Origin: Pseudomonadales bacterium
Lineage (GTDB): Bacteria; Pseudomonadota; Gammaproteobacteria; Pseudomonadales; Azotimanducaceae
DNA length: 64,000 nt
Direction: 5' to 3'
Assembly (NCBI GenBank): GCA_022827905.1
Contig: JAJEIQ010000054.1
Span: forward strand, 62,001-126,000
The first letter of the stretch is position 1. Each line of letters starts with the position of its first letter. Below, one piece after another: positions 1 to 64,000 of this stretch. The position numbers and the translations under genes are program-made. The notes beneath the pieces were generated by a model that had not been told where the DNA came from, made no database searches, and saw only the letters and a list, made by a program, of their open reading frames with translations.

Positions 1-483
1 GTGCTCGGCGGCGTCCAATTCAAGGTCGATGGCGAGCCGGTCCACTTTCCCGACACCCTCAACTACAAGGGCATGATGTACTCCGGCGTGCCCAACCTGG
101 CCAGCGTCTTTGGCTATGTCAACGCCTCTTGGACCCTGCGCGCGGACCTGACCGCCGAGTACGTCTGCCAAGTGCTCAACCGCATGCGGGAACTCGGCAT
201 GCGCCAATGCACGCCGTTGCTCGGCGAGGACGAAAGCGAAATGGGCGTTCAGCCCTGGATCGTCGGCTTCGCCCCCGGCTACATCGCCCGCGCCATGCAC
301 CGCTTCCCCAAGCAGGGCGACCGCGACCCTTGGCGCAACACCCAGAACTACCTGCAGGATCGCAAGATGGTGCGCCGCGGTGTCGTCGAGGACGGGGTGC
401 TGACCTTCAGCAACCCAGAGCCGGAGGCCAACGCCACAGCCCGGCCACCTGCTGTTGAGGAGTCTGCCCGCGCCGCCGCATGA
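1..483 (+). CDS. Flavin-containing monooxygenase, C-terminal part (cut by window edge)
   Basis: This is the last 160 residues of an FAD/NADPH-dependent monooxygenase of the EthA/Baeyer-Villiger-like group. Such enzymes insert one oxygen atom of O2 into ketones, sulfides or amines in the cytoplasm. The segment containing YKGMMYSGVPNLASVFGY, then NASWTLRADLTAEYVC, is characteristic of the C-terminal region of this family. The FAD and NADPH Rossmann motifs lie upstream of the window, so the first codon here (GTG) is probably internal. The last 25 or so residues are Ala/Pro-rich and not conserved-looking. It ends 22 bases before the convergent hipA gene. The family is clear; the substrate is not. 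Confidence 0.85.
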   Translation: MLGGVQFKVDGEPVHFPDTLNYKGMMYSGVPNLASVFGYVNASWTLRADLTAEYVCQVLNRMRELGMRQCTPLLGEDESEMGVQPWIVGFAPGYIARAMHRFPKQGDRDPWRNTQNYLQDRKMVRRGVVEDGVLTFSNPEPEANATARPPAVEESARAAA

Positions 484-505
484 TGGCAGGCTGAACCAAC
501 CCGCT

Positions 506-1777
506 CTACGCGTTCTCCGGGTCTGCCGGTCCGCCGAGCGCCCGGTTGCATTGCTTGGCCACGACCTGCTCTACGCGCTGCAGCGCGGCGTAGTTGCCGT
601 GCAAGCTGTCAAACAATGCCCGCACGGGCTGCAATTGCCGGAGTAGCTGGCGGGCAACGTCTTGGACTTGGTCCAGCATAAAGCGGGGCCGCACATCGCA
701 TTGGCGCGCCAGCTCCTCCCAGTGTCTTGCGGAAACCATGCCGGGATTGCCTTGGCCGCCGACGTGCAGCGCCAGATGCTGGCCGATGCCACTTAGGGCC
801 CGCGTGCAGACCAGATCATAGAACGGCGCCAGCCGAACCTCTCCATTGGCACGGTGCACAAGCGAAAGGTTCTTGGCATGGCCATCGGAGTTGCCTGCCA
901 GGACATTGAAAATCTGCCAACGCAGCAGGTTGCGCAGATCGTTGGCCGGGTCGCTGGAAACGTCCAGCACCAGCCGATAGCAGTCCGCGAACGAAGGCCC
1001 TCCGTGCTCCTGGTATTTTCGCTCATGCCCGAAGCCCAAGGCTTGGCAAAAGTCCTCCTGGTGCAGCCGGGCGACTTGATCGCATTCATCCCTGAACCGG
1101 TCATAGCGCTCGATCAACGCATAGCGCCTGCCGCCGATCTTCCGCATCCGCACATCAACCGCCGGCAAGCCAATGGATCGCGCCAAGCCCGTTGTGAAGG
1201 TCTCGTATGCAGGCAGATGCCGATAGTCGGGCAATTCAAACTTCAACAGGTGGCTGGTGGGGGACTCCTTCAATGGCAGCCAAAAGAGGTGATTCCTGAC
1301 TAGCACTGGGCATTTGTCTTGGGCTCCCGCCAAGGATAGCCGGGGACGCCCGATTGCGGTCCAGGCGCCAGCGGCACCCCGGTTGTTGGCCAGACCCATC
1401 AGTTCCTCATCCGACACTTTCCGGTAGTCGTGTTCAGCGGCTGGCTGATGCTCAGCCTGCAGCAGGGAAAGCGCCCCCGCGCACTCGCCGCCAATGGCGC
1501 GCAGCAGGTCAAAATCGGTGTTTGGGAGCCTCAGGCCGCGAACAATCCGGTCGCGAACGCCAGCCTCCGGGAGGAGATTGGCGAAGAACCGATGGGCAAG
1601 GCCTTGGCCGGGCGCAAATTCCTCCAGCCTTAGGGGCAAGGATTGGGAGATGGCGAATCCGCCTTGGGCCAGCCATTCATCCGCATAGCGAAACCCGATC
1701 AGCCCTTGCGCGTCGCGCCATAGGAAGCCAACGAGCCGCTGATCGTTCCAGACATTGAGGCCATCCGGATCAAGCAT
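506..1777 (-). CDS. hipA: HipA-family serine/threonine kinase toxin
   Basis: A 423-residue HipA-like kinase. In Escherichia coli HipA phosphorylates glutamyl-tRNA synthetase and induces persistence. Visible here are the phosphorylatable loop SLAGAQDK (Ser148, equivalent to Ser150 of E. coli HipA), the catalytic loop NSDGHAKN at 296-303, and the metal-binding FYDLV motif at 319-323, so the kinase looks intact. The start overlaps the end of the upstream antitoxin gene by 8 bases, a normal hipBA arrangement implying translational coupling. Transcription should come from the hipB promoter region at 2055-2192. The actual target protein cannot be told from sequence; some HipA relatives phosphorylate other aminoacyl-tRNA synthetases. 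Confidence 0.9.
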   Translation of the reverse strand: MLDPDGLNVWNDQRLVGFLWRDAQGLIGFRYADEWLAQGGFAISQSLPLRLEEFAPGQGLAHRFFANLLPEAGVRDRIVRGLRLPNTDFDLLRAIGGECAGALSLLQAEHQPAAEHDYRKVSDEELMGLANNRGAAGAWTAIGRPRLSLAGAQDKCPVLVRNHLFWLPLKESPTSHLLKFELPDYRHLPAYETFTTGLARSIGLPAVDVRMRKIGGRRYALIERYDRFRDECDQVARLHQEDFCQALGFGHERKYQEHGGPSFADCYRLVLDVSSDPANDLRNLLRWQIFNVLAGNSDGHAKNLSLVHRANGEVRLAPFYDLVCTRALSGIGQHLALHVGGQGNPGMVSARHWEELARQCDVRPRFMLDQVQDVARQLLRQLQPVRALFDSLHGNYAALQRVEQVVAKQCNRALGGPADPENA

Positions 1778-2054
1778 GGCTGCCGCCTCCCGGCGGCGAT
1801 TGCGGCCCAGAAGACGTGACCCCGCGCCGTTGAATCACCACTTCCAGCCCTAGGGTTCCCAGCGCCTTGAGCACTTTGCCGAGTTCGGCAGTTTCCTTGC
1901 CGCGCTCGAACTCGGACAGAAAACGGGTGCTCAGATTGGCCAAGCCGGATATCGTTTCCAGCGTCAGTTTTCGCTGCTTTCGATGCGCACGGGCTAGTTG
2001 ACCGAGTTCGTCCGCCGATCGAACCACGCCGTATTGCGCCTGATGTTTGGCCAT
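1770..2054 (-). CDS. hipB: HipB-like antitoxin, helix-turn-helix (XRE) repressor
   Basis: A 94-residue DNA-binding protein with an XRE/Cro-type helix-turn-helix in residues of about 18-70 (GQLARAHRKQRKLTLETISGL, then STRFLSEFERGKETAEL). It neutralises the HipA kinase encoded immediately downstream and represses the operon. The C-terminal tail after the HTH is short and Gly/Pro-rich, as in many HipB proteins where it is proteolytically labile. The ATG at 2054 is close to an operator-like palindrome (2071-2084). Function is inferred from fold, size and its 8-base overlap with hipA. Confidence 0.85.
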   Translation of the reverse strand: MAKHQAQYGVVRSADELGQLARAHRKQRKLTLETISGLANLSTRFLSEFERGKETAELGKVLKALGTLGLEVVIQRRGVTSSGPQSPPGGGSHA

Positions 2055-2070
2055 GCTCTACCCAGAAAAG

Positions 2071-2189
2071 TGATCGTACGATCAAAAATAGTGGACATAT
2101 GGCACAAAATCAATGGATATCTACCGTTCGTGATAATTCGGTCTAAACTCAGCGTCCGACCGCAACTTTTGTCACGCACGATCAAAAAT
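2071..2189. promoter_or_regulatory. Candidate HipB operator region: palindrome plus 100-bp-spaced direct repeat
   Basis: TGATCGTACGATCA at 2071-2084 is a perfect 14-bp palindrome 17 bases upstream of the hipB start codon. The 12-mer ACGATCAAAAAT overlaps its right half (2078-2089) and recurs exactly 100 bp away at 2178-2189. The whole 2055-2192 gap is AT-richer than its surroundings. HipB-type repressors bind inverted repeats near their own promoter, so this is the natural operator candidate. That HipB binds here is inference; the repeats are seen directly. Confidence 0.55.
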
Positions 2190-2192
2190 CAT

Positions 2193-4115
2193 TCAGTAAT
2201 CACGGTCTGGGAATCGGGCCTTTCGAGGGCGCTGTGCGCTGTTCGAGGGCAAGATGCCCTCGCTCCGGGGGTTTTCCTCGCTCCGGGCGTTTTCCTCGCT
2301 CCGGGCGTTTACCTTCGGGGCGAAGGCGAACAGCAGGTTGCCGGCCATGCGGTCGCCGAAGAGATAGCCGGAGTTGACCAGCACGTGACCTTCGGCGACC
2401 AACGGGCCGTCCGCTTCGATGGAGCCGCCGTGGCCCCGCTCCCCAGAAACCGTGGTGAATGGGCGGTTGGTGTCGAAGTCCCACAGCAGTTTGCCATCCG
2501 CTGCCCGGTAGGCGCGGAGGTGGCCGTCGAAAGCGCCCGCGAAGACCACGCCGGGCATGGCGGTGACTGCAGCGGAGAAGCCGGGGTCGCAGGCCGGACG
2601 ATCTTCGGCGGCGCAGGCATCCGGAGCCCGAGCGTACCAAAGGACTTCACCGTTGGCCGGACCGAGGGCGAACAAGCCGGGCTTCGCCTCGCCCTGCTCC
2701 AAGCCGGTGAAGACGGTGTCCGCGTTAGGGGCGTAGATGCGCCCCTCCCCGGCCGCCATGCCCCAATGCACGCCGCCGGCAAAGCCGCCGCGGCCGATGC
2801 GCGTGGTCCACAGGCGCTTGCCGCCGGCGTCCGGGTCCAAGGCGAACACATGACCGGACTTCTGCCCCGCCACTAGGATTTCCTTGCCGTCATCGAGCCG
2901 CACCAACATGGGCGGGGCGCCGATGTCGAGGTCGGGGCCGTTCTCCTCCGGGCAGTTCTCGCCGCCGCCGATGAAGCAGGCCATGTTCCAGGCATCCCCG
3001 GCCAAGGCTTGGTGGGACCAGGCCAGACGTCCCGACTCCAGGTCAAACGCCAGCACTGCGTCGCTGGTATCGGCGGCGGGCGAGGTGTAGGACTCGCCGG
3101 TGCCCACGTAGAGCCACCCACGCCGGGGATCGAGGGTGGGGCTGTTCCAGATGGGCGCGCCGGCCGGTGCGAAGCGCTGCAGTCCGGTGGCGTTGCGGCC
3201 TACCGGCACCGGCTCCTCGGCGATGGAGTGGGCGGTCCAGAGAATGCGTCCGTCGGCGGCGTCAACGGCGGAGACGCCACCGCGAAAGGTGCAGCAGGGA
3301 TAGCCGGGGTCGGCGGCGCTGGCCCACTCCTTGGAGGACAGCGGCGCATAAACCCGGCCTTGGTGGTAGCGCGGCGAGCCGGTCAGGGTCACGTCCGCGT
3401 GCTTATCCACCTGCGTTCGCCAGATGAATCCGCCGTCGGCGGAATCCACGGCGTATAGCGTGCCGCGAATGTCGCCGAAGAAGAGCCGCTTCCCGGATTC
3501 GTCCGCCGTGATGGCAGAGCGCACTTCAACGTCGGCCTTGAAGGTCCAGTGCGCGCAGCCGCTGTCGAGGTCCAATGCGTAAACGGTGCCATCCTGGCTG
3601 CCGACGTAAACCACGCTGCCCCACACGCTCGGCTGGCTGCGGGCGCGGCTGGCGCCGGGATAGGCGAAAACCCACTTGACGGCCAGCCGAGGCACCTCTG
3701 CGGCGTCGAGTCCGGCAACGGCGGCGGGCACAAAGCGGGTGTTCTCCATGTTCAAGCCCCAGCCCTTGAGGGACGGCGGGCTTGGCGGCGCTTGGGCCAC
3801 GGTTGGGCCACAGCGCTTCACGGGCACCGCGGTCCGGGTCGCGCCGCCGAGATGGTTGGCCAACGCTCGGCGCTCGGCATCGCTTAAGTCCTGGACATGC
3901 TCGCGCATCGTGCCTTCGGTGAGGGCGGCGTAGATGGGTGCGGCACCCATGATCTGAAAGGTCACCAAGTGTGGCGCCCGGGGCACGTCGCCCTGATGGC
4001 AGTGGCTGCAGCGGGCCTCGTAGAGTTGCGACGGGGTGGCTGGCGCTGCTGCCCCGAAGGCTTGGGAAGCGGCGAGCCCGGCTGCCAAAGCCGCGCCAAG
4101 CCAGCGGCGCATCAA
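2193..4115 (-). CDS. PQQ-dependent quinohemoprotein dehydrogenase (cytochrome c domain plus beta-propeller)
   Basis: A 640-residue periplasmic dehydrogenase. An N-terminal signal sequence (to about residue 22) is followed by a c-type cytochrome domain with the haem motif CSHCH near residue 36, then a long PQQ-enzyme repeat region forming an eight-bladed propeller (for example the repeats containing VYVGSQDGTVYALD and LFFGDIRGTLYAVD). This order, cytochrome first, matches the polyvinyl-alcohol-dehydrogenase-like group rather than methanol dehydrogenases; the substrate is unknown. The domain seems to end around LLFAFAPK. The last 40 or so residues (three six-residue repeats of the type NARSEE, then a tail reading through a palindromic element) look like invasion of the 3' end by a genomic repeat. 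It overlaps the upstream SnoaL-like gene by 4 bases, so the two form an operon. Confidence 0.85.
   Translation of the reverse strand: MMRRWLGAALAAGLAASQAFGAAAPATPSQLYEARCSHCHQGDVPRAPHLVTFQIMGAAPIYAALTEGTMREHVQDLSDAERRALANHLGGATRTAVPVKRCGPTVAQAPPSPPSLKGWGLNMENTRFVPAAVAGLDAAEVPRLAVKWVFAYPGASRARSQPSVWGSVVYVGSQDGTVYALDLDSGCAHWTFKADVEVRSAITADESGKRLFFGDIRGTLYAVDSADGGFIWRTQVDKHADVTLTGSPRYHQGRVYAPLSSKEWASAADPGYPCCTFRGGVSAVDAADGRILWTAHSIAEEPVPVGRNATGLQRFAPAGAPIWNSPTLDPRRGWLYVGTGESYTSPAADTSDAVLAFDLESGRLAWSHQALAGDAWNMACFIGGGENCPEENGPDLDIGAPPMLVRLDDGKEILVAGQKSGHVFALDPDAGGKRLWTTRIGRGGFAGGVHWGMAAGEGRIYAPNADTVFTGLEQGEAKPGLFALGPANGEVLWYARAPDACAAEDRPACDPGFSAAVTAMPGVVFAGAFDGHLRAYRAADGKLLWDFDTNRPFTTVSGERGHGGSIEADGPLVAEGHVLVNSGYLFGDRMAGNLLFAFAPKVNARSEENARSEENPRSEGILPSNSAQRPRKARFPDRDY
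2225..2311. repeat. REP-like palindrome with three 18-bp tandem units, in the 3' end of a coding region
   Basis: GAGGGC-AAGAT-GCCCTC (2245-2261) is a 6-bp inverted repeat with a 5-base loop, preceded by another GAGGGC at 2225-2230. It is followed by GCTCCG and merges into three tandem 18-bp units (2258-2275, 2276-2293, 2294-2311), each beginning CCTCGCTCCGGG. The same stem, the same loop length and the following GCTCCG recur at 61637-61659. Read on the minus strand the array encodes the repeated tail of the PQQ dehydrogenase. Confidence 0.75.
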
Positions 4116-4582
4116 GGCGTCACATCCGGTTCGTTGTAGTTCCAGATGTGCTTGAGCACCCGCCAGGAGCCGTCGTCCTGGCGGCGCAGCACGTCCAGGA
4201 ACTTGCGCAGGCTGCTGATGCGCTTATCGCTGCCCTTGGGCATCCGGTGGATGATGTAGTCGTAGCGGGCGTAGGCGAGGTCGCCGTCCACCTCGACCGT
4301 GCCCGGATCAACCACCTCGATCTCGAAGCGGTCCTGCTCGAACACCGGCCCGAGGAACTGCCCGTAGTGATCCCGCCCGCGGATGGGCGGAGCGTCAGTG
4401 GGCAGCAGCTCCACATCGGTGTCAAGCACCGCAAGGTAGCCTTCGATGCTGCCCGCCTCCACCGCTTGGTTCCACGCCGCCTGCAGGGCACGGATGGCGG
4501 CGGCATCCGCAGCCGGGTCGGCAGCCAGCGGTGCGGCGGCAACAAAAAGCACTGACCAAATGAGCGCTGACGCTGATCTCAT
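4112..4582 (-). CDS. SnoaL-like / DUF4440 (NTF2-fold) exported protein
   Basis: A 156-residue protein with a probable signal peptide (hydrophobic residues to about 20, ending AAPLAA) and an NTF2-like cone fold, recognisable from the pattern AIRALQAAWNQAVEAGSIEGYLAVL, then ELLPTDAPPIRGRDHY, then YARYDYIIHRM, and WRVLKHIWN at the end. Family members are small enzymes or ligand-binding proteins with varied roles; no catalytic set can be assigned. I chose the ATG at 4582 because GGGAGAA lies just upstream and the encoded protein then starts with a good signal sequence; an in-frame GTG at 4597 is the alternative. The stop overlaps the start of the PQQ dehydrogenase by 4 bases, suggesting a joint periplasmic function. 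Confidence 0.75.
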   Translation of the reverse strand: MRSASALIWSVLFVAAAPLAADPAADAAAIRALQAAWNQAVEAGSIEGYLAVLDTDVELLPTDAPPIRGRDHYGQFLGPVFEQDRFEIEVVDPGTVEVDGDLAYARYDYIIHRMPKGSDKRISSLRKFLDVLRRQDDGSWRVLKHIWNYNEPDVTP

Positions 4583-4629
4583 GACATCTTCTCCCACTTC
4601 ATGTTCGAGGCTTGAAGACCAGCATTCTA

Positions 4630-4701
4630 ATGCGTTGCAGGGAAATTAACTCCAAAAACGGCGGGGCGATTTCTTACGCCGAGGTTCCGATTTGCCCATA
4701 G
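4630..4701 (+). CDS. Candidate micro-ORF with a double-glycine motif upstream of the C39 exporter
   Basis: A 23-codon reading frame, MRCREINSKNGG followed by AISYAEVPICP, ends 57 bases before the HlyD gene. A Gly-Gly pair with Glu at -8 and Ile at -7 resembles the site cut by C39 peptidases, and a C39 exporter gene follows. Against it: the leader is only 12 residues, -4 is Lys rather than hydrophobic, and there is no clear Shine-Dalgarno sequence. Included because the exporter otherwise has no adjacent substrate; it may be chance. Confidence 0.18.
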   Translation: MRCREINSKNGGAISYAEVPICP

Positions 4702-4758
4702 TTTTTGGCGTGCCGAGCAAGCCAACATGGCGTCTTTGCACCCCCAAGGCCTTCTGCA

Positions 4759-5985
4759 GTGTCCCTGTTCCGTCCCGAAGTGCTGGCCGAGCGCAGCTCC
4801 GAGCAATGGGGTTCGACAATCGGCTCCCGCGCACCGCGCCTGGTGGCCGCGAGCTTGGGCTTAGTGATCATCGGCTTGCTGGGCATGGCCGCGGTGCTTG
4901 GCTTGGACTACGCCCGCAAGGTCCGCGTCAGCGGCTATCTCGAACCCAAGGGCGGCATCGCCGAGGTGATCGCTGCACAGGGGGGTCGAGTGGGCGCGCT
5001 CAACGTGGGCGAACGGGACCATGTGAAGCGGGGCCAAGTGCTGGCAATCCTCGACCACGACCAATACAGCGAACAGGGACACCGAGTTCATCTCGAGGAA
5101 GCCGCCTATCTGCGGGCATCCATTGAACGGCTGGAGCAGCGGATGCGCGAGGCGGAGGAGAGGCGGACATCCGATCTCGGTGCGGTGCGCGAGGAACTCG
5201 GCCATCTGGCTCTTGAGCAGGGTGCGCTGGCTGAGGAACTGCGCTTCGCGGAGCAGCGGGAAGCGTTGCGCCGAATCGCAGACGAGCGGGTGCAGAAGCT
5301 GCTGGCGGATGGCCTGCTTGCGGCCGCCCGCTACGATCAGGAGCGCCAAGCCACCCTGACCGCCGCTCAAGCCGTCAGCCAACTCCGCCGCGCCTTGGCG
5401 AGCAACCAGCGGCAGTCGGCACAAAGCAACCAAGCCCTCTTGCGCATCGAACGCGAGCACCAAGCCTTGCGTCTGCAGTTGCAGCAGGAGCGCGCCGACT
5501 TGGCTCGGCAACTGGCGCGCTTGGCGGAACAACGGCAAACCGCGGTGGTGGCACCCAAGGGCGGGGTGGTCACCTTTGTGCAGTTCACCGTTGGTGACCG
5601 GGTGCGCGCCGAGCAGGTGCTCATGACGGTGGCGCCCGTTGATGCGGCATCGCAACTGGTCCTGCTGGCCGACGCCGCGGCGGCTGTCGATATCGCGCCG
5701 GGCGACGAAGTTCGCTTCAAGGCGCTGGGCGGCCAGCGCCGGCGCAATCCCATTGGCGCGGCCGTCGTTCGCGAAGTCAGCCAAGCGCCGCAGATGCCCT
5801 ACCAGCTACGCAGCTGGGTTGCGGTGGACGGGCCGGTGTTCCGGGCGCGGGCCGAGGTGCTACGGCATCCTGAGGGTTTGGCCGTCAAAGGCGGCCTGCG
5901 GGTGGATGCCTTCGTCGTCACCGAGTCGCACCGGCTGTGGCGCTGGCTGCTGGAGCCGTTAACCGCTGCCCTTGAGGGTTTGTGA
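4759..5985 (+). CDS. HlyD-family periplasmic adaptor of a peptide exporter
   Basis: A 408-residue membrane-fusion protein linking an inner-membrane ABC exporter to an outer-membrane channel. One transmembrane helix lies near the N-terminus (VAASLGLVIIGLLGMAAVLGL). Then come a lipoyl/biotinyl half-motif (GRVGALNVGERDHVKRGQVL), a long coiled coil rich in Glu, Arg and Ala over about 115-265, the second lipoyl half (VVAPKGGVVTFVQFTVGDRV) and a beta-barrel domain. I placed the start at the GTG at 4759 because the protein then begins with LFRPEVLAER, typical of colicin V-type HlyD proteins; an in-frame TTG at 4705 is possible. The exporter gene starts on the base after its stop codon. Confidence 0.9.
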   Translation: MSLFRPEVLAERSSEQWGSTIGSRAPRLVAASLGLVIIGLLGMAAVLGLDYARKVRVSGYLEPKGGIAEVIAAQGGRVGALNVGERDHVKRGQVLAILDHDQYSEQGHRVHLEEAAYLRASIERLEQRMREAEERRTSDLGAVREELGHLALEQGALAEELRFAEQREALRRIADERVQKLLADGLLAAARYDQERQATLTAAQAVSQLRRALASNQRQSAQSNQALLRIEREHQALRLQLQQERADLARQLARLAEQRQTAVVAPKGGVVTFVQFTVGDRVRAEQVLMTVAPVDAASQLVLLADAAAAVDIAPGDEVRFKALGGQRRRNPIGAAVVREVSQAPQMPYQLRSWVAVDGPVFRARAEVLRHPEGLAVKGGLRVDAFVVTESHRLWRWLLEPLTAALEGL

Positions 5986-8097
5986 GTGCTTAATCTCGGT
6001 TGGGGCCGCAAAGTGCCGGTGATGATGCAGGCCGAGGCCAGCGAGTGCGGCTTGGTGAGCATGGCCATGATTTCCGCCTTCCACGGCCGCCATCTGGACT
6101 TGGCCGACATGCGCAGCCGCGGCCTGCTCAGCGCCCGCGGCGCCACGCTCAACGACTTGGCGGCAGTGGCGGCTGCGGAAGGTTTCCAAACCCGGGGACT
6201 GCGCTTGGAGATGGACCATCTGACCCAACTCCAGGCGCCCGCCATCCTGCACTGGGACCTCAACCACTTCGTGGTGTTGGTGAAGGCCGGACCGCGCCAG
6301 GTCCGCATTCACGACCCGGCCTTGGGGCTGCGCAAGCTGTCCTATGGGGAAGTCTCCCGGCATTTCACCGGCGTCGCCTTGGAATTGCGGCCTGCCCCAG
6401 GATTCCGGCTGCAATCGCCGCCACCTAGACTGAGGATCTGGCATCTGTGGCGCGGCACCGGCGCGCTCAACAAGAATCTGCTGGTCATCTTCGCCCTGTC
6501 GATGCTGCTGCAGCTCACGCTGATCGCAGCGCCCCTGCATCTGCAGTGGGCCATTGACCAAGGGGTTGCCCATGCGGATGGTGAACTGATCGCCCTGCTG
6601 GCGTTCGGCTTCCTCTGCGTTCTGGCCATCCAACTCGCGGCCCAGTTGCTGCGCGGTTGGCTGATCGTGCGCTTGACCCACCTAGTGGCATTCGAGTTCG
6701 CCTGCAACCTCTTGGCGCACATGCTGCGGCTGCCGCTGGACTGGTTTGAGAAGCGGCACCTGGGCGATCTGACCTCCCGATTCGGCTCCCTCGGCCCGGT
6801 TCAGGATGCCCTGACCCAAGGCTTGGTGACGGTTTGCGTGGACGGCTTCATGGCCTTGGCCATGCTGGTGATGATGCTGGGCTACGACGCGGGCCTAGCG
6901 GCCATCGTGCTGTGCGCGTGCGGCCTCTACCTGCTCGCCCGGCTGGTACAAATCCCGGCCTTGATGCGCACGTCGATGGACGAGATTCATGCCGGCGCGA
7001 AGGCGGAGACCAGCTTCCTCGAGTCCATGCGCTCAATGCCCGCGGTGCGCGCCTACGGCCAGGAGTCCGGCCGCCTCGAACGCTGGCAGAACCATCAAGC
7101 GGAAGCGCTGAACGCCGGCATTCGGCGCGCCAAGCTGCTGTTGGTCGGCGACGGCGCGCTGACCCTGATCTTTGGCGTGGAAACCATCGCCGTCATCACC
7201 CTAGGCACCAACCACGTACTCGACGGCGCCCTCTCCATCGGCATGCTCTACGCCTTTTTGAGCTACAAGGGCAACTTCACCGGCCGCTTCGGCGAGCTGA
7301 TCCGCCAAGGCTTGGATCTGCGCCTGTTGCGGGTGCATCTCGAACGCCTGTCCGACCCCTATTCGGCGGTGCCCGAATTGTCCTTGAAGCCGCCCCCCGC
7401 GCAGCCGGTGAGCGGAGACCTTGAACTCGACAGCGCGGGCTTCCGTTATGGCGAGCGGGAGCCTTGGGTGCTGAAGGACGTGAGCTTGGCCCTGCCGGAA
7501 AGCGCCTTCACCGCCATCATCGGGCCATCCGGAGGCGGCAAGACCACCTTGCTCAAACTGCTGCTCGGCCAAGCGGCCCCGACGCGCGGCGAGCTGCGCC
7601 TTGCCGGGCGGGTGGTCGATGACGAATGGCGGCAGCGCTACCGGCGCTCGATCGGCGTGGTGCTGCAGGACGACGTCCTGTTCGCCGGCAGCCTTGCGGC
7701 CAACCTGTCCCTGTTTGACCCCAATCTGGACCTGCAGCGCCTCCAGGAGGCCTGCCGGCTCGCCGCGGTGGATGAGCTCATCGCCAGCTTGCCGATGGGC
7801 TTTGAAACCCTTGTCGGCGACATGGGTTCCGCCCTTTCCGGCGGCCAAGTGCAGCGCCTGCTGCTTGCCCGGGCGCTGTACCGCAAGCCCCGCTTTCTCT
7901 ATTTGGACGAAGGCACAGCCCATCTGGACCCCAGCAACAAGGCCAGAATTCACGAAGTGATCGCTCACTTACCATGCACCCGAGTGGTCGCCACCCACGA
8001 TTTGGACCTCGCCGCCTTGGCCGACCAAGTCTATTGGGTGGAAAACGGTGCGGTGCGGGCGATGGAACCCCATGAATTGACTCACCGGACGGCTTGA
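5986..8097 (+). CDS. Peptidase C39-containing ABC exporter (colicin V/bacteriocin type)
   Basis: A 703-residue exporter that removes double-glycine leaders from peptides and pumps the products out. The N-terminal C39 peptidase is intact: catalytic Cys21 in QAEASECG, His94 in LNHFVV and Asp110 in IHDPALG. A six-helix membrane domain spans about 155-430. The nucleotide-binding domain has Walker A GPSGGGKTT, signature LSGGQ and Walker B FLYLDEG. The GTG start directly abuts the hlyD stop codon. It is a different lineage from the NHLM-type C39 exporter at 25821-28031, so this locus has two leader-peptidase exporters. Its substrate is not obvious; it could serve the 13801 precursor, the doubtful micro-ORF at 4630, or a distant peptide. 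Confidence 0.92.
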   Translation: MLNLGWGRKVPVMMQAEASECGLVSMAMISAFHGRHLDLADMRSRGLLSARGATLNDLAAVAAAEGFQTRGLRLEMDHLTQLQAPAILHWDLNHFVVLVKAGPRQVRIHDPALGLRKLSYGEVSRHFTGVALELRPAPGFRLQSPPPRLRIWHLWRGTGALNKNLLVIFALSMLLQLTLIAAPLHLQWAIDQGVAHADGELIALLAFGFLCVLAIQLAAQLLRGWLIVRLTHLVAFEFACNLLAHMLRLPLDWFEKRHLGDLTSRFGSLGPVQDALTQGLVTVCVDGFMALAMLVMMLGYDAGLAAIVLCACGLYLLARLVQIPALMRTSMDEIHAGAKAETSFLESMRSMPAVRAYGQESGRLERWQNHQAEALNAGIRRAKLLLVGDGALTLIFGVETIAVITLGTNHVLDGALSIGMLYAFLSYKGNFTGRFGELIRQGLDLRLLRVHLERLSDPYSAVPELSLKPPPAQPVSGDLELDSAGFRYGEREPWVLKDVSLALPESAFTAIIGPSGGGKTTLLKLLLGQAAPTRGELRLAGRVVDDEWRQRYRRSIGVVLQDDVLFAGSLAANLSLFDPNLDLQRLQEACRLAAVDELIASLPMGFETLVGDMGSALSGGQVQRLLLARALYRKPRFLYLDEGTAHLDPSNKARIHEVIAHLPCTRVVATHDLDLAALADQVYWVENGAVRAMEPHELTHRTA

Positions 8098-8170
8098 TGC
8101 CAGCGAGCAAGCCACCTATCCCAAAAGTACATACATTGGTATTCACAATCATCCAAGCAAGGAGTAGCCT

Positions 8171-8503
8171 ATGCTCAAACTGACTCCCGAGAGCTTGAAA
8201 ATGACCAACCGAAGTGGCAGACCAAGCGATGCAAGCGCACGTTCAACGCCCACCCGGCTGTTCCGCAACGGCAACAGCCAGGCAGTGCGGATTCCAAAAG
8301 CGCTTGCTTATGAGGGCGTTGACCTTCCAGTGGAGATTGAACGCCGGGGCGATGAACTGATTGTGCGTCCGGTCAAGCGAAAGCTCGACGGGCTTGCCGC
8401 GGCGTTCCGGGCGCTACGTCCCCACGTCCAAGGGTTTGAGCGCGACCAACCCATTCAAGAACCCCGGAGTTGGGACGCCGACCGGGCCCCGCTGCGGGAT
8501 TGA
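8171..8503 (+). CDS. vapB: VapB-like antitoxin (SpoVT/AbrB swapped-hairpin)
   Basis: A 110-residue antitoxin. The AbrB-type DNA-binding core is TRLFRNGNSQAVRIPKALAYEGVDLPVEIERRGDELIVRP (split here only for description), residues about 28-70; the remaining C-terminal part should wrap the VapC toxin. Unlike typical VapB proteins, which begin almost directly at the core, this one has about 27 extra N-terminal residues rich in Ser and Thr. The start at 8171 is supported by AAGGAG at 8159-8164, six bases upstream. The toxin gene follows after 17 bases. Confidence 0.85.
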   Translation: MLKLTPESLKMTNRSGRPSDASARSTPTRLFRNGNSQAVRIPKALAYEGVDLPVEIERRGDELIVRPVKRKLDGLAAAFRALRPHVQGFERDQPIQEPRSWDADRAPLRD

Positions 8504-8520
8504 CCAGGCTGTTTATACCC

Positions 8521-8922
8521 ATGCGCTACATGCTTGACACCAACATCTGCATCTACGCGATGCTCAATGACAATGAACACTTGGATCGCAGGCTGGGCGA
8601 GTGCCAAACCGGTGATCTCCTCATGTCAACCATCACTTTGGCCGAGCTTGAGACCGGTTTTGCCAAAAGTGACGATCCAGCCAAGGCGCGCAAAGCGGCG
8701 CAAGCGGTTCTTGACGCCATCACCACAGTGCCTTTCGATGCGGCGGCGGCTCGCGCCTTCGGCCGCATTCAAGCGGCTTCGCCTGCCAAACGGGGGGCCT
8801 ACGATCGCCAAATTGCTGCCCACGCGATATCCCTTGGCCTCGTCTTGGTCACCAATGACGAAAAGGACTTTGGTGGAATTCCAGGTCTGACCGTTGAGAA
8901 TTGGACGATGCCCTCGAACTGA
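8521..8922 (+). CDS. vapC: VapC-like PIN-domain ribonuclease toxin
   Basis: A 133-residue PIN-domain toxin, expected to cut tRNA or rRNA when released from VapB. The acidic metal-binding set is visible: Asp in MLDTNICIY near the N-terminus, Glu in LAELETG, Asp in YDRQIAAHA, and the final TNDEKDF motif. I chose the ATG at 8521 since the domain begins at once (MRYMLDTN); an in-frame ATG at 8470 would overlap vapB and add 17 unlikely residues. It ends 6 bases from the convergent halogenase gene. Confidence 0.9.
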   Translation: MRYMLDTNICIYAMLNDNEHLDRRLGECQTGDLLMSTITLAELETGFAKSDDPAKARKAAQAVLDAITTVPFDAAAARAFGRIQAASPAKRGAYDRQIAAHAISLGLVLVTNDEKDFGGIPGLTVENWTMPSN

Positions 8923-8928
8923 GTCAGG

Positions 8929-10203
8929 CTAACAACCGAGGCCTTGGGCCATCTGGGCGTAGCTGGTGAGGGGGAATCCGCACCGGCGCTCCCAGTCGGC
9001 CTTGTCGATGTATTGTTGGTTCATGAGTTCGATCATGTCGTCGAACTTCTGGAGTGCGGAGCAACCCACCACCTCCGGTGACACGGCTTGGCGGTATCGT
9101 GGCCAGGCCTCATCCCGGGCGTGGCGCCAGAATGGGCTGTCGTACCGGGAACCGCAGCAGTAGTGCCAACCGACGAACAGGCCGTTGCTGAGCACGTTGT
9201 TGACCAGGAAGCGATTGATCACCGGCACGTCCCGTTCAATATGCTCCGCCGAACGGTTGAGCCGCATGTGGAGGACCATCCCGACCTCCATCTGGGCGAA
9301 TCCGATCGCGGTCGCTTCCAAGGGTTCCATGAAAGCGGCTGCGTTGCCGATGCGAACCACCGCGCCGTCGTAGATTTGGCGGTGGACGAAGTTGGGGAAC
9401 GGTATGACCGCGCGTTGCTCGAATTCCCCCACGCCATCGGATTCAAGGAGTGCGTCGAAATCCGATTCGACATCGGCAAGGCTCGACAGGTCGCGGTTGA
9501 AGATGTACCCGTAGGACGTATGCACGGTAAGCGGAATGACGAAGACCCAGCCATGCGGACGGGCGATTGCACGGGTGTAGGTATGTTCCAGCACCGGCCC
9601 GTCCCGTTCCGCCTCGATGATGGCCGGACAGCGCCGGATGACCGCTGTATTGGTCGGAATGAAGGGAATCTCGATGTGCTCGTCGGCTTGCTGTTCCCTG
9701 GGAAATCCGCGGGCGTCGAAGACTAGGTCGTAGCGTTCCGGCGCCCGTCCCTCAAACGTCACCTGGGCGCCGCCCTCCACCCGGCTGATGGCGATCACCT
9801 TCGCATCGATGTGTTGGGCGCGCGTGCTTTCCTGTAGCAGGTCGCCCATGACGTCCGCGGAAAGGTGGTAGGCGTAGGACACTTCCTGCGGTGCGAAGTA
9901 GTGGATGAAGTCGCGATCGCGCCTGCCCCAACCCTCGAAGGACACGCCGTACTTGCGGGTTCCGTTCAGGCGCTGTTGGATGGCCTCATGGGGCAAGCCG
10001 GTCAACTGCTGCAATTGCGGCACCAACGTCGGCCAACTGCCTTCGCCGACGCCAATCACCGGGATGCGCGAGTCGTAGATGTGGTGCAGTTCGTGGTCGC
10101 TGTCGGGGTGCAGGCGGGTGACGCTGGCGGCCGCCAAAGCTCCGGCGGTGCCCCGCCCGACGACCGCAATTCGCTTCAAACTGTTGCTGCCAGGAACGTT
10201 CAT
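8929..10203 (-). CDS. Flavin-dependent tryptophan halogenase family protein
   Basis: A 424-residue member of the Trp_halogenase family (PF04820), which use FADH2, O2 and halide to make hypohalous acid and halogenate an indole ring or related substrate. The N-terminal FAD motif reads GRGTAG (16-21); the lysine that carries the haloamine/HOX equivalent appears as Lys84 in TRKYGVSFEGW. The diagnostic WxWxIP motif is modified to WVFVIP. It is about 100 residues shorter than free-tryptophan halogenases, which may mean a larger substrate such as a peptide. The start at 10203 begins MNVPGSNSLKRIAVVG; an upstream in-frame start at 10272 would overlap the amidohydrolase gene. It is co-directional with that gene and lies 3.6 kb from a RiPP precursor whose core ends in Trp. 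Confidence 0.85.
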   Translation of the reverse strand: MNVPGSNSLKRIAVVGRGTAGALAAASVTRLHPDSDHELHHIYDSRIPVIGVGEGSWPTLVPQLQQLTGLPHEAIQQRLNGTRKYGVSFEGWGRRDRDFIHYFAPQEVSYAYHLSADVMGDLLQESTRAQHIDAKVIAISRVEGGAQVTFEGRAPERYDLVFDARGFPREQQADEHIEIPFIPTNTAVIRRCPAIIEAERDGPVLEHTYTRAIARPHGWVFVIPLTVHTSYGYIFNRDLSSLADVESDFDALLESDGVGEFEQRAVIPFPNFVHRQIYDGAVVRIGNAAAFMEPLEATAIGFAQMEVGMVLHMRLNRSAEHIERDVPVINRFLVNNVLSNGLFVGWHYCCGSRYDSPFWRHARDEAWPRYRQAVSPEVVGCSALQKFDDMIELMNQQYIDKADWERRCGFPLTSYAQMAQGLGC

Positions 10204-10258
10204 GCCAATGGCCCAGTCAGCCCGCTGATCAACGCCCGCCGATGCCCAAGGGCCGCGC

Positions 10259-11398
10259 TCAGGCCGCGGCAAGCGGCAACTGGAACACTTCCCGCACGTT
10301 GTCGCGCAGGATGGCCTTCCGCTCGGCCTCCGACAGGTTGGCGGCGTGTTCCGCCAAGAGCGCTTGGGAACGGGGCCAAGTGGAGTCGGGGTGCGGGAAG
10401 TCGTTGGCCCAAAGCAGCTGCCTGTAGTTCATCAGGTCCTTGGTTGCGAAGGCCACCCAGTCATCTTGGAAGGTGGTGAAAACGTTGGAGCGCAAGTACT
10501 CGCTTGGCAGTTTGGACAGCCCCTCGATGATGCCGTCGTCGGTCTCGTTGTAGGCGGCGTGATCCAGCCGATACGCCCAATGCGGCATCCAGCCGGCGTC
10601 CGCCTCGGCGCTGACCATCTTCAGACTAGGGTGGCGCTCGAACACCCCGCCGAGCAGCATCGTGGCGATGACGTCCTGCACGTCGCGCACGATCTGCATG
10701 AATTCGTGGATACGCTTGCCCCGCACCTGCTTCTTAAGCAGCGTTGCCACGCTGCGCGGACCTCGTCCGTTCAAGATGTGGAAGCACACCGGCATCTCGA
10801 GGTCCACGGCGCATTGCCACAGCGCGTCGTAGTCGGGATGGTCGTAGTCCTCGAAGTGGGGTATCCCCGGCAGCACCATGCCCACAAAGCCTTGCGCCTT
10901 GGCGCGTTGAAAATCGTCGATGGCCGCGTCGATGGAGCGCACCGAGGTGAGGCCCAAACCGAACAGCCGCCCCGGCAGGCCGGCGCAGAATCCTTCTAGC
11001 CAGCGGTTGTAGGCGTTGAGGCAGGCATCCTTGTAGTCGATGTCGGCGTGGCCGAGGACGATCATGCCCACGGAGGGATAAATGACTTCCGCCGCGATGC
11101 CGTCGCGCTCCTGGTCGGCGAGGCGGCATTCGGGGTCCCAAGCGCTGCGCCTGCATGTCTCGAAGGTGGCCTTGAGGATGTGGTATGCGCGCATCGACGG
11201 GATCATCCCCGCGCCATCGACCATGCCCACCGGGATGAGCGTGGTCAGGCCTTCGATCGCATAGACGTGCCGGCCTAGGCTGTCGAGCTCGATGCGCGGT
11301 GCCCGATCCCGGAACCCGGGGTCCATGTGGTCGCTGAAGCAGGCGGGTGGCTCCAGAACATGGGAGTCAGCCGAGATCGCGCCTTCAAAGAACATCAA
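10259..11398 (-). CDS. Amidohydrolase-2 family metal-dependent hydrolase
   Basis: A 379-residue TIM-barrel hydrolase of the ACMSD/amidohydrolase-2 group (PF04909), whose members decarboxylate or hydrolyse aromatic and other acids. The metal-binding residues are partly visible: Asp and His in SADSHVLEPP near residue 12, His in CFHILNGRG, and the late Asp in WANDFPHPDS. GGGAGAAG precedes the tandem ATG-ATG start. The halogenase gene follows after 55 bases, so both are likely co-transcribed. Whether it works on the RiPP or on a small aromatic substrate is unknown. Confidence 0.8.
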   Translation of the reverse strand: MMFFEGAISADSHVLEPPACFSDHMDPGFRDRAPRIELDSLGRHVYAIEGLTTLIPVGMVDGAGMIPSMRAYHILKATFETCRRSAWDPECRLADQERDGIAAEVIYPSVGMIVLGHADIDYKDACLNAYNRWLEGFCAGLPGRLFGLGLTSVRSIDAAIDDFQRAKAQGFVGMVLPGIPHFEDYDHPDYDALWQCAVDLEMPVCFHILNGRGPRSVATLLKKQVRGKRIHEFMQIVRDVQDVIATMLLGGVFERHPSLKMVSAEADAGWMPHWAYRLDHAAYNETDDGIIEGLSKLPSEYLRSNVFTTFQDDWVAFATKDLMNYRQLLWANDFPHPDSTWPRSQALLAEHAANLSEAERKAILRDNVREVFQLPLAAA

Positions 11399-11539
11399 CT
11401 CTTCTCCCTTGGGACAAGGCGTTGTGCGGAACTACCGAATGAACCAGCACATTGGCAGAGAATAGGTTTTGTTCGGTGATTTGACAATCGCTCCGCCTGC
11501 GGCGCGCCAACGGCCCGCCCATCGGACCCGGAGACGGAG

Positions 11540-12769
11540 TCAGAAGCTGTACGTGAAGTCGATGCCTAGGAAGCTGTCGCGCCGTCCCGCATAGGTCAGA
11601 TCTCGCGGATCCGAACTTAAGTTCACGATCGCTTCCAATCGCACGGTCCAGCTAGCCGACAGGCGGCGCCTCAGTTCGAAGTTCAGCGCCCGGTAGTCAT
11701 GGCTCAAGTCGCCGAGAACCCCTAGCCCAAGCTCGGTGCCCGGCACGTCGTTGAAAGCGAGAAAGCCAGCGATGAAGAGGTCGTTGGCCCAGATGCTTGG
11801 TGCGCGACGCCCTCGTTCGTCGTAGAGCCACTCCGCGAGCAGGGTGAGGTCCGCGGCGGAGCCGAACAGGCCGTACAGCGAGCGTTCCGCGCCAAATATG
11901 AAGGCGCGGTAGTCCTCCTCCTCGCCAAGGAGATTGCGTGTCCCGCTGCGGTGAATGGCTTCCAGCTTGTAGAGCAGGGGGCCGGTCGTGATTTGCGCAT
12001 CGACGCCGAATTGCCGGATCTGCTCGTAGTGCGGGACGAAGGGCGCCTCGCTTTCCGGCAATGGGCTGGGCTCCTGAGCGGCAAGGAACGAGGGTTCGCG
12101 GCTGGTCCCGGCAAAGGCGCTCAGGCCGAAATCCAGCACGCCCAGCGTATGGCTGTAGCGGAACGCAACATCCACATGGCGCTCTTCCGCGCCGCTCTCG
12201 TAGGTCGCCTTCTTCCCCACCAGGCGGTCTCCCCGGAGGCGTCCGCCACGCCCCGGAAACGTGCGCTTGCGGTGGTACGGCAACAGGAAGGACTCCGCGA
12301 TGCCCCAATCGCCGGAAATCGTCAGATGCGCCATGGGCTGGCCCAGTTTGGGCCGGTCGCGCGGGTGCTCGATGAGGTCGAGTTGGTTGACGATGTCCAC
12401 TAGGTTGTGCAGTTCGGCCACGCCCCAGAAAACGCGGTCGAAACCCAGCCGCAACTCCCAGGAATTGTCATTCCAGTAGCCGTGCATCAAAAGGTAGGCC
12501 TCGCGCAGGTCCGCGTGGGTCCGCCGTGAATCGGCGCTGTCGTAGCGGTACAGCGGCGTCACGGTATAGCTGGCGCTCTGCCCAACCTCCCCGTACAAGG
12601 TCGGCTCAACCACAAACCCGCCGGTGCTCGAACGCTGGCCGGGGAAGGCGGGCGATTGCGGATACCATCGCGCCTGCAGGCTCAGATCCCCCGAAAGATC
12701 AAGCGGCTGCGCCTCTGTGGCGGCCGCGGCCGTGAGCGCAAGGACCGCGATGGCGGCGCCAAGTCGCAT
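11540..12769 (-). CDS. Outer-membrane beta-barrel protein (DUF1302-like), partner of LolA-like/MMPL system
   Basis: A 409-residue protein with a signal peptide (ALTAAAATEA near residue 20), alternating polar/hydrophobic strands throughout and a terminal phenylalanine (GIDFTYSF), the signature of an outer-membrane barrel inserted by BamA. Its start codon overlaps the stop of the LolA-like gene (TAATG), so the two are translationally coupled. In many proteobacteria such a barrel, a lipoprotein-sorting-like protein and an MMPL/RND permease are encoded together; here the permease is on the far side of the RiPP genes (28568-30910). I infer a trans-envelope export path; the substrate is not shown. 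Confidence 0.7.
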   Translation of the reverse strand: MRLGAAIAVLALTAAAATEAQPLDLSGDLSLQARWYPQSPAFPGQRSSTGGFVVEPTLYGEVGQSASYTVTPLYRYDSADSRRTHADLREAYLLMHGYWNDNSWELRLGFDRVFWGVAELHNLVDIVNQLDLIEHPRDRPKLGQPMAHLTISGDWGIAESFLLPYHRKRTFPGRGGRLRGDRLVGKKATYESGAEERHVDVAFRYSHTLGVLDFGLSAFAGTSREPSFLAAQEPSPLPESEAPFVPHYEQIRQFGVDAQITTGPLLYKLEAIHRSGTRNLLGEEEDYRAFIFGAERSLYGLFGSAADLTLLAEWLYDERGRRAPSIWANDLFIAGFLAFNDVPGTELGLGVLGDLSHDYRALNFELRRRLSASWTVRLEAIVNLSSDPRDLTYAGRRDSFLGIDFTYSF

Positions 12770-13641
12770 TAACGTACCCGGCGAAGCGCCGTTTGGGTCA
12801 ATTCCCTTTCGTCGAGATTGGTGCCGAACTCAAAATCCGTCCAATGAAGTGTGGTTGTCGCGCCGGTCAGATGATTCACCATGGTCTGCTTCCCCGCCCG
12901 CCAGTAGCGGCCTAGGTATTGCCGATAATCCGCAAAGGCGAGCGTCTTCAGGTGCGAGCCGCCCCGGTCGTAGAGCGCCATCTTCCAAGGCCGAAGCTCG
13001 ACCGTGTCCTGCCATACGATCTTGCGGCTGTAGCTCGATTTCTCGTCCAGGGGGAATTGCTCGGTTACCGTGCAGCTAAGTTCGCCGCAGGGCTCGTCGC
13101 GAAGGTACTTGTGCCTGTACTCCTCCACCTCCGCGGAACTCATGTCCTCAAAGGAAAACTCGCTGCCCATGAACGACCCTGCGCGCTTCGCAGCGCTGAT
13201 GCGCTTCACCCTTTTCAGGGCGGGCAGATACAGCCACTGGTCGTCCATCGTGTTGATGTGGGCGTGGGTCAGGAGCGCAGTTCCCTGCACGTCCCGAGGT
13301 TGATCGAAAACGAACAGGCTCTTGTCCCCATCCCCGGCAACCTCCAGCACCTTGAAGCGCATCTGGCGCACGCTCTCCCGGCCGTGCCGGTCGCGCAGCA
13401 CCATCGTCAAGCCGGCGGTGAAGTCGCCGAATCCCTCACTGCGGGCGTTCGACTCAAGCGCGATGCGCAGGCCTTTCTCCTCCGGAGATTCTGCTTGAGC
13501 AAGGACGGGTCCAATGGGCAGGCAAGTGCACAGCAGCGCCAGAACCCGGAGACGGAACGAAGTACCTCGGGGGATTGGGAGACCTTTCGCCGCGCTTCGC
13601 CCGGTAAAGCTCTTTTCGGCGGTTTCGTGGTCGGGACGCAT
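12769..13641 (-). CDS. LolA-like outer-membrane lipoprotein-sorting protein
   Basis: A 290-residue periplasmic protein with a signal peptide (RLRVLALLCTCLPIGPVLAQA) and a LolA/LolB-type half-barrel domain. The typical run SLFVFDQPRDVQGTALLTH, then DDQWLYLPALKRVKRI and GSFMGSEFSFEDM, matches the 'outer membrane lipoprotein-sorting protein' family found beside MMPL permeases. Such proteins carry hydrophobic cargo across the periplasm. The start at 13641 has AAGGAG ten bases upstream; longer in-frame readings run back over the divergent precursor gene and are rejected. It is transcribed away from the RiPP precursor, sharing a 159-base intergenic region with it. Confidence 0.8.
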   Translation of the reverse strand: MRPDHETAEKSFTGRSAAKGLPIPRGTSFRLRVLALLCTCLPIGPVLAQAESPEEKGLRIALESNARSEGFGDFTAGLTMVLRDRHGRESVRQMRFKVLEVAGDGDKSLFVFDQPRDVQGTALLTHAHINTMDDQWLYLPALKRVKRISAAKRAGSFMGSEFSFEDMSSAEVEEYRHKYLRDEPCGELSCTVTEQFPLDEKSSYSRKIVWQDTVELRPWKMALYDRGGSHLKTLAFADYRQYLGRYWRAGKQTMVNHLTGATTTLHWTDFEFGTNLDERELTQTALRRVR

Positions 13642-13724
13642 CCGCGCAGGACTCCTTAAGGATGGGGTGGATTGTACCTTCATTCCCCGACCGTGACATT
13701 TCCTTTGAAATTTATGCAATTTAC

Positions 13725-13800
13725 TTGCGCTAACTTCGATTTCATTGTATGTTCCCACTTGCGGGAGTGACCCGTCACGTCGAAATTGAAGGAGACAGCT
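13725..13800 (+). promoter_or_regulatory. Candidate promoter, small palindrome and ribosome-binding site of the RiPP precursor gene
   Basis: In the AT-rich part of the divergent intergenic region, TTGCGC (13725-13730) and TATGTT (13748-13753) are separated by 17 bases, a weak sigma-70-like pair. GTGAC-CC-GTCAC (13767-13778) is a small palindrome in the expected leader transcript. AAGGAG (13789-13794) sits six bases before the ATG at 13801 and fixes that start. The ribosome-binding site is strong; the promoter call is tentative. Confidence 0.4.
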
Positions 13801-14052
13801 ATGCGAACTGGCGATGAAATGCAGCAGCATATCGTTGAGAAGTCGGCCTTGGACGAGGAGTTCAGGAAGGCTTTGCTCGCAGACCCGAGAAACACCATCA
13901 GTCAGGAATTGGGCATCACCATTCCTGGGTCCATGAACATCGAGGTTCACGAGAGCGATATGCAGACCGTGCATCTAGCGTTGCCGCCGGCTCCGAACAT
14001 GACCGAGGAGCAGCTTGAAGCCATTTCGGCTGGCCTTTGCTGCTGCTGGTAG
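13801..14052 (+). CDS. RiPP precursor peptide: NHLP leader with LCCCW core
   Basis: An 83-residue precursor. Residues about 14-63 form a nitrile-hydratase-alpha-like leader (FRKALLADPRNTISQELG, then IEVHESD, then HLALPP), the NHLP family described for RiPPs with bulky leaders. Residues 67-78, MTEEQLEAISAG, match the double-glycine consensus LSxxELxxIxGG at -12, -11, -7, -4 and -1, predicting cleavage after Gly78. That leaves a five-residue core, LCCCW, with three adjacent cysteines ideal for YcaO cyclodehydration and a C-terminal Trp that could be halogenated. It is the only + strand gene between 10 and 21 kb and faces the gene of unknown function at 14154. Modifications are inferred from neighbours. 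Confidence 0.88.
   Translation: MRTGDEMQQHIVEKSALDEEFRKALLADPRNTISQELGITIPGSMNIEVHESDMQTVHLALPPAPNMTEEQLEAISAGLCCCW
14035..14049 (+). other. Predicted mature core peptide, Leu-Cys-Cys-Cys-Trp
   Basis: These are the five codons (CTT TGC TGC TGC TGG) after the predicted leader cleavage at Gly78 and before TAG. Three identical TGC codons encode the cysteines. If the YcaO protein acts on all three, the product would carry up to three thiazolines. The cut site is predicted from the double-glycine consensus, so the mature peptide could also start at Gly78. Confidence 0.6.
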
Positions 14053-14061
14053 TCCGGGCGG

Positions 14062-14126
14062 CCGGCGACTAGCCGGTGAGGATACTCACATCGGTGCCCA
14101 TCCCGCCGCGGTTCCGGACGCGGCGG
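14062..14126. terminator. Two GC-rich hairpins between convergent precursor and unknown gene
   Basis: CCGGC-GACTA-GCCGG (14062-14076) is a 5-bp stem and CCGCCGCG-GTTCCGGA-CGCGGCGG (14103-14126) a perfect 8-bp stem with an 8-base loop. They lie just after the precursor stop and before the 3' end of the opposing gene. Neither is followed by a clear U-run, so they may act as a bidirectional terminator, as an mRNA 3'-stabilising structure for the precursor transcript, or both. Confidence 0.45.
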
Positions 14127-14153
14127 AGGGCTTGCCTTTGTTGCCCGCCCGTC

Positions 14154-15272
14154 TCAGAAAGGAACCGCCCCGGATAGGACCATGAACACGTAGGCCTTCG
14201 CTTTTCGAAGCTGGCCTTCGGATATGACCAGCTTGATGTGGTGAATGCCGCGCAGCAGCACGTAACGCCCGGATTTGGCAAAAATCGGGGTCGGTTTGGA
14301 GACCCAGCCTGCAAGGGCCGGAAGCTTCTCCTGAACCACCAGATCCTCCTGTCCCAAGGCTTCCAGCAACGGGTCCCAGTCGTTCAGTCCATCGAGCCAG
14401 TAGCGGGAATCGTTGGTGTATCGCTGCTTGACGATGAGCGCCAAGCCGAGCGTCGGGCCCAAGCCGTCATCGCGCACGTCCAAGTACACCCCGGTCCGGT
14501 CGAACTTCACTTGCTCCTTGAAGCGGGCAAGCACGGTTTCGACGGCTGGGATCTGCCCCGGCCAACCGGTGGCTTCAAGGAAGGCGCAGACTTCGCCCTG
14601 CGTTCTGAAGCCCATGACCGCTAGGCGAATCGCCCGGGACCGGGACGGGAACACGCCGAACGCATCCAGGCGCGCATCCTCCGGCTGGGCCAAGTAGGCT
14701 CGCTGGACGTGCTTCCCCTGCGCTTCATTCCGCTCCCAGCCGACGCAGGAAACGAGCGCGTCAACCACCGCATCGACATCAGCCAGCTGGCCAGCACCGC
14801 CGACTATCGGGCGCTCAGCGGGCCGCACGAAGATCCCCGGATGCGGGCGTTCGCCATCCGGCGCCGAGCCAATGTCAAACTCCAACATCATCTTGTGGCC
14901 GACGATTTCACGCAAAGGCGAGCCTTCGGCATCCATTTGCCCGAACAGCCGCGTGATCGCCTTGGCGGTCTCATCCGTTGGGTCGAACCAGGCGCGGTCT
15001 CGGAAAAACGCTGCCGTTCCGGTGCCGCTGGCCAGCGACACGCCCAGGTCCGCCACCCGCTTGGGTTCATGCAGCGGCAATTCAAAGCCAAAGGGCAGGG
15101 CGCCGATGGTGGCCGGAAACTCTGCGGCGCATTCGAGGATGCGCTCCCATTGGCGGTCTCCGATCAGTACCGGCGAAATCCGGTTGCGAAAATGCCCGAG
15201 CAGATCGCCCATGGAACCGCCCTCCTTGGCTAGGCGGCTCTGGGTCTGCGCGACGGCCTGGTCAGTGTTCAT
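14154..15272 (-). CDS. RiPP-cluster protein of unknown function
   Basis: I do not recognise this 372-residue protein. It has no signal peptide or membrane helix and looks like a soluble, globular alpha/beta protein. Conserved-looking stretches include DLLGHFRNRISPVLIGDRQW near the N-terminus, LASGTGTAAFFRDRAW at about 80, HKMMLEFDIG, GVYLDVRDDGLGPTLGLAL and IHHIKLVISEGQLRKAKAY at the C-terminus. The last segment has the look of a buried beta-hairpin core. GAGGAG lies six bases before its ATG, and only nine bases separate it from the YcaO gene, so it is in the YcaO operon and is probably a tailoring or precursor-handling protein. Confidence 0.6.
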   Translation of the reverse strand: MNTDQAVAQTQSRLAKEGGSMGDLLGHFRNRISPVLIGDRQWERILECAAEFPATIGALPFGFELPLHEPKRVADLGVSLASGTGTAAFFRDRAWFDPTDETAKAITRLFGQMDAEGSPLREIVGHKMMLEFDIGSAPDGERPHPGIFVRPAERPIVGGAGQLADVDAVVDALVSCVGWERNEAQGKHVQRAYLAQPEDARLDAFGVFPSRSRAIRLAVMGFRTQGEVCAFLEATGWPGQIPAVETVLARFKEQVKFDRTGVYLDVRDDGLGPTLGLALIVKQRYTNDSRYWLDGLNDWDPLLEALGQEDLVVQEKLPALAGWVSKPTPIFAKSGRYVLLRGIHHIKLVISEGQLRKAKAYVFMVLSGAVPF

Positions 15273-15281
15273 GTAGTCTCC

Positions 15282-17636
15282 TCAGGCGATTACAGGTGCG
15301 GGATTCACGTCGGCTTCGGCGAGAGGGTGCTTGCGCCTGCCCATGCTAACCGGCACGTCGTACAGGCGCCCCGGCGCAAATCGCGCCCAAAAGTGGCGCA
15401 GGCCCGGCACGATGACCCGCACCACCGGCATGCCTATGTCCGGCCGGGTCTGGTCCAGCACCAGGAACTCCAGGCCCTTGGCCTCAACCAGCGCACGGCA
15501 ATGCTCCACGTCATCGCGCAGGTCTGCGGATTCGATCACCGGATAGTGCGAGGCTTTCCTAAGCGGCGCATCCTCTGCCTGCGCCAGCCAGGGGCAGTTC
15601 GCGAGTCGAGCCGTCCGCCACCATTTTAGAGCCAGGGGATCGTCGATCATGGGCCGCCCTTGGCCCCCGCCCGGACGTGGCAGCCAGGTCAGGCACTGAT
15701 TGACCTCGCAAACCGCGCGCAGCGCTGCGATGCGCGCATCCGTGTGGGCGCCGGCACCGTAGATGATGTCCTCGGTTTCCGCGTCCGGCCTGCGGGAAAG
15801 TGCAACGAAGGCGGGAATGCCGATGTCGGAGGTTAGGTCGAGCATCCACAGCTCGCGCTCCGAGCGGCGGTAGTAGTCTTGGGCGGATGCTAGGAACGCA
15901 TCGCCGAAGCTTTCGAGATCGACGCCGGGCAGGGTCAGCTCGTTGTACCACCAGATGGCGAAGGCGTCGCGCTCCACCAGTTCGAAGAAGCCTTGCAGGA
16001 TGGCCTCCTCCAAGGTGTTGCCGGCGGCGCAGCCGTTGGAGTCGGCAATCAGGTCGGCCAGCCCGCGCTGTTCGGCGGACATGCCGTAGAGCGCGGAGGT
16101 CGGCAGGTAGCGATGCCGCTGCTGGGTGAGCGACCAAACCGGCGACCAGTCGATCTCCGTATCGTCTTCCAAGCGCGGCGGAACGATGTTGTACGGATGG
16201 CCCTGGGCGTTGATGCGTTCGGCGTTGTCCAACTGCGCATCGCTGAACAGTTGCGCTGCGTTGGGATGGATCGCCTCGTCGTCCTGGGCGAAGTCGATCA
16301 GCCGCTTGCGCACGCGGATCTCATCCCCATGCAGGGCACCGGAATAGCGTTCCAAGGCCTCGCACAGCGCACTGGCCTCGGATTGCTGGGGCGTGCTGCC
16401 CTTGCCGGCGCTCTTGCTGCGCAGGCTGCGCCGCAACGAACTCAAGCTCCGGCTGCGCACGGCGAGATTGCTGCCCGCCCAATGCACGTGCAGCCAAGCA
16501 TCGGATTCATCGGTGGTGCGCTTGAGCCAGGTCACGACGCCGCTGATCGGGCTCACCAAGTGACGATACTTCGCCAGCGTGGCTTCCGGGGCCACTGCGC
16601 GCGCCCCCCCGCTGCTGAAATGGGTTTTGGGACTTGACTGCAGTTGCAGCGGAACCGGGGGCCGGTCGGGGCGGCGCAACGCTTCGTCGCCGCAGTCCGC
16701 ACACTGGGGCCGGCGCATGACGCGATGCTGGGAACTGGCAAAGGTGCCCACGTTCATCGCGATGGCCCGTTCGTGGATGGGCGCCGCCTCATCGAGCACC
16801 AGCCATTTTGCGATCTCCGCCGCAATCAGGCCGCACAGCGCTTCGAGCACCACAGGCTCCGCCGCGAACGCCTTGAAGGCGGCCTCCTCGCCGGCAACAT
16901 TGCGCAGGAAGCTGTGCACCTCCCGGTGATTGCGCAGGCGGCTGGCGAGGCAGTTCCAGCAGGGGCCCTGTCGGTCCGCTCGAAAGACGGGGCCAAACAA
17001 CGGTTCGATGCCACGGGGCCGCACCAGCATCCAGGGCGCCTGTGCCTCAAGCTGGCGCCGGTTCACCGCACGAAGGCGTTCCTCGAGGTAGTCATCGCAA
17101 ACAAACACAGTGAGTTCCGGATCGTCGATCACCACTTGGGCACCGGATTGTTCGAGGTGTCGAGCGAGCCGGCCGTCGTCATGGGCGAGCGCGACGCGCG
17201 ATTCGGCCAGCCGCTGTTCCGCCCAGAGGGGCGTGGCGCCCAAGGAGGACCAGTAGGCCGCCCGGTTTGGATTCATGCCGTGCTCGGCGGAGACGACGTA
17301 GCCCTTCGCGGCGAGCAAAGCAATGGCCCCGCGCACCTCCGCCGCCTCGTGGCGACTCTCCAGGGCGGCCACAATCTCAGCTTGCCCTCGCTCGCCGTCG
17401 AGAAGCGGCAGCAGATCGCAATGCAGGCTGCCGTGCAGCAGCGTGTTGAATGATTCGGAAACCAGCAGCGTCCGCTTGTCGCTGATGACCTCGGCCCGCA
17501 GGTGGGGGGTAAGCACCGGAACCGCCACCAAGCCCCCATCGGTTGGGGTGGTTCGCCGCATGATCCCCTGAGGGGGGTGCGCGTCCTTCCGCGTTGCCGA
17601 TCCGCGCTCCTCTACTGGATCAGTCCGCCCCATCAA
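15282..17636 (-). CDS. YcaO cyclodehydratase fused to E1-like leader-binding domain (TOMM synthase)
   Basis: A 784-residue fusion. Residues about 40-330 are an E1/ThiF-like partner domain of TOMM systems that binds the leader; its zinc ligands appear as CWNC (226-229) and CADC (312-315). Residues about 355-784 are the YcaO domain, which uses ATP to convert Cys, Ser or Thr into azolines; ATP/Mg-binding motifs are SEASALCEALERYSG (419-433) and NGCAAGNTLEEAILQG, then ELVERDA (534-558). The C-terminus is NPAPVIA rather than the proline-rich PxPxP ending of many azoline-forming YcaOs. No separate FMN dehydrogenase is nearby, so rings may remain thiazolines. Its start overlaps the stop of the AlkB-GlnE gene by 4 bases. 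Confidence 0.9.
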   Translation of the reverse strand: MMGRTDPVEERGSATRKDAHPPQGIMRRTTPTDGGLVAVPVLTPHLRAEVISDKRTLLVSESFNTLLHGSLHCDLLPLLDGERGQAEIVAALESRHEAAEVRGAIALLAAKGYVVSAEHGMNPNRAAYWSSLGATPLWAEQRLAESRVALAHDDGRLARHLEQSGAQVVIDDPELTVFVCDDYLEERLRAVNRRQLEAQAPWMLVRPRGIEPLFGPVFRADRQGPCWNCLASRLRNHREVHSFLRNVAGEEAAFKAFAAEPVVLEALCGLIAAEIAKWLVLDEAAPIHERAIAMNVGTFASSQHRVMRRPQCADCGDEALRRPDRPPVPLQLQSSPKTHFSSGGARAVAPEATLAKYRHLVSPISGVVTWLKRTTDESDAWLHVHWAGSNLAVRSRSLSSLRRSLRSKSAGKGSTPQQSEASALCEALERYSGALHGDEIRVRKRLIDFAQDDEAIHPNAAQLFSDAQLDNAERINAQGHPYNIVPPRLEDDTEIDWSPVWSLTQQRHRYLPTSALYGMSAEQRGLADLIADSNGCAAGNTLEEAILQGFFELVERDAFAIWWYNELTLPGVDLESFGDAFLASAQDYYRRSERELWMLDLTSDIGIPAFVALSRRPDAETEDIIYGAGAHTDARIAALRAVCEVNQCLTWLPRPGGGQGRPMIDDPLALKWWRTARLANCPWLAQAEDAPLRKASHYPVIESADLRDDVEHCRALVEAKGLEFLVLDQTRPDIGMPVVRVIVPGLRHFWARFAPGRLYDVPVSMGRRKHPLAEADVNPAPVIA

Positions 17637-20005
17637 GCGGGCGCGACAAGGGCGTCGATTTCGGCGGCGGCGCGGGAGGCGGTTTCGCAGACCACCGAGC
17701 TCAACGCCTCGAAATCTTCGTGCCCGCAGGCGCTGGCGATCAGGGACTTGACCTTCGGGTGCGCCGCTCGGGCGTCGAAGCCTGCATCGCCCACGAGCCG
17801 CAGGATGCTCTGCAAGTCGCGGTACAGGGCGGCCGCCTCGGCCAGGGGTGGCCGCTCATGGAGCAACGCTGCCGCGGTCGGGGCCGTGTCTTGGGGTTCG
17901 GCTTCGCCTTCGGTCAGTTGTAGGAATCGCGCTGCCCGCTCGATGTCCAGAAGACCGCCGCGCATGCCCGCATAGGAGGACACGCCAGCATCCGCTCTGT
18001 TTGACGAAGGCTGACGCAAGCTCGCCAGAAGTGACGGGTCAGCGGCGCGTTCGGCCAGAATCTCTCGCCGGACCTCGGCAAGACGGGCGTCGATCTTCGC
18101 ATCGCCGGATTCAAATGCGCAACGCGTCCGGGTCAGATCAGGCCTCCCGGCGCCGTCGGCCAATTCGGAGAGCCGCAGGTCGCGGCAGGCATTCGATTCA
18201 GGGGGGATGGGCGAAAAAAGCAGGCTATCCGCCGCCAGGTCGGTCAAGGACTCGCGCAAGCGCTTGCACAGCTGTTCGTAGCCAGCCGCCCGAGCGCCGT
18301 CACGCACAAAGAGGATGTCCATCGACGCGCCGGGATGCACTTCCCGGCTGGCGAGATCGCCCAGGAACATCGCAGCGACCCCGCCCCCAAGCATGGGTCC
18401 CCGTCGATCGACGAAGTCGCCGACCACGGCGGCCAGCACCGAGGTGATCGAGGCTTCGGCTAGGTTGGAAAGTGCGCAGGTTGCCTCGGCGGGAGCCAAA
18501 TTGCCGCGCACCACGTGCATGCCGATCTGAAACGCCTTGTCGTTGGACCAGTTGCGCACGATCTCAGCGGTCTCCTTGCCGTTGACCGCCGGAATTTCAG
18601 CGATCAGTTCCCGCATTGCTTGAACATCCATTTCCAACGTCCAATAGAGCCGCACCAGTCCGCGGCGGGCGATGGATTCGGATTCCGGATCCGGCCCGAA
18701 TCCTTTCGGCAGGTCGATGTCCGTGAATTCTCGATCGTCGAGGTTGTCGAGCAGTTCTGGATTGCGCTCAATCCAGCTGGCGAGCCGGGGGGCGACGCCG
18801 AAGATTTCGATGATCGCGTCCAGGGCATCGGGCCGCGCTGCGGAAACCGGGCTGTCGTAGGCGCTCCAATCGTCGATCTCCGGATAAAAGTGTTGGCGCC
18901 AGTGATCAACCAGGGGGTCCATCTTCTCAAACCAGCGCTTTGGCCGAATCACGATGTTCATCATGTCGGCGTAGGTTCCCGGCAACTCGGGCGACGCATC
19001 GGGGCTTAGGGTCTGCAGCAGCGGATAGTGGCGCGATGCCATCGCGTGATGGTCCGCATGGCGCTGCATGTTGAAGAACATCCAATTGCTGAACTTCCAG
19101 TCGGCGCTCCAGGAATGGCGTGGCATCACCTTTTCCCATTGGCCGTTGGGCTGCCGCACCCGGCGCAGCCCATAGTGCTGCATGTAGTTGCTGATTTTCA
19201 TCGAGAAAACGCAGCCTAGGCCGAGGAAGGCGAAGACCAGAACGGCCCAGATTCCGCTCATCCAGAACACCAGCCCCCACCAGAACGCTAACCCTAAGCC
19301 GTAGCGCCAGAACGGATTGCTGTAGTGCCATCGCGACAGATGGCGCCGGGCTAGGCGTTCGCCGGCGACTTTCCAGGAATTGGTAAGGTTGCTGGCAACT
19401 TCCTTTGGGAAGTAGCGCCAGAAGCTCTCCCCCTTGGGTGCGGAGCCGAGATCATGAGGCGTGCCGACCTTGGCGTGGTGGATGTAGACATGCTCCGTGG
19501 CGTACTGCGGGTAGGAGGCAGAGGCCAGCAGAAACTCGGCGAGCCGCCTTTCCCAGTTGGAACGTCGGTGAATCAATTCGTGGCCGACCACGAACACGGC
19601 CTGCGCTTCCATGGTCAAAATGATCGCCAGGATCACGTCCTCCCAAAGGGCGAACGGATTGGCGACCAGAATCTGCCACAGGCCGAAAACGAGCGTCGGC
19701 GGCCACAGGAACGCCCAAGCCCAGACCGGCAGGTTGTGCCAGAGCAGGCGACGTTGGGGCGTGTGCGCCGGGTCCATGTTGCGCCCGTCCACGCCGAAGA
19801 CCCGGTCGAGCGGCCCCGCGACGCTCATGAACAGAAACGGCGCCAGCAACCACCAGCCGCCTTGGATCAGGGCGATGAAAAGCAACGGAAAAACGGCCAA
19901 CGGCAGGTAGTGGGGGAGCGCGTTGCCGATCGAAGGCTCGATGGGTGGGGCGTTTTCAGCCTGGTCCGGACTCAGGGCCCCCACTGCGGCTGCGTCTGGC
20001 GGCAT
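17633..20005 (-). CDS. Fusion protein: AlkB-type di-iron membrane hydroxylase + GlnE-like adenylyltransferase
   Basis: A 790-residue two-part protein. Residues about 30-350 are an alkane-hydroxylase-type integral membrane enzyme with all histidine boxes: HELIHRR (142-148), EHVYIHH (171-177), NYMQHYG (273-279) and NMQRHADHH (312-320), plus the typical TPHDLGSAPKGESFW. It should hydroxylate a hydrophobic chain using O2. Residues about 385-790 resemble glutamine synthetase adenylyltransferase GlnE: APRLASWIERNPELLD, ALSNLAEASI, then LGDLASREVHPGASMDILF and MRGGLLDIERAARFLQL. The GlnE active-site motif (GKLGGRE, SDxDL) is altered to GDLASRE and ASMDI, so one catalytic Asp appears lost. It overlaps ycaO by 4 bases. 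The fusion role is unknown; the tail may be a regulatory or binding module. Confidence 0.85.
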   Translation of the reverse strand: MPPDAAAVGALSPDQAENAPPIEPSIGNALPHYLPLAVFPLLFIALIQGGWWLLAPFLFMSVAGPLDRVFGVDGRNMDPAHTPQRRLLWHNLPVWAWAFLWPPTLVFGLWQILVANPFALWEDVILAIILTMEAQAVFVVGHELIHRRSNWERRLAEFLLASASYPQYATEHVYIHHAKVGTPHDLGSAPKGESFWRYFPKEVASNLTNSWKVAGERLARRHLSRWHYSNPFWRYGLGLAFWWGLVFWMSGIWAVLVFAFLGLGCVFSMKISNYMQHYGLRRVRQPNGQWEKVMPRHSWSADWKFSNWMFFNMQRHADHHAMASRHYPLLQTLSPDASPELPGTYADMMNIVIRPKRWFEKMDPLVDHWRQHFYPEIDDWSAYDSPVSAARPDALDAIIEIFGVAPRLASWIERNPELLDNLDDREFTDIDLPKGFGPDPESESIARRGLVRLYWTLEMDVQAMRELIAEIPAVNGKETAEIVRNWSNDKAFQIGMHVVRGNLAPAEATCALSNLAEASITSVLAAVVGDFVDRRGPMLGGGVAAMFLGDLASREVHPGASMDILFVRDGARAAGYEQLCKRLRESLTDLAADSLLFSPIPPESNACRDLRLSELADGAGRPDLTRTRCAFESGDAKIDARLAEVRREILAERAADPSLLASLRQPSSNRADAGVSSYAGMRGGLLDIERAARFLQLTEGEAEPQDTAPTAAALLHERPPLAEAAALYRDLQSILRLVGDAGFDARAAHPKVKSLIASACGHEDFEALSSVVCETASRAAAEIDALVAPA

Positions 20006-20072
20006 GGCTGCTTCTTCATTGCTTCCTTAAGTGGAATTGATCGTACCACCGGACAAGTAACCTGCCAATTGT

Positions 20073-21374
20073 TCAGGCGTTCAAGACATCGGCGAGACGC
20101 TCCAAGGCCTCGATGCAGAACGCGGAGGTTACGGATTCGGAGCCGTGGGCGAACTGCCCGACCACGCCCCACTTCAAGGCTTGGTCGCCGAATGCGAGCA
20201 GCTCGGGCCAGCTGCCGTCCTCGCGCTGCGGAGCGATGAGCGCCACCGTTGCCCGCTTCGCGTCGATGCGGTCTAGGCCTTCGATGTCGGCGAGCGCGGA
20301 GACGGCCTGCGCGGTCAGCAAAACGTTGCCGAATTCTCCTTGATTGTCGCGCAGGGCCAGGATTCCATCAAGAAGCGCAGGGCGCAGATGGTCGAGGGCG
20401 GGCCGTGCGCGAACTAGGGCGCGGGCAATTGCGTAGTAGGCCGTGACCCTGTCAGGATACCACTTGGAGGCGCCCTCCAGCTTGTCCTCGGCGATCATGG
20501 CTTCCAGCCACGTGCTGGCATCCCTTGTTTCGGGCCGGTCTCCCAAGTGGGCGATGACGTTCGCATTGACCACCGGGTCGGCCTCGATCCGAAACTCCGC
20601 CACCACATCGGGTTCGCCCTCCCCATGCATCCAAGTCATGAATCGGCCCTGCTCGTCCCGATTGGCCAGCATCGGGGCAACGTTCCTGCCCAGCGCAATC
20701 CAAGGGTGGGACGCAAGAACGAGGGAACACATGGCGGTGCTGTCCAGATCTGGGGGCAGATGACGGTAGTAGCGCCACAATCCGGGATGTTCCATCGTAT
20801 CGACCAGATAGGCCCGGGTGCGGGCGCACAGCGCCCGGGCCCGCTCTTCGTCGGAACGCTCCAAGGCCAGCGCGCACATCGCCGAAATGAAGGCGGGCCT
20901 TTCAAAGTGCCGGGGAATCTTCGGGTCGGCGACGTTGAATCGGATGCAGTGCCAGGCGCCGTTCTCAGCAACCGTCGATTCCAGGAATTCGAGGCCCCGG
21001 CGGATGCTGTTCCTGCCCTCCTTCGCCAGTGCGCCGGACGCCAGGGAACTCAAGCTGGCAGCGGCCGGGTTCACCCCAGGAGGACGAATCGGCGGTGCGG
21101 GGTCGTGCATGGTCCTCTTGAGGAACTCCAGAGAGGCCACGCCGGTTCGGGCCGCCTCCCGCTCCTCCTCGCTCCGCTTGCTCTTCGGCGGCAGCACCAA
21201 GTGCGTGACCGCATCGGTTTCCTCATGCACCTGAATCTCGTGGCCTTCGGCCAGCGTCACGCCGAGCTCCTGCTCAATGGCCGCTCTCGGCTCCGCGAGC
21301 AGGCGTTCGCGAAAGCCGCTGTCCGCCTCGGCCCTCGATGCGATGCGAGCTTCCGCGTCAATGGGCTTCTTCAT
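20073..21374 (-). CDS. NHLP-leader fused to terpene-cyclase-like (squalene/hopene cyclase superfamily) protein
   Basis: A 433-residue protein beginning with a full NHLP leader. From residue 21 to 78 it aligns without gaps to the RiPP precursor: FRERLLAEPR, IEQELGVT, IQVHE and HLVLPP sit at identical positions, and SEEEREAARTG ends at Gly78 just as TEEQLEAISAG does. After it, residues about 120-430 form an alpha-alpha toroid of the squalene cyclase/prenyltransferase superfamily, with repeat motifs ENGAW, NQGEFG and QREDGSW. DLDSTA (209-214) resembles the DxDDTA acid motif of class II terpene cyclases and keeps the middle Asp. The ATG at 21374 lies 42 bases from the divergent oxidase gene. It could cyclise a prenyl chain, or be a scaffold recruited by leader-binding enzymes. 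Confidence 0.82.
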   Translation of the reverse strand: MKKPIDAEARIASRAEADSGFRERLLAEPRAAIEQELGVTLAEGHEIQVHEETDAVTHLVLPPKSKRSEEEREAARTGVASLEFLKRTMHDPAPPIRPPGVNPAAASLSSLASGALAKEGRNSIRRGLEFLESTVAENGAWHCIRFNVADPKIPRHFERPAFISAMCALALERSDEERARALCARTRAYLVDTMEHPGLWRYYRHLPPDLDSTAMCSLVLASHPWIALGRNVAPMLANRDEQGRFMTWMHGEGEPDVVAEFRIEADPVVNANVIAHLGDRPETRDASTWLEAMIAEDKLEGASKWYPDRVTAYYAIARALVRARPALDHLRPALLDGILALRDNQGEFGNVLLTAQAVSALADIEGLDRIDAKRATVALIAPQREDGSWPELLAFGDQALKWGVVGQFAHGSESVTSAFCIEALERLADVLNA

Positions 21375-21385
21375 TGCTGTACTAT

Positions 21386-21408
21386 CCCAACCTTGGGTAG
21401 GGTGGGAG
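21386..21408. promoter_or_regulatory. Compact divergent control region with inverted repeat and RBS
   Basis: Only 42 bases separate the divergent start codons at 21374 and 21417. They contain the inverted repeat CCCAA-CC-TTGGG (21386-21397) and GGGAG (21404-21408), the ribosome-binding site for the + strand oxidase. The space is too small for two full promoters, so one or both must lie inside the opposing coding region, or overlap back-to-back on this repeat. Confidence 0.35.
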
Positions 21409-21416
21409 AGTATCCC

Positions 21417-22865
21417 ATGGTTGGTCCTGACACTCGTCCGACTCGCAATCAAGAACCCCGTCCGAACGCACCGAGCGTCCTAGTGGTGGGCGCGGGCGCG
21501 GCCGGGCTGGCGGCGGCTTGGACACTCGCTGCCCGCCGCCAGGACAGCAACTGCCGCATTCAGGTGCTGGAAGCTTCGGACAGGATCGGCGGGCGCATGT
21601 TCTGCGAAGAGGTCGATGGCTTCCACGTGTACGGCGGCGCCAGCGTCATCCATGAGTCCTTTGCAACCACCAGAGCGCTGGCCCGTGAACTGGATGTGGA
21701 ACTGCGGCCAGGCCCTAGGAAGAAGGGCGGCCAGGGCTACGCCAACGGCCGATTCTGGGGCCTGTACGTGGGCGGCTCGTTCAGGCAGACCTTGACGACC
21801 CTGCGCACCATGCTCTTTTCGCCGCAGCACTCGCTGGGCGGAAACCTTGAGTTCATGCGGCTGTTCTCGATGCTCAGGAAGCGCTCCGAGGATCTTGACT
21901 TCGAAGACCACTCCCGAATGCTGGACCTGGACACTGGCCAGAGCTTCGCCGAATTCGCCCGCGCCAATTCCCTTGGCCGATACCTGAGACAGGCGGGGGA
22001 GCTGGACCTCAACTGCTTCGCCGCGGCGAGTTCCGAGCAGGTGGGGGCCGCCTACGGCATGGCGCTGCTGTGGCTGTGGACCGTCAATCCGGCCACGCGC
22101 AGCTATTTGCCCAGGCAAGGCATCGGCGCGCTGGCCAAGGCGCTGGCCGATGCCTGCGCGGGCTTCATCCGCACGTCCACCCCGGTCGAGCGAATTGTCC
22201 TCGAAGATGGGAGAGCCAGAGGCGTCGTCACCGCCAGCGGGGAGAGCATCAGGGCCGATGCGGTCATTTGCGCCACCACGGCGTCAACCGCCGCGCGCAT
22301 CATGCCGCAACTGCCGGGGGAACTGCGGGCGGTCCTTGACCGGGTCAGCTACAGCGCCTGCTGCAACATCGCTTTCGGGCTCGATGCCAACATCCTGGCC
22401 GAAGGCTCCCACGCCGGGCTGTTCCCGCCTGGGTCCCCGACCTTTCTGACCATGGTCACCAATTTGGCAGCCACGACGCCGGACGCCGCGCCCTCTGGCA
22501 AGACCCTGGTTCATGCGTTGGTCATTGGCCAGCAGGCCCAAGCGCTCTTCGCCCTGAGCGACGATGAGGTCGCGCGCCGGGTGGTGGCGGAGATGCGCCG
22601 GTTCTTTCCGGCCATGCCCGAACGTCCCCGGTTCGCCAAGGTCTATCGCTGGCCGGAGGCAATCTGCCTTTCGCCCGGCGGCATGCTTAACGCTGTGCAT
22701 GAATTGCGCGCACGGCTGCATGAGTGCGCGCCGGGGCTGTTTCTGGCGGGCGACTACACGCGCCTGCCGTCCTTGAACGGCGCCATGAAAAGCGGGGTGG
22801 AGGCCACCGAGGCGAGCCTGTCTTACGTTGCCTCGGCTGCCGGTGGCGCGAAGGTGGGCAGCTGA
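21417..22865 (+). CDS. FAD-dependent amine oxidase / protoporphyrinogen-oxidase-like enzyme
   Basis: A 482-residue flavoenzyme with an N-terminal Rossmann FAD motif GAGAAGLAAAW (about 26-36), the ribose-binding EASDRIGGRM, and the C-terminal FAD-closing motif FLAGDYTRLPSLNGAMKSG typical of the amine oxidase/phytoene desaturase/HemG group. Such enzymes dehydrogenate amines, porphyrinogens or polyenes. The start at 21417 is supported by GGGAG eight bases upstream; the open frame extends further upstream but only as antisense of the cyclase-like gene. It is the sole + strand enzyme gene in this part and ends 22 bases from the converging exporter gene. It could desaturate a terpenoid tail or oxidise the peptide. 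Confidence 0.82.
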   Translation: MVGPDTRPTRNQEPRPNAPSVLVVGAGAAGLAAAWTLAARRQDSNCRIQVLEASDRIGGRMFCEEVDGFHVYGGASVIHESFATTRALARELDVELRPGPRKKGGQGYANGRFWGLYVGGSFRQTLTTLRTMLFSPQHSLGGNLEFMRLFSMLRKRSEDLDFEDHSRMLDLDTGQSFAEFARANSLGRYLRQAGELDLNCFAAASSEQVGAAYGMALLWLWTVNPATRSYLPRQGIGALAKALADACAGFIRTSTPVERIVLEDGRARGVVTASGESIRADAVICATTASTAARIMPQLPGELRAVLDRVSYSACCNIAFGLDANILAEGSHAGLFPPGSPTFLTMVTNLAATTPDAAPSGKTLVHALVIGQQAQALFALSDDEVARRVVAEMRRFFPAMPERPRFAKVYRWPEAICLSPGGMLNAVHELRARLHECAPGLFLAGDYTRLPSLNGAMKSGVEATEASLSYVASAAGGAKVGS

Positions 22866-22887
22866 CGAATTCAGGCTTGCGCCCGGA

Positions 22888-25821
22888 TCAAGCGATCTGC
22901 CTTTTGACGAGTTCCTTGAATGTCCCGTCAACCGCCACGAGTTCATCGAAGGAGCCGCTTTGCACGACCTTTCCGGCCTGCATGACATAGATGCGGTCGG
23001 CCTGCTCCAAAGTGGACAGGCGGTGGGCAATGACGATCCGGGTGGAGGTCAAGAGCGCCAGGTTCTGCATGACTTCGGCCTGGTTTTCGTTGTCGAGCCA
23101 ATTGGTCGCCTCATCGAGCAGCATGACCCGCGGACCGCCGATCAACGACCGGGCGATGGTGACGCGCTGGCTTTCGCCTCCGGACAGGACCGAGCCGCTG
23201 GCCCCGACCATGGTCATCATGCCCATGGGCATGGCCTTGATCTCGTCCTCGATTTCAGCGCTTCGCGCCGCCTGCCAGACCTCGTCGAAGCTGGTTCCCT
23301 CATGATGCGCGACGATGTTGTCCCAGATGTCCTGGGGATGGAGCCCCACCGCCTGCGGCACCGCGCCGATGTTGCGGCGCACCTGCTTCAAGTTGAGGTG
23401 CCGGAGATCGCGTCCATCGTAGTACACCGCGCCGGCGGATGGCCGGTCGAGCCCCAACGCCAGCCGGAACAGGGTGCTCTTGCCGGCACCGGACTCACCG
23501 GCAATCGCGATGAATTCGCCGGGACGGGCGCGAATCGTGACGTCGTCGAGAATCAACGGGCCGTCCGGGTCGTAGCGAAAGGAGATGCGGTCGAACAGCA
23601 CTTCACCGCCCAGGTGGTCGACCGGTTCGCCTTCGACATCGGCTTCGGGCGCCGCGGCGAGCAGCGGACCCATCTGCTCAAAGGCTGGCAGCGCGGCGGC
23701 AACGGTGCCGAAGGACTCGCCGAGCCGGGCGGTGGCGGACTGGAAGGCGATGAAGACGGTGTAAACAACGAGAAAATCGGCGACCGGAAAGTTTCGATCG
23801 CCCATTGAGGACACCGCGAAGAGCAGTGCGCCGGCGGCGACAAAGGGAAGGCCTGCGCCAAATGCGCGCGCGTGTCCTTCAAGTGCGCCGAGTTCGAGTT
23901 CCGCTCGCTTCTGCTTGCGGTAATCCCGCGCCCAAATGGCGAAAGCCGATCCTTCGGCGTTTTCCACACGCAGCTTGGCGATGCCGCCGATGATCTGGAA
24001 CAGTCGGCCTGTGACGCGGCGCGTAGCGCTGATCATCCTCCCGTAAGGTGCAATTTGGCGCAGCCCAAGGGCTGCGGTGAACAGCAGCGAAACGAGGCTG
24101 AAGGCGACGGCGATGGTGCCCAAGGTGGCGTCGTAGAAGTAAATGACGGCAAACACCGGCAACAGAAAGATCGATGACAGCAGGCTGTCGGCGACGACGC
24201 CCTGCAGGCCATCGCGCAGGTTCTGAAAGGTCATGCCCGACATGGCCAGGTCGCCAGCGGGCTGGCGGCGCAGAACGTTGGACGGCAGGTGCATGAGGCG
24301 ATCCCAGAAGGCGGCTTCGAGCCTTGATGCCGAGCGGCCCTCAAGCCGCATCATGGCCGTGCTTTGCAGCAGGTGCAGCAGCGCGCCAAGCAGGCCGAAC
24401 CCTGCCAGTGCCACTGCCACCACATAAAGCGCTCCGGCGCTGCCGCCCATCGCGGCCTGATGGGCAACGAACCCCAGCGCGAACGCCGGCAGCAGCTTGA
24501 TCAAACCGCCTGGAAGACCGGCAATCACCAGACGTGCCAGATCTCCGCCGGAACCGCGCAGGGCGATGTCCAGCAAGTCCTTCGGCTGCACGGTGCCTGA
24601 GGGCAGTGGCCGATAGAACATCCAAGCTTCCTGGGTCAGGGCGCTGGCGCGGTCCGCGGTTACCCGGACACCGCGCTTGGTGGTCGGATCGACTTCCCGA
24701 TAGCGCCCGAACGCTCCGGGCAGCAGCGCGACGGGCTGGCCGTCCTCGGCGCGGAAGGCAAGCATCGCAGTGCTGTCGCTGCGCCACCAGCCGCCCTCGG
24801 ATTCCAATCGCACGCGGCGGGCGCGCACACCGGAGGCATCAAGCACGTCAACTAGGCTGATCGGAGACTCGGATGGCCCTGACCGCGCTGGAATCCTGAA
24901 TTCGATGCCTTGGTGACGACCGATGATGCGCAGGGCATCCACCAACGCCCGGTCCTCGGCTTGGGCATCCCTTCCAACTGGCTGGTTGTAGATGTTGAAG
25001 AGCCGCGCTCTGGCCCCAAGCTCAGCGGTGCGGCGGCTCGTTGTGCGCTCCCGTTCAAGATTCGCGTCATCGACCACGGCCAGTCGGCGGTTGAGGCGCT
25101 CCAAGTTGAAGGCCACCGCGTGAAAGAAGGCGAGCGCCGGCAGCAGCAGGCCCTCCCGGGCCAGCGTTTCAGTTGACTTGCCGGAGACCGTCGCTTCGTC
25201 GAACAAGGTGAGCCAACTGGTCCTCGTCAGCGGCACCACGGCTTCCCTAACCCCCGCCTCGGCGAGTTCGGCGTGATCGACAAGATCCATGAACACGCTG
25301 GCGCCGCTCGGTGGCCCGGATGCCCAGACCACGCCGCGCCGGGCCGACAGCGTGCAGGGCTTAAGCGTTTGCGCCCGGCCGGATTGGGCCAGCGCCGTCA
25401 GACGCGGAATGGGGTTGGTGAAACGGGAAAGCGTGTCCGTCATGGCATTCAGCCAAGCGTCGATCTGCTTTGCGAGTTCGTGTGGATGAACCTCGGACAG
25501 CTTGGATGCCGGCAAGCGCTTCAGCAGGGTGCCCGGCAATCCCTTGGCCGTCAGGCTGAGGGTGGTGTCCTGGTCTTGTTCGTCCGGCGCCACGCCCGGT
25601 AGCAAGCCGCCCGATTGGCAGCGCAACAGATGCTGTGGCGTGGCCCGCTGCACCCCGTCCTCGAACTCAATCAGGAACAGATCGACGGTGCCCTGATCGA
25701 TGAACCAGACGCTCTCGGAATCGTCGAGTTGCAGCGGCAAGTTGCCGGCGCAGGGCACAGACTCGCCGAAGCGAGCGGCAAGTTCCGCCATTGAGGCGTA
25801 TTCAGGTGCTGCGTCCTGCAT
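22888..25821 (-). CDS. NHLM-type ABC exporter, second subunit (NHLM_micro_ABC2-like)
   Basis: A 977-residue exporter half matching the NHLM_micro_ABC2 family, which accompanies NHLP-leader peptides. The first 400 or so residues are a soluble domain in place of a C39 peptidase (starting with a sensor-like segment containing SVWFIDQGTVDLFLIEF). About six membrane helices follow over 430-720. The ATPase domain has Walker A GESGAGKST, signature LSGGESQ and Walker B VMLLDEATNWLD. Its start overlaps the stop of the C39-containing partner by one base; the two should form a heterodimer. It lies at the end of the operon that begins with the MMPL permease. Confidence 0.9.
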   Translation of the reverse strand: MQDAAPEYASMAELAARFGESVPCAGNLPLQLDDSESVWFIDQGTVDLFLIEFEDGVQRATPQHLLRCQSGGLLPGVAPDEQDQDTTLSLTAKGLPGTLLKRLPASKLSEVHPHELAKQIDAWLNAMTDTLSRFTNPIPRLTALAQSGRAQTLKPCTLSARRGVVWASGPPSGASVFMDLVDHAELAEAGVREAVVPLTRTSWLTLFDEATVSGKSTETLAREGLLLPALAFFHAVAFNLERLNRRLAVVDDANLERERTTSRRTAELGARARLFNIYNQPVGRDAQAEDRALVDALRIIGRHQGIEFRIPARSGPSESPISLVDVLDASGVRARRVRLESEGGWWRSDSTAMLAFRAEDGQPVALLPGAFGRYREVDPTTKRGVRVTADRASALTQEAWMFYRPLPSGTVQPKDLLDIALRGSGGDLARLVIAGLPGGLIKLLPAFALGFVAHQAAMGGSAGALYVVAVALAGFGLLGALLHLLQSTAMMRLEGRSASRLEAAFWDRLMHLPSNVLRRQPAGDLAMSGMTFQNLRDGLQGVVADSLLSSIFLLPVFAVIYFYDATLGTIAVAFSLVSLLFTAALGLRQIAPYGRMISATRRVTGRLFQIIGGIAKLRVENAEGSAFAIWARDYRKQKRAELELGALEGHARAFGAGLPFVAAGALLFAVSSMGDRNFPVADFLVVYTVFIAFQSATARLGESFGTVAAALPAFEQMGPLLAAAPEADVEGEPVDHLGGEVLFDRISFRYDPDGPLILDDVTIRARPGEFIAIAGESGAGKSTLFRLALGLDRPSAGAVYYDGRDLRHLNLKQVRRNIGAVPQAVGLHPQDIWDNIVAHHEGTSFDEVWQAARSAEIEDEIKAMPMGMMTMVGASGSVLSGGESQRVTIARSLIGGPRVMLLDEATNWLDNENQAEVMQNLALLTSTRIVIAHRLSTLEQADRIYVMQAGKVVQSGSFDELVAVDGTFKELVKRQIA

Positions 25822-28031
25822 CAGCCTGACTTCACCAGCTTGAAATAGGTGCCGTCTTCGTCGGCAATCAACTCGTCATGGGTGCCGCGCTGCACTTCAA
25901 CGCCCTTGTCGAGCACGATGATCTCGTCGCAGTCGCGCACGGTGCTGAGTCGATGGGCCACGATCAGGCAGGTGACGCCGCGACGCCGCAAGGCGTCATC
26001 CACCGTTTTCTCCGTCGCGGCATCGAGGGCGCTGGTCGCCTCGTCCAGGATGAGCACCGTCGGATTGCCGGCCAACGCCCGGGCGATCTCCAGCCGCTGG
26101 CGCTGGCCGCCGCTGAAGTTCGCGCCCCCTTCCTCCACGACAGTCGAATAGCCCTGCGGCCTCACCAGGATTTCGTCATGGATGCAGGCATCCCGGGTTG
26201 CGGCGATGACGACCTCGTCCGGAACGGCCGGGTTCCACAGGGTGATGTTGTCGCGCACCGAGGCCGAAAAAAGCACAACCTCCTGATCCACCATGGAAAC
26301 TGACCGCCGCAGCACTTCCTCCGGTATCTCATCGCGCTGATGGCCATCAAACAGGATTTCTCCGGACCAAGGCTGATAGACGCCCGAAACCAAGCGCGCC
26401 AATGTTGATTTGCCGGAACCGCTCGGACCGACCAGGGCGACCCGCTGGCCGGCCCTGAGCGTCAAGTTGAAGTCCTTGATCAAGGGTGGCCGGCTCTTGT
26501 TGAACCCGAAGGTCAGGTTTCGCAATTCCAGCCGGCCGGCAAGCTGGAGGCGGCCATTGAACGTGGGAATTGATTGCGACTCCGGGCTGCGGCGGCTGAA
26601 GACGGGGTCTTCAGCGGTCCTGGAGATGTCTTCCAGCCGTTGCAGGTCGGTTTCGAGGGCTTGGCGTTTGTCGGCGAACTCCAAGTAACGCCCGACCGGC
26701 GCCAGAAACATCTCCGCTAGGATGTAGAACCCCACCAGTGCCCCCAAGGTCATTTCCCCCGTCATGACCAAGCTGCCGCCCAGACCCAGAATCACTGCGC
26801 TGCGCAGAACGGCGACCAAGCCCGGAAGTGCGGCATTGACGGAGGCCAGTTCCGCGTGGTGCTGGCGCGCCTGCAGTTCGCGGGCCTGCTGACCGCTCCA
26901 ACGGGAAAAGAACCGGTCGTCCGCCCCGGTCATGCGCAGGTTGTCGGCATGGCTCAGCATCTGCATGCCAACGCCGATCAGCAACCCCTGTTCGCGCCGC
27001 ATCGCCTGGCTTCGGACCACCCGAAGCCCATTGAGGAGGTGGGCCAACACGCCGTGCAGGAAGGCCAGCGCCAGCACAGCCAAGGCCAGCCGGAAGTCGT
27101 AGGCCAACATCGCGACCAGCAGCACCACACTCATGCCCATATCGACGATGAGCACAAGAAACTGGTCCGTCAGGTTTTTGGCGATTCGGTCGATGGACGA
27201 AACGCGATCGGTCAAATCGCCCACCATCCGGTGATGAAAAAACTCCACCGGCAGGCGCAGCAGCCTTGAGAAGCCTTGATCGTAGCCAAGCACCGATATT
27301 CGGGTTGCGAGCCGCTTCAGGAACCGGTGCTTCAGCAGGGACAGGATGTAAACTAGGATGCCGCCGCCCAGCAAGGCGGCTACCAATGCGCGCCAGGGGC
27401 CGTGGCCTTCCAAGACCTGATCCACGAAAACGCCTAGGGATGCGGGTATGACGAGCGCCAGCAACGTCAGCATGAGCGCACAGGCAGCCACCCCGGCAAG
27501 CACGCCCCAGGCGCCGTCGAGCAAGGCGCCCAACTGCCTGAACAAGCCCGGTCGCTCGCCGCCCGGCGCGAAGCCCTCGCCGGGCTTGAAGCGCAGCGCG
27601 ATGCGGCTGTAGCCCTTGGCGAACTCCTCCGCGGAAAGCCTGCGCCGCCCGGTGGCCGGGTCATTGAGATGGAAATGCTTGTCGTCGAACCCTTCCAGAA
27701 CCACGAAATGGCTGAACTGCCAGAACAGGATTAGCGGCAAGTCCAGCATTTTGAGTTGGTCGGCGCCCACGCTGAGCCCGCTGCATTCCAGGCCATAGTG
27801 CTTGGCGGCGCGCGAGACGCTGGCGGCGCTGCTGCCATCCCGGCTGACCTCGCACTTTTCGCGCAGCTCGGTGAGCGGCACCCAGCGCCCGAAGTGGGCA
27901 AGCACGCTGCCAAGGCAGGCGGCGCCGCACTCCGTCGCGTGCATCTGCAACGTGACCGGCGTGACTACCCTCCGCTTAGAAGGCTTCGATGCGGCCTTGC
28001 CGCCAGCTCCCTTGGAGGCCTGCGGCGTCAT
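25821..28031 (-). CDS. NHLM-type ABC exporter with C39 peptidase (NHLM_micro_ABC1-like)
   Basis: A 736-residue leader-cleaving exporter. The N-terminal C39 peptidase has Cys35 in HATECGAACLG, His in FSHFVVLEGF and Asp in LNDPATG, so it should be active and is the best candidate to cut the precursor after Gly78. A membrane domain (about 185-470) and ATPase domain follow, with Walker A GPSGSGKST, signature FSGGQRQRLEIARAL and Walker B VLILDEATSALD. The N-terminus has a short basic Lys/Ser-rich extension before the peptidase. It overlaps the ABC2 gene by one base and follows the HlyD-like gene after one base. Confidence 0.93.
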   Translation of the reverse strand: MTPQASKGAGGKAASKPSKRRVVTPVTLQMHATECGAACLGSVLAHFGRWVPLTELREKCEVSRDGSSAASVSRAAKHYGLECSGLSVGADQLKMLDLPLILFWQFSHFVVLEGFDDKHFHLNDPATGRRRLSAEEFAKGYSRIALRFKPGEGFAPGGERPGLFRQLGALLDGAWGVLAGVAACALMLTLLALVIPASLGVFVDQVLEGHGPWRALVAALLGGGILVYILSLLKHRFLKRLATRISVLGYDQGFSRLLRLPVEFFHHRMVGDLTDRVSSIDRIAKNLTDQFLVLIVDMGMSVVLLVAMLAYDFRLALAVLALAFLHGVLAHLLNGLRVVRSQAMRREQGLLIGVGMQMLSHADNLRMTGADDRFFSRWSGQQARELQARQHHAELASVNAALPGLVAVLRSAVILGLGGSLVMTGEMTLGALVGFYILAEMFLAPVGRYLEFADKRQALETDLQRLEDISRTAEDPVFSRRSPESQSIPTFNGRLQLAGRLELRNLTFGFNKSRPPLIKDFNLTLRAGQRVALVGPSGSGKSTLARLVSGVYQPWSGEILFDGHQRDEIPEEVLRRSVSMVDQEVVLFSASVRDNITLWNPAVPDEVVIAATRDACIHDEILVRPQGYSTVVEEGGANFSGGQRQRLEIARALAGNPTVLILDEATSALDAATEKTVDDALRRRGVTCLIVAHRLSTVRDCDEIIVLDKGVEVQRGTHDELIADEDGTYFKLVKSG

Positions 28032-28032
28032 T

Positions 28033-28578
28033 TTACGATCGCGTCATGCTGAAAAGCGTGACCGGAGGCTGTCTGCCAACTTCGATGACGATGCGGCACT
28101 GCCGGCCCGCGATGGCTGCCGGATCAATCCCCTCATCGAGTGCGAGTTCGATGCGCTGCAGGGACCCCCGTGCCGCCGATTCAATCGCGGTGGCCCCTTC
28201 CGGGAAGGGCACGGCGGCGATGGTCGCAACCCTGCCGGCCAGCGCGCCGGCCGCGCCGTCGGACGGGGCCAGCTCGATCACCGCGGGCATGTCGGCTTCG
28301 ATGTGCGATGCCACGCCTCTCTCCACCCAAGCAAGCGCCTGCACAGATGGGTTGTCCGCGCTCGCGCCTGCTTCGACCAGCACGCCGTCAAGGGCAATGG
28401 TCCGGGCGACGCTGCCGAGGAAGAGCCAGCCGGCGAGGACCGACAGGAACAAGCCGATGACCGCCACCAGCAGACGCTCTCGGGGCGTGGAAATGGTGAG
28501 CAGCCGGTCGATCTGCTCACGCTCCTCCTTGGCCTCGGCAACCATGTTGTGAAAGGAGTCGAGTGGATTACTGAACAT
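28033..28578 (-). CDS. Very short HlyD-like secretion accessory protein of the NHLM system
   Basis: A 181-residue protein with a cytoplasmic N-terminus, one transmembrane helix (LLVAVIGLFLSVLAGWLFLG, about 36-55) and a small periplasmic beta-rich domain (GRVATIAAVPFPEGA, then CRIVIEVGRQPPVTLF). Position and the N-terminal layout match the HlyD-type partner of NHLM exporters, which is normally over 400 residues with a long coiled coil; here the coiled coil and lipoyl parts are absent. It overlaps the MMPL gene by 11 bases and precedes the C39 exporter by one base. Whether it still contacts an outer-membrane channel is doubtful. Confidence 0.65.
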   Translation of the reverse strand: MFSNPLDSFHNMVAEAKEEREQIDRLLTISTPRERLLVAVIGLFLSVLAGWLFLGSVARTIALDGVLVEAGASADNPSVQALAWVERGVASHIEADMPAVIELAPSDGAAGALAGRVATIAAVPFPEGATAIESAARGSLQRIELALDEGIDPAAIAGRQCRIVIEVGRQPPVTLFSMTRS

Positions 28579-30910
28579 GATGTCGGGCAGCCTCCTTGGA
28601 ATCTCGGTCCACCGCCGTCAGCAGCGCCGGCAGCAGCGACAGGTCGGCAATGAGGGCAAAGCCGATGATCATCGCGGTCAAGACCCCTACCTGCCCGGTT
28701 GGAACGAACGGGGAAAAGACGAAGATCAGGAAACCGGCCACCAGCACGACCGTGGTGGTGATCAGGGCTCTGCCGGCCGTGTCGAACGCGTAACGCACCG
28801 CGTCTTCGGGATCTTGGCCGTACTCACGCCGCGCGCGGCGGTACTTGCTGAGAAAATGCACTGTGTCGTCCACGACGATGCCCACGGTCATGGCTGCCAC
28901 GACGGACAGCGAGAGCCCCACCTGTCCGACGGTCAACCCCCAGACGCCAAAGCCCAGCACGGCTGGAATCAGGTTGGGAACGACGCTGATCAGGCCCAGC
29001 CGCAGCGAGCGCAGCACGAACAGGAGAATGGCGGATATGGCCAGCAGCACCACCACCGTCCCGACCAGCATGGCGCGGATGTTGCGCTGCCCGATGTAGG
29101 CGAACAGCGCCGAGGGACCGGTGCTGTTGACGCTGGCCACATGGGGCGCGTTGTCCTCAAGCCAGGCGCTGGCGCGGGCGTTCAATTCAAGCAGCTCCTG
29201 CGAATCGAGCGTCTCGGCCGATACAGTCACCCGCGTGGCAGTCCTGGATCGGTCAATCTGATTGTTCAGATCCTGGCCAAGCGGCAGCGAAAGTTCGTAG
29301 AGCAGCAGGTATTGCGCCGCCAGTTGCTGGCTTTCCGGAATCCGGTTGGCGGCTGGGTCGTCGCCGTGCATGCTTTTGTTGATCTGGCGAAAGGTGTCGG
29401 TGATGACCGCCACGTGGCGCACCGGCGGCTGCTCGCGGTACCAGTCAGCGAAGTTCGAAACGTCGGCAAGGAACAGGGGATCGGTGACGCCGCCCTCGAC
29501 AGGGGCCTGCAGCGAATACTCCAGCGCGGTGTTGCCGCTCAGGTGAGCGTCCATGAAATCGATGTCTTGGCGGAACTCGACGCTCTTGTCGAAGAAATGG
29601 ACCAGCACGTCGTTGATCTCGTTGCGCGGAATGGCCAGCGCCAGCGCGAGCACGACCGCCGACCAGCCCCAGAACAGCGCCTTTCTGTGGCGCAGCGCCA
29701 TGTCCGCCAGCCGCCTCATGGAGGGTCCGCGCAGCCGCCGTTCCTTCCCGGCGCGAACGGGGAGCAGCGACAGCACGGCCGGCATGAAGGTGACGGAAAG
29801 AGTGAACGAAGCGGCGATGCCGAAAGCGATGAAGATGCCAAGATGGCGGTAGGGCGGCACTTCGGAGAAGTTCATGCTCAGGAACCCGAGCGCGGTGGTG
29901 AGGCTCGCCAGAAACACCGGATGCAGGTTCAATCGCAGGGACTCGACGATTGCGTCGTGCTTTGAATCCCCGGCGCGCAGCCGCTGCTGCAAGGCGACCA
30001 GCAGATGCACGCAGTTTGCCACGACGATCATCAGCACGATGGTCGGCGCCGGCGAGATGGGCGGGGAGAACGGCAAGTCCGCCCAGCCGCCCAGCCCCAT
30101 TGACGCGAATATGGAAAAGACCATCACCATCCCGGTCGCCGCCACCCCGGCCCAACCCCGGGTGAGCACCCCCAGGATCAGGGCCATGAGCAGCAGGCTG
30201 GCGGGCAGGAAGACGATCTGGCTGCTGATCTGGGCATCCACGAAGGTCTGGTTGATCATGACCGTGCCGACGGTGCGAAGGTCCACGCCGGCAAACCGGT
30301 CCTCCGCCTCCTCGGCGAGTGATTTGGCGAATTCGGCCACTTCGGCGATCGCCTCCAGCTGGCCCTCCTCCGGCAACTCAACGGTAACGTTCACAACGCT
30401 GACATCGCCGGCGGCGCCGAGAATGCCACCGGCGATGCGCGGATCGGATAGGGCGATGTCGCGGACGCGCGACCGCGCATCCGCTCGGGTCAGTTCCTGC
30501 GGATCGACGAGATCCCGCACCTGCAGATCGTCGCCGTCGGCGGTGGTGTGCTGGAAGTTGGCGAGCGAGTCCACGCGCCTTGCATAGGGCGTTCGCCAAG
30601 CGGCATCCGTGAGCCAGACGGCGGCGGAGAGCGCCTCCTCCGAGGTGGCGTCGCCGTCGTCCGCAACGATCAGGAAGACGATGTTCTCGTTCTTCCCGTA
30701 GGTGTTCTCCAGCGCCTCCAGCGCCATGAGCTGGGGATTGTCCTCGTCGAAGAAGATGCGGTAGTTGGCCGAAAACTCAAGCCGCGCGCTGCCGATGGAG
30801 GCGGCCGCCACCAAGACCAGTGTGGCCACGATGACCAGCCAGCGGTGCGCGAGCACCCATTCGGCAAATCGCGCTGCGAATTGCCCTGCTTCCTTGCCGT
30901 GCTTGTCCAC
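28568..30910 (-). CDS. MMPL/RND-superfamily permease (hydrophobic-molecule exporter)
   Basis: A protein of about 780 residues with the classic RND layout: one N-terminal helix (LVIVATLVLVAAASIG), a large periplasmic loop, five or six helices, a second helix-loop-helices half, and the signature GIVVDDTVHFLSKYRRAR in the last membrane block. MMPL relatives move lipids, hopanoids and glycolipids. GTG at 30910 is my preferred start; an in-frame TTG at 30949 is also possible. The 3' end overlaps the short HlyD-like gene by 11 bases, putting it in the RiPP exporter operon. With the LolA-like and barrel proteins at 11540-13641 it probably forms an envelope-crossing route, which suggests the product or its carrier is lipophilic. 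Confidence 0.82.
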   Translation of the reverse strand: MDKHGKEAGQFAARFAEWVLAHRWLVIVATLVLVAAASIGSARLEFSANYRIFFDEDNPQLMALEALENTYGKNENIVFLIVADDGDATSEEALSAAVWLTDAAWRTPYARRVDSLANFQHTTADGDDLQVRDLVDPQELTRADARSRVRDIALSDPRIAGGILGAAGDVSVVNVTVELPEEGQLEAIAEVAEFAKSLAEEAEDRFAGVDLRTVGTVMINQTFVDAQISSQIVFLPASLLLMALILGVLTRGWAGVAATGMVMVFSIFASMGLGGWADLPFSPPISPAPTIVLMIVVANCVHLLVALQQRLRAGDSKHDAIVESLRLNLHPVFLASLTTALGFLSMNFSEVPPYRHLGIFIAFGIAASFTLSVTFMPAVLSLLPVRAGKERRLRGPSMRRLADMALRHRKALFWGWSAVVLALALAIPRNEINDVLVHFFDKSVEFRQDIDFMDAHLSGNTALEYSLQAPVEGGVTDPLFLADVSNFADWYREQPPVRHVAVITDTFRQINKSMHGDDPAANRIPESQQLAAQYLLLYELSLPLGQDLNNQIDRSRTATRVTVSAETLDSQELLELNARASAWLEDNAPHVASVNSTGPSALFAYIGQRNIRAMLVGTVVVLLAISAILLFVLRSLRLGLISVVPNLIPAVLGFGVWGLTVGQVGLSLSVVAAMTVGIVVDDTVHFLSKYRRARREYGQDPEDAVRYAFDTAGRALITTTVVLVAGFLIFVFSPFVPTGQVGVLTAMIIGFALIADLSLLPALLTAVDRDSKEAARHHVQ

Positions 30911-30964
30911 AGTGACCCAAGCATACGGTTGCCTGCCCCCGTGCGGCAACCGCCAGTTTCCGGC

Positions 30965-31450
30965 TTAGAAGCGCATCACCTCCGCGCCGAGGTCGGCGAG
31001 GTTGACTATCCCCACGGCGTTGTGGCCTGCCAAGTGCCCGGCGCACTCGCCGGGGTTGAAGATGGTCTGACCCCCTTGCCTGTCCAAGCGATAGAAGTGG
31101 GTGTGGCCGTGCAGTGCCAACTCGTGCTCGGCGCTGAGAAATCCGTCGAACTCCAGCGGGTCGTGCACCACGGCGATGCGCCGGCCATGCCAATGCAATT
31201 CCAGCGGCGGGTCGGCAAATTGGAAGCCGTGGGCGGCAACGGCCCTATCCAGGCTCTTGCGCTCGAGGTCGTTGTTGCCGAAAACGCCGTGCAGGGGCGC
31301 TTTGAGGTGGGCGAAGACGTCCAGGGTCTTGGCTTGGGTGATGTCGCCGGTGTGAATGACGCGCTCGACGCCGGCAGCGTTGAACAGTTCAACGATCCGG
31401 GCAACGTTCTTCAGGTTGTTGTGGGTGTCGCTGACGACGCCAATGCGCAT
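30965..31450 (-). CDS. YfcE/MJ0936-family metallophosphoesterase
   Basis: A 161-residue calcineurin-like phosphodiesterase. The metal-ligand motifs are GVVSDTHNN (Asp, His), HTGDI (Asp), GNND (Asn, Asp), and GHTH near the end. Family members hydrolyse phosphodiesters in vitro; cellular substrates are mostly unknown. The start at 31450 (MRIGVVSD) is where the domain begins; an in-frame upstream start at 31483 is less likely. It lies between the thiolase pair and the RiPP exporter operon, 74 bases from the former and 54 from the latter, all co-directional. Confidence 0.85.
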   Translation of the reverse strand: MRIGVVSDTHNNLKNVARIVELFNAAGVERVIHTGDITQAKTLDVFAHLKAPLHGVFGNNDLERKSLDRAVAAHGFQFADPPLELHWHGRRIAVVHDPLEFDGFLSAEHELALHGHTHFYRLDRQGGQTIFNPGECAGHLAGHNAVGIVNLADLGAEVMRF

Positions 31451-31524
31451 GGGACATCGGGCGCCTGCGCATCTCGACTCCAAGACGCGCAGACGCTCTC
31501 CGACTGATCAGGCCGCCGTTGCAG

Positions 31525-32667
31525 CTAGGCCTTTTCGAGGATGTGGATGCCGCAGGCGCTGCCGAGGCCGATCACGTGGGTCATGCCGATGCGGGCGCCC
31601 TCCACCTGCCGTTCGCCGGCTTCGCCGCGCAGATGGGTGGACACTTCGTAGATGTTGGCAATGCCGGTGGCGCCCAAGGGATGGCCCTTGGACAGCAGGC
31701 CGCCGGAGACGTTGACCGGAATGCGGCCGCCGAGCGCGACTTCGCCCTCGTCGATCATGCGTCCGGCTTCGCCGTCGCCACACAGGCCCAGGTTCTCGTA
31801 GTGCAGAATCTCCGCGGTGGCGAAGCAGTCGTGCAACTCGACCAGATCGATGTCGTCCGGGCCGAGGCCGGCCATTTCATAGGCCTTGGCCGCCGCCTCC
31901 CGGGTGCAGGTGTTCACGTCCGGCATCACCAGGTCGCGCTCCTGCCAGCGGTCGGAAGTCATCACCGAGGCGCGCACCTTGACGGCGCGGTCCATCAGGC
32001 CGAGCTCCCTGGCTTTGCTTTCCGAGGCGATCACCGCCGCCGCCGAACCATCGACGTTCACCGAGCACATCAGCTTGGTGTTGGGGTAGGAGATCATCTC
32101 CGCGTTCATCACCGTCTCAAGCGGCGTTTCGATCTGGTACATCGCCTTCGGGTTCATGGTGGAGTGGTGGTGGTTCTTCACCGACACCTTGGCGAACTGC
32201 TCAAAGGTGGTGCCGTACTTGCGTGCGTGCTCCATGCCGGCTTCCGCGAAGACTGCGGGCATGGTGCCCGAACCAAGCAGCCCTTCCTTGGGGATGCCGG
32301 TGGCGCCGCCCGCGCCGCCGAGCAGGCCCTTGCCCATTTGCTCGACGCCGACGGCGATGACAATGTCGTACAGACCCGCCTTGACCGAGGCCCAAGCTTC
32401 GCGGAAGGCTGTGGCGCCCGTTGCGCAGGCGTTGGAGACGTTGACCACCGTGATGCCGGTCTGGCCGATCTGCTGCAGAATGCGCTGGCCGACCATGCCG
32501 CTGGCTTGGCCGAGGTTGCCGCAGTACAGGGCCTCCATGTCCTGAATGCCAAGCCCGCAATCGTCGAGCGCCATCAACGCCGACTCGGCGCCGATGGCCG
32601 GCACGGATTTCTCCGGGAAGCGCCCGAACTTGATCATGTCCACGCCAACAACGTATGCGTCAGTCAT
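31525..32667 (-). CDS. SCP2-type thiolase (lipid-transfer/acyl-CoA thiolase family)
   Basis: A 380-residue thiolase-fold protein of the SCP-x/lipid-transfer group. The nucleophilic cysteine is in VSNACATGATA, with the later motifs SVNVDGSAA, HDCFATAE and GGLLSKGHPLGATG. These enzymes work with an OB-fold DUF35 partner in acyl-CoA or steroid side-chain breakdown, or as aldolases (as with Ltp2/ChsH2). The partner gene is directly upstream, 69 bases away, on the same strand. The C-terminal second catalytic Cys region (GLGSACGIH) is present. The specific acyl-CoA is not identifiable. Confidence 0.88.
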   Translation of the reverse strand: MTDAYVVGVDMIKFGRFPEKSVPAIGAESALMALDDCGLGIQDMEALYCGNLGQASGMVGQRILQQIGQTGITVVNVSNACATGATAFREAWASVKAGLYDIVIAVGVEQMGKGLLGGAGGATGIPKEGLLGSGTMPAVFAEAGMEHARKYGTTFEQFAKVSVKNHHHSTMNPKAMYQIETPLETVMNAEMISYPNTKLMCSVNVDGSAAAVIASESKARELGLMDRAVKVRASVMTSDRWQERDLVMPDVNTCTREAAAKAYEMAGLGPDDIDLVELHDCFATAEILHYENLGLCGDGEAGRMIDEGEVALGGRIPVNVSGGLLSKGHPLGATGIANIYEVSTHLRGEAGERQVEGARIGMTHVIGLGSACGIHILEKA

Positions 32668-32736
32668 CTGAAATCTCCTTGCTTTGGATTCGCTTAACTG
32701 CTTATGAGTTGAAACTCAATCGCTTTGCGGCCGAAC

Positions 32737-33156
32737 TCAGCCGCTTTTGGGTTGGAAGAAGTAAGCCATGTAGGAATTTCCGTCCCGATCCTTGCGCCCC
32801 AAGGCGTCGTCAAAGACCACGTCGACGGGCATGCCGAATTCGATTTTGTCCGGGTCCGGCTCGATGTTGATGAGGTTGCCCTTGATGGCGGTGCCGTCAT
32901 CGAGATCCACGATGGCGCTGATGTAGGGCACTTCGATGCCGGGGAAGGAGCGGTGCACGATGCAGTAGGAATAAAGGCTGCCGGAATTCGGCAGGCGCAC
33001 CGGTTTGATTTGGTCCCGAGCGCCGCACTTGGAGCAAACGCTGCGCTCGCCGAGGAAGGTCGCGCCGCAGGACTGGCATTGGTGCCCCTCAAGGTAGGGG
33101 TCGCCACCCTCAGGCAATTTCAGGTAGTCCACCGCAGGCAGTGGTTGGCTCATCAA
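32737..33156 (-). CDS. DUF35 OB-fold protein with zinc ribbon, thiolase partner
   Basis: A 139-residue acyl-CoA-binding accessory protein. It has a rubredoxin-like zinc ribbon with CQSCGATFLGERSVCSKCG (residues about 27-45, four cysteines) followed by an OB fold (GSLYSYCIVHRSF, then YISAIVDLDDGTAIKGNLINI). Such proteins form a complex with SCP2-type thiolases, and the thiolase gene is next downstream. The Zn ribbon is complete, so it is likely functional. Confidence 0.88.
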   Translation of the reverse strand: MMSQPLPAVDYLKLPEGGDPYLEGHQCQSCGATFLGERSVCSKCGARDQIKPVRLPNSGSLYSYCIVHRSFPGIEVPYISAIVDLDDGTAIKGNLINIEPDPDKIEFGMPVDVVFDDALGRKDRDGNSYMAYFFQPKSG

Positions 33157-33287
33157 TCCTCCCTAATCAAGTCTTGGTTTTATCGGAACGCGCAAGCATA
33201 CACCAAATTTGCTGGGAGGCAGCCCTAAATGTGCGCATTGGCCTTTCTTGCGATCCTGACTCTGCCGCCCGCTTGGCCATCGCCACC

Positions 33288-33764
33288 TCACAACTGCGTT
33301 GAGAGAGGCAGTTCCGTGCTGTTCTTGACTTCCGTGACGGCGATGTGCGAATGCAGTTCGTGGATGTAGGGGTTGGTCAGCAAGGTGTTGCGGGCGAACG
33401 CCTCATAGTGCCGGATGTCCCGGGTGACGATCTTGAGGACGTAGTCCCAGATGCCGGTCATCGTGTAGCACTCCACCACTTCCGGATGCGCCGCGATTGC
33501 CTGTTCAAACGCGTTGATGTCCCGGTAACCCTCTGTGGACAGGCTCACGGTGGCGAAGGCCACCACTTCCATGCCCAAGGCGCCGCGGTCGAGCAAGGCC
33601 ACGCGCTTGCGGATGTAGCCCGCTTGCTCCAGGCGGTTCAGGCGGCGCCAGCAAGGGGATTGGGAGAGGTTGAGCCGTTCGGCGAGGGCACTGGTGCTCA
33701 AGCTTGCATCGCCTTGCAGCAGACGGAGCATTTCCACTTCGGATTTTGACAATGATTGGGTCAT
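33288..33764 (-). CDS. Lrp/AsnC-family transcriptional regulator
   Basis: A 158-residue feast/famine regulator. The N-terminal winged HTH covers about 1-62 (STSALAERLNLSQSPCWRRLNRLEQAGYI) and the C-terminal RAM ligand-binding domain contains ECYTMTGIWDYVLKIVT and AVTEVKNSTELPL. The ATG at 33764 gives the standard length; the open frame extends upstream but without homology. It is divergent from the indolepyruvate oxidoreductase gene, so it most likely senses an amino acid and controls both that gene and itself. Confidence 0.9.
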   Translation of the reverse strand: MTQSLSKSEVEMLRLLQGDASLSTSALAERLNLSQSPCWRRLNRLEQAGYIRKRVALLDRGALGMEVVAFATVSLSTEGYRDINAFEQAIAAHPEVVECYTMTGIWDYVLKIVTRDIRHYEAFARNTLLTNPYIHELHSHIAVTEVKNSTELPLSTQL

Positions 33765-33786
33765 GGATGTTTCCCGCTGCACTGTA

Positions 33787-33796
33787 TATTCGAATA
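33787..33796. promoter_or_regulatory. AT-rich palindrome in the lrp-like/iorAB divergent promoter region
   Basis: TATTCGAATA is a perfect 10-bp palindrome 23 bases upstream of the Lrp-type gene, inside a 135-base AT-rich divergent region. Lrp-family proteins bind AT-rich imperfect palindromes, so it is a plausible autoregulatory site. GGAGG at 33884-33888 is the ribosome-binding site for the + strand gene. Binding is inferred. Confidence 0.4.
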
Positions 33797-33899
33797 AATC
33801 ATGCACATTTTGGCGAAAAAACAAGAAATTTAGAACAACTTTTTCCCGATTTAGGGAGTACATTCTACTCAGAGTCCGTATCTGGAGGATAAGTTTCCC

Positions 33900-36800
33900 A
33901 TGGCGAAGCAATCACCCTCACTGCGGGCCGTGTCCCTCGACGACAAGTACGCCTTGGGTGCCGCGGACACCTATCTCACGGGCATTGAAGCACTGGTCCG
34001 GCTGCCCATCCTGCAGCATCAGCGCGACCTTCGACAAGGACTCAACACGGCGGGGTTGGTTTCCGGCTATCGCGGCTCGCCGCTTGCCGGATTCGATCAG
34101 GCCCTGTGGCGGGCCAAACCCTGGCTTGAGCGCCAAAACGTCCGCTTCCAACCGGGCCTGAACGAGGAGCTGGCCGCCACGGCGGTTGCGGGAAGCCAGC
34201 AGATCGAACTCCACGCCGACCCCAAGTTCGATGGCGTGTTCGGCATGTGGTACGGCAAGGGGCCGGGGGTGGACCGCAGCGTCGATGCATTCCGCCACGC
34301 CAATGCCTGCGGCACCGCTCGGTATGGCGGTGTGCTGGCGGTCGCTGGTGATGACCATGCCTGCAAGTCTTCCACCCTGCCTCATCAGTCGGAGTACATC
34401 TTCCTCGCCGCTTCAATGCCCGTGCTCAACCCGGCCAACGTTCAGGAAGTGCTTGACCTCGGCGTGCTCGGCTGGGCCCTGTCCCGCTACTGCGGCTGTT
34501 GGGTGGGGCTGAAAGCCATTACCGAAACGGCGGACGCCGCCATGGTTGCCCGCATCGACCCAAATCGAGTCCGCATCCAGTTGCCAACGGACTTCGAGCT
34601 GCCTGTTGGCGGACTGCACGCCCGCTGGCCGGACCAAGCGCTGGAGCAGGAAGTGAGGCTCGGCAAGCACAAGCTCGGCGCCGCCCGGGCGTTTGCCCGA
34701 GCCAACAAGCTTGACCGCATCGTCATGGACAGCCCCAAAGCCCGGTTTGGCATCGTCACCACCGGCAAGGCCTATCTGGATGTCCTGCAGGCCCTTGAGG
34801 ATCTGGGCATCGATGCGGCGATGTCCGCCGAGATCGGACTGCGGATCCTCAAGGTGGGCATGAGCTGGCCGCTGGAGCCGGCCACTGCCCATGACTTCGC
34901 CAAGGGCTTGGAGGACATCCTGGTCGTGGAGGAGAAGCGGTCCATCCTGGAGGACCAGTTAACCGGCCAGCTCTACAACAATCCGGTGGCCAGCCGCCCC
35001 CGGGTGGTTGGCGAATTCGACGAGCAGGGCCGGGATCTGGTGCCGAGCCGAGGTGAGTTGACGCCCGCGCTGGTGGCCCGGGCCATCGCCCGGCGCGTAG
35101 CCCGCTTTCACGATTCCGAGTTCATGCAGGCTCGACTCGACTTCCTTGACGCCAAGGAGCGGTCATTGGCCCGCCCGCGTTCCGTCGCTGAGCGCACACC
35201 GCACTTCTGCTCCGGCTGCCCGCACAACAGCTCGACCCGGGTGCCCGAAGGAAGCCACGCCTTAGGCGGCATTGGCTGCCACTACATGGCCACTTGGATG
35301 CCGGACCGGCCGACGCGCACCTACACCCAGATGGGCGGTGAGGGCGCCGCCTGGATCGGCCAAGCGCCGTTCAGCCACACCCCGCACGTGTTCCAGAACC
35401 TGGGCGACGGCACCTACTTCCACTCCGGCTCGCTTGCCATCCGAGCCGCCGTGGCGGCCGGGTTGAACATCACCTACAAGATCCTTTTCAACGAGGCGGT
35501 GGCCATGACCGGCGGCCAGCCCATCGACGGGGACCTGTCGATGGGCAAGCTGGTGCGCCAACTGGCCGCCGAGGGCGTGGGGCGCATTGCCTTGGTCTCC
35601 GATGACCCGGAGGCTTGGCGGGGTCGATTCGAGGATCTGCCCGGCCACAGCATCCACCATCGCGACGAGCTGGACGCTTTGCAACGAGCGCTGCGATCCT
35701 ACCAAGGGGTCTCGGTGATCGTTTACGCGCAACCCTGCGCCGCGGAGAGGCGCCGCCGGCGCAAGCGGGGATTGGTGGCCGATCCGCCGCGGCGGGCCTT
35801 CATCAATGAAGCGGTTTGCGAGGGCTGCGGCGACTGCGGCGAGGCGTCCAACTGCCTGTCAGTGGTGCCCAGCGAAACCGAGTTGGGCCGCAAAAGGTGT
35901 ATCGACCAGAGCGCCTGCAACAAGGACTTCAGTTGTCTGAACGGGTTTTGCCCCAGTTTTGTCACGGTGCTTGGCGGCGCGCTGGCCAAACGGGAAACGG
36001 CTGCCGACCAGCCGTTTGTTGCGTTGCCGGAACCACGGCTGCCCCGCCTTGACCAGACCTGGAATGCCGTAGTGACGGGGGTCGGCGGCACCGGCGTGGT
36101 GACCGCGACCGCGCTTGTGGCCATGGCCGCCCACCTTGAAGGGAAGGGTTGCGCGACATTGAACCAAACCGGCCTGGCGCAGAAGTTCGGTGCCGTGATC
36201 AGCCACTTGCGCATCGCCCCGCAGCAGGACGCCATCAAGGTGGCCCGTGTGCCGGCCGGCCAAGCCGACCTGCTGCTCGGCTGCGACCTGGCCGTGTCCG
36301 CCAGCTTCGAGGCCCTGGCCAAGGTTGATGCTGAGCGCACCCACGCGGTCGTCAACAGCGCCGAACAGTCAACCGCCGCTTTCGTGCTCGATCCCGACCT
36401 CGATTTTCACACCGAGGCCATGCAACAGACCATTCGCGATGAGACCGGCGCCGCGTCCTGCCACTTCATCGACGCCACCGCCACCGCCGCCGAACTGCTC
36501 GGCGACGCCATCGCCGCCAACCTGTTTTTGCTGGGCTTTGCTTGGCAGCGGGGCCTGATTCCGGTGAGCCGAGATGCCTTGGAACGGGCCATTGAGATCA
36601 ATGGGGTCGCGGTGGACGCCAACAAGCGGGCGTTCCTCTGGGGGCGGCGCGCCGCCCACGCGCCGGAACGGGTGCGGCGGCTCACGGCCGGGCCGCCCGA
36701 GCGCCGCCCCCGTTCGCTGGAGGCGTTGATCGAGGACCGCTGCCGCCGCTTGGCCGCCTACCAGAACGCGGCTTACGCGCAAGCCTATGCCGCATTCGTC

Positions 36801-37391
36801 GCTCGGGTGCGCGCGCACGATGCCAACCCTGAGCAGCGGCTGACCCGGGCCGTCGCGACCAGCCTGCACAAGCTGATGGCTTACAAGGACGAGTACGAAG
36901 TCGCCCGCCTGTACAGCGACGGCGAATTCAGGCGCCAATTGAATGCGCAGTTCAGCGGCGACTACCGGCTGCGCGTGCATCTGGCGCCGCCGCTGCTCGC
37001 CAAGCGCGACCCGGCCACGGGCCATCCCTTGAAACGGGCCTTTCCCGGCTGGACGTTGAAGCTGTTCGGCCTGCTGGCCAACTTTCGCTTCCTGCGCGGC
37101 ACGGCATGGGATCCTTTCGGACGCACCGGGGAACGCCGTCGGGAACGGCGGGACATCGACGACTTCCGAACGCTGGTCGAAGGGCTTTTGCCGCGCCTGA
37201 CGAGCGTCAACTACGAGGGGGCGGTGGAGTTGGCCAAGCTGCCCATGCAGCTGCGCGGCTTCGGGCACGTCAAGGACGCCAATCGTGCCCAGCTCAGCGA
37301 GCGGCGCGACCGGCTGCTGCGGACGTTCGGCGGGACCGATCCAGCCGACGCCGTGCGAATCGTCGACCCCAACATCAGCGAGGTGGCCTGA
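33900..37391 (+). CDS. Indolepyruvate ferredoxin oxidoreductase, fused alpha/beta subunits
   Basis: A 1163-residue single-chain enzyme that oxidatively decarboxylates aryl or branched 2-oxoacids to acyl-CoA with ferredoxin as electron acceptor. The N-terminal half is the pyrimidine-binding/ThDP region (SGYRGSPLAGFDQALW near 45; CSGCPHNSSTRVPEG and IGCHYMATWM further on). A ferredoxin-like segment with clustered cysteines follows (CEGCGDCGEASNC, then CNKDFSCLNGFCPSF). The gamma/beta catalytic domain starts at GVGGTGVVTATALVAMAA. Such fused forms are common in Proteobacteria. It forms an operon with the amino-acid dehydrogenase gene starting two bases later, consistent with aromatic/branched amino-acid catabolism under the divergent Lrp regulator. 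Confidence 0.9.
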   Translation: MAKQSPSLRAVSLDDKYALGAADTYLTGIEALVRLPILQHQRDLRQGLNTAGLVSGYRGSPLAGFDQALWRAKPWLERQNVRFQPGLNEELAATAVAGSQQIELHADPKFDGVFGMWYGKGPGVDRSVDAFRHANACGTARYGGVLAVAGDDHACKSSTLPHQSEYIFLAASMPVLNPANVQEVLDLGVLGWALSRYCGCWVGLKAITETADAAMVARIDPNRVRIQLPTDFELPVGGLHARWPDQALEQEVRLGKHKLGAARAFARANKLDRIVMDSPKARFGIVTTGKAYLDVLQALEDLGIDAAMSAEIGLRILKVGMSWPLEPATAHDFAKGLEDILVVEEKRSILEDQLTGQLYNNPVASRPRVVGEFDEQGRDLVPSRGELTPALVARAIARRVARFHDSEFMQARLDFLDAKERSLARPRSVAERTPHFCSGCPHNSSTRVPEGSHALGGIGCHYMATWMPDRPTRTYTQMGGEGAAWIGQAPFSHTPHVFQNLGDGTYFHSGSLAIRAAVAAGLNITYKILFNEAVAMTGGQPIDGDLSMGKLVRQLAAEGVGRIALVSDDPEAWRGRFEDLPGHSIHHRDELDALQRALRSYQGVSVIVYAQPCAAERRRRRKRGLVADPPRRAFINEAVCEGCGDCGEASNCLSVVPSETELGRKRCIDQSACNKDFSCLNGFCPSFVTVLGGALAKRETAADQPFVALPEPRLPRLDQTWNAVVTGVGGTGVVTATALVAMAAHLEGKGCATLNQTGLAQKFGAVISHLRIAPQQDAIKVARVPAGQADLLLGCDLAVSASFEALAKVDAERTHAVVNSAEQSTAAFVLDPDLDFHTEAMQQTIRDETGAASCHFIDATATAAELLGDAIAANLFLLGFAWQRGLIPVSRDALERAIEINGVAVDANKRAFLWGRRAAHAPERVRRLTAGPPERRPRSLEALIEDRCRRLAAYQNAAYAQAYAAFVARVRAHDANPEQRLTRAVATSLHKLMAYKDEYEVARLYSDGEFRRQLNAQFSGDYRLRVHLAPPLLAKRDPATGHPLKRAFPGWTLKLFGLLANFRFLRGTAWDPFGRTGERRRERRDIDDFRTLVEGLLPRLTSVNYEGAVELAKLPMQLRGFGHVKDANRAQLSERRDRLLRTFGGTDPADAVRIVDPNISEVA

Positions 37392-37392
37392 A

Positions 37393-38484
37393 GTGTCATG
37401 CGTGTTTTCCAACGAAGCCTTCGATGGCCACGAACAGGTTGCCTTCCGGCACGACCGGGAAACCGGCTTGAACGCCATCATCGCAGTGCATGACCGTACT
37501 TTGGGGCCCGCGGCGGGGGGCTGCCGCATGCACCACTACGCCAGCGAAGCGGAAGCGCTTCGGGATGCGCTGCGGCTGTCCCAAGGCATGACCCGAAAGT
37601 CGGCGCTGGCCGGACTCCCCTTTGGCGGCGGCAAGTCGGTGATCATCGGTGACCCCCGCCGGCACAAGACCAAGCGCTTGCTGGAGTCGATGGGCGACTT
37701 CGTTGAGAGCCTCGGAGGACGCTACCTGACTGGCGAGGACTCGGGCATCGGCGTGGACGATGTCCGCGTGATGGCAACCCGAACGGCCCACGTGGGGGGT
37801 GTGCAGGCAGGTGCCGAGCATGGCGGCGACCCATCTCCCACAACCGCCTATGGCGTCTATCTGGCCATGCGGGCGGCGGTCTGCCATCGGTTCGGCAGCG
37901 ATGCCATGGATGGCTTGAGGGTGGCCATCCAAGGACTAGGGCAAGTGGGCCTGCACTTGGCGGGATTGCTCGTCGCCGACGGCGCGCAGGTGTACGGCAC
38001 CGATGTGCGCGCCAACCTCACTATGAGGGCCGTGTCCAAGTTCGGTATCACGCCCGTTGTTGATCCCGCCGAAATACTGGCCACGCAAGCCGAGGTGTTC
38101 GCTCCTTGCGCCTTGGGCGCTGTGCTCGACCGCAACAGCATCGCCGGGCTTAAGGCAGCCATCGTGGCGGGGGCGGCCAACAATCAGCTTGCCAGCCCCG
38201 CGGACGGTGAACGGCTGCACCAGCGCGGCATCCTTTACTGCCCTGACTTCCTGATCAATGCCGGCGGCATCATCGACATCCATCACCAGCGCCTTGGCAC
38301 CGGCAGGAACCGGATGCACGCCCACGTGCAGCGCATTCCCAGCACGCTGCTTAAGGTCATTCGCCGCAGCGAAACCGCCCGACGCTCGCCAGCTCAGGTG
38401 GCGGACGAGATGGCCGATGAAATCCTCCGCTGCGCCCGGCGCGAGCGCACGTCCGTTGACACTCCGCAGCCGCAAACGGCCTAG
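37393..38484 (+). CDS. Leu/Phe/Val-type amino acid dehydrogenase (NAD-dependent)
   Basis: A 363-residue member of the Glu/Leu/Phe/Val dehydrogenase family, converting amino acids to 2-oxoacids with NAD. The substrate-binding part has GPAAGGCRM and the catalytic lysine region GKSVIIGDP preceded by LAGLPFGGG; the Rossmann motif is GLGQVG at about 187. The GTG at 37393 sits just after the stop of the indolepyruvate oxidoreductase gene and gives the usual start (MSCVFSNEAFDGHEQ). It would supply the 2-oxoacid that the upstream enzyme decarboxylates, so the pair is a short catabolic route. Confidence 0.88.
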   Translation: MSCVFSNEAFDGHEQVAFRHDRETGLNAIIAVHDRTLGPAAGGCRMHHYASEAEALRDALRLSQGMTRKSALAGLPFGGGKSVIIGDPRRHKTKRLLESMGDFVESLGGRYLTGEDSGIGVDDVRVMATRTAHVGGVQAGAEHGGDPSPTTAYGVYLAMRAAVCHRFGSDAMDGLRVAIQGLGQVGLHLAGLLVADGAQVYGTDVRANLTMRAVSKFGITPVVDPAEILATQAEVFAPCALGAVLDRNSIAGLKAAIVAGAANNQLASPADGERLHQRGILYCPDFLINAGGIIDIHHQRLGTGRNRMHAHVQRIPSTLLKVIRRSETARRSPAQVADEMADEILRCARRERTSVDTPQPQTA

Positions 38485-38493
38485 CGACTGTAA

Positions 38494-38510
38494 CCCGCTT
38501 ACCTTGCGGG
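38494..38510. terminator. Small hairpin between convergent genes
   Basis: CCCGC-TTACCTT-GCGGG is a 5-bp stem with a 7-base loop in the 38-base gap between the dehydrogenase and the converging TonB receptor gene. There is no U-run, so this is a weak bidirectional terminator candidate. Confidence 0.3.
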
Positions 38511-38522
38511 ACAGCGCTTCGG

Positions 38523-40745
38523 CTACCAAGCGTACAACAGGCCGATTCCGTAGGTCGCGGGTTCGCCCCAAGACTCGCCGAAGCCGACGCTGCTGGTGAG
38601 CACTTGGGTTCGATAGCGCTCGTCGGTCAGGTTCTTGCCCCACAGGTATAGGGACCAAGGGGCATCGGCACCGGAAATGCCGATGCGGGCGTTGACCAGC
38701 CAATAGCCGTCCTCCAAGGTCTCTCCGGGCTGGCGGACGATGTCGTAGCTGACATCGTCCTTGTACGCAATCGCCACTAGCAGGTTGCCGCCAAGGCCAT
38801 CGCTGAGGCGCCATTCGTAGTTGACCCTGGCATTGAAGTTGACCTCCGGGGAGTTGGGCAGTTCGCTGCCCTTGGCCACGCCGGGGAGGAAGGAGGAGGT
38901 CAGTTCGGTGTCGAGGAGCCCCAAGCCAAGGTGGACATCCAGACCGGCGGCGGCAATCCAGATCAGCTCCAATTCCGCGCCCATCACTTCCGCATCTCCG
39001 GCATTGGCGATGCCAAAGAGCGGGCCGAAGGGCGAGTCGAACAGTGGTCCGTAGAATTGCAGGTCTTCGAAGTCGTAGAAGAACGCGGCGCCATTTAGCT
39101 GCACGCGCTGGTCCGCCAGCCGGGTCTTGAAGCCGATCTCGTAGGCGTAGAGTTTCTCCTCCTCGAACCCGGCAAGGTCAGCGGGATTGAACGCCAACTG
39201 GCCTTGGAAGCCGCCGGACTTGAAGCCTTTGCTGGCGCTGGCGTAGATGAGGGTGCCGCTGATTCCGGTGAAGTCGATGCCAACCTTTCCCGACAGGTCG
39301 CTAACTTTGTAATCGCTCTCCACCGGCGGATAGCATCCGGTTTGAAAGCCGTCGAAGACGTTCACCACCGCGGGGTCGCCAGCCGGGCGAAGCGGACACA
39401 GGAATCCGCCCCCGGTGGCGAGGTCGGGGGTGACGATGAATGTGAAGGCGTTGGAAAAGTCCTTCTGATCATCGGTGTAGCGCAGCCCCAGGTTCAATCG
39501 CAAGCTGTCGTTGAGCCGCCACTCGCTGTGGCCGAACAAGGCCTTGGTCTCGGTTTCCTGATTGTAGAAATTGCCTACTCCCGTCGTGCCAGCCAGCCCG
39601 AATAGGGGAAGCAGGTCTCGGGAATCGAATTGATCGCGGGTGTCCACCTCGTCCCAGCCGAGGAACCCGCCAAAGATCAGGACCAGCCGCTCGTCGATGT
39701 AGGTGGCGCGCAACTCCTGCGAGAACTGCTCAATGTCATTGTCGTAAAAGCCATCAAGGTGGATTAGCGCCGAGCCGTCCCGATCTTCCTGATAGTAGCG
39801 GGAAAAATCCTCGTATCCGGTCACCGAAGTGATCAACCACTGCTCCGAAAGATCCCAGTTGATTGACAGCGACCCACCGAAGCTCTCTATGTCCTGGCGC
39901 AATGGGCCAGCTCCTGCGGAACTGAACTCGTCCTCGAAAAACAGGTCATCAGATGGATCGAGGATGTTGTTCACGTTCAACAGGGGAGGGTCGGAACTGT
40001 CCTGCCCGCCGTGCAGGGTGGCGAGAATCTCAACCGCATCCGCCGGGTGCCAGTCCACTACGATCCGCCAGGCCGTCCGGTCGATTTCGCCGACATCATC
40101 CCCCGTGGTCCGATTGGTCTGAAAGCCCTCGCCCTGCTGAACAGTCTGCGCAGCAACCCGTACGCCCAGCCCCGGCGCCACCTGCCCGCCGCCGGCGCCC
40201 TCCATCAGCAGCCGGTCCTTGCGGCCATACTCAACGGCTAGGTAGGCCTCCGCCTCATCACTGGGCTTGCGGCTGGAGAACTTCACTGTGCCAGCCGTGG
40301 TGTTTTTGCCGTACAAAGTGCCTTGGGGACCCTTGAGTACCTCAATGCCTTCCAAGTCAAACAGTTGGAAGTTGAGCATCGCCGGAGACACTAGGTAGAC
40401 GTCGTCGACGTAGATGCCAGCGGGCGGGTTGTTGTTGACGGCGTAGTCATTCAGGCCGATGCCGCGAATGCTGACGTTGGCGATGCTGTTGCTGAAGGTG
40501 TTGTTGATGTTCAGGTTGGGGGTCTGCGCCGCAACGTCAACCGGGTCGGAGAATCCAAGGCGCCGCACATCCTCTCCGGAGAACGCGGTCACCGCGATGC
40601 CCACATCAGAGAGATACTGTTCGCGCTTCTGGGCGGTCACTACGACCTCTTCGAGGAGTGGTTCCGCTGCCGCCTGGGCCGTGAAGGCTGCTAGGACGGC
40701 GAGAACACAGAAGGGTAGTGCGGCGTGGCGGGTCGAGTTGATCAT
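38523..40745 (-). CDS. TonB-dependent outer-membrane receptor
   Basis: A 740-residue receptor for active uptake of a large or scarce substrate. It starts with a signal peptide (FCVLAVLAAFTAQAAA), a TonB-box-like EEVVVTAQKRE, the plug domain (VAAQTPNLNINNTFSNSIANVSIRGIG split across about 70-100) and a 22-strand barrel ending YGIGLLYAW, with an aromatic last residue. GGAGGG precedes the ATG at 40745. It belongs to the FecA/FyuA-like group often called iron-complex receptors, but its promoter matches that of the hyuA operon, so the substrate is more likely a nitrogen-ring compound or its complex than a siderophore. Confidence 0.9.
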   Translation of the reverse strand: MINSTRHAALPFCVLAVLAAFTAQAAAEPLLEEVVVTAQKREQYLSDVGIAVTAFSGEDVRRLGFSDPVDVAAQTPNLNINNTFSNSIANVSIRGIGLNDYAVNNNPPAGIYVDDVYLVSPAMLNFQLFDLEGIEVLKGPQGTLYGKNTTAGTVKFSSRKPSDEAEAYLAVEYGRKDRLLMEGAGGGQVAPGLGVRVAAQTVQQGEGFQTNRTTGDDVGEIDRTAWRIVVDWHPADAVEILATLHGGQDSSDPPLLNVNNILDPSDDLFFEDEFSSAGAGPLRQDIESFGGSLSINWDLSEQWLITSVTGYEDFSRYYQEDRDGSALIHLDGFYDNDIEQFSQELRATYIDERLVLIFGGFLGWDEVDTRDQFDSRDLLPLFGLAGTTGVGNFYNQETETKALFGHSEWRLNDSLRLNLGLRYTDDQKDFSNAFTFIVTPDLATGGGFLCPLRPAGDPAVVNVFDGFQTGCYPPVESDYKVSDLSGKVGIDFTGISGTLIYASASKGFKSGGFQGQLAFNPADLAGFEEEKLYAYEIGFKTRLADQRVQLNGAAFFYDFEDLQFYGPLFDSPFGPLFGIANAGDAEVMGAELELIWIAAAGLDVHLGLGLLDTELTSSFLPGVAKGSELPNSPEVNFNARVNYEWRLSDGLGGNLLVAIAYKDDVSYDIVRQPGETLEDGYWLVNARIGISGADAPWSLYLWGKNLTDERYRTQVLTSSVGFGESWGEPATYGIGLLYAW

Positions 40746-40785
40746 GGTGCCCTCCAGCGGATTGTTGATGTTGGGTTTTGCTCTG

Positions 40786-40852
40786 AACCTATCAATCCGC
40801 CATGATGGGCAGAACACCTGTTTCGGGTAGGGAAGTCTGGCTATCCGGGTAG
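40786..40852 (-). promoter_or_regulatory. Conserved activator-site promoter of the TonB receptor gene (copy A)
   Basis: On the + strand: CCTATCAA (40788-40795), 17 bases, AACACCTG (40813-40820), 3 bases, CGGGTAG (40824-40830), and CGGGTAG again at 40846-40852, exactly 22 bp after the first. Read toward the gene (minus strand) the order is two CTACCCG boxes, CAGGTGTT, then TTGATAGGTT, an extended -10-like element (TG-A-TAGGTT). The same arrangement precedes hyuA. It starts 68 bases upstream of the start codon. Confidence 0.7.
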
Positions 40853-40918
40853 GTTGCCCCATGAATTCCGAAGCGCTGCCATGTTTCGAATGCTCTACGG
40901 GACTCGAATTGGTTGTGC

Positions 40919-41662
40919 TCAGCTACTGGCGCCGGTGGGCAACTCGTAGCCCTTGACAGGCTTGGCGCCTGGCGCGGGGTAGGTCCTTTTGCTGTGGCTG
41001 AGCCCCGCCTTGACCAAGGCCTCGGCGATGCCGATGGTGGCCGGAATCGGGTCGACGACCGGCACTTCGTGCCCGGCTGACCGCAGGGCGGCACGCATCG
41101 CCTCAGCGCAGCCGAGAAAGCCGGTGCAGCCGAGCACCACCACATCGGCGCCGTCTTCCTCTATGGACCGTAGCGCCTTCTGCGCCAGAGCCACGTTCAG
41201 CGCCTCGCCGTCGCGGGACAAGTCCAGCACGGGGATGTCGACGGCTTGGAAGGACGCATACTTTTCCCTGATTCCGTAGGCGCCGATCAAATCCTCGATG
41301 ATCGGCCTGATGCGGTCGAGCACGGTGATGAACGCGAATCGGTTCCCCAATAGGTTGGCCAAGTGCATGGCGGTCTGCCCGGCGCCCAGCACAGGGATCG
41401 ACACCGCTTCCCGGCAGGCGTGCAGGCCGGGGTCGCCCATGCAGTCGATGACGATGGCGCTCGCGCCACTGATTTCCGCCTGCATGGCCAGCTTCAGCGT
41501 ATCGGGCACCGCCAGCGCCTCATCGAACTTGGACTCGATCGACGAGGGGCCGCTGTCGAGCAGGCTATGGGTGATCTTCAGCCCGCTGTGCATCAAGGGC
41601 TCAATGTCGTCGAGGGTGCGCACCCCTCGGGTCACGATCGGCGTGATCAGTTCGATAATCAT
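40919..41662 (-). CDS. Asp/Glu/hydantoin racemase family protein
   Basis: A 247-residue protein of the Asp/Glu/hydantoin racemase superfamily. These use two cysteines as acid and base: the first is expected in IVIDCMGDPG and the second in VVVLGCTGFLGCAEAM, both present. The start at 41662 (MIIELITPIV) has GAGGAG upstream; an in-frame start 15 bases earlier is less likely. It is the last gene of the hyuA-DUF917 operon, so it probably racemises or isomerises a ring-opened intermediate or hydantoin-like compound. Confidence 0.85.
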   Translation of the reverse strand: MIIELITPIVTRGVRTLDDIEPLMHSGLKITHSLLDSGPSSIESKFDEALAVPDTLKLAMQAEISGASAIVIDCMGDPGLHACREAVSIPVLGAGQTAMHLANLLGNRFAFITVLDRIRPIIEDLIGAYGIREKYASFQAVDIPVLDLSRDGEALNVALAQKALRSIEEDGADVVVLGCTGFLGCAEAMRAALRSAGHEVPVVDPIPATIGIAEALVKAGLSHSKRTYPAPGAKPVKGYELPTGASS

Positions 41663-41691
41663 GGTTGTTCTCCTCAATCTCCTCGGTTTCC

Positions 41692-42783
41692 TCAGTCCTC
41701 AATGTCCTCCAAAGGCACAAAGGGTTCCTCCAGCCCGAACGCTTGGGGGCCGAACATGGCCAGCGCCTCCCTCGTTCGCATGATCGGTGCGGCGCTGGTG
41801 GCGAGCACCTTGAGCCGCTGGCCGTATTTCAGGCCATCCACCGGCACCGGCTCGCCGGTCTCCCGGTCCACTAGGCAGATCAGGTCCGGCACCAGTGCCT
41901 TGACGCGGCCGTCCAGCCGGGCGATGAGGTGCTCATTCTGGAAGGAAATCTCCATCACGGACCCTGGATTGTCGAGCGCCGTCATTTCGCAATGTCCAAT
42001 GGAGAACCCGAGTTTCATTTCGCGGCGGATGTCGCGCACCTTGCCGTCGAACAAAATCCTGCACTGGTTGTAGTAAGGAGTCGTGCGGAGATAGTCCACC
42101 AGCACTTGCACGGGATCCCCTTGCTGGCGGCCACGGGCAATGGCCTGCCCGATGTCGCGGGCGAGTGTTAGGGTGCCTTTGACGGCGGTGCGCTTCAGGT
42201 CGCGCCCCGACATCGGGTAGCTCGACAGAACCACGCTGCAGCCGAGGTGTACTGAGGCGAGGCGCACCAAGTCTTCGGCGGACTTCGCATTGCCTGCGTC
42301 AACCACCACCGAAGTGAGATGGTCATCGGTCATGGCCAAGGGTGTGCAGGATACCCCGCCAACGTTGAAGGTGGTCATCTGCAGTTCCGGGAAGGCGCGG
42401 CCCATGCCGTCCGCATCGACCAGCGGCAGCCCCAGCCGGGCCGCGGCCATAACCGGCAGCAGCGAATTGATGCCGCCGATCTCGATGCCCATGAGGGCGT
42501 CGGGCTTGCGCCCCAGCCGTTGTTCAAGACGCTTTACCGCCAAGTCCACGTCGTCGCCGCAGGCCGCCTTCTCGCCGAGCACAGTCGGCACGCCGAGCAT
42601 GGCGATAGTGAATATTTGGGCGTTGTCCGGCAGCGCATCGGCATCGATGACGCTCGGCATCCCGAACTGCTCCACCGCATTCATGGCCAAAAGCCGGCCA
42701 ATGTAGGGGTCGCCGCCGCCGCCGGTGCCGAGGAATGCCGCGCCAGTGGCGATGTGAGTCAGATCGTCCTTCTGGATGCGCAT
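41692..42783 (-). CDS. DUF917 family protein
   Basis: A 363-residue protein of the DUF917 family, often encoded beside HyuA-type proteins and thought to act with them on a cyclic amide or thioester-like substrate. It begins with the Gly-rich segment AAFLGTGGGGDPYIGRL (about 14-30) that suggests a nucleotide- or phosphate-binding loop. It lies three bases after hyuA and 29 before the racemase gene. Its reaction is not established. Confidence 0.85.
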   Translation of the reverse strand: MRIQKDDLTHIATGAAFLGTGGGGDPYIGRLLAMNAVEQFGMPSVIDADALPDNAQIFTIAMLGVPTVLGEKAACGDDVDLAVKRLEQRLGRKPDALMGIEIGGINSLLPVMAAARLGLPLVDADGMGRAFPELQMTTFNVGGVSCTPLAMTDDHLTSVVVDAGNAKSAEDLVRLASVHLGCSVVLSSYPMSGRDLKRTAVKGTLTLARDIGQAIARGRQQGDPVQVLVDYLRTTPYYNQCRILFDGKVRDIRREMKLGFSIGHCEMTALDNPGSVMEISFQNEHLIARLDGRVKALVPDLICLVDRETGEPVPVDGLKYGQRLKVLATSAAPIMRTREALAMFGPQAFGLEEPFVPLEDIED

Positions 42784-42786
42784 GGT

Positions 42787-44364
42787 TTAGCCGCCGCACT
42801 GATTGGGTGTTGGGGGAGAGGCGCTGGCCAGGTCGCCCGCCACCTTGACTCGAATGCGCACCGCGCCGCCGGGCATGTAGGCCAAGGGCATCTCCTCCAC
42901 ATCGAGCACTTCCAGCGATTCCGCATCGGCGCCCATCTCCACTGCTTGCGCCTTCGCCTCCCGCACGGCCGTCTCCATCGCCGCCTCGCGCCCGGTGGCC
43001 TCATAGGCGAAGACCCGATCGGTCTCGCCGCTGACTTGGGCGATTGAGGCGCCGATGGCGTTGGCGACTCCTGCATGCTTGGGCACGATGGTCTCTGAGG
43101 TGCCCGGAATGTCGTCCCGGATCAGCACCGAGCCGCCGCCAACCAGCACTAAGGGCACAGGCTCCGCGTTGGCTTTCATCCGGTCTACGCCGTCGGCCAC
43201 GACCTTGTGAATGCGCTCGATGCCCGCTGCCACGGTTCCTTCCGGCACCGATGCAACTCGGGAACGATCACCAATGTCGGCGTAGCCGCTGGCCACCGCC
43301 AAATCCGTGGCACAGAGCGTCTGGCCACCGAATGCCAGTGCCTCATGGGTGAGCCGGTAGCCCAAGGATTGGGGGCCGATGAGAATGCCGGAATCAGTGG
43401 CAGCGACTAGGGAGCCGCCGCCAAGGCCCAAGGCCAGCACATCCGGCATCCTGAAGTTGGTGCGCACGCCGCCGATTCGCACCGTCAGCGACGACTCGCG
43501 GGGAAAGCCGTTCACCAGCATGCCGATGTCGGTGGTCGTGCCGCCCACATCAACGATGAGCGCGTCCTTCAGCCCGGAGAGGTAGGCGGCGCCGCGCATG
43601 CTGTTGGTCGGCCCGGAGGCGAAGGTGAGCACCGGGTACTTTTCGACGGTTGCCGCGCTCATCAGCGTGCCGTCGTTCTGGCTGATGAAGAACGGCGCTG
43701 AGATGTTCAGGCGTTTAAGTGCCGACTCGAACGAGCCGACCACTTGGTGGGACAGCTCCGCGAGGCTCGCGTTCATGACTGCCGCGTTCTCCCGTTCCAG
43801 AATGCCCATGCGCCCAATCTTCGAGGACAGCGTGACGGCAAGGTCCGGTGCCTCGTTGAGCACGATCTCCCGGGCGCGCAGCTCCATGTCCGCATTAACC
43901 GGCGAGAACAGGCCCGTGATCGCGACGGTGCGCAACCCCGCATCGCGCACCACCCGCGCGGCGCTGGCCACCGCAGCCTCATCGAGTTCATCTGCGACGT
44001 GCCCGTCAAACCGGTAGCCGCCCTGAATCAGATGGTGCTGGCCACCGACTGCCTTGGCGATGCCTTCCGGCCAGTCACTCAATGGCAGCACCCCTCGGGA
44101 GGAAGGCAGCGCGATGCGCAGAATGCCCACCGGCAGCAGGCCGCGCCGCTCGACGAACGCATTGGTGAAGTGGGTGGTGCCGATCATGACCTGATCGATG
44201 TCGGCGGCATCAATGCCGGATTGGCTCAGCACCGTGCCGATCGCTGCGGTGATTCCGTCACTCAGCCCAGCGGTGGTGGGCGTCTTGTGGGTGGTCAGGA
44301 CCCGCTGGCCGTCCATGATGACGGCATCCGTGTTGGTCCCGCCGACATCCACCCCGATGCGCAC
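42787..44364 (-). CDS. Hydantoinase/oxoprolinase-A-like (HyuA-type) protein
   Basis: A 525-residue ATP-dependent cyclic-amide hydrolase-like subunit with the sugar-kinase fold: RIGVDVGGTNTDAVIMDG at the N-terminus is the phosphate loop and DALIVDVGGTTTDIGML the second. It is shorter than 5-oxoprolinase A or N-methylhydantoinase A (about 690 residues) and no HyuB partner is adjacent; DUF917 takes that place. It heads a three-gene operon with its own conserved promoter (44402-44467). The substrate is unknown, a hydantoin, lactam or similar ring being likely. Confidence 0.85.
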   Translation of the reverse strand: MRIGVDVGGTNTDAVIMDGQRVLTTHKTPTTAGLSDGITAAIGTVLSQSGIDAADIDQVMIGTTHFTNAFVERRGLLPVGILRIALPSSRGVLPLSDWPEGIAKAVGGQHHLIQGGYRFDGHVADELDEAAVASAARVVRDAGLRTVAITGLFSPVNADMELRAREIVLNEAPDLAVTLSSKIGRMGILERENAAVMNASLAELSHQVVGSFESALKRLNISAPFFISQNDGTLMSAATVEKYPVLTFASGPTNSMRGAAYLSGLKDALIVDVGGTTTDIGMLVNGFPRESSLTVRIGGVRTNFRMPDVLALGLGGGSLVAATDSGILIGPQSLGYRLTHEALAFGGQTLCATDLAVASGYADIGDRSRVASVPEGTVAAGIERIHKVVADGVDRMKANAEPVPLVLVGGGSVLIRDDIPGTSETIVPKHAGVANAIGASIAQVSGETDRVFAYEATGREAAMETAVREAKAQAVEMGADAESLEVLDVEEMPLAYMPGGAVRIRVKVAGDLASASPPTPNQCGG

Positions 44365-44401
44365 GCTTGCCCCTCACCGTTGAAAGCCCAGAGGCGGGCA
44401 C

Positions 44402-44467
44402 CCTATCAACGGCGTTGGGCTGCCCGTAACACCTGCAACGGGTAGGGGCCGTGCCAAAACCGGGTAG
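44402..44467 (-). promoter_or_regulatory. Conserved activator-site promoter of the hyuA operon (copy B)
   Basis: Same order and spacing as copy A at 40786-40852: CCTATCAA (44402-44409), 18 bases, AACACCTG (44428-44435), 3 bases, CGGGTAG (44439-44445), and CGGGTAG (44461-44467) with a 22-bp repeat distance. It begins 64 bases upstream of the hyuA start, almost the distance seen for the TonB receptor. The boxes stand between the MalT-like regulator's stop and hyuA. Confidence 0.7.
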
Positions 44468-44496
44468 CTGGGGCGAGGCGAATACGCAACAGGCGC

Positions 44497-47178
44497 TTAG
44501 AAGCGGCGGTTGCGCAGGCTGGCTGAAACCGCGTCCTTGCGGGTGCTGACGCCCAGTTTCTCGAAGATGTTCTTCAGGTGAAACTTCACGGTGTTGATGG
44601 ATACCGACATCGCCTCGGCTATTTCCCGGTTTGAGCGCCCTTGGATCAGGTGACGCAGCACTTCCCGTTCCCGGCCCGTCAACTCGTCGCCATCGGTTTG
44701 GCTGCTTTTTCCCAGCTCGCCGATCTCCAGCGCGAGTTCGGCCAGAAAGCGGTCCCTGATCCGGTTGCCGCGCTGGCGCTCCGACGCATCGGTCAGGTTG
44801 CCGATTACCTGTGCCAGCGCTTCCCCTTCGTCGATGAAGGGCCGTTTGATGCCCTCAAAGAGCGATGGGGCGAGCGCCTGTTCGAAGGCAGCCATAGCCT
44901 CATCGTGGGCACCCCGTCTCCAGTGGGTGGCTGCCAGCAGAACGCAATGCGAGACGAAAGAGCGGATGCGGCCCTCCTCCTGGCAGCGTAAACAGTGGTC
45001 CCGCAGCATAGCGGCCGCGCGTTCTTCCTCGCCGGAGTGCAGGCATGAGCGGGCGAGAACGCTAGCTTGCAGACGGCGCAAGGCCAAAGGGTCCACCACT
45101 CGGGTACCGAATCCATCGTCTGGTTCAACCTCGGCGCGGCCGGCCTCGGTCTTCCCGCCCAGGTAGTCGAGTTCCAGTTGCTGTAGATCAGCAATGGTGC
45201 GCAACCGGGGCAGGCCGCGGCTTTCCGCAGTCGCCCGGGCGCGGTTGCGAAGCTCGCGAACCGACTCCCCTTGCGCAGTGAATCGGGCCAGCTTCATGGC
45301 CGTGGCGTAAGCGGCCACGTACACCTCCAGCCAAGCATCGAATCGCTCGATGTGCGGCAGCGCGAAATCCAGAAGGCGCTGGGCCTCGGTGAGATTGTTC
45401 CGCTCATAAGCGGCTTCTGCCAGAAAGGCGCTGGCAATGGCAGCGAGATCGCTTTCCTCGCCGAAGTGCTCCAAGGCGAGGTCGTGCCCGGCGCCGTACA
45501 GGGCTTCCGCATCGCGCAGCCTGCCTTGCTCCATGCACACGTAGCCTTCGTGAAAATAGATGAAAGTCTCGCCGAAGACCGAACCCATGGCCCGGAAGTG
45601 GCGTATGGCCTTGTCGCCCGCAGCCATGCAGGCGTCCATGTCGCCGCGCTGGGCGTGCATCACGCAAAGCAAGTTGCAGCGCACCGCATGCATCAGGTCG
45701 TTGTCCGGTTGCAGAAACCCGCTTAGCTGCTCAAGCCGTTCGATTTCCGCGGCGCCGATATCGCGATCCGCATAGCGGTTCAAAAGGCTCCGCATGATCG
45801 AGAGTTCGCTGCTGATTTCCGGGTCGCCGCCATCGGCGTTAGCTGGCTGGGGCGCCAACCGCTTGAACAGGGTCTCCGCCTGCTCCACCTCCCCGCGCCG
45901 CACCATCAGGAATATCCTGCCGAGCCAGAGCCGCGGGTGGGTTGCCGGGTTCGGATCGTCAACGATGCCGAGCGCCCGTTCGAGCGCGCCGAAGTGGCCC
46001 TTGAGCGCGTGGTGCCAGCCGCCGATGAGCTCGAAGAGATCCGCCACTGTTTCCGGCGCCCTGCTGGCGAGCGCGTGCTGAATGGCCTCGCTGATCAGCC
46101 CCTGCTCCCGGAACCAGCCGGAGGCGACCTGGTGCAGGCGCGCCATCTGGCCGTCAAGGCGGCGGCGCGTTCGCTCCTGCAGAAACTCGGCGAACAGCCG
46201 ATGGTAGCGGTACCAGAGGCGCTCCCGGTCGAGGCTTTCCACAAACAGGTCCCGGCGCTCGAGTTCCTCCAACGTTACCCAGGCATCGCCGGTTTCGCAG
46301 AGCCGGTTGGCAAGATCGCCGTTGATCCGTTCGAGGATCGAGGTCTTCATCAGGAAGGACTGCAGCGCTGGTTCAAGATTGTCAAACACCTGCTCAAGAA
46401 AGTAATCGGAGAGATCCGAATTGCGCCCGGAGAGTTGCTCCAGCACTTGGAGCGGCGGCGTTCCCTCTGTCAGCCAGCGATGCACGGTGTTCAAAGCGAT
46501 CGGCCAACCTTCCGTGCGGGCCTGTAGCTGCTCGGACCAGTCGCCAGCCCCCTGTTCCACTTGCGGGCCGAGCCATTCCTCGATCTCCCGCTTGGAAAAC
46601 TGCAAGTCGGCATGGTCGATTTCCAGCAGCGCCTCCCGTGCCCGCAGGTCGGCGAGCGACAGCCCGGCGGGGTACTCCCGTGTGCTGAGCACCAAGTGCG
46701 TGTTGTCTGGCAGCCGGGATAGGAGCTGGTTGATGGCACGGCAGTTCTCCGTGCTGTCGGCGCGATGAAAGTCATCCAGGACCAAAACGCCCGCGCCGTC
46801 GCGCTTGGCGAGCTCGGTCAGCACCGCACCCACCATGGCGCTTTCCGGTGCATTGGCGACGCCGGTGGGCGGGGGCAGCAACTGGGCGCCGGAAACCATG
46901 CCGCAGGACCGCAGGGCTTCCATCAGGTAGCGCAGGAACTGAACCAGATCCCGGTCGTGCTCGTCGAGCGACAGCCAAGCCGATGGGACGGCGCGCGCTT
47001 GCAGGGCGTGGTGCCAGTCGGCCAACAGCGAGGTCTTGCCGAAGCCCGCCGGCGCATGCAGCACGGTCGCTCTGCGCTCAAGCGCCATATCGAGCTTTCG
47101 GACCAGGCGCTCGCGCGACAAGAGCAGCCGGGGCGGCATGGGCGGCGCGAGCTTAGACCTAATGACCCAATCGGACAT
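44497..47178 (-). CDS. MalT-like LuxR-family transcriptional activator (STAND ATPase)
   Basis: An 893-residue regulator. Its N-terminal NTPase has Walker A APAGFGKTSLL (43-53) and the Walker B VLVLDDFHRADS; a winged-helix/TPR-like sensor region of about 500 residues follows; the C-terminal LuxR HTH reads LTGREREVLRHLIQGRSNREIAEAM, then NTVKFHLKNIFEKLGV. MalT-type activators oligomerise on ligand and ATP and bind direct repeats upstream of weak promoters. It is directly upstream of the hyuA operon, whose promoter has just such direct repeats, so it is the likely activator for hyuA-DUF917-racemase and the TonB receptor. Confidence 0.88.
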   Translation of the reverse strand: MSDWVIRSKLAPPMPPRLLLSRERLVRKLDMALERRATVLHAPAGFGKTSLLADWHHALQARAVPSAWLSLDEHDRDLVQFLRYLMEALRSCGMVSGAQLLPPPTGVANAPESAMVGAVLTELAKRDGAGVLVLDDFHRADSTENCRAINQLLSRLPDNTHLVLSTREYPAGLSLADLRAREALLEIDHADLQFSKREIEEWLGPQVEQGAGDWSEQLQARTEGWPIALNTVHRWLTEGTPPLQVLEQLSGRNSDLSDYFLEQVFDNLEPALQSFLMKTSILERINGDLANRLCETGDAWVTLEELERRDLFVESLDRERLWYRYHRLFAEFLQERTRRRLDGQMARLHQVASGWFREQGLISEAIQHALASRAPETVADLFELIGGWHHALKGHFGALERALGIVDDPNPATHPRLWLGRIFLMVRRGEVEQAETLFKRLAPQPANADGGDPEISSELSIMRSLLNRYADRDIGAAEIERLEQLSGFLQPDNDLMHAVRCNLLCVMHAQRGDMDACMAAGDKAIRHFRAMGSVFGETFIYFHEGYVCMEQGRLRDAEALYGAGHDLALEHFGEESDLAAIASAFLAEAAYERNNLTEAQRLLDFALPHIERFDAWLEVYVAAYATAMKLARFTAQGESVRELRNRARATAESRGLPRLRTIADLQQLELDYLGGKTEAGRAEVEPDDGFGTRVVDPLALRRLQASVLARSCLHSGEEERAAAMLRDHCLRCQEEGRIRSFVSHCVLLAATHWRRGAHDEAMAAFEQALAPSLFEGIKRPFIDEGEALAQVIGNLTDASERQRGNRIRDRFLAELALEIGELGKSSQTDGDELTGREREVLRHLIQGRSNREIAEAMSVSINTVKFHLKNIFEKLGVSTRKDAVSASLRNRRF

Positions 47179-47251
47179 GCCTTGGCTCGCTCCGCCCCTC
47201 AGTGATTCGCCTGAATCATAGGGGAACTCGATTATGCGGAACAGGGCCTGC

Positions 47252-48700
47252 TTACCCGCTTTTGCCCAACGCCTCTCTAAGCAGTTCGTTGACCCGCCGC
47301 GGATTGGCCTTGCCGCCGGTCGCCTTCATGACTTGGCCGACGAAGAAGCCGAGCAGTTTGTCCCGGCCGGCCCGGAACTGCTCGGCCTGCTGCGGATGCT
47401 TGGCCACTATGCCGTCGATCAGATCGGTCAGTTCGCCAGCGTCCTGCATCTGACTTAGGCCCCGCGCGTCGATGATCGCATCGACCTCGCCTTCCCCGTT
47501 CCAGAGGGCTTCAAAGACCGTTTTGGCGGTCTTTGAGGACAGGGTCTCATCCTCAATGCGGGCCACCAACTGGCCCAGCGCTTCTGCCGTCACGGGCGTT
47601 GAGTCGATGGTCAAGTCCTCTCGGTTCAGGCGGGCGGTTAACTCGCCCATGACCCAGTTGGCGACCTGCTTGGCGTTGCTGCCATCCGTCCTTGCGGCCG
47701 ATTCGAAGAAATCAGCGGTGTCGGGGTTCCGGGTCAGCCAGCTGGCATCGTACTCGCTGAGCCCCAACTCCTCCTGGAAACGGCGGCGGCGGGCGCCCGG
47801 CAACTCCGGCAGTTCGGTGCGCACCGCTTCGATGAAGGCCTCATCGATCACCACCGGCAGCAGGTCCGGGTCCGGGAAGTAGCGATAGTCGTCGGAAAAC
47901 TCCTTGCCGCGCATGGGCCGGGTTTCGTCCTTTGCCGCGTCGTAGAGGCGGGTCTCGCGCACCACGGCCAAGCCGGCTTCCAGACGTTCGATCTGGCGGT
48001 CGATCTCGAAGCGGATCGCCTTTTCCACAAAGCGAAAGGAGTTGATGTTCTTGATCTCGGTCCGCTCGCCGAGCGCCTCCCGACCTTGGGGACGCACCGA
48101 GACGTTGGCGTCGCAACGCATGCTGCCCTGGGAGAGGTCGCCGTCGCAGATGCCGAGATAGCGCACTAGGCTGTGGAGCTGGCGGAAGCAAGCGGAGGCC
48201 TGCTCCGGGGTGCGCAGGTCCGGGGCGGACACCACCTCGAGCAGCGGCGTGCCGGCCCGGTTGAGGTCGACGCCGGTTTGGCCGGCGTAGGCATCATGGA
48301 TGGACTTGCCGGCGTCCTCCTCGAGATGGGCGCGCACGATGCGCACTTCGATGGCGGCGCCGTCATCGAGGGGCACCTCCAGCACGCCGGGACCGACGAT
48401 CGGCGCCGCCAACTGGCTGATTTGATAGCCCTTGGGCAGGTCTGGGTAGAAGTAGTTCTTGCGGTCGAAGCTGCTGTGTTCGCAGACCTCGGCGCCGATG
48501 GCCAAGCCGAACTTGACCGCCATGCGTACCGCGGCCTCGTTCAGCACCGGCAACACCCCCGGCAACCCCAAGTCAACCGGGCAGGCCAAGCTGTTCGGCG
48601 GTGCGCCGAACCGGTTGGCCGCGGCGGAGAAGATCTTGCTTTGCGTGGCGAGCTGGACGTGGATCTCCAGGCCGATGACCGCTTCCCAACCGGTGTTCAA
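47252..48700 (-). CDS. gatB: Asp-tRNA(Asn)/Glu-tRNA(Gln) amidotransferase subunit B
   Basis: A 482-residue GatB. It starts with the catalytic cradle domain ([19 protein letters not shown], then [19 protein letters not shown]), including the phosphorylating kinase-like site, and ends with the YqeY-like tail ([12 protein letters not shown]). It activates the misacylated tRNA side chain and receives ammonia from GatA. The start overlaps the gatA stop by 4 bases. Standard length and intact motifs indicate a functional essential gene. Confidence 0.95.
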
Positions 48701-50169
48701 GACGCCCCCTCGAGGGCTGGCCGCGCCTCATGCCAATTGGTGGCTCGCTGAAAGGCGGCGCCCGCCTGCATGAGGCGCCGTTCGTCAAAGTGCCTGGCGA
48801 TCAACTGCACCCCGACCGGCAGCCCCTCGTGCAGGCCGCAGGGCAACGAGATGGCCGGCAATCCGGCCAGGTTCACCGGAATGGTGCAGACGTCCTGCTG
48901 GTACATGGCGACGGGGTCGTCGGTTAGCTGGCCGCGGCGGAAGGCCGTGCCCGGCGTGGTGGGGGCGAGCAGCAGGTCCACTGCGCGAAAGGCAGCGGCA
49001 AAGTCCTCCGCCACCAAGCGCCTAATCTTCTGCGCCTTGAGGTAGTAGGCGTCGAAGTAGCCCGCTGACAGCGCGTAGGTGCCGGTGAGGATGCGGCGTT
49101 TGACCTCCGTTCCGAAGCCTTCGCTGCGCGAACGTTCGTAGAGGTCCGCCAGTGACGCCGGCTGGTCGCAGCGGTGGCCGAAGCGGACGCCATCGTAACG
49201 GGACAGGTTGGTGGACGCCTCCGCCCCCGCGATGACGTAGTAGGCGGGCATGGCGGTGCGGATGTGCGGCAGCGAAACCGTCCGGCAGCGGAAACCGAGC
49301 GCTTCCAAGGCCTGCCGCGCCTCGTCGATGCATTCAGCGCCCTCGCTGACTTCGCTGAAGAATTCATCGGCCAGCCCGATGGTCAGGGAGTCGCCTGCCA
49401 GTTCGCCAACGCCGTTGTCCGGCACCGACTCAAGCCAAGGGTCGCGATGGGCGCTCGAGGTCGAGTCCCGAGGGTCGAATCCAGCCATCACCGACAGCAG
49501 GAGGGCGGCGTCCTCCACGTCGCGAGCGAACACTCCGCCCTGGTCGAGGCTTGAGGCGAAGGCGATCATGCCGTAGCGGGATACGCGGCCGTAGGTGGGC
49601 TTCAAGCCGGTGACGCCACAGAAGCTGGCGGGCTGGCGAATGGAGCCGCCGGTGTCGGTGCCGGTGGCGGCGGCGGTGATGCCAGCGGCGACGCAAGCCG
49701 CCGACCCGCCCGATGAGCCTCCGGGCGTGCGCTGCAGAGCCCAAGGGTTGGCGGTCGGTCCGAAGTGGCTGGTCTCCGTCGATGAGCCCATGGCGAATTC
49801 ATCCATGTTCAGCTTGCCCAGCGTCACCGAACCGGCGCCCTGCAGTCGGTCGATGGCCGTTGCCGTGTAGGGCGAGATGAAGTTGGCGAGCATCTTCGAG
49901 GCGCAGGTCGTGGGCCAGCCCTCGATGCAGAAGAGATCCTTGTGCGCCAGCGGCATGCCGGTCAGGGGCCCAGCCGATCCATCCTGCAGGCGCCGGTCGG
50001 CAGCTACGGCAGCGGCGACTGCCTTTTCCTCATCGAGCGTGATGAAGCAGTTCAGCGATTCGTGCAGGCGCCGGGCCCGGTCGAGCGCCGCCTCGGTGAG
50101 TTCAAGGCTCGTGCAATCGCCCCGCCCTAGTCCTTGGCGCAGCTCGCGCAATGATGAAAACGGCGCCAT
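48697..50169 (-). CDS. gatA: Asp-tRNA(Asn)/Glu-tRNA(Gln) amidotransferase subunit A
   Basis: A 490-residue amidase-signature glutaminase producing ammonia for the GatB site. The Ser-cisSer-Lys triad is visible in PLAHKDLFC (Lys), GGSSGGSAA (cis-Ser) and [10 protein letters not shown] (nucleophile Ser). It lies between gatC (5 bases) and gatB (4-base overlap), so the three subunits are made in one operon. Its presence means this organism makes Gln-tRNA and/or Asn-tRNA by transamidation. Confidence 0.95.
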
Positions 50170-50174
50170 CCTGT

Positions 50175-50468
50175 TTAGGGATCGGACAGTACGCTTGGCA
50201 CGAGGTAGAGCCCGTCGCGGGCCTCCGGAGCGCCAGCTTGGTAGCGTTCCCGATCGATAAGCTCCGTGGCCTCGTCGGCGCGCAGGCGTTGGGTGGCGTC
50301 GAGGGGATGGGCCAGCGGGTCAACGCCCTCGGTGTCGACTGCCTGCATCTCATCGACCAGGGCAATGATGCGCTGCAGGTCGCGCTCCACGCCTGAGCGC
50401 TCATCGCCATCGAGGCGTAGGGCGGCCAACCGAGCCAAGTGGTCAATGTCGATCTCGTCCGCGTCCAT
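50175..50468 (-). CDS. gatC: Asp-tRNA(Asn)/Glu-tRNA(Gln) amidotransferase subunit C
   Basis: A 97-residue GatC, the small strap that holds GatA and GatB together. It shows IDHLARLAALRLDGDER near the N-terminus, the VDPLAHPLDATQRLRAD linker, and the typical ending DGLYLVPSVL. First gene of gatCAB, divergent from mreB with 132 bases between start codons. Confidence 0.93.
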   Translation of the reverse strand: MDADEIDIDHLARLAALRLDGDERSGVERDLQRIIALVDEMQAVDTEGVDPLAHPLDATQRLRADEATELIDRERYQAGAPEARDGLYLVPSVLSDP

Positions 50469-50508
50469 GCCTGCGCTGGAAGTCGCCCAAAGGGAGCAAA
50501 CACCGGAG

Positions 50509-50538
50509 TTTACTTGAAACTCGCTTCGCTGTTAGATT
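50509..50538 (+). promoter_or_regulatory. Candidate mreB promoter
   Basis: TTTACT (50509-50514) and TAGATT (50533-50538) are 18 bases apart, each matching four of six sigma-70 consensus bases, in the AT-rich part of the gatC/mreB divergent region. This is the best pair I see; no experimental support. Confidence 0.35.
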
Positions 50539-50549
50539 AGTTCGATTAA

Positions 50550-51641
<1,092 letters not shown>

Positions 51642-51645
51642 GGGT

Positions 51646-52491
51646 TTGCGGGACGGGAAGCCGCTGTTCGTCAGAAGCTCCCGCACCGGCCAACTGCTGA
51701 CCGGCCTGCTTCTGACCTCCGCCGTTCTCCTCGCCCTCGATTCCGCCACGCAACGGCTCAGGCCGGTGCGCGGCTTCATCGACAACCTTGTGGCGCCGCT
51801 GTTCGTCATTGCCGAATCGCCCTACATGGCGGCGGCGGTGGTTGGCGAGACGGTGGCAAACCGAACGGCGCTGCTGGAAAGGATCGGCCAGCTCGAGCAA
51901 AGCAACTTGGCTTTGTCCCATCAAGCGCAGCAATTCCTTGCGCTGCAAGCCGAGAACAACCACTTGCGCAGGCTCTTGGGCAGTGACGCCCGCATGGCGA
52001 GCGCCGTGCTCATCGCGGAAGTGGTAGGCGTGACGCCTAACCCCGCCGTCCACCAGCTGGTGATCGACAAGGGCACCGAGGACGGGGTGGCCGTTGGCCA
52101 AGCGGTGGTGGACGCCGCCGGGCTGATCGGCCAGATCGTGGACGTCACCTCCTTTAGCGCCCGGGTGCTGCTCATCACCGACGCCAGCCATGCCGTGCCC
52201 GTCGAGGTGGTGCGCAACAACCTGCGCAGCATCGCCGGCGGCACCGGACGGTTGGACAGGCTGCTGCTCGAGGGGCTGCCCATCACCACTGACATCCGCC
52301 GAGGCGACCGAATCGTAACCTCCGGACTGGGTGGGCGGTTCCCGAGGGGCTATCCGGTCGGGACGGTGGAATCCGTCGATCCCGACGCCTCGCGAATTGT
52401 TGCGGTGGCCAATGTCACGCCCAGCGCTTTGCTTGACCGCACTCGGCATCTGTTGGTCATTTTGAGCGTCGCCGAGCCCGAGCCGCCATGA
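51646..52491 (+). CDS. mreC: Rod shape-determining protein MreC
   Basis: A 281-residue bitopic protein: short cytoplasmic N-terminus, one membrane helix (TGLLLTSAVLLALDS), a periplasmic coiled coil (about 65-110, LLERIGQLEQSNLALSHQAQQF) and two six-stranded beta barrels. It bridges MreB to the elongasome synthases. TTG start four bases after the mreB stop, preceded by GGAGTAGGGG inside the end of mreB. It overlaps mreD by 4 bases. Confidence 0.93.
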   Translation: MRDGKPLFVRSSRTGQLLTGLLLTSAVLLALDSATQRLRPVRGFIDNLVAPLFVIAESPYMAAAVVGETVANRTALLERIGQLEQSNLALSHQAQQFLALQAENNHLRRLLGSDARMASAVLIAEVVGVTPNPAVHQLVIDKGTEDGVAVGQAVVDAAGLIGQIVDVTSFSARVLLITDASHAVPVEVVRNNLRSIAGGTGRLDRLLLEGLPITTDIRRGDRIVTSGLGGRFPRGYPVGTVESVDPDASRIVAVANVTPSALLDRTRHLLVILSVAEPEPP

Positions 52492-52982
52492 GTCCTTGGG
52501 GCGGACGTTGGCTGGCTTGGATCACGCTGTTGGCGGCGCTGTTGCTCAGCGTCGGACGCCTGCCGATGGACTGGCCGGATTGGCTGGCTTGGCTGCGACC
52601 GGGATGGGTTCTGCTCGCAGTCTGCTTTTGGGCGATGGCCAACTCCCGGCCGTTGGGCCCATTTGGCGCCTGGATAGCGGGCCTCGGCTTTGATGCCATG
52701 GCCGCCGCTCCGCTGGGTCTGAACGCCGCACTGTTCGCCTTCGCCGCTTACTCAGTCGCGCAGTTCAGCCAAAGGCTGCGCATGTACACCCTTGCCCAAC
52801 AATGCGTCTTGGCGTTCGTTTTGGTCTTGGTTTGCGAAGCGGTGCGCCACGTCGTCCACGGCTTGCCTGCCATTGAACCCTCGGGGTTGCTGATGTTGAT
52901 GCCCGCCCTGACCAGCGCCGCGGCCTGGCCCTTGATCCGCTTCGTGTTGCAGGGCCTATGCCGTCGTTTCCGCATTGAATAG
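52488..52982 (+). CDS. mreD: Rod shape-determining protein MreD
   Basis: A 164-residue protein with five or six membrane helices, forming the membrane part of the MreBCD shape complex. Hydrophobic segments such as WLAWITLLAALLLSVGRL and LMLMPALTSAAAWPLI are evident. Overlaps of 4 bases with mreC and 8 with maf place it in the same transcript. Sequence conservation in this family is low, so position supports the call. Confidence 0.9.
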   Translation: MSPWGGRWLAWITLLAALLLSVGRLPMDWPDWLAWLRPGWVLLAVCFWAMANSRPLGPFGAWIAGLGFDAMAAAPLGLNAALFAFAAYSVAQFSQRLRMYTLAQQCVLAFVLVLVCEAVRHVVHGLPAIEPSGLLMLMPALTSAAAWPLIRFVLQGLCRRFRIE

Positions 52983-53559
52983 GCCACTCATCTTGGCTTC
53001 CGCGTCGCCGCGGCGAGCGGAGTTGCTGCGCCAGATCGGCATACCCTTCGAGGTCTTCGTCCCCGACGTTGACGAATCCCGGCAGCGGGGGGAGAGCCCC
53101 CATGACACCGTGCGGCGTTTGGCGCAAAGCAAAGCCGCCGCGGGACATCGTCCGGGACGGCTGACGCTCGGCGCTGACACCGTCGTGGTTCTGGATGGCG
53201 TTGTCCTCGGCAAGCCTCGGGATGAACGCGAAGGCGTGGCGATGCTCAAGGCGCTCGGCGGGCGCACCCACACCGTCCTAACGGGCGTTTGCCTGAGCGG
53301 CGGCGAGACCTTCAAAACCCGTGTCGTCGCCACCGAGGTCACCTTCAAACCCGTCAGCGCGACTCGGGCCACCGCCTACTGGCGCACCGGGGAGGGGGCC
53401 GACAAGGCGGGCGGGTATGGTATTCAGGGCATTGGGAGTATATTTGTGACACGAATCGAGGGCAGTTACAGCGCAGTGGTCGGCTTGCCTCTTGCGGAGA
53501 CCGAGGAACTGCTCAACGCCTTTGGATTCGACCCGTGGTTGGACCGATCGAGCGAATAG
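52975..53559 (+). CDS. maf: Maf-family nucleoside triphosphate pyrophosphatase
   Basis: A 194-residue house-cleaning enzyme that hydrolyses dTTP/UTP and modified nucleotides. The N-terminal substrate loop LILASASPRRAELLRQIG, the acidic ADTVVVLDG, KPRDEREG and the late motif GYGIQGIGSIFV, then IEGSYSAVVGLPL are diagnostic. TTG start overlapping mreD by 8 bases. In Gammaproteobacteria this gene regularly sits between mreD and rng, as here. Confidence 0.93.
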   Translation: MNRPLILASASPRRAELLRQIGIPFEVFVPDVDESRQRGESPHDTVRRLAQSKAAAGHRPGRLTLGADTVVVLDGVVLGKPRDEREGVAMLKALGGRTHTVLTGVCLSGGETFKTRVVATEVTFKPVSATRATAYWRTGEGADKAGGYGIQGIGSIFVTRIEGSYSAVVGLPLAETEELLNAFGFDPWLDRSSE

Positions 53560-53560
53560 G

Positions 53561-55057
53561 ATGCCTGAAGAGCTGCTGATCAACGTCAACCCGTTTGAAA
53601 CCCGGGCTGCGCTGCTTGAGGACGGTGTCCTGCAGGAACTGCACATCGCCCGGTCGAGTGGCTACAGCTACACCGGCAACATCTACCTTGGCCGGGTGGA
53701 GCGCATCGTTGCGGGCATGCAGGCCGCCTTTGTTGATGTCGGCTTGGAGCGGCCGGGTTTCCTGCACGTGCGCAGCATGGTGCCTAGGGCTGAGGCGCGC
53801 GATCTGGCTGGCGATCAACCCCTGCCGGACATCCGCGATCTCGTCCACGAAGGACAACGGTTGCTGGTGCAGGCCACCAAGGATCCCATCGCCAGCAAGG
53901 GCGTGCGGCTGACAGCGGAAGTCACGGTCGCCGCCCGCTATGCGGTGCTGATGCCGCTCGGCAGCCAAATCGGCGTTTCGCAACGCATCGAGGATGAGGT
54001 GGAGCGGGAGCGTCTGCGCACGATCATCAACGAAGCTCGGCGCAAGCTGAACTCCTCGATGGGCTGCATCGCAAGAACCGTCAGCGAGGGCGTCGACGCC
54101 GAGGTCATCGAAGCCGACCTAGCCCAACTGCTGGACGTTTGGGATGCGATCATCGCCAAGCGAGCCAATGCCAGCTGTCCAGCGGTGCTCTATGAAGACC
54201 TGCCGCTGCACATCCGCCTGCTGCGCGATTTGGCGGGCCCGGCCTTGCAGAGCATCCGCATCGACGACGAGCGCACCTGTCGCCGAGCGGCCAGTTTTGC
54301 CGCCCAATTCCTGCCGGAAGTCGCCCGCCGCGTCGAGCACTACTGCGCGCCGCGGCCGCTATTCGACCGTTACGGCATCGAGGATGAAGCCGCCCGCGCC
54401 TTGCTGCCTAGGGTGGAGATGAAGTGCGGCGGCTTCCTGGTGATCGAACAGACCGAAGCCATGATCACCATCGATGTCAACACCGGCAGCTTTCTCGGCG
54501 GCAGCCGCTTCGAGGAAACCGTCTATCGAACCAATCTGGAAGCGGCCAGCATGATTCCGAGGCAGCTACGCCTGCGCAATCTCGGTGGCATCATCATCAT
54601 TGACTTCATCGACATGGAGAGCCCGGAGCATCAGCGCAACGTGCTCAGGGCCCTGGAAAAGGCCAGCGAAGGGGACCGGGCTCGGCTGGCCTTCGAGGGG
54701 TTCTCGTCCTTGGGGCTCGTGCAGATGAGCCGCAAGCGGACCCGGGAAAGCCTAGCCCAGCAACTTTGCGAACCCTGTCCTCTTTGTCGAGGGGGCGGGC
54801 TGACCAAAACCAGCGAAACGATCTGCGCCGAGATCTTTCGGGCCATTCTGCACGATGCCCGCACCGCTTGTTCGCCCGAAGCCAAGGAGTACCTCATCCG
54901 GGCACCTGAAACCGTGGTGGACCGCTTGCTTGATGAGGACGCAGACCATCTCGCCGCGGTTTCCAGCCGCGTGGAGCGGGAGATACGAATTCAGGTGGAG
55001 CCGTGCTATGGCCCCAACCAGTTCGACGTGGTGGTCCTGCAAGAAGCTGGCCGGTAA
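53561..55057 (+). CDS. rng: Ribonuclease G
   Basis: A 498-residue endoribonuclease of the RNase E/G family, maturing 16S rRNA 5' ends. It has the S1-like domain (YTGNIYLGRVERIVAGMQAAFVDVG split around 36-60), the 5'-sensor, the catalytic Mg site in MITIDVNTGSFLGG and IIIIDFIDM, and the Zn-link CPLCRGGG. The ATG at 53561 follows maf directly. Length fits RNase G, not the longer RNase E. Confidence 0.94.
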   Translation: MPEELLINVNPFETRAALLEDGVLQELHIARSSGYSYTGNIYLGRVERIVAGMQAAFVDVGLERPGFLHVRSMVPRAEARDLAGDQPLPDIRDLVHEGQRLLVQATKDPIASKGVRLTAEVTVAARYAVLMPLGSQIGVSQRIEDEVERERLRTIINEARRKLNSSMGCIARTVSEGVDAEVIEADLAQLLDVWDAIIAKRANASCPAVLYEDLPLHIRLLRDLAGPALQSIRIDDERTCRRAASFAAQFLPEVARRVEHYCAPRPLFDRYGIEDEAARALLPRVEMKCGGFLVIEQTEAMITIDVNTGSFLGGSRFEETVYRTNLEAASMIPRQLRLRNLGGIIIIDFIDMESPEHQRNVLRALEKASEGDRARLAFEGFSSLGLVQMSRKRTRESLAQQLCEPCPLCRGGGLTKTSETICAEIFRAILHDARTACSPEAKEYLIRAPETVVDRLLDEDADHLAAVSSRVEREIRIQVEPCYGPNQFDVVVLQEAGR

Positions 55058-55063
55058 CCTTCT

Positions 55064-58000
55064 TTGAGTGCCGCGCCATTTTTCCGCCGTTGGCTGGCCC
55101 ATCCGGTGGCCAGGTATTTGGCTGTGCTGGCGCTGGCCGCGGCGGCGCTGCAAAGTCTTGGCCGCCTTGGCGCTTGGCTGCTGGACGACTTTGAGGGCGC
55201 ACTCAACGCCTATCTCGGCGAAGGCGTCACAATCAGCGGCCTGCGCGGCGACTGGCAGGGACTCAATCCGGTGGTTCGGGCGGCGCGCGTTGAACTGCCT
55301 GCTGGCTCCATGGAGCAAGTGCTCGTTGAACTCGATTGGCCGGAGACGTTGCTGCGCTCACGTTGGATCATGCAGCGCCTGTTTGTTGAGCGCGCTGACC
55401 TCGAGGTCGTCCGCAACGGCAATGGCTGGGGCTTGGCCGGTCCGGCGCGGGAAGCCCAGGGCATCGACTGGCTAGGCCTGATCACCTACACCGATGAAAT
55501 TCGATTCAGAGGCCGCATTTCCGTTGCTGGCGACCCGGACAGCGCCTTGGATGTGGAAGTGCTGGGTTTCAACCGCGACGGCTTGCACGGCTTCGACATT
55601 CGAGCTGCTGGTCCGAGCTGTGGCCAAGGCGGGGATTGCGTGGCGCGGCTGCAGTGGCGCCGTTGGCCCCATCGCTGGTCACCGCCTCCAGCGCAGCGCT
55701 TTTTGTCCCTGCAAGGCAATCTGAGCCTGCCGCTGGCCTACCTCGGCCTGCCGAACCTCGGGGAAGCCTTGGCCGTCGGTGCCGAGGGCCAATGGACCGA
55801 GCGAAATGGCGTTGGCGGCGGCGAATTCGCTCTCCTGGCCAAGCAACTGCGCGGCGATGGCAACCCGTATTCCGGCGCCAGTCTCGAGGCACGCCTTGAA
55901 GTGGCCAGTCGGGATGGCATTCACCATGCCGTCGTCCCCGAGGTCCGGCTCAAAACCGTGGAGTCGGCCTTGGATCTGCGCCCGGTGCATGCGCGGGGCG
56001 GTGAGGGTTACGTCCAAGCCTGGATCGATGAACTGCCCCTGGCGGAGCTTGGCGGATTCCTCACCAGCGCGCTGCCGGAAGACAGCGGGGCCGCTGCCTG
56101 GATCAAGGGCGCTGATGCCCACGGCATCCTGCGCAACGTCCACTTCTCATACAGCGCCAAAGGCGCGGCATACGGTGCCGAAGGGGCAGCCTACAGCGCC
56201 TCCTTTGATGGCTTGGGGACGGCGGCCCATCGAGGCCTGCCGATGCTGCGCGATGCCAGCGGCGCGCTGGTCGGGCACCAGCGTGGCCTGCTTGCGACGC
56301 TGAACTCCGAGTCGATGCAGGTTCACTTCGCCGACACCTTTGACAGCCCTTGGCGGCTGACCAACGTGCAGGGGCAGTTTCAAATCTGGTTCCAAGGCGG
56401 CTACTTCGGGTTGCGCTCGCCCCTGCTTCGGGTGGATGTCCAGGATGGACGCTTGGCCGGAACCCTCGCGCTCAGCCGTCCGCCTGGCTACTTCGACCAA
56501 CGCCTGGCGTTGGCGCTGAACCTGGATCGCCTGACGATCCCGGCCGACCCCTACATTCCCCGCACGCTGCCGGAGGATCTGAAGCGTTGGCTCCACGATG
56601 GGCCTCGAAAGGGCCAGTTGGCCGGGCTGAAGGTCGCCTACCAGGGGCAGGTCCATACCCAGCCGGACGACTACTCCCGGCGAGCCGCGATCAGCGGCCG
56701 CTTGAGCGGTGGTGAAGTGCGCTTTCAATCGGACTGGCCAATGGTCACCCAAGCGCACGGAGCGGTCGAAGTTTCCGGCGAGAGCGTGTTCGCCCACCTC
56801 GATTCCGCTGCCTCCATGGGCCTTGAATTTCGGGAAAGCCATGTGCATGTGGGCCGCAACGGCGCCTTCGCCGAGCTTGACCTACAGGCGCAAACCTCGC
56901 CGGACGGCGCCTTTGACTACATTCGCGCCTCGCCTCTCACCCAGTGGATGACCTTCGTCGAGCCGGACTGGGACGGGGCGGGCGATCTTGAACTGAGCGG
57001 CCGCTTCTTCGTGCCGCTGGTCGAGGCGCGCGCCGGAGCGCCGCTGACAGCGGAGGTTGAGTTCGGCTTTGCTGGCTCCAGCCTGGATCTGCCCAATTAC
57101 CGCCTTGCCGTCGCCGATCTGGTGGGTGACCTCTCCTACCAGTATCCCTACGGCTTGAGTTCGCCGCCGATGGCCGCCTCGCTGTTCGGCCGTCCGGCGA
57201 CGGTGACGGCCAGCGCCGAGGACGGCTTGATCAACTTCGCCATATCGGGCGACGCCACCGAAGGCGATGTCTATCGGCTCGCCGATATGGCCGACCTCGG
57301 GGTGGCGTCCGGCCGCTTCCGCTTTGACGCCATCGTTTCGCTTCCCACGGATGACCGGGTGCCGAGCCTGACCGTCGCAACCCCCTTGGAAGGCGTCGCC
57401 ATCGATCTGCCCGGAGAATTTGGCAAGACCGCGGATGATCCGCGCAACACCCGCGCTCACTTGCGTTTTCTCGATGACTTCATCGCCATGGATGTCGAGC
57501 ACGGCCCTGTCGAGGGTTGGCTGCACATCGACGAGGCACCCTTGCGCGGGGCTCTGGGCGTGCGCCGTCCGCCGCCGCTGGTGCCGCTCACCGCTGATGA
57601 AGTCGTCATCACCGGCGACACTTGGGAGGTGGATGTGCAGGAGTGGTCGGGTGGGGCAGAGGCGTTCGAGTTTCCGGCGCCTTGGCGCTTGGTTCGGTTC
57701 GAGACGGGCCAACTGACGATTGAGGCCACGCCCTTCAAGCGCGTTGCCATTAGCGGCACCTATAGGGACGGCGCCACAAGCCTCACCTTCGACGGCAAGG
57801 ACTTGAAGGGACGGCTCGAAGATGCCGGCGAAGGGCCGCTGAAGCTGCACTTCGAGCGCATCATCCTGCCACCGGACGAAGAGGATCCGGAAAGCGAGGA
57901 GGACCCCCTCGACGTCGCCATCATCGACCAACTGCCCGAAGCGGACGTGCAAATCGACTCATTGCACTTCGGCGAGGAGGACTTTGGCCGCTGGTCGTTC

Positions 58001-58810
58001 GAGATTCGGCATCGCCCGGACGGCGTTCTATTCGACAATCTGGAAGCGCAGGTGAAGGACACGGCCATCAGCGCCCCGGACGGCGTCTTCTGGCATCGGC
58101 ACAACGACCGAAGCGAGGCCGAGGCCCACCTCGTCATGGCTGACCTGAAGGAGGTCCTGCCGCAATGGGATTACGAACCGAGCCTGCGCTCCGAATCCGC
58201 CGAACTCCATGTGGACGCCAGTTGGCCAGGCTCGCCCCTGAACGTCACCATCAACGGCCTGACCGGCAAGGCCTACTTTCGCGCCACCAACGGCCACTTC
58301 ATCGACGTGGAGGGCGGCGCGGGCACCCGCATCTTCAGCCTTTTGAACATCAACACCATCTTCAAGCGCATGAACTTCGACTTCAAGGACGTCACCGGGG
58401 AGGGCGTCAGCTTCGACACGCTCAAGGCCGACACGAAACTTAACGCCGGCACCTTGGAGTTCGTGGAACCGGCGAAGATGAAGGGCTCCGGATCCGACTT
58501 CAAGATGGGCGGCAGCATCAACCTGATCGATGGCATCATGAACGACAACGAAATGATCGTGACGCTGCCGGTCAGCGACAGCCTGCCTTGGTACGCGGTG
58601 TATGTCTCGCTGGCCAATCCAGTGGCCGGACTGGCGGTGCTCGCCGGGCAGCAAGCGCTCAAGAAGCCGATCAAGCAGCTCAGCACCGCCAAGTACCAGA
58701 TCAGCGGTTCGTGGGACGATCCGGATGTCAAGTTCGTGGGCATTTGGAACGATAAGATGCAGGCCTATCAACAGGCGCAGGACCAAGGCGCCGAGGAAGG
58801 AGGACGATGA
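55064..58810 (+). CDS. yhdP: YhdP family AsmA-like lipid-transport protein
   Basis: A 1248-residue bridge-like protein with one N-terminal membrane helix ([16 protein letters not shown]) and a very long beta-rich periplasmic domain; the C-terminal AsmA/DUF3971 part includes [17 protein letters not shown] and [16 protein letters not shown]. With TamB and YdbH, YhdP in E. coli moves phospholipids to the outer membrane. TTG start six bases after the rng stop; it overlaps tldD by 4 bases. Confidence 0.9.
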
Positions 58811-60246
58811 GCCCCTTGGTCCGTGAAGCGGAGCGGACGCTGCTTGAGCCCGCTGCCTTAAGCCGCCAAGATGCCGAAAAGGCGCTAGGGCGCTTGGCCG
58901 GAGCGGGTGCCGACTTGGGCGAGCTGTTCCTGCAAAACCGCGTCTCCGAGAGTTGGGCGCTAGAGGACGGCATCGTCAAGGAAGGCTCCTTCAACCTTGA
59001 TCGGGGCTTAAGCGTGCGTGCGCTCAGCGGCGAAAAGACCGGCGCCGCCTACGCCGAGGACATCCGCCCCGAAGGCCTGGCCAACGCCGTGGAGGCGGCG
59101 CGCTCCATCACCCGGGCGGGTGGCCAACAGCAGGTCAAGGCCCCTGCGCCCGCCGAGCCGCCGGCCATCTACGGCGGCGGCAATCCCATCACGGCGCTTG
59201 GCGAGCAGGACAAGGTGGCGCTTCTTGAGCGGGTGGACCGAGCGGCGCGCCGCATCGACAACCGGGTGCAGGAAGTCAACGTGCGCCTTTCCTTGAATTT
59301 CGAGACCTTGCTGGTGATGGCCACGGACGGTGCTTGGGCGGCCGATGCGCGGCCCTTGGTGCGGCTCGACGTCTCGGTCATCGTCGCCGAAGGGCAGCGC
59401 CGCGAGCGGGGCTTTGCCGGTGCCGGCGGGCGCCGGCCCCTGTCTTCGTTCAGCCACGACTGGCCGGAGGACCTGGCCAGGGAGGCGGTGCGCGGGGCGC
59501 TGGTCAACTTGGAAGCGGTGGATGCTCCCGCCGGACCCATGCCGGTGGTTCTTGCCCCCGGCTGGCCGGGGGTGCTGCTGCACGAGGCCGTCGGTCACGG
59601 CTTGGAAGGCGACTTCAACCGCAAGGGCAGTTCCGCCTTCGCCAACCGCATCGGCGAGCAGGTCGCATCCACAAGCTGCACCGTCATCGACGATGGCACC
59701 TTGCCGGACCGCCGGGGCTCGTTGACCGTGGACGACGAGGGAACGCCCACGGAGCCCACGGTGCTGATCGAGAACGGCATCCTCAAGGGCTACATGCAGG
59801 ATAAGTTGAATGCCCGCCTGATGGGCGCCGCCGCCACGGGCAACGGGCGCCGGCAGTCCTACGCCCACCAGCCCATGCCGCGCATGACCAACACCTTCAT
59901 GCAGCCGGGCGACAAGGAACCCGCGGAGATCATCGCCGCCTGCCCGAAAGGCGTTTACGCGGTCAATTTCGGCGGCGGGCAGGTGGACATCACCTCGGGC
60001 CGGTTCGTGTTCTCCGCCACCGAAGCCTATTTGATCGAGAACGGCAAGGTCACCCGGCCCATTCGCGGGGCCACCTTGATCGGCAACGGCCCGGAGGTCA
60101 TGACCCGCGTGTCCATGGTCGGCAACGATCTAAGCCTGGACCCCGGAGTGGGTGTGTGTGGCAAGGAGGGCCAGGCCGTTCCCGTGGGCGTCGGCCAACC
60201 CACCCTGCTGGTGGACAAGATCACCATCGGCGGCACGGCCGGGTAG
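58807..60246 (+). CDS. tldD: Metalloprotease TldD
   Basis: A 479-residue subunit of the TldD/TldE heterodimeric protease, which degrades unfolded peptides and matures microcin B17 and CcdA-type substrates. The metal-binding HEAVGH motif (259-264), with downstream [11 protein letters not shown], marks TldD as the catalytic subunit. It is followed by its partner pmbA after 8 bases. It is well outside the RiPP cluster but could contribute to leader-peptide removal. Confidence 0.94.
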
Positions 60247-60254
60247 GGAACCAC

Positions 60255-61598
60255 ATGCGTCAGGACATGGACATCCGCCAACAGGAAGGCGAGTTGACCG
60301 GCTTGGCGGAAGCCATTTTGCGCCAGGCGAAGCGATTGGGCGCGGACGCCGCCGAGGTGTCGGTCTCCGAGGACATTGGCCTGACGGTCAAGGTTCGCAA
60401 GGGCGAGTTGGAGACCTTGGAGTTCCATGCCGACCGCAGCTTCGGTATCGCGGTGTATCAGGGCCAGCGCAAGGGCTCCGCGAGCACGTCCGACAGCACC
60501 GAGGGCGCCATCGAGGAAACGGTGGCGCGGGCGCTGGGCATCGCCCGCCACACCCAGGATGACCCCTGCCACGGTTTGGCCGACGCCGGCTTGATGGCCA
60601 CCCGCCTGCCGGACCTGGACCTGTTCCATCCCGCGCCGTTGGACACCGAAGCCGCGCTGGCGGCAGCCGGGGCCTGCGAGGCGCAAGGGTTCGCCACCGA
60701 CCGGCGCATCGTCAATTCCGAAGGGGCGGAGGCGGCCGCGTCGCAGTCCTGTGCGGTTTACGGCAATTCCCACGGCTTCATGGGTGCCGCCTCCACCACT
60801 AGCCACAGCTTGAGCTGCGTCCTGATCGCCGAGGACGGCAACAGCATGCAGCGCGACTACTGGTACACGGCGCACCGCAATCCCCAATCCCTCGAAGCCC
60901 CGGAGGCCGTGGGCCGAACCGCCGCCGAGCGCACCGCCGCCCGGTTGTCGCCGCGCAAGGTGGCCACGGGCAACTATCCGGTGCTGTTCTCGCCGCAAGC
61001 GGCCCGCTCCTTGGCCGGCCATGTCATTGGTGCCTTGAGCGGAGGCGCCCAGTACCGCAAGGCTTCCTTCCTGCTCGACGCCTTGGATACCGAGGTCGCA
61101 AGCCCCCACCTGCGCCTCATCGAACAGCCCCGGTTGCCCGGGTTGCTGGGCAGCGCCAGCTTCGACGGCGACGGCGTGGCCACTGCCGAGAAGGCCTTCA
61201 TCGACGCGGGCGCGGCGCGCAACTACGTCCTCTCGGCCTATTCCGGCCGCCGCCTGGGACTGCCCACCACCGGCAACGCCGGCGGCGTCCACAACTTGCG
61301 TCTGGAAGGCCGCGCCAAGGCCGTCAAGACCCTGCTTAAAGATATGGACCGAGGCCTCTACGTCACCGACCTGATGGGCACCGGCGTCAACGGCGTCACC
61401 GGCGACTACTCCCAAGGCGCGGCCGGCTTTTGGGTGGAGGGTGGTGAACTCACCTACCCGGTCCACGAAGTCACCATCGCCTCCAACCTCAAGGACATGC
61501 TGCGCCAAGTGCCCGCAGTTGGCGACGACCCCGACGAGCGCGGCAACATCATCACGCCGAGTGTCCTGATCGAAACGATGACCGTCGCCGGCGCTTGA
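60255..61598 (+). CDS. pmbA: TldE/PmbA, non-catalytic partner of TldD
   Basis: A 447-residue PmbA (TldE), the partner that shapes the TldD active-site channel and lacks the HExxxH motif. Characteristic stretches include LTVKVRKGELETLEFHADR near residue 45 and DLMGTGVNGVTGDYSQGAAGFWVE near the end. The ATG at 60255 gives the normal length; an in-frame upstream start would overlap tldD. It ends before a palindromic repeat and a converging gene. Confidence 0.93.
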   Translation: MRQDMDIRQQEGELTGLAEAILRQAKRLGADAAEVSVSEDIGLTVKVRKGELETLEFHADRSFGIAVYQGQRKGSASTSDSTEGAIEETVARALGIARHTQDDPCHGLADAGLMATRLPDLDLFHPAPLDTEAALAAAGACEAQGFATDRRIVNSEGAEAAASQSCAVYGNSHGFMGAASTTSHSLSCVLIAEDGNSMQRDYWYTAHRNPQSLEAPEAVGRTAAERTAARLSPRKVATGNYPVLFSPQAARSLAGHVIGALSGGAQYRKASFLLDALDTEVASPHLRLIEQPRLPGLLGSASFDGDGVATAEKAFIDAGAARNYVLSAYSGRRLGLPTTGNAGGVHNLRLEGRAKAVKTLLKDMDRGLYVTDLMGTGVNGVTGDYSQGAAGFWVEGGELTYPVHEVTIASNLKDMLRQVPAVGDDPDERGNIITPSVLIETMTVAGA

Positions 61599-61636
61599 TC
61601 GCACCTTTGGTTCGAGGAAATTCCCCAACGCAAGAC

Positions 61637-61659
61637 GAGGGCGGAACGCCCTCGCTCCG
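61637..61659. repeat. REP-like palindrome, second copy, between convergent genes
   Basis: GAGGGC-GGAAC-GCCCTC (61637-61653) followed by GCTCCG matches the element at 2245-2267 in both stem arms, loop length and the following hexamer; only the loop bases differ. It sits in the 69-base gap between pmbA and the converging amidohydrolase gene, where it may also serve as a terminator. Confidence 0.7.
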
Positions 61660-61667
61660 AATTCACT

Positions 61668-62849
61668 CTACGTCAGCCCCCTCGCCTCCACACCCCGCAC
61701 CCAGACCGCGGCCGGTTCCGCGAGTACGGCAAGGTCATCCAGCGGATTGCCGTGGACCAGCACGAGGTCGGCTGAGAGGCCTGGGCGCAGCCGACCTGTC
61801 ACCTGGCTTAACTCCAACCCGTCGGCGGCACCGCTGGTTGCCGTGCGCAGCACCGCTTCCGGCTCCAAGCCGGCGATGGCGGCGAAGACCGGCAGGGCTT
61901 GGGGCAGGTGGTGGTGATAGACGCCGGGAATGCCGGCGTCGGTCGAGGCGATGAACGGGATGTGGCGGGCGCGCATGTCCTTGAAGGCAGTTTGAATCCG
62001 GTTCAAGGTGGTTGAGTCCGGGTTGTCGAGGAAGCGCCGCCAACCCCGGCTGATGGTCGGCGACACCCAAACGCCGCGTTCGGCCATCGCCGCTGCCACT
62101 TCCGGCCGGTAATCGCTGGCCCAGCCCGCCTGGCCCACCCAGGAGCAGTGCTCGATGGTGCGCACCCCGGCTTCCGCGGCGATGCGGATGCCTTCGGTGC
62201 CGTGGCAGTGGGCGGCGACCGACAGCTCGTGGCTGGTGGCCAGATCGACGATTTGGCTCAAGGTCCGCAAGTCGAATTGGGGATCTATCGGGTTGCTGCC
62301 CCGGGTCATTCGCCCGCCGGTGGCCATCACCTTGATGAGATCCACGCCGTGGTCCAACTGCCTTCGCAGCACCGCTTCGGCCTCGCCGAAGCCAGCCGCC
62401 TCGCCGCCCCAGAAGTGGCAGTGGCCAGCCACGCTGGTGATGGGCTGGCCAGCGCACAGAAGCCTCGGACCCAACAAGGCGCCCCGGTTGATGCGATCGC
62501 GGATCTCGATTTCCAGCCAAGCGCCGCCGCCGAGATCCCGGCCCGTGGTGATGCCGGCTCGCGCCATGGCTTCAGCCCGTTCGGCCATGGCCGGCAAGCG
62601 CTCGGCAGTGGCCAGCTTGTCCGGGGGCTTGGCGTCGTCCGGGCTAAGCTCCAAATGCACGTGCGCGTCGATCAAACCGGGAATGGCGGTGAGGCCGGAG
62701 CAGTCGATGACGCGGTCGCTGGGGCTCGTGGGGAGGTCCGCAAGTGCCCCAATCGCTTGAATTTGGCCGCCGCTGAGCAACAGGGCGTCGGCGGGGGCAA
62801 AGCCCTCGCCATCCCAGACGTTCAGGTGGGTCAATCGAGTCGCGGCCAT
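61668..62849 (-). CDS. Amidohydrolase (imidazolonepropionase/prolidase-like)
   Basis: A 393-residue binuclear-metal amidohydrolase. Metal-binding HVH is in GLIDAHVHLELSP (about 64), a carbamylatable lysine in LIKVMATGG, later histidines in AAHCHGTEG and IEHCSWVG, and the Asp in FIASTDAGIPG. The group includes prolidase-like and organophosphate-hydrolysing enzymes; the substrate is unknown. Its start overlaps the stop of the TRAP permease gene by one base, so it probably acts on the solute that transporter imports. Confidence 0.87.
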   Translation of the reverse strand: MAATRLTHLNVWDGEGFAPADALLLSGGQIQAIGALADLPTSPSDRVIDCSGLTAIPGLIDAHVHLELSPDDAKPPDKLATAERLPAMAERAEAMARAGITTGRDLGGGAWLEIEIRDRINRGALLGPRLLCAGQPITSVAGHCHFWGGEAAGFGEAEAVLRRQLDHGVDLIKVMATGGRMTRGSNPIDPQFDLRTLSQIVDLATSHELSVAAHCHGTEGIRIAAEAGVRTIEHCSWVGQAGWASDYRPEVAAAMAERGVWVSPTISRGWRRFLDNPDSTTLNRIQTAFKDMRARHIPFIASTDAGIPGVYHHHLPQALPVFAAIAGLEPEAVLRTATSGAADGLELSQVTGRLRPGLSADLVLVHGNPLDDLAVLAEPAAVWVRGVEARGLT

Positions 62850-64000
62850 CAGCGCAGCGCGCCCGGCAACCAGGTGGCAAGGCTCGGAACGGCGAACAAC
62901 AGCATCAGCAGCACCAGTTGCAGCGCAACGAAGGGAACGACGCCACGATACATGGCTGCGGTCGGAATGTCCTTCGGCGTGACGCCGCGCAAGTAGAACA
63001 GCGCGAAGCCGAATGGCGGGGTCAGGAAGGAGGTCTGCAGGTTCACCGCGATCAGGACGCCCAGCCAGATGGGGTCGATGCCCAAGGCCAGCAGGCCCGG
63101 GCCCACCACGGGGATGACCACGAAGGTGATCTCGATGAAGTCCAGCACGAAGCCAAGCAGGAAAATCACCACCATCACCGCCACCAAGGCGCCTAAGGCG
63201 CCGCCGGGGAACTCCTCGAAAAGCCCCTGCACCAGGACATCGCCGCCGAGGCCCCGAAACACCAGCGCGAAGACCGATGCGCCAATGAGGATGAAAAACA
63301 CCATGGCCGTGGTTTTCAGGGTGGATTCGCAGACGGAGCGCAGCAGTTCGCGGTTCAGGGTCCGGTTGGCCAGGGCCAGCAGCATGGCCCCCACGGCGCC
63401 GACCCCAGCGGCTTCGGTCGGCGTCGCCAAGCCGGCCAGAATGCTGCCGAGCACCGCGAGGATCAGGCTCATGGGCGCCAGCAACGCTCGAATCAACGCG
63501 CTGGCGGTTGGGGCGTCCGGCTCGGTGCCTCCGCTTCTCTGGGGGGGTGCGCGGTGCGGCTGCAGGACGGCGGCGGTCAGCAGGTAAAGCGCATAGAGCG
63601 CCACCAATACCACCCCGGGAAGCAGCGAGCCGGCGAACAGGTCGCCGATGGAAACCGTCTTCGGCGCAAACACGCCCTGGGCCAACTGCGCTTGGCTGTA
63701 GGCGTTGGAGAGCACATCGCCGAGCAGCACCAAGGCGATGGAAGGCGGGATGATCTGCCCCAAGGCGCCGGTGGCGCTGATCGTGCCTGTGGCCAATCGT
63801 GGATCGTAGCCCTGGCGCAGCAGGTTGGGCAGCGCCATCAGCCCCAAGGTCACCACCGTGGCGCCGACAATGCCGGTGCTCGCGGCCATCAGGGCGCCCA
63901 TGAGGATCACGCCCAGCCCCAATCCGCCGGGCAGCCCGCCGAGCAGCCCGGACAGCGTGCGCAGCAGTTGTTCGGCGATGCGTGTGCGCTCAAGCATCGC
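62849..64000 (-). CDS. TRAP transporter large permease (DctM-like), cut by window edge
   Basis: The last 383 residues of a DctM-type large permease that uses a sodium gradient and a periplasmic binding protein to import carboxylates or similar solutes. Features are the motif GPSIALVLL-like IIPPSIALVLLGDVL, many membrane helices and NLQTSFLTPPFGFALFYLRG near the end. The N-terminal helices lie beyond base 64000: the first Met in view (63997) is in the middle of the family's conserved 'MGxxLERSG' region, so it is not the real start. The amidohydrolase gene follows with a one-base overlap. Confidence 0.88.
   Translation of the reverse strand, partial: AMLERTRIAEQLLRTLSGLLGGLPGGLGLGVILMGALMAASTGIVGATVVTLGLMALPNLLRQGYDPRLATGTISATGALGQIIPPSIALVLLGDVLSNAYSQAQLAQGVFAPKTVSIGDLFAGSLLPGVVLVALYALYLLTAAVLQPHRAPPQRSGGTEPDAPTASALIRALLAPMSLILAVLGSILAGLATPTEAAGVGAVGAMLLALANRTLNRELLRSVCESTLKTTAMVFFILIGASVFALVFRGLGGDVLVQGLFEEFPGGALGALVAVMVVIFLLGFVLDFIEITFVVIPVVGPGLLALGIDPIWLGVLIAVNLQTSFLTPPFGFALFYLRGVTPKDIPTAAMYRGVVPFVALQLVLLMLLFAVPSLATWLPGALR

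Follow-up and report, generated by a model that had tools for sequence, protein, structure and literature searches.

A probable srp cluster with the five-residue core LCCCW encodes a predicted prenyltransferase and a predicted terpene cyclase

What final product can be built on a ribosomal peptide whose predicted core is only five residues long? This question is raised by a short open reading frame at 13801-14052 (+) in a 64,000-nucleotide stretch of bacterial DNA, hereafter called the window. The first-pass annotation had read the frame as a RiPP precursor with an NHLP-type leader and the core LCCCW, had pointed to a YcaO protein and an NHLM exporter with a C39 peptidase nearby, and had held that no characterised RiPP has a core this small. 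Its description of the precursor, and of both neighbours (15282-17636 and 25821-28031), was borne out by our analysis; its claim of novelty fell, since LCCCW is already in print as the core of SrpE. Three genes went unmentioned there, namely those for a Trp halogenase, a predicted prenyltransferase and a predicted terpene cyclase. As far as the srp literature covered here goes, what looks new at this locus is that two poorly annotated neighbours of the precursor resemble a terpene-attaching and a terpene-cyclising pair.

The precursor gene runs from an ATG at 13801 to a stop codon at 14052 and encodes 83 amino acids, with the core at 14035-14049. Its translation ends in MTEEQLEAISAGLCCCW, which divides into a leader terminating in MTEEQLEAISAG and the pentapeptide LCCCW. 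The leader is recognised by the NHLP model TIGR03793 over residues 5-78 (E 1.4e-19) and scores 69.7 bits, above the curated cut-off of 50.9. C39-type cleavage sites follow a double-glycine consensus, and the 12 residues ahead of the core are compatible with such a site in its Ala-Gly form, Ala-Gly replacing Gly-Gly.

Orthologues with at least 70% identity were found at 87 loci, the window's own included, and all of them comprise 83 amino acids followed by a stop codon. Long or unrelated tails among homologues, which the annotation had regarded as evidence against its reading, were looked for and not found: the tail is LCCCW at 86 of the 87 loci and LSCCW at the other (L008). They give 73 different sequences as protein and 84 as nucleotides. 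Because the core codons vary silently among the latter, with four forms for Leu and both forms for Cys, the core is under constraint at the protein level. A chance or spurious frame was also considered, and is ruled out by 87 orthologues of conserved length and tail.

The closest relatives of the precursor are full length and 75-89% identical; they occupy 80 genome_contigs loci, the best 80 of 129, a selection that favours similar tails. By record title the orthologue collection spans six phyla. The 80 loci divide into Pseudomonadota (57), Acidobacteriota (15), Gemmatimonadota (4), Binatota (1), Myxococcota (1), Rhodothermota (1) and one record without a phylum, where the phyla are taken from the titles of metagenome bins, which can be wrong, and three of them stand on one record each. 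At least two genomes are seemingly counted twice via two collections (L003/L070 and L005/L100). Spongia is named in one record title (L063), and the titles of the remaining loci are bin codes. Three loci (L066, L087 and L098) encode, in addition to the LCCCW precursor, a second one ending in ISAG-MCCCGI near 7.4-7.6 kb (-).

The five-residue core and its chemistry are already known. In the published work on sponge microbiomes, as far as the text covered here extends, SrpE has the core LCCCW, its Cys residues are converted to rings and its Trp is brominated (PMC10286304; PMC10858898). The same excerpts assign cyclodehydration of the SrpE core to the YcaO protein SrpC, in agreement with the annotation's proposal that the neighbouring YcaO protein acts on the cysteines (PMC10286304; PMC10858898). 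With native SrpC, SrpE is described there as being modified incompletely, to a mixture of products, and clean conversion to three rings was obtained on a chimeric leader with MprC/MprD (PMC10286304, in part); conservation of the srp clusters among sponge species is also described (PMC9426513, in part). Because the window matches the printed srp clusters in its core, its NHLP leader, its nearby YcaO protein and its flavin-dependent Trp halogenase, we consider it very probably an srp cluster, together with ring formation by YcaO, bromination of Trp and release by C39; this identity rests on core, gene set and description, not on alignment with SrpE, SrpC and SrpI. In the portions of the srp papers covered, no difference in the core was found. 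A study in J Am Chem Soc in 2021 reportedly described these gene clusters of sponge microbiomes, with SrpE, SrpC and SrpI.

The YcaO cyclodehydratase at 15282-17636 (-), the counterpart of SrpC, is joined to a leader-binding domain of the cyclodehydratase-partner type (PF02624, E 5.1e-93; TIGR03604, TIGR03882). On a tree of 58 YcaO proteins, four phylum groups account for five label changes where the minimum is three; the proteins mostly group by phylum, and the tree is no proof of recent inter-phylum transfer. When 18 window proteins were compared with Pfam, none matched a nitroreductase-type azoline oxidase, an absence that fits rings kept as thiazolines. The MprE/MprC/MprD proteusins likewise combine an NHLP leader with a YcaO protein, whereas their cores are longer, carry two to six rings and, in the text covered, are served by a flavin azoline oxidase (PMC12455567) with no equivalent among those 18 proteins. 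The window precursor also matches PDB entry 8tb1, an NHLP leader chimera, at E 1.7e-8.

The halogenase, flavin-dependent, Trp-type and the probable counterpart of SrpI, is encoded at 8929-10203 (-) (PF04820, E 2.5e-46). Its W.F.IP and TRKYG regions, the second holding what we take to be the catalytic lysine, are kept in all 39 rows listed, and we assume for both motifs their usual roles in the enzyme. In the pathway that we propose, the NHLP leader would bring the YcaO protein to the core, where the three Cys would become thiazolines, and the SrpI-type halogenase would brominate the C-terminal Trp with the leader still attached. Published work reports both steps with SrpE, SrpC and SrpI, in the parts covered of two papers (PMC10286304; PMC10858898).

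Export would fall to an NHLM-type ABC transporter in two subunits. Subunit 2 lies at 22888-25821 (-) (TIGR03797, E 1.9e-203), and subunit 1, with its C39 peptidase domain, at 25821-28031 (-) (PF03412, E 1.3e-33; TIGR03796, E 5.4e-252); the two TIGR matches are below their curated cut-offs. From this exporter and the cleavage site we infer a third step, in which the C39 domain is expected to cut the precursor after ISAG and the pentapeptide would leave. A short HlyD-like secretion protein (28033-28578 (-); TIGR03794, E 4.4e-5, partial) and an MMPL/HpnN-like RND transporter with a sterol-sensing-like domain (28568-30949 (-); PF03176, PF12349, TIGR00921) are also present; the HpnN model TIGR03480 matches the latter at E 1.7e-37, far below its cut-off. 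Further genes encode a DUF1302-like protein, probably of the outer membrane (11540-12769 (-); PF06980, E 0.0073, below cut-off), and a LolA-like protein (12769-13641 (-); PF17131, E 1.6e-55). By inference, the MMPL transporter and these two proteins would suit a lipophilic product.

The 372-residue protein encoded at 14154-15272 (-) has no match among Pfam families, and its 29-row profile matched none of the PDB sequences, even at E 10. Its structure model (pLDDT 90.2) contains five consecutive alpha-alpha-beta-beta repeats. In a structure search with 504 PDB matches at E of at most 10, each of the 50 that were listed is a prenyltransferase, in most cases one acting on indole or Trp, with E 1.2e-5 to 1.3e-4 and probability 1.00. 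TM-scores against these enzymes, AmbP3 among them, are moderate, at 0.37-0.56. Seven residues, E64 in the first strand, E131, D133, R150, R211, R216 and K347, do not vary in any of the 10 members compared, which diverge to as little as 22% identity, and E64, R150, R211, R216 and K347 may correspond to the catalytic Glu and the basic diphosphate-binding residues of known active sites. On the strength of the model, the protein is a predicted ABBA-fold prenyltransferase. A count of the indole prenyltransferase family PF11991 gave 0 of 143 genomes of the class but also 0 of 14 control genomes, and is uninformative.

The second candidate, at 20073-21374 (-), carries an NHLP-leader-like domain followed by a predicted class II terpene cyclase domain, with the catalytic motif DLDST at 20736-20750. 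The N-terminal domain reaches 50.4 bits against TIGR03793, just below the cut-off of 50.9. Drimenol synthase comes first among the fold matches of the model (pLDDT 79.5; E 4.3e-11), which also include squalene-hopene cyclase and MstE, and a profile built from just the cyclase domain recovers drimenol synthase at the sequence level as well (E 3.2e-6). In that alignment the motif falls on DLDTT in 9mhs and on DLNTT in the D333N chain; its second Asp is the position changed in D333N drimenol synthase, and it is invariant in 28 of 28 aligned sequences. The window protein thus has its fold in common with the class II terpene cyclases (AsDMS/drimenol synthase, MstE and squalene-hopene cyclase) and, with drimenol synthase, also sequence and the aligned catalytic Asp, whereas the leader-like N-terminal domain is extra and DLDST stands in place of the DLDTT of drimenol synthase. 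A terpene cyclase that carries a leader-type fold itself would have an uncommon route into a RiPP maturation complex. A viral structure library gave four uncharacterised cyanophage proteins at E of at most 0.001, which are not informative. Between the YcaO and cyclase genes, 17633-20005 (-) encodes a membrane fatty-acid-desaturase-type domain (PF00487, E 9.6e-28) fused to a weakly GlnE-like domain (just below cut-off), for which oxidation of the lipid part is a possible role.

These genes accompany the precursor widely. Neighbours were counted at the 41 loci that extend 9 kb or more in either direction from the precursor, leaving out matches below 45% identity, a threshold that excludes hits to the precursor itself and also drops distant exporter matches. 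Counted in this way, the YcaO protein and exporter subunit 2 have homologues at 39 loci each, the leader-cyclase fusion at 38, the 372-residue protein at 36, the desaturase fusion at 34, the halogenase at 27, the LolA-like protein at 23, exporter subunit 1 at 20, the DUF1302-like protein at 19, HlyD at 13 and the RND transporter at 12. At the same identity of at least 45%, the cyclase fusion is found at 58 of all 80 loci (38 of the 41 long-flanked ones). Gene order differs widely among the 41 srp loci compared.

Because genes may lie more than 10 kb away, whole genomes were searched for 22 LCCCW genomes, hand-chosen from the 80 loci; most belong to groups other than Alpha- and Gammaproteobacteria, and L066, L083, L087 and L098 were added. 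The 372-residue family was found in 22 of 22, the cyclase in 21 and a halogenase homologue at 76-79% identity in 21; the cyclase and halogenase misses fall in one genome, G625. Internal stops interrupt a single prenyltransferase match of the 22, in G625, and a single halogenase match of the 21, in G637. When 398 genomes were sampled from the phylum, two held the 372-residue family, one of which is the window's own. The genes conserved in srp clusters go beyond precursor, YcaO protein and halogenase, and the 22-genome test suggests that prenyltransferase and cyclase belong to an obligate gene set. Three other candidates were dropped as cluster members, since none of the 80 loci holds a match of at least 45% identity to them: an amine oxidase (21426-22865), an amidohydrolase (10259-11398) and, at 4705-8097, a second pair of HlyD and C39-type ABC exporter genes.

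A precedent for the two candidate enzymes exists in NctPC, a fused protein of an ABBA-type prenyltransferase and an MstE-like cyclase that, in the text covered, transfers a C20 chain onto the Trp of a RiPP, where it is then cyclised (PMC13290415). Compared by description, prenyltransferase and cyclase are one protein there and separate proteins here, and only the window has the NHLP-leader-like domain on the cyclase and a core with azolines and a bromination site. By analogy, the two srp proteins resemble the NctPC pairing divided into separate parts. Hubrich et al. 2024 is said to be the primary NctPC paper.

As a fourth step, the protein at 14154-15272 would prenylate the core, most likely on Trp, and that at 20073-21374 would cyclise the chain; the desaturase-type protein may oxidise the chain, and the MMPL, LolA-like and DUF1302-like proteins may move the product outward. 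Prenylation and terpene cyclisation of the srp core seem to us an evenly balanced proposition. The end product would then be a ribosomal meroterpenoid, Leu-thiazoline3-(6-bromo)Trp bearing a cyclised isoprenoid, most likely on the indole, a reading to which we give a probability of about one half. In the srp literature covered here, no structure of an srp end product was found. If prenyltransferase and cyclase are obligate in srp clusters, chemists have sought the wrong mass; if the meroterpenoid reading is true, the product is a brominated, azoline-rich, terpene-bearing peptide whose masses are searchable in existing sponge extracts. The calculated [M+H]+ values (79Br) are 651.09 for the peptide lacking an isoprenoid, 855.28 if C15H24 is added and 923.34 if C20H32 is added, all showing the bromine pattern, and oxidation would raise them by 15.99.

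Other readings of the same genes have to be weighed against the meroterpenoid. The product may be the brominated tris-thiazoline pentapeptide and nothing more, with the ABBA-fold protein and the cyclase-like fusion acting as scaffolds or being inactive. The published SrpE work, in the portions covered, discusses cyclodehydration and bromination only (PMC10286304; PMC10858898), and the leader-like domain on the cyclase could serve docking rather than catalysis. Mere scaffolds or dead enzymes sit poorly, however, with genes kept as widely as the halogenase gene (22 and 21 against 21 of 22 genomes), with a cyclase Asp invariant in 28 of 28 sequences and with seven invariant residues in all 10 ABBA-fold members, and we regard this simpler product as rather unlikely. 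Far less probable still, to the point of being nearly dismissed, is the idea of a novel RiPP type that lacks known relatives and whose minimal core is without precedent: five residues are indeed few and three consecutive Cys are unusual, but the core is in print as SrpE and at least 80 further loci (the best 80 of 129) carry an orthologue.

The acceptor of the isoprenoid poses a question of its own, on which seven clusters with relatives of the prenyltransferase were compared: the window, L101, L143, L144, L145, L146 and L110. A weak, partial ABBA-fold relative at L142 (genome G563), near which no leader-type precursor was found, was left out. Trp or Tyr stands in the tail of a nearby precursor in five of the seven, with LCCCW in the window, ...IPPIKW at L101, ...AWQEFANAW... 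at L143, ...GGYY at L144, and ...DTW and ...DSY at L145, beside a halogenase homologue. The cores of the other two, L146 (RCCCCA) and L110 (GGECIC, VCQC and LCACM), are without an aromatic residue. Because relatives adjoin such cores, acceptors other than Trp have to be allowed for: the prenyltransferase may be real and modify some site other than Trp, for instance a Cys thiol or the N terminus, and the cyclase would then act on the chain attached there. The Cys-rich cores of L110, with their HvfB-type MNIO enzyme, and that of L146 favour such an acceptor, whereas the aromatic tails of the five other clusters speak for Trp, as does the closest described case, NctPC, which in the text covered puts its C20 chain on Trp (PMC13290415). 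We hold a non-Trp acceptor to be doubtful, and Trp prenylation followed by cyclisation stays our preferred reading.

Several of these relatives lie in clusters of some interest in themselves. At L146, 2668-2919 (-) encodes a second kind of YcaO-linked NHLP precursor, with the tail ISAG-RCCCCA, among homologues of the YcaO protein (60%), the prenyltransferase-like protein (41%) and the desaturase fusion (45%); within that 20 kb neither the halogenase nor the cyclase has a match. In L110, the region 5420-17621 encodes three NHLP precursors whose Cys tails are very short. Alongside them lie genes for an MNIO enzyme of the HvfB/BufB type and its HvfC-like partner, two prenyltransferase-like genes and one for a methyltransferase. 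On the Pseudanabaena galeata plasmid (L101), 6001-7794 encodes a distant relative of the 372-residue protein (20.6%, E 4e-5) joined to a 2OG-Fe(II) oxygenase domain, adjoining LanM and a Nif11 precursor that ends in KW; when profiles were used to compare the window cyclase and a 598-residue neighbour in this cluster, the probability was just 6%, with E 0.006. In the window itself, gene pairs resembling HipA/HipB (506-2054) and VapB/VapC (8171-8922) were recognised by eye. Finally, at L145, the NHLP precursors ending in DTW and DSY lie within 11460-15545 together with the halogenase homologue and two prenyltransferase-like genes.
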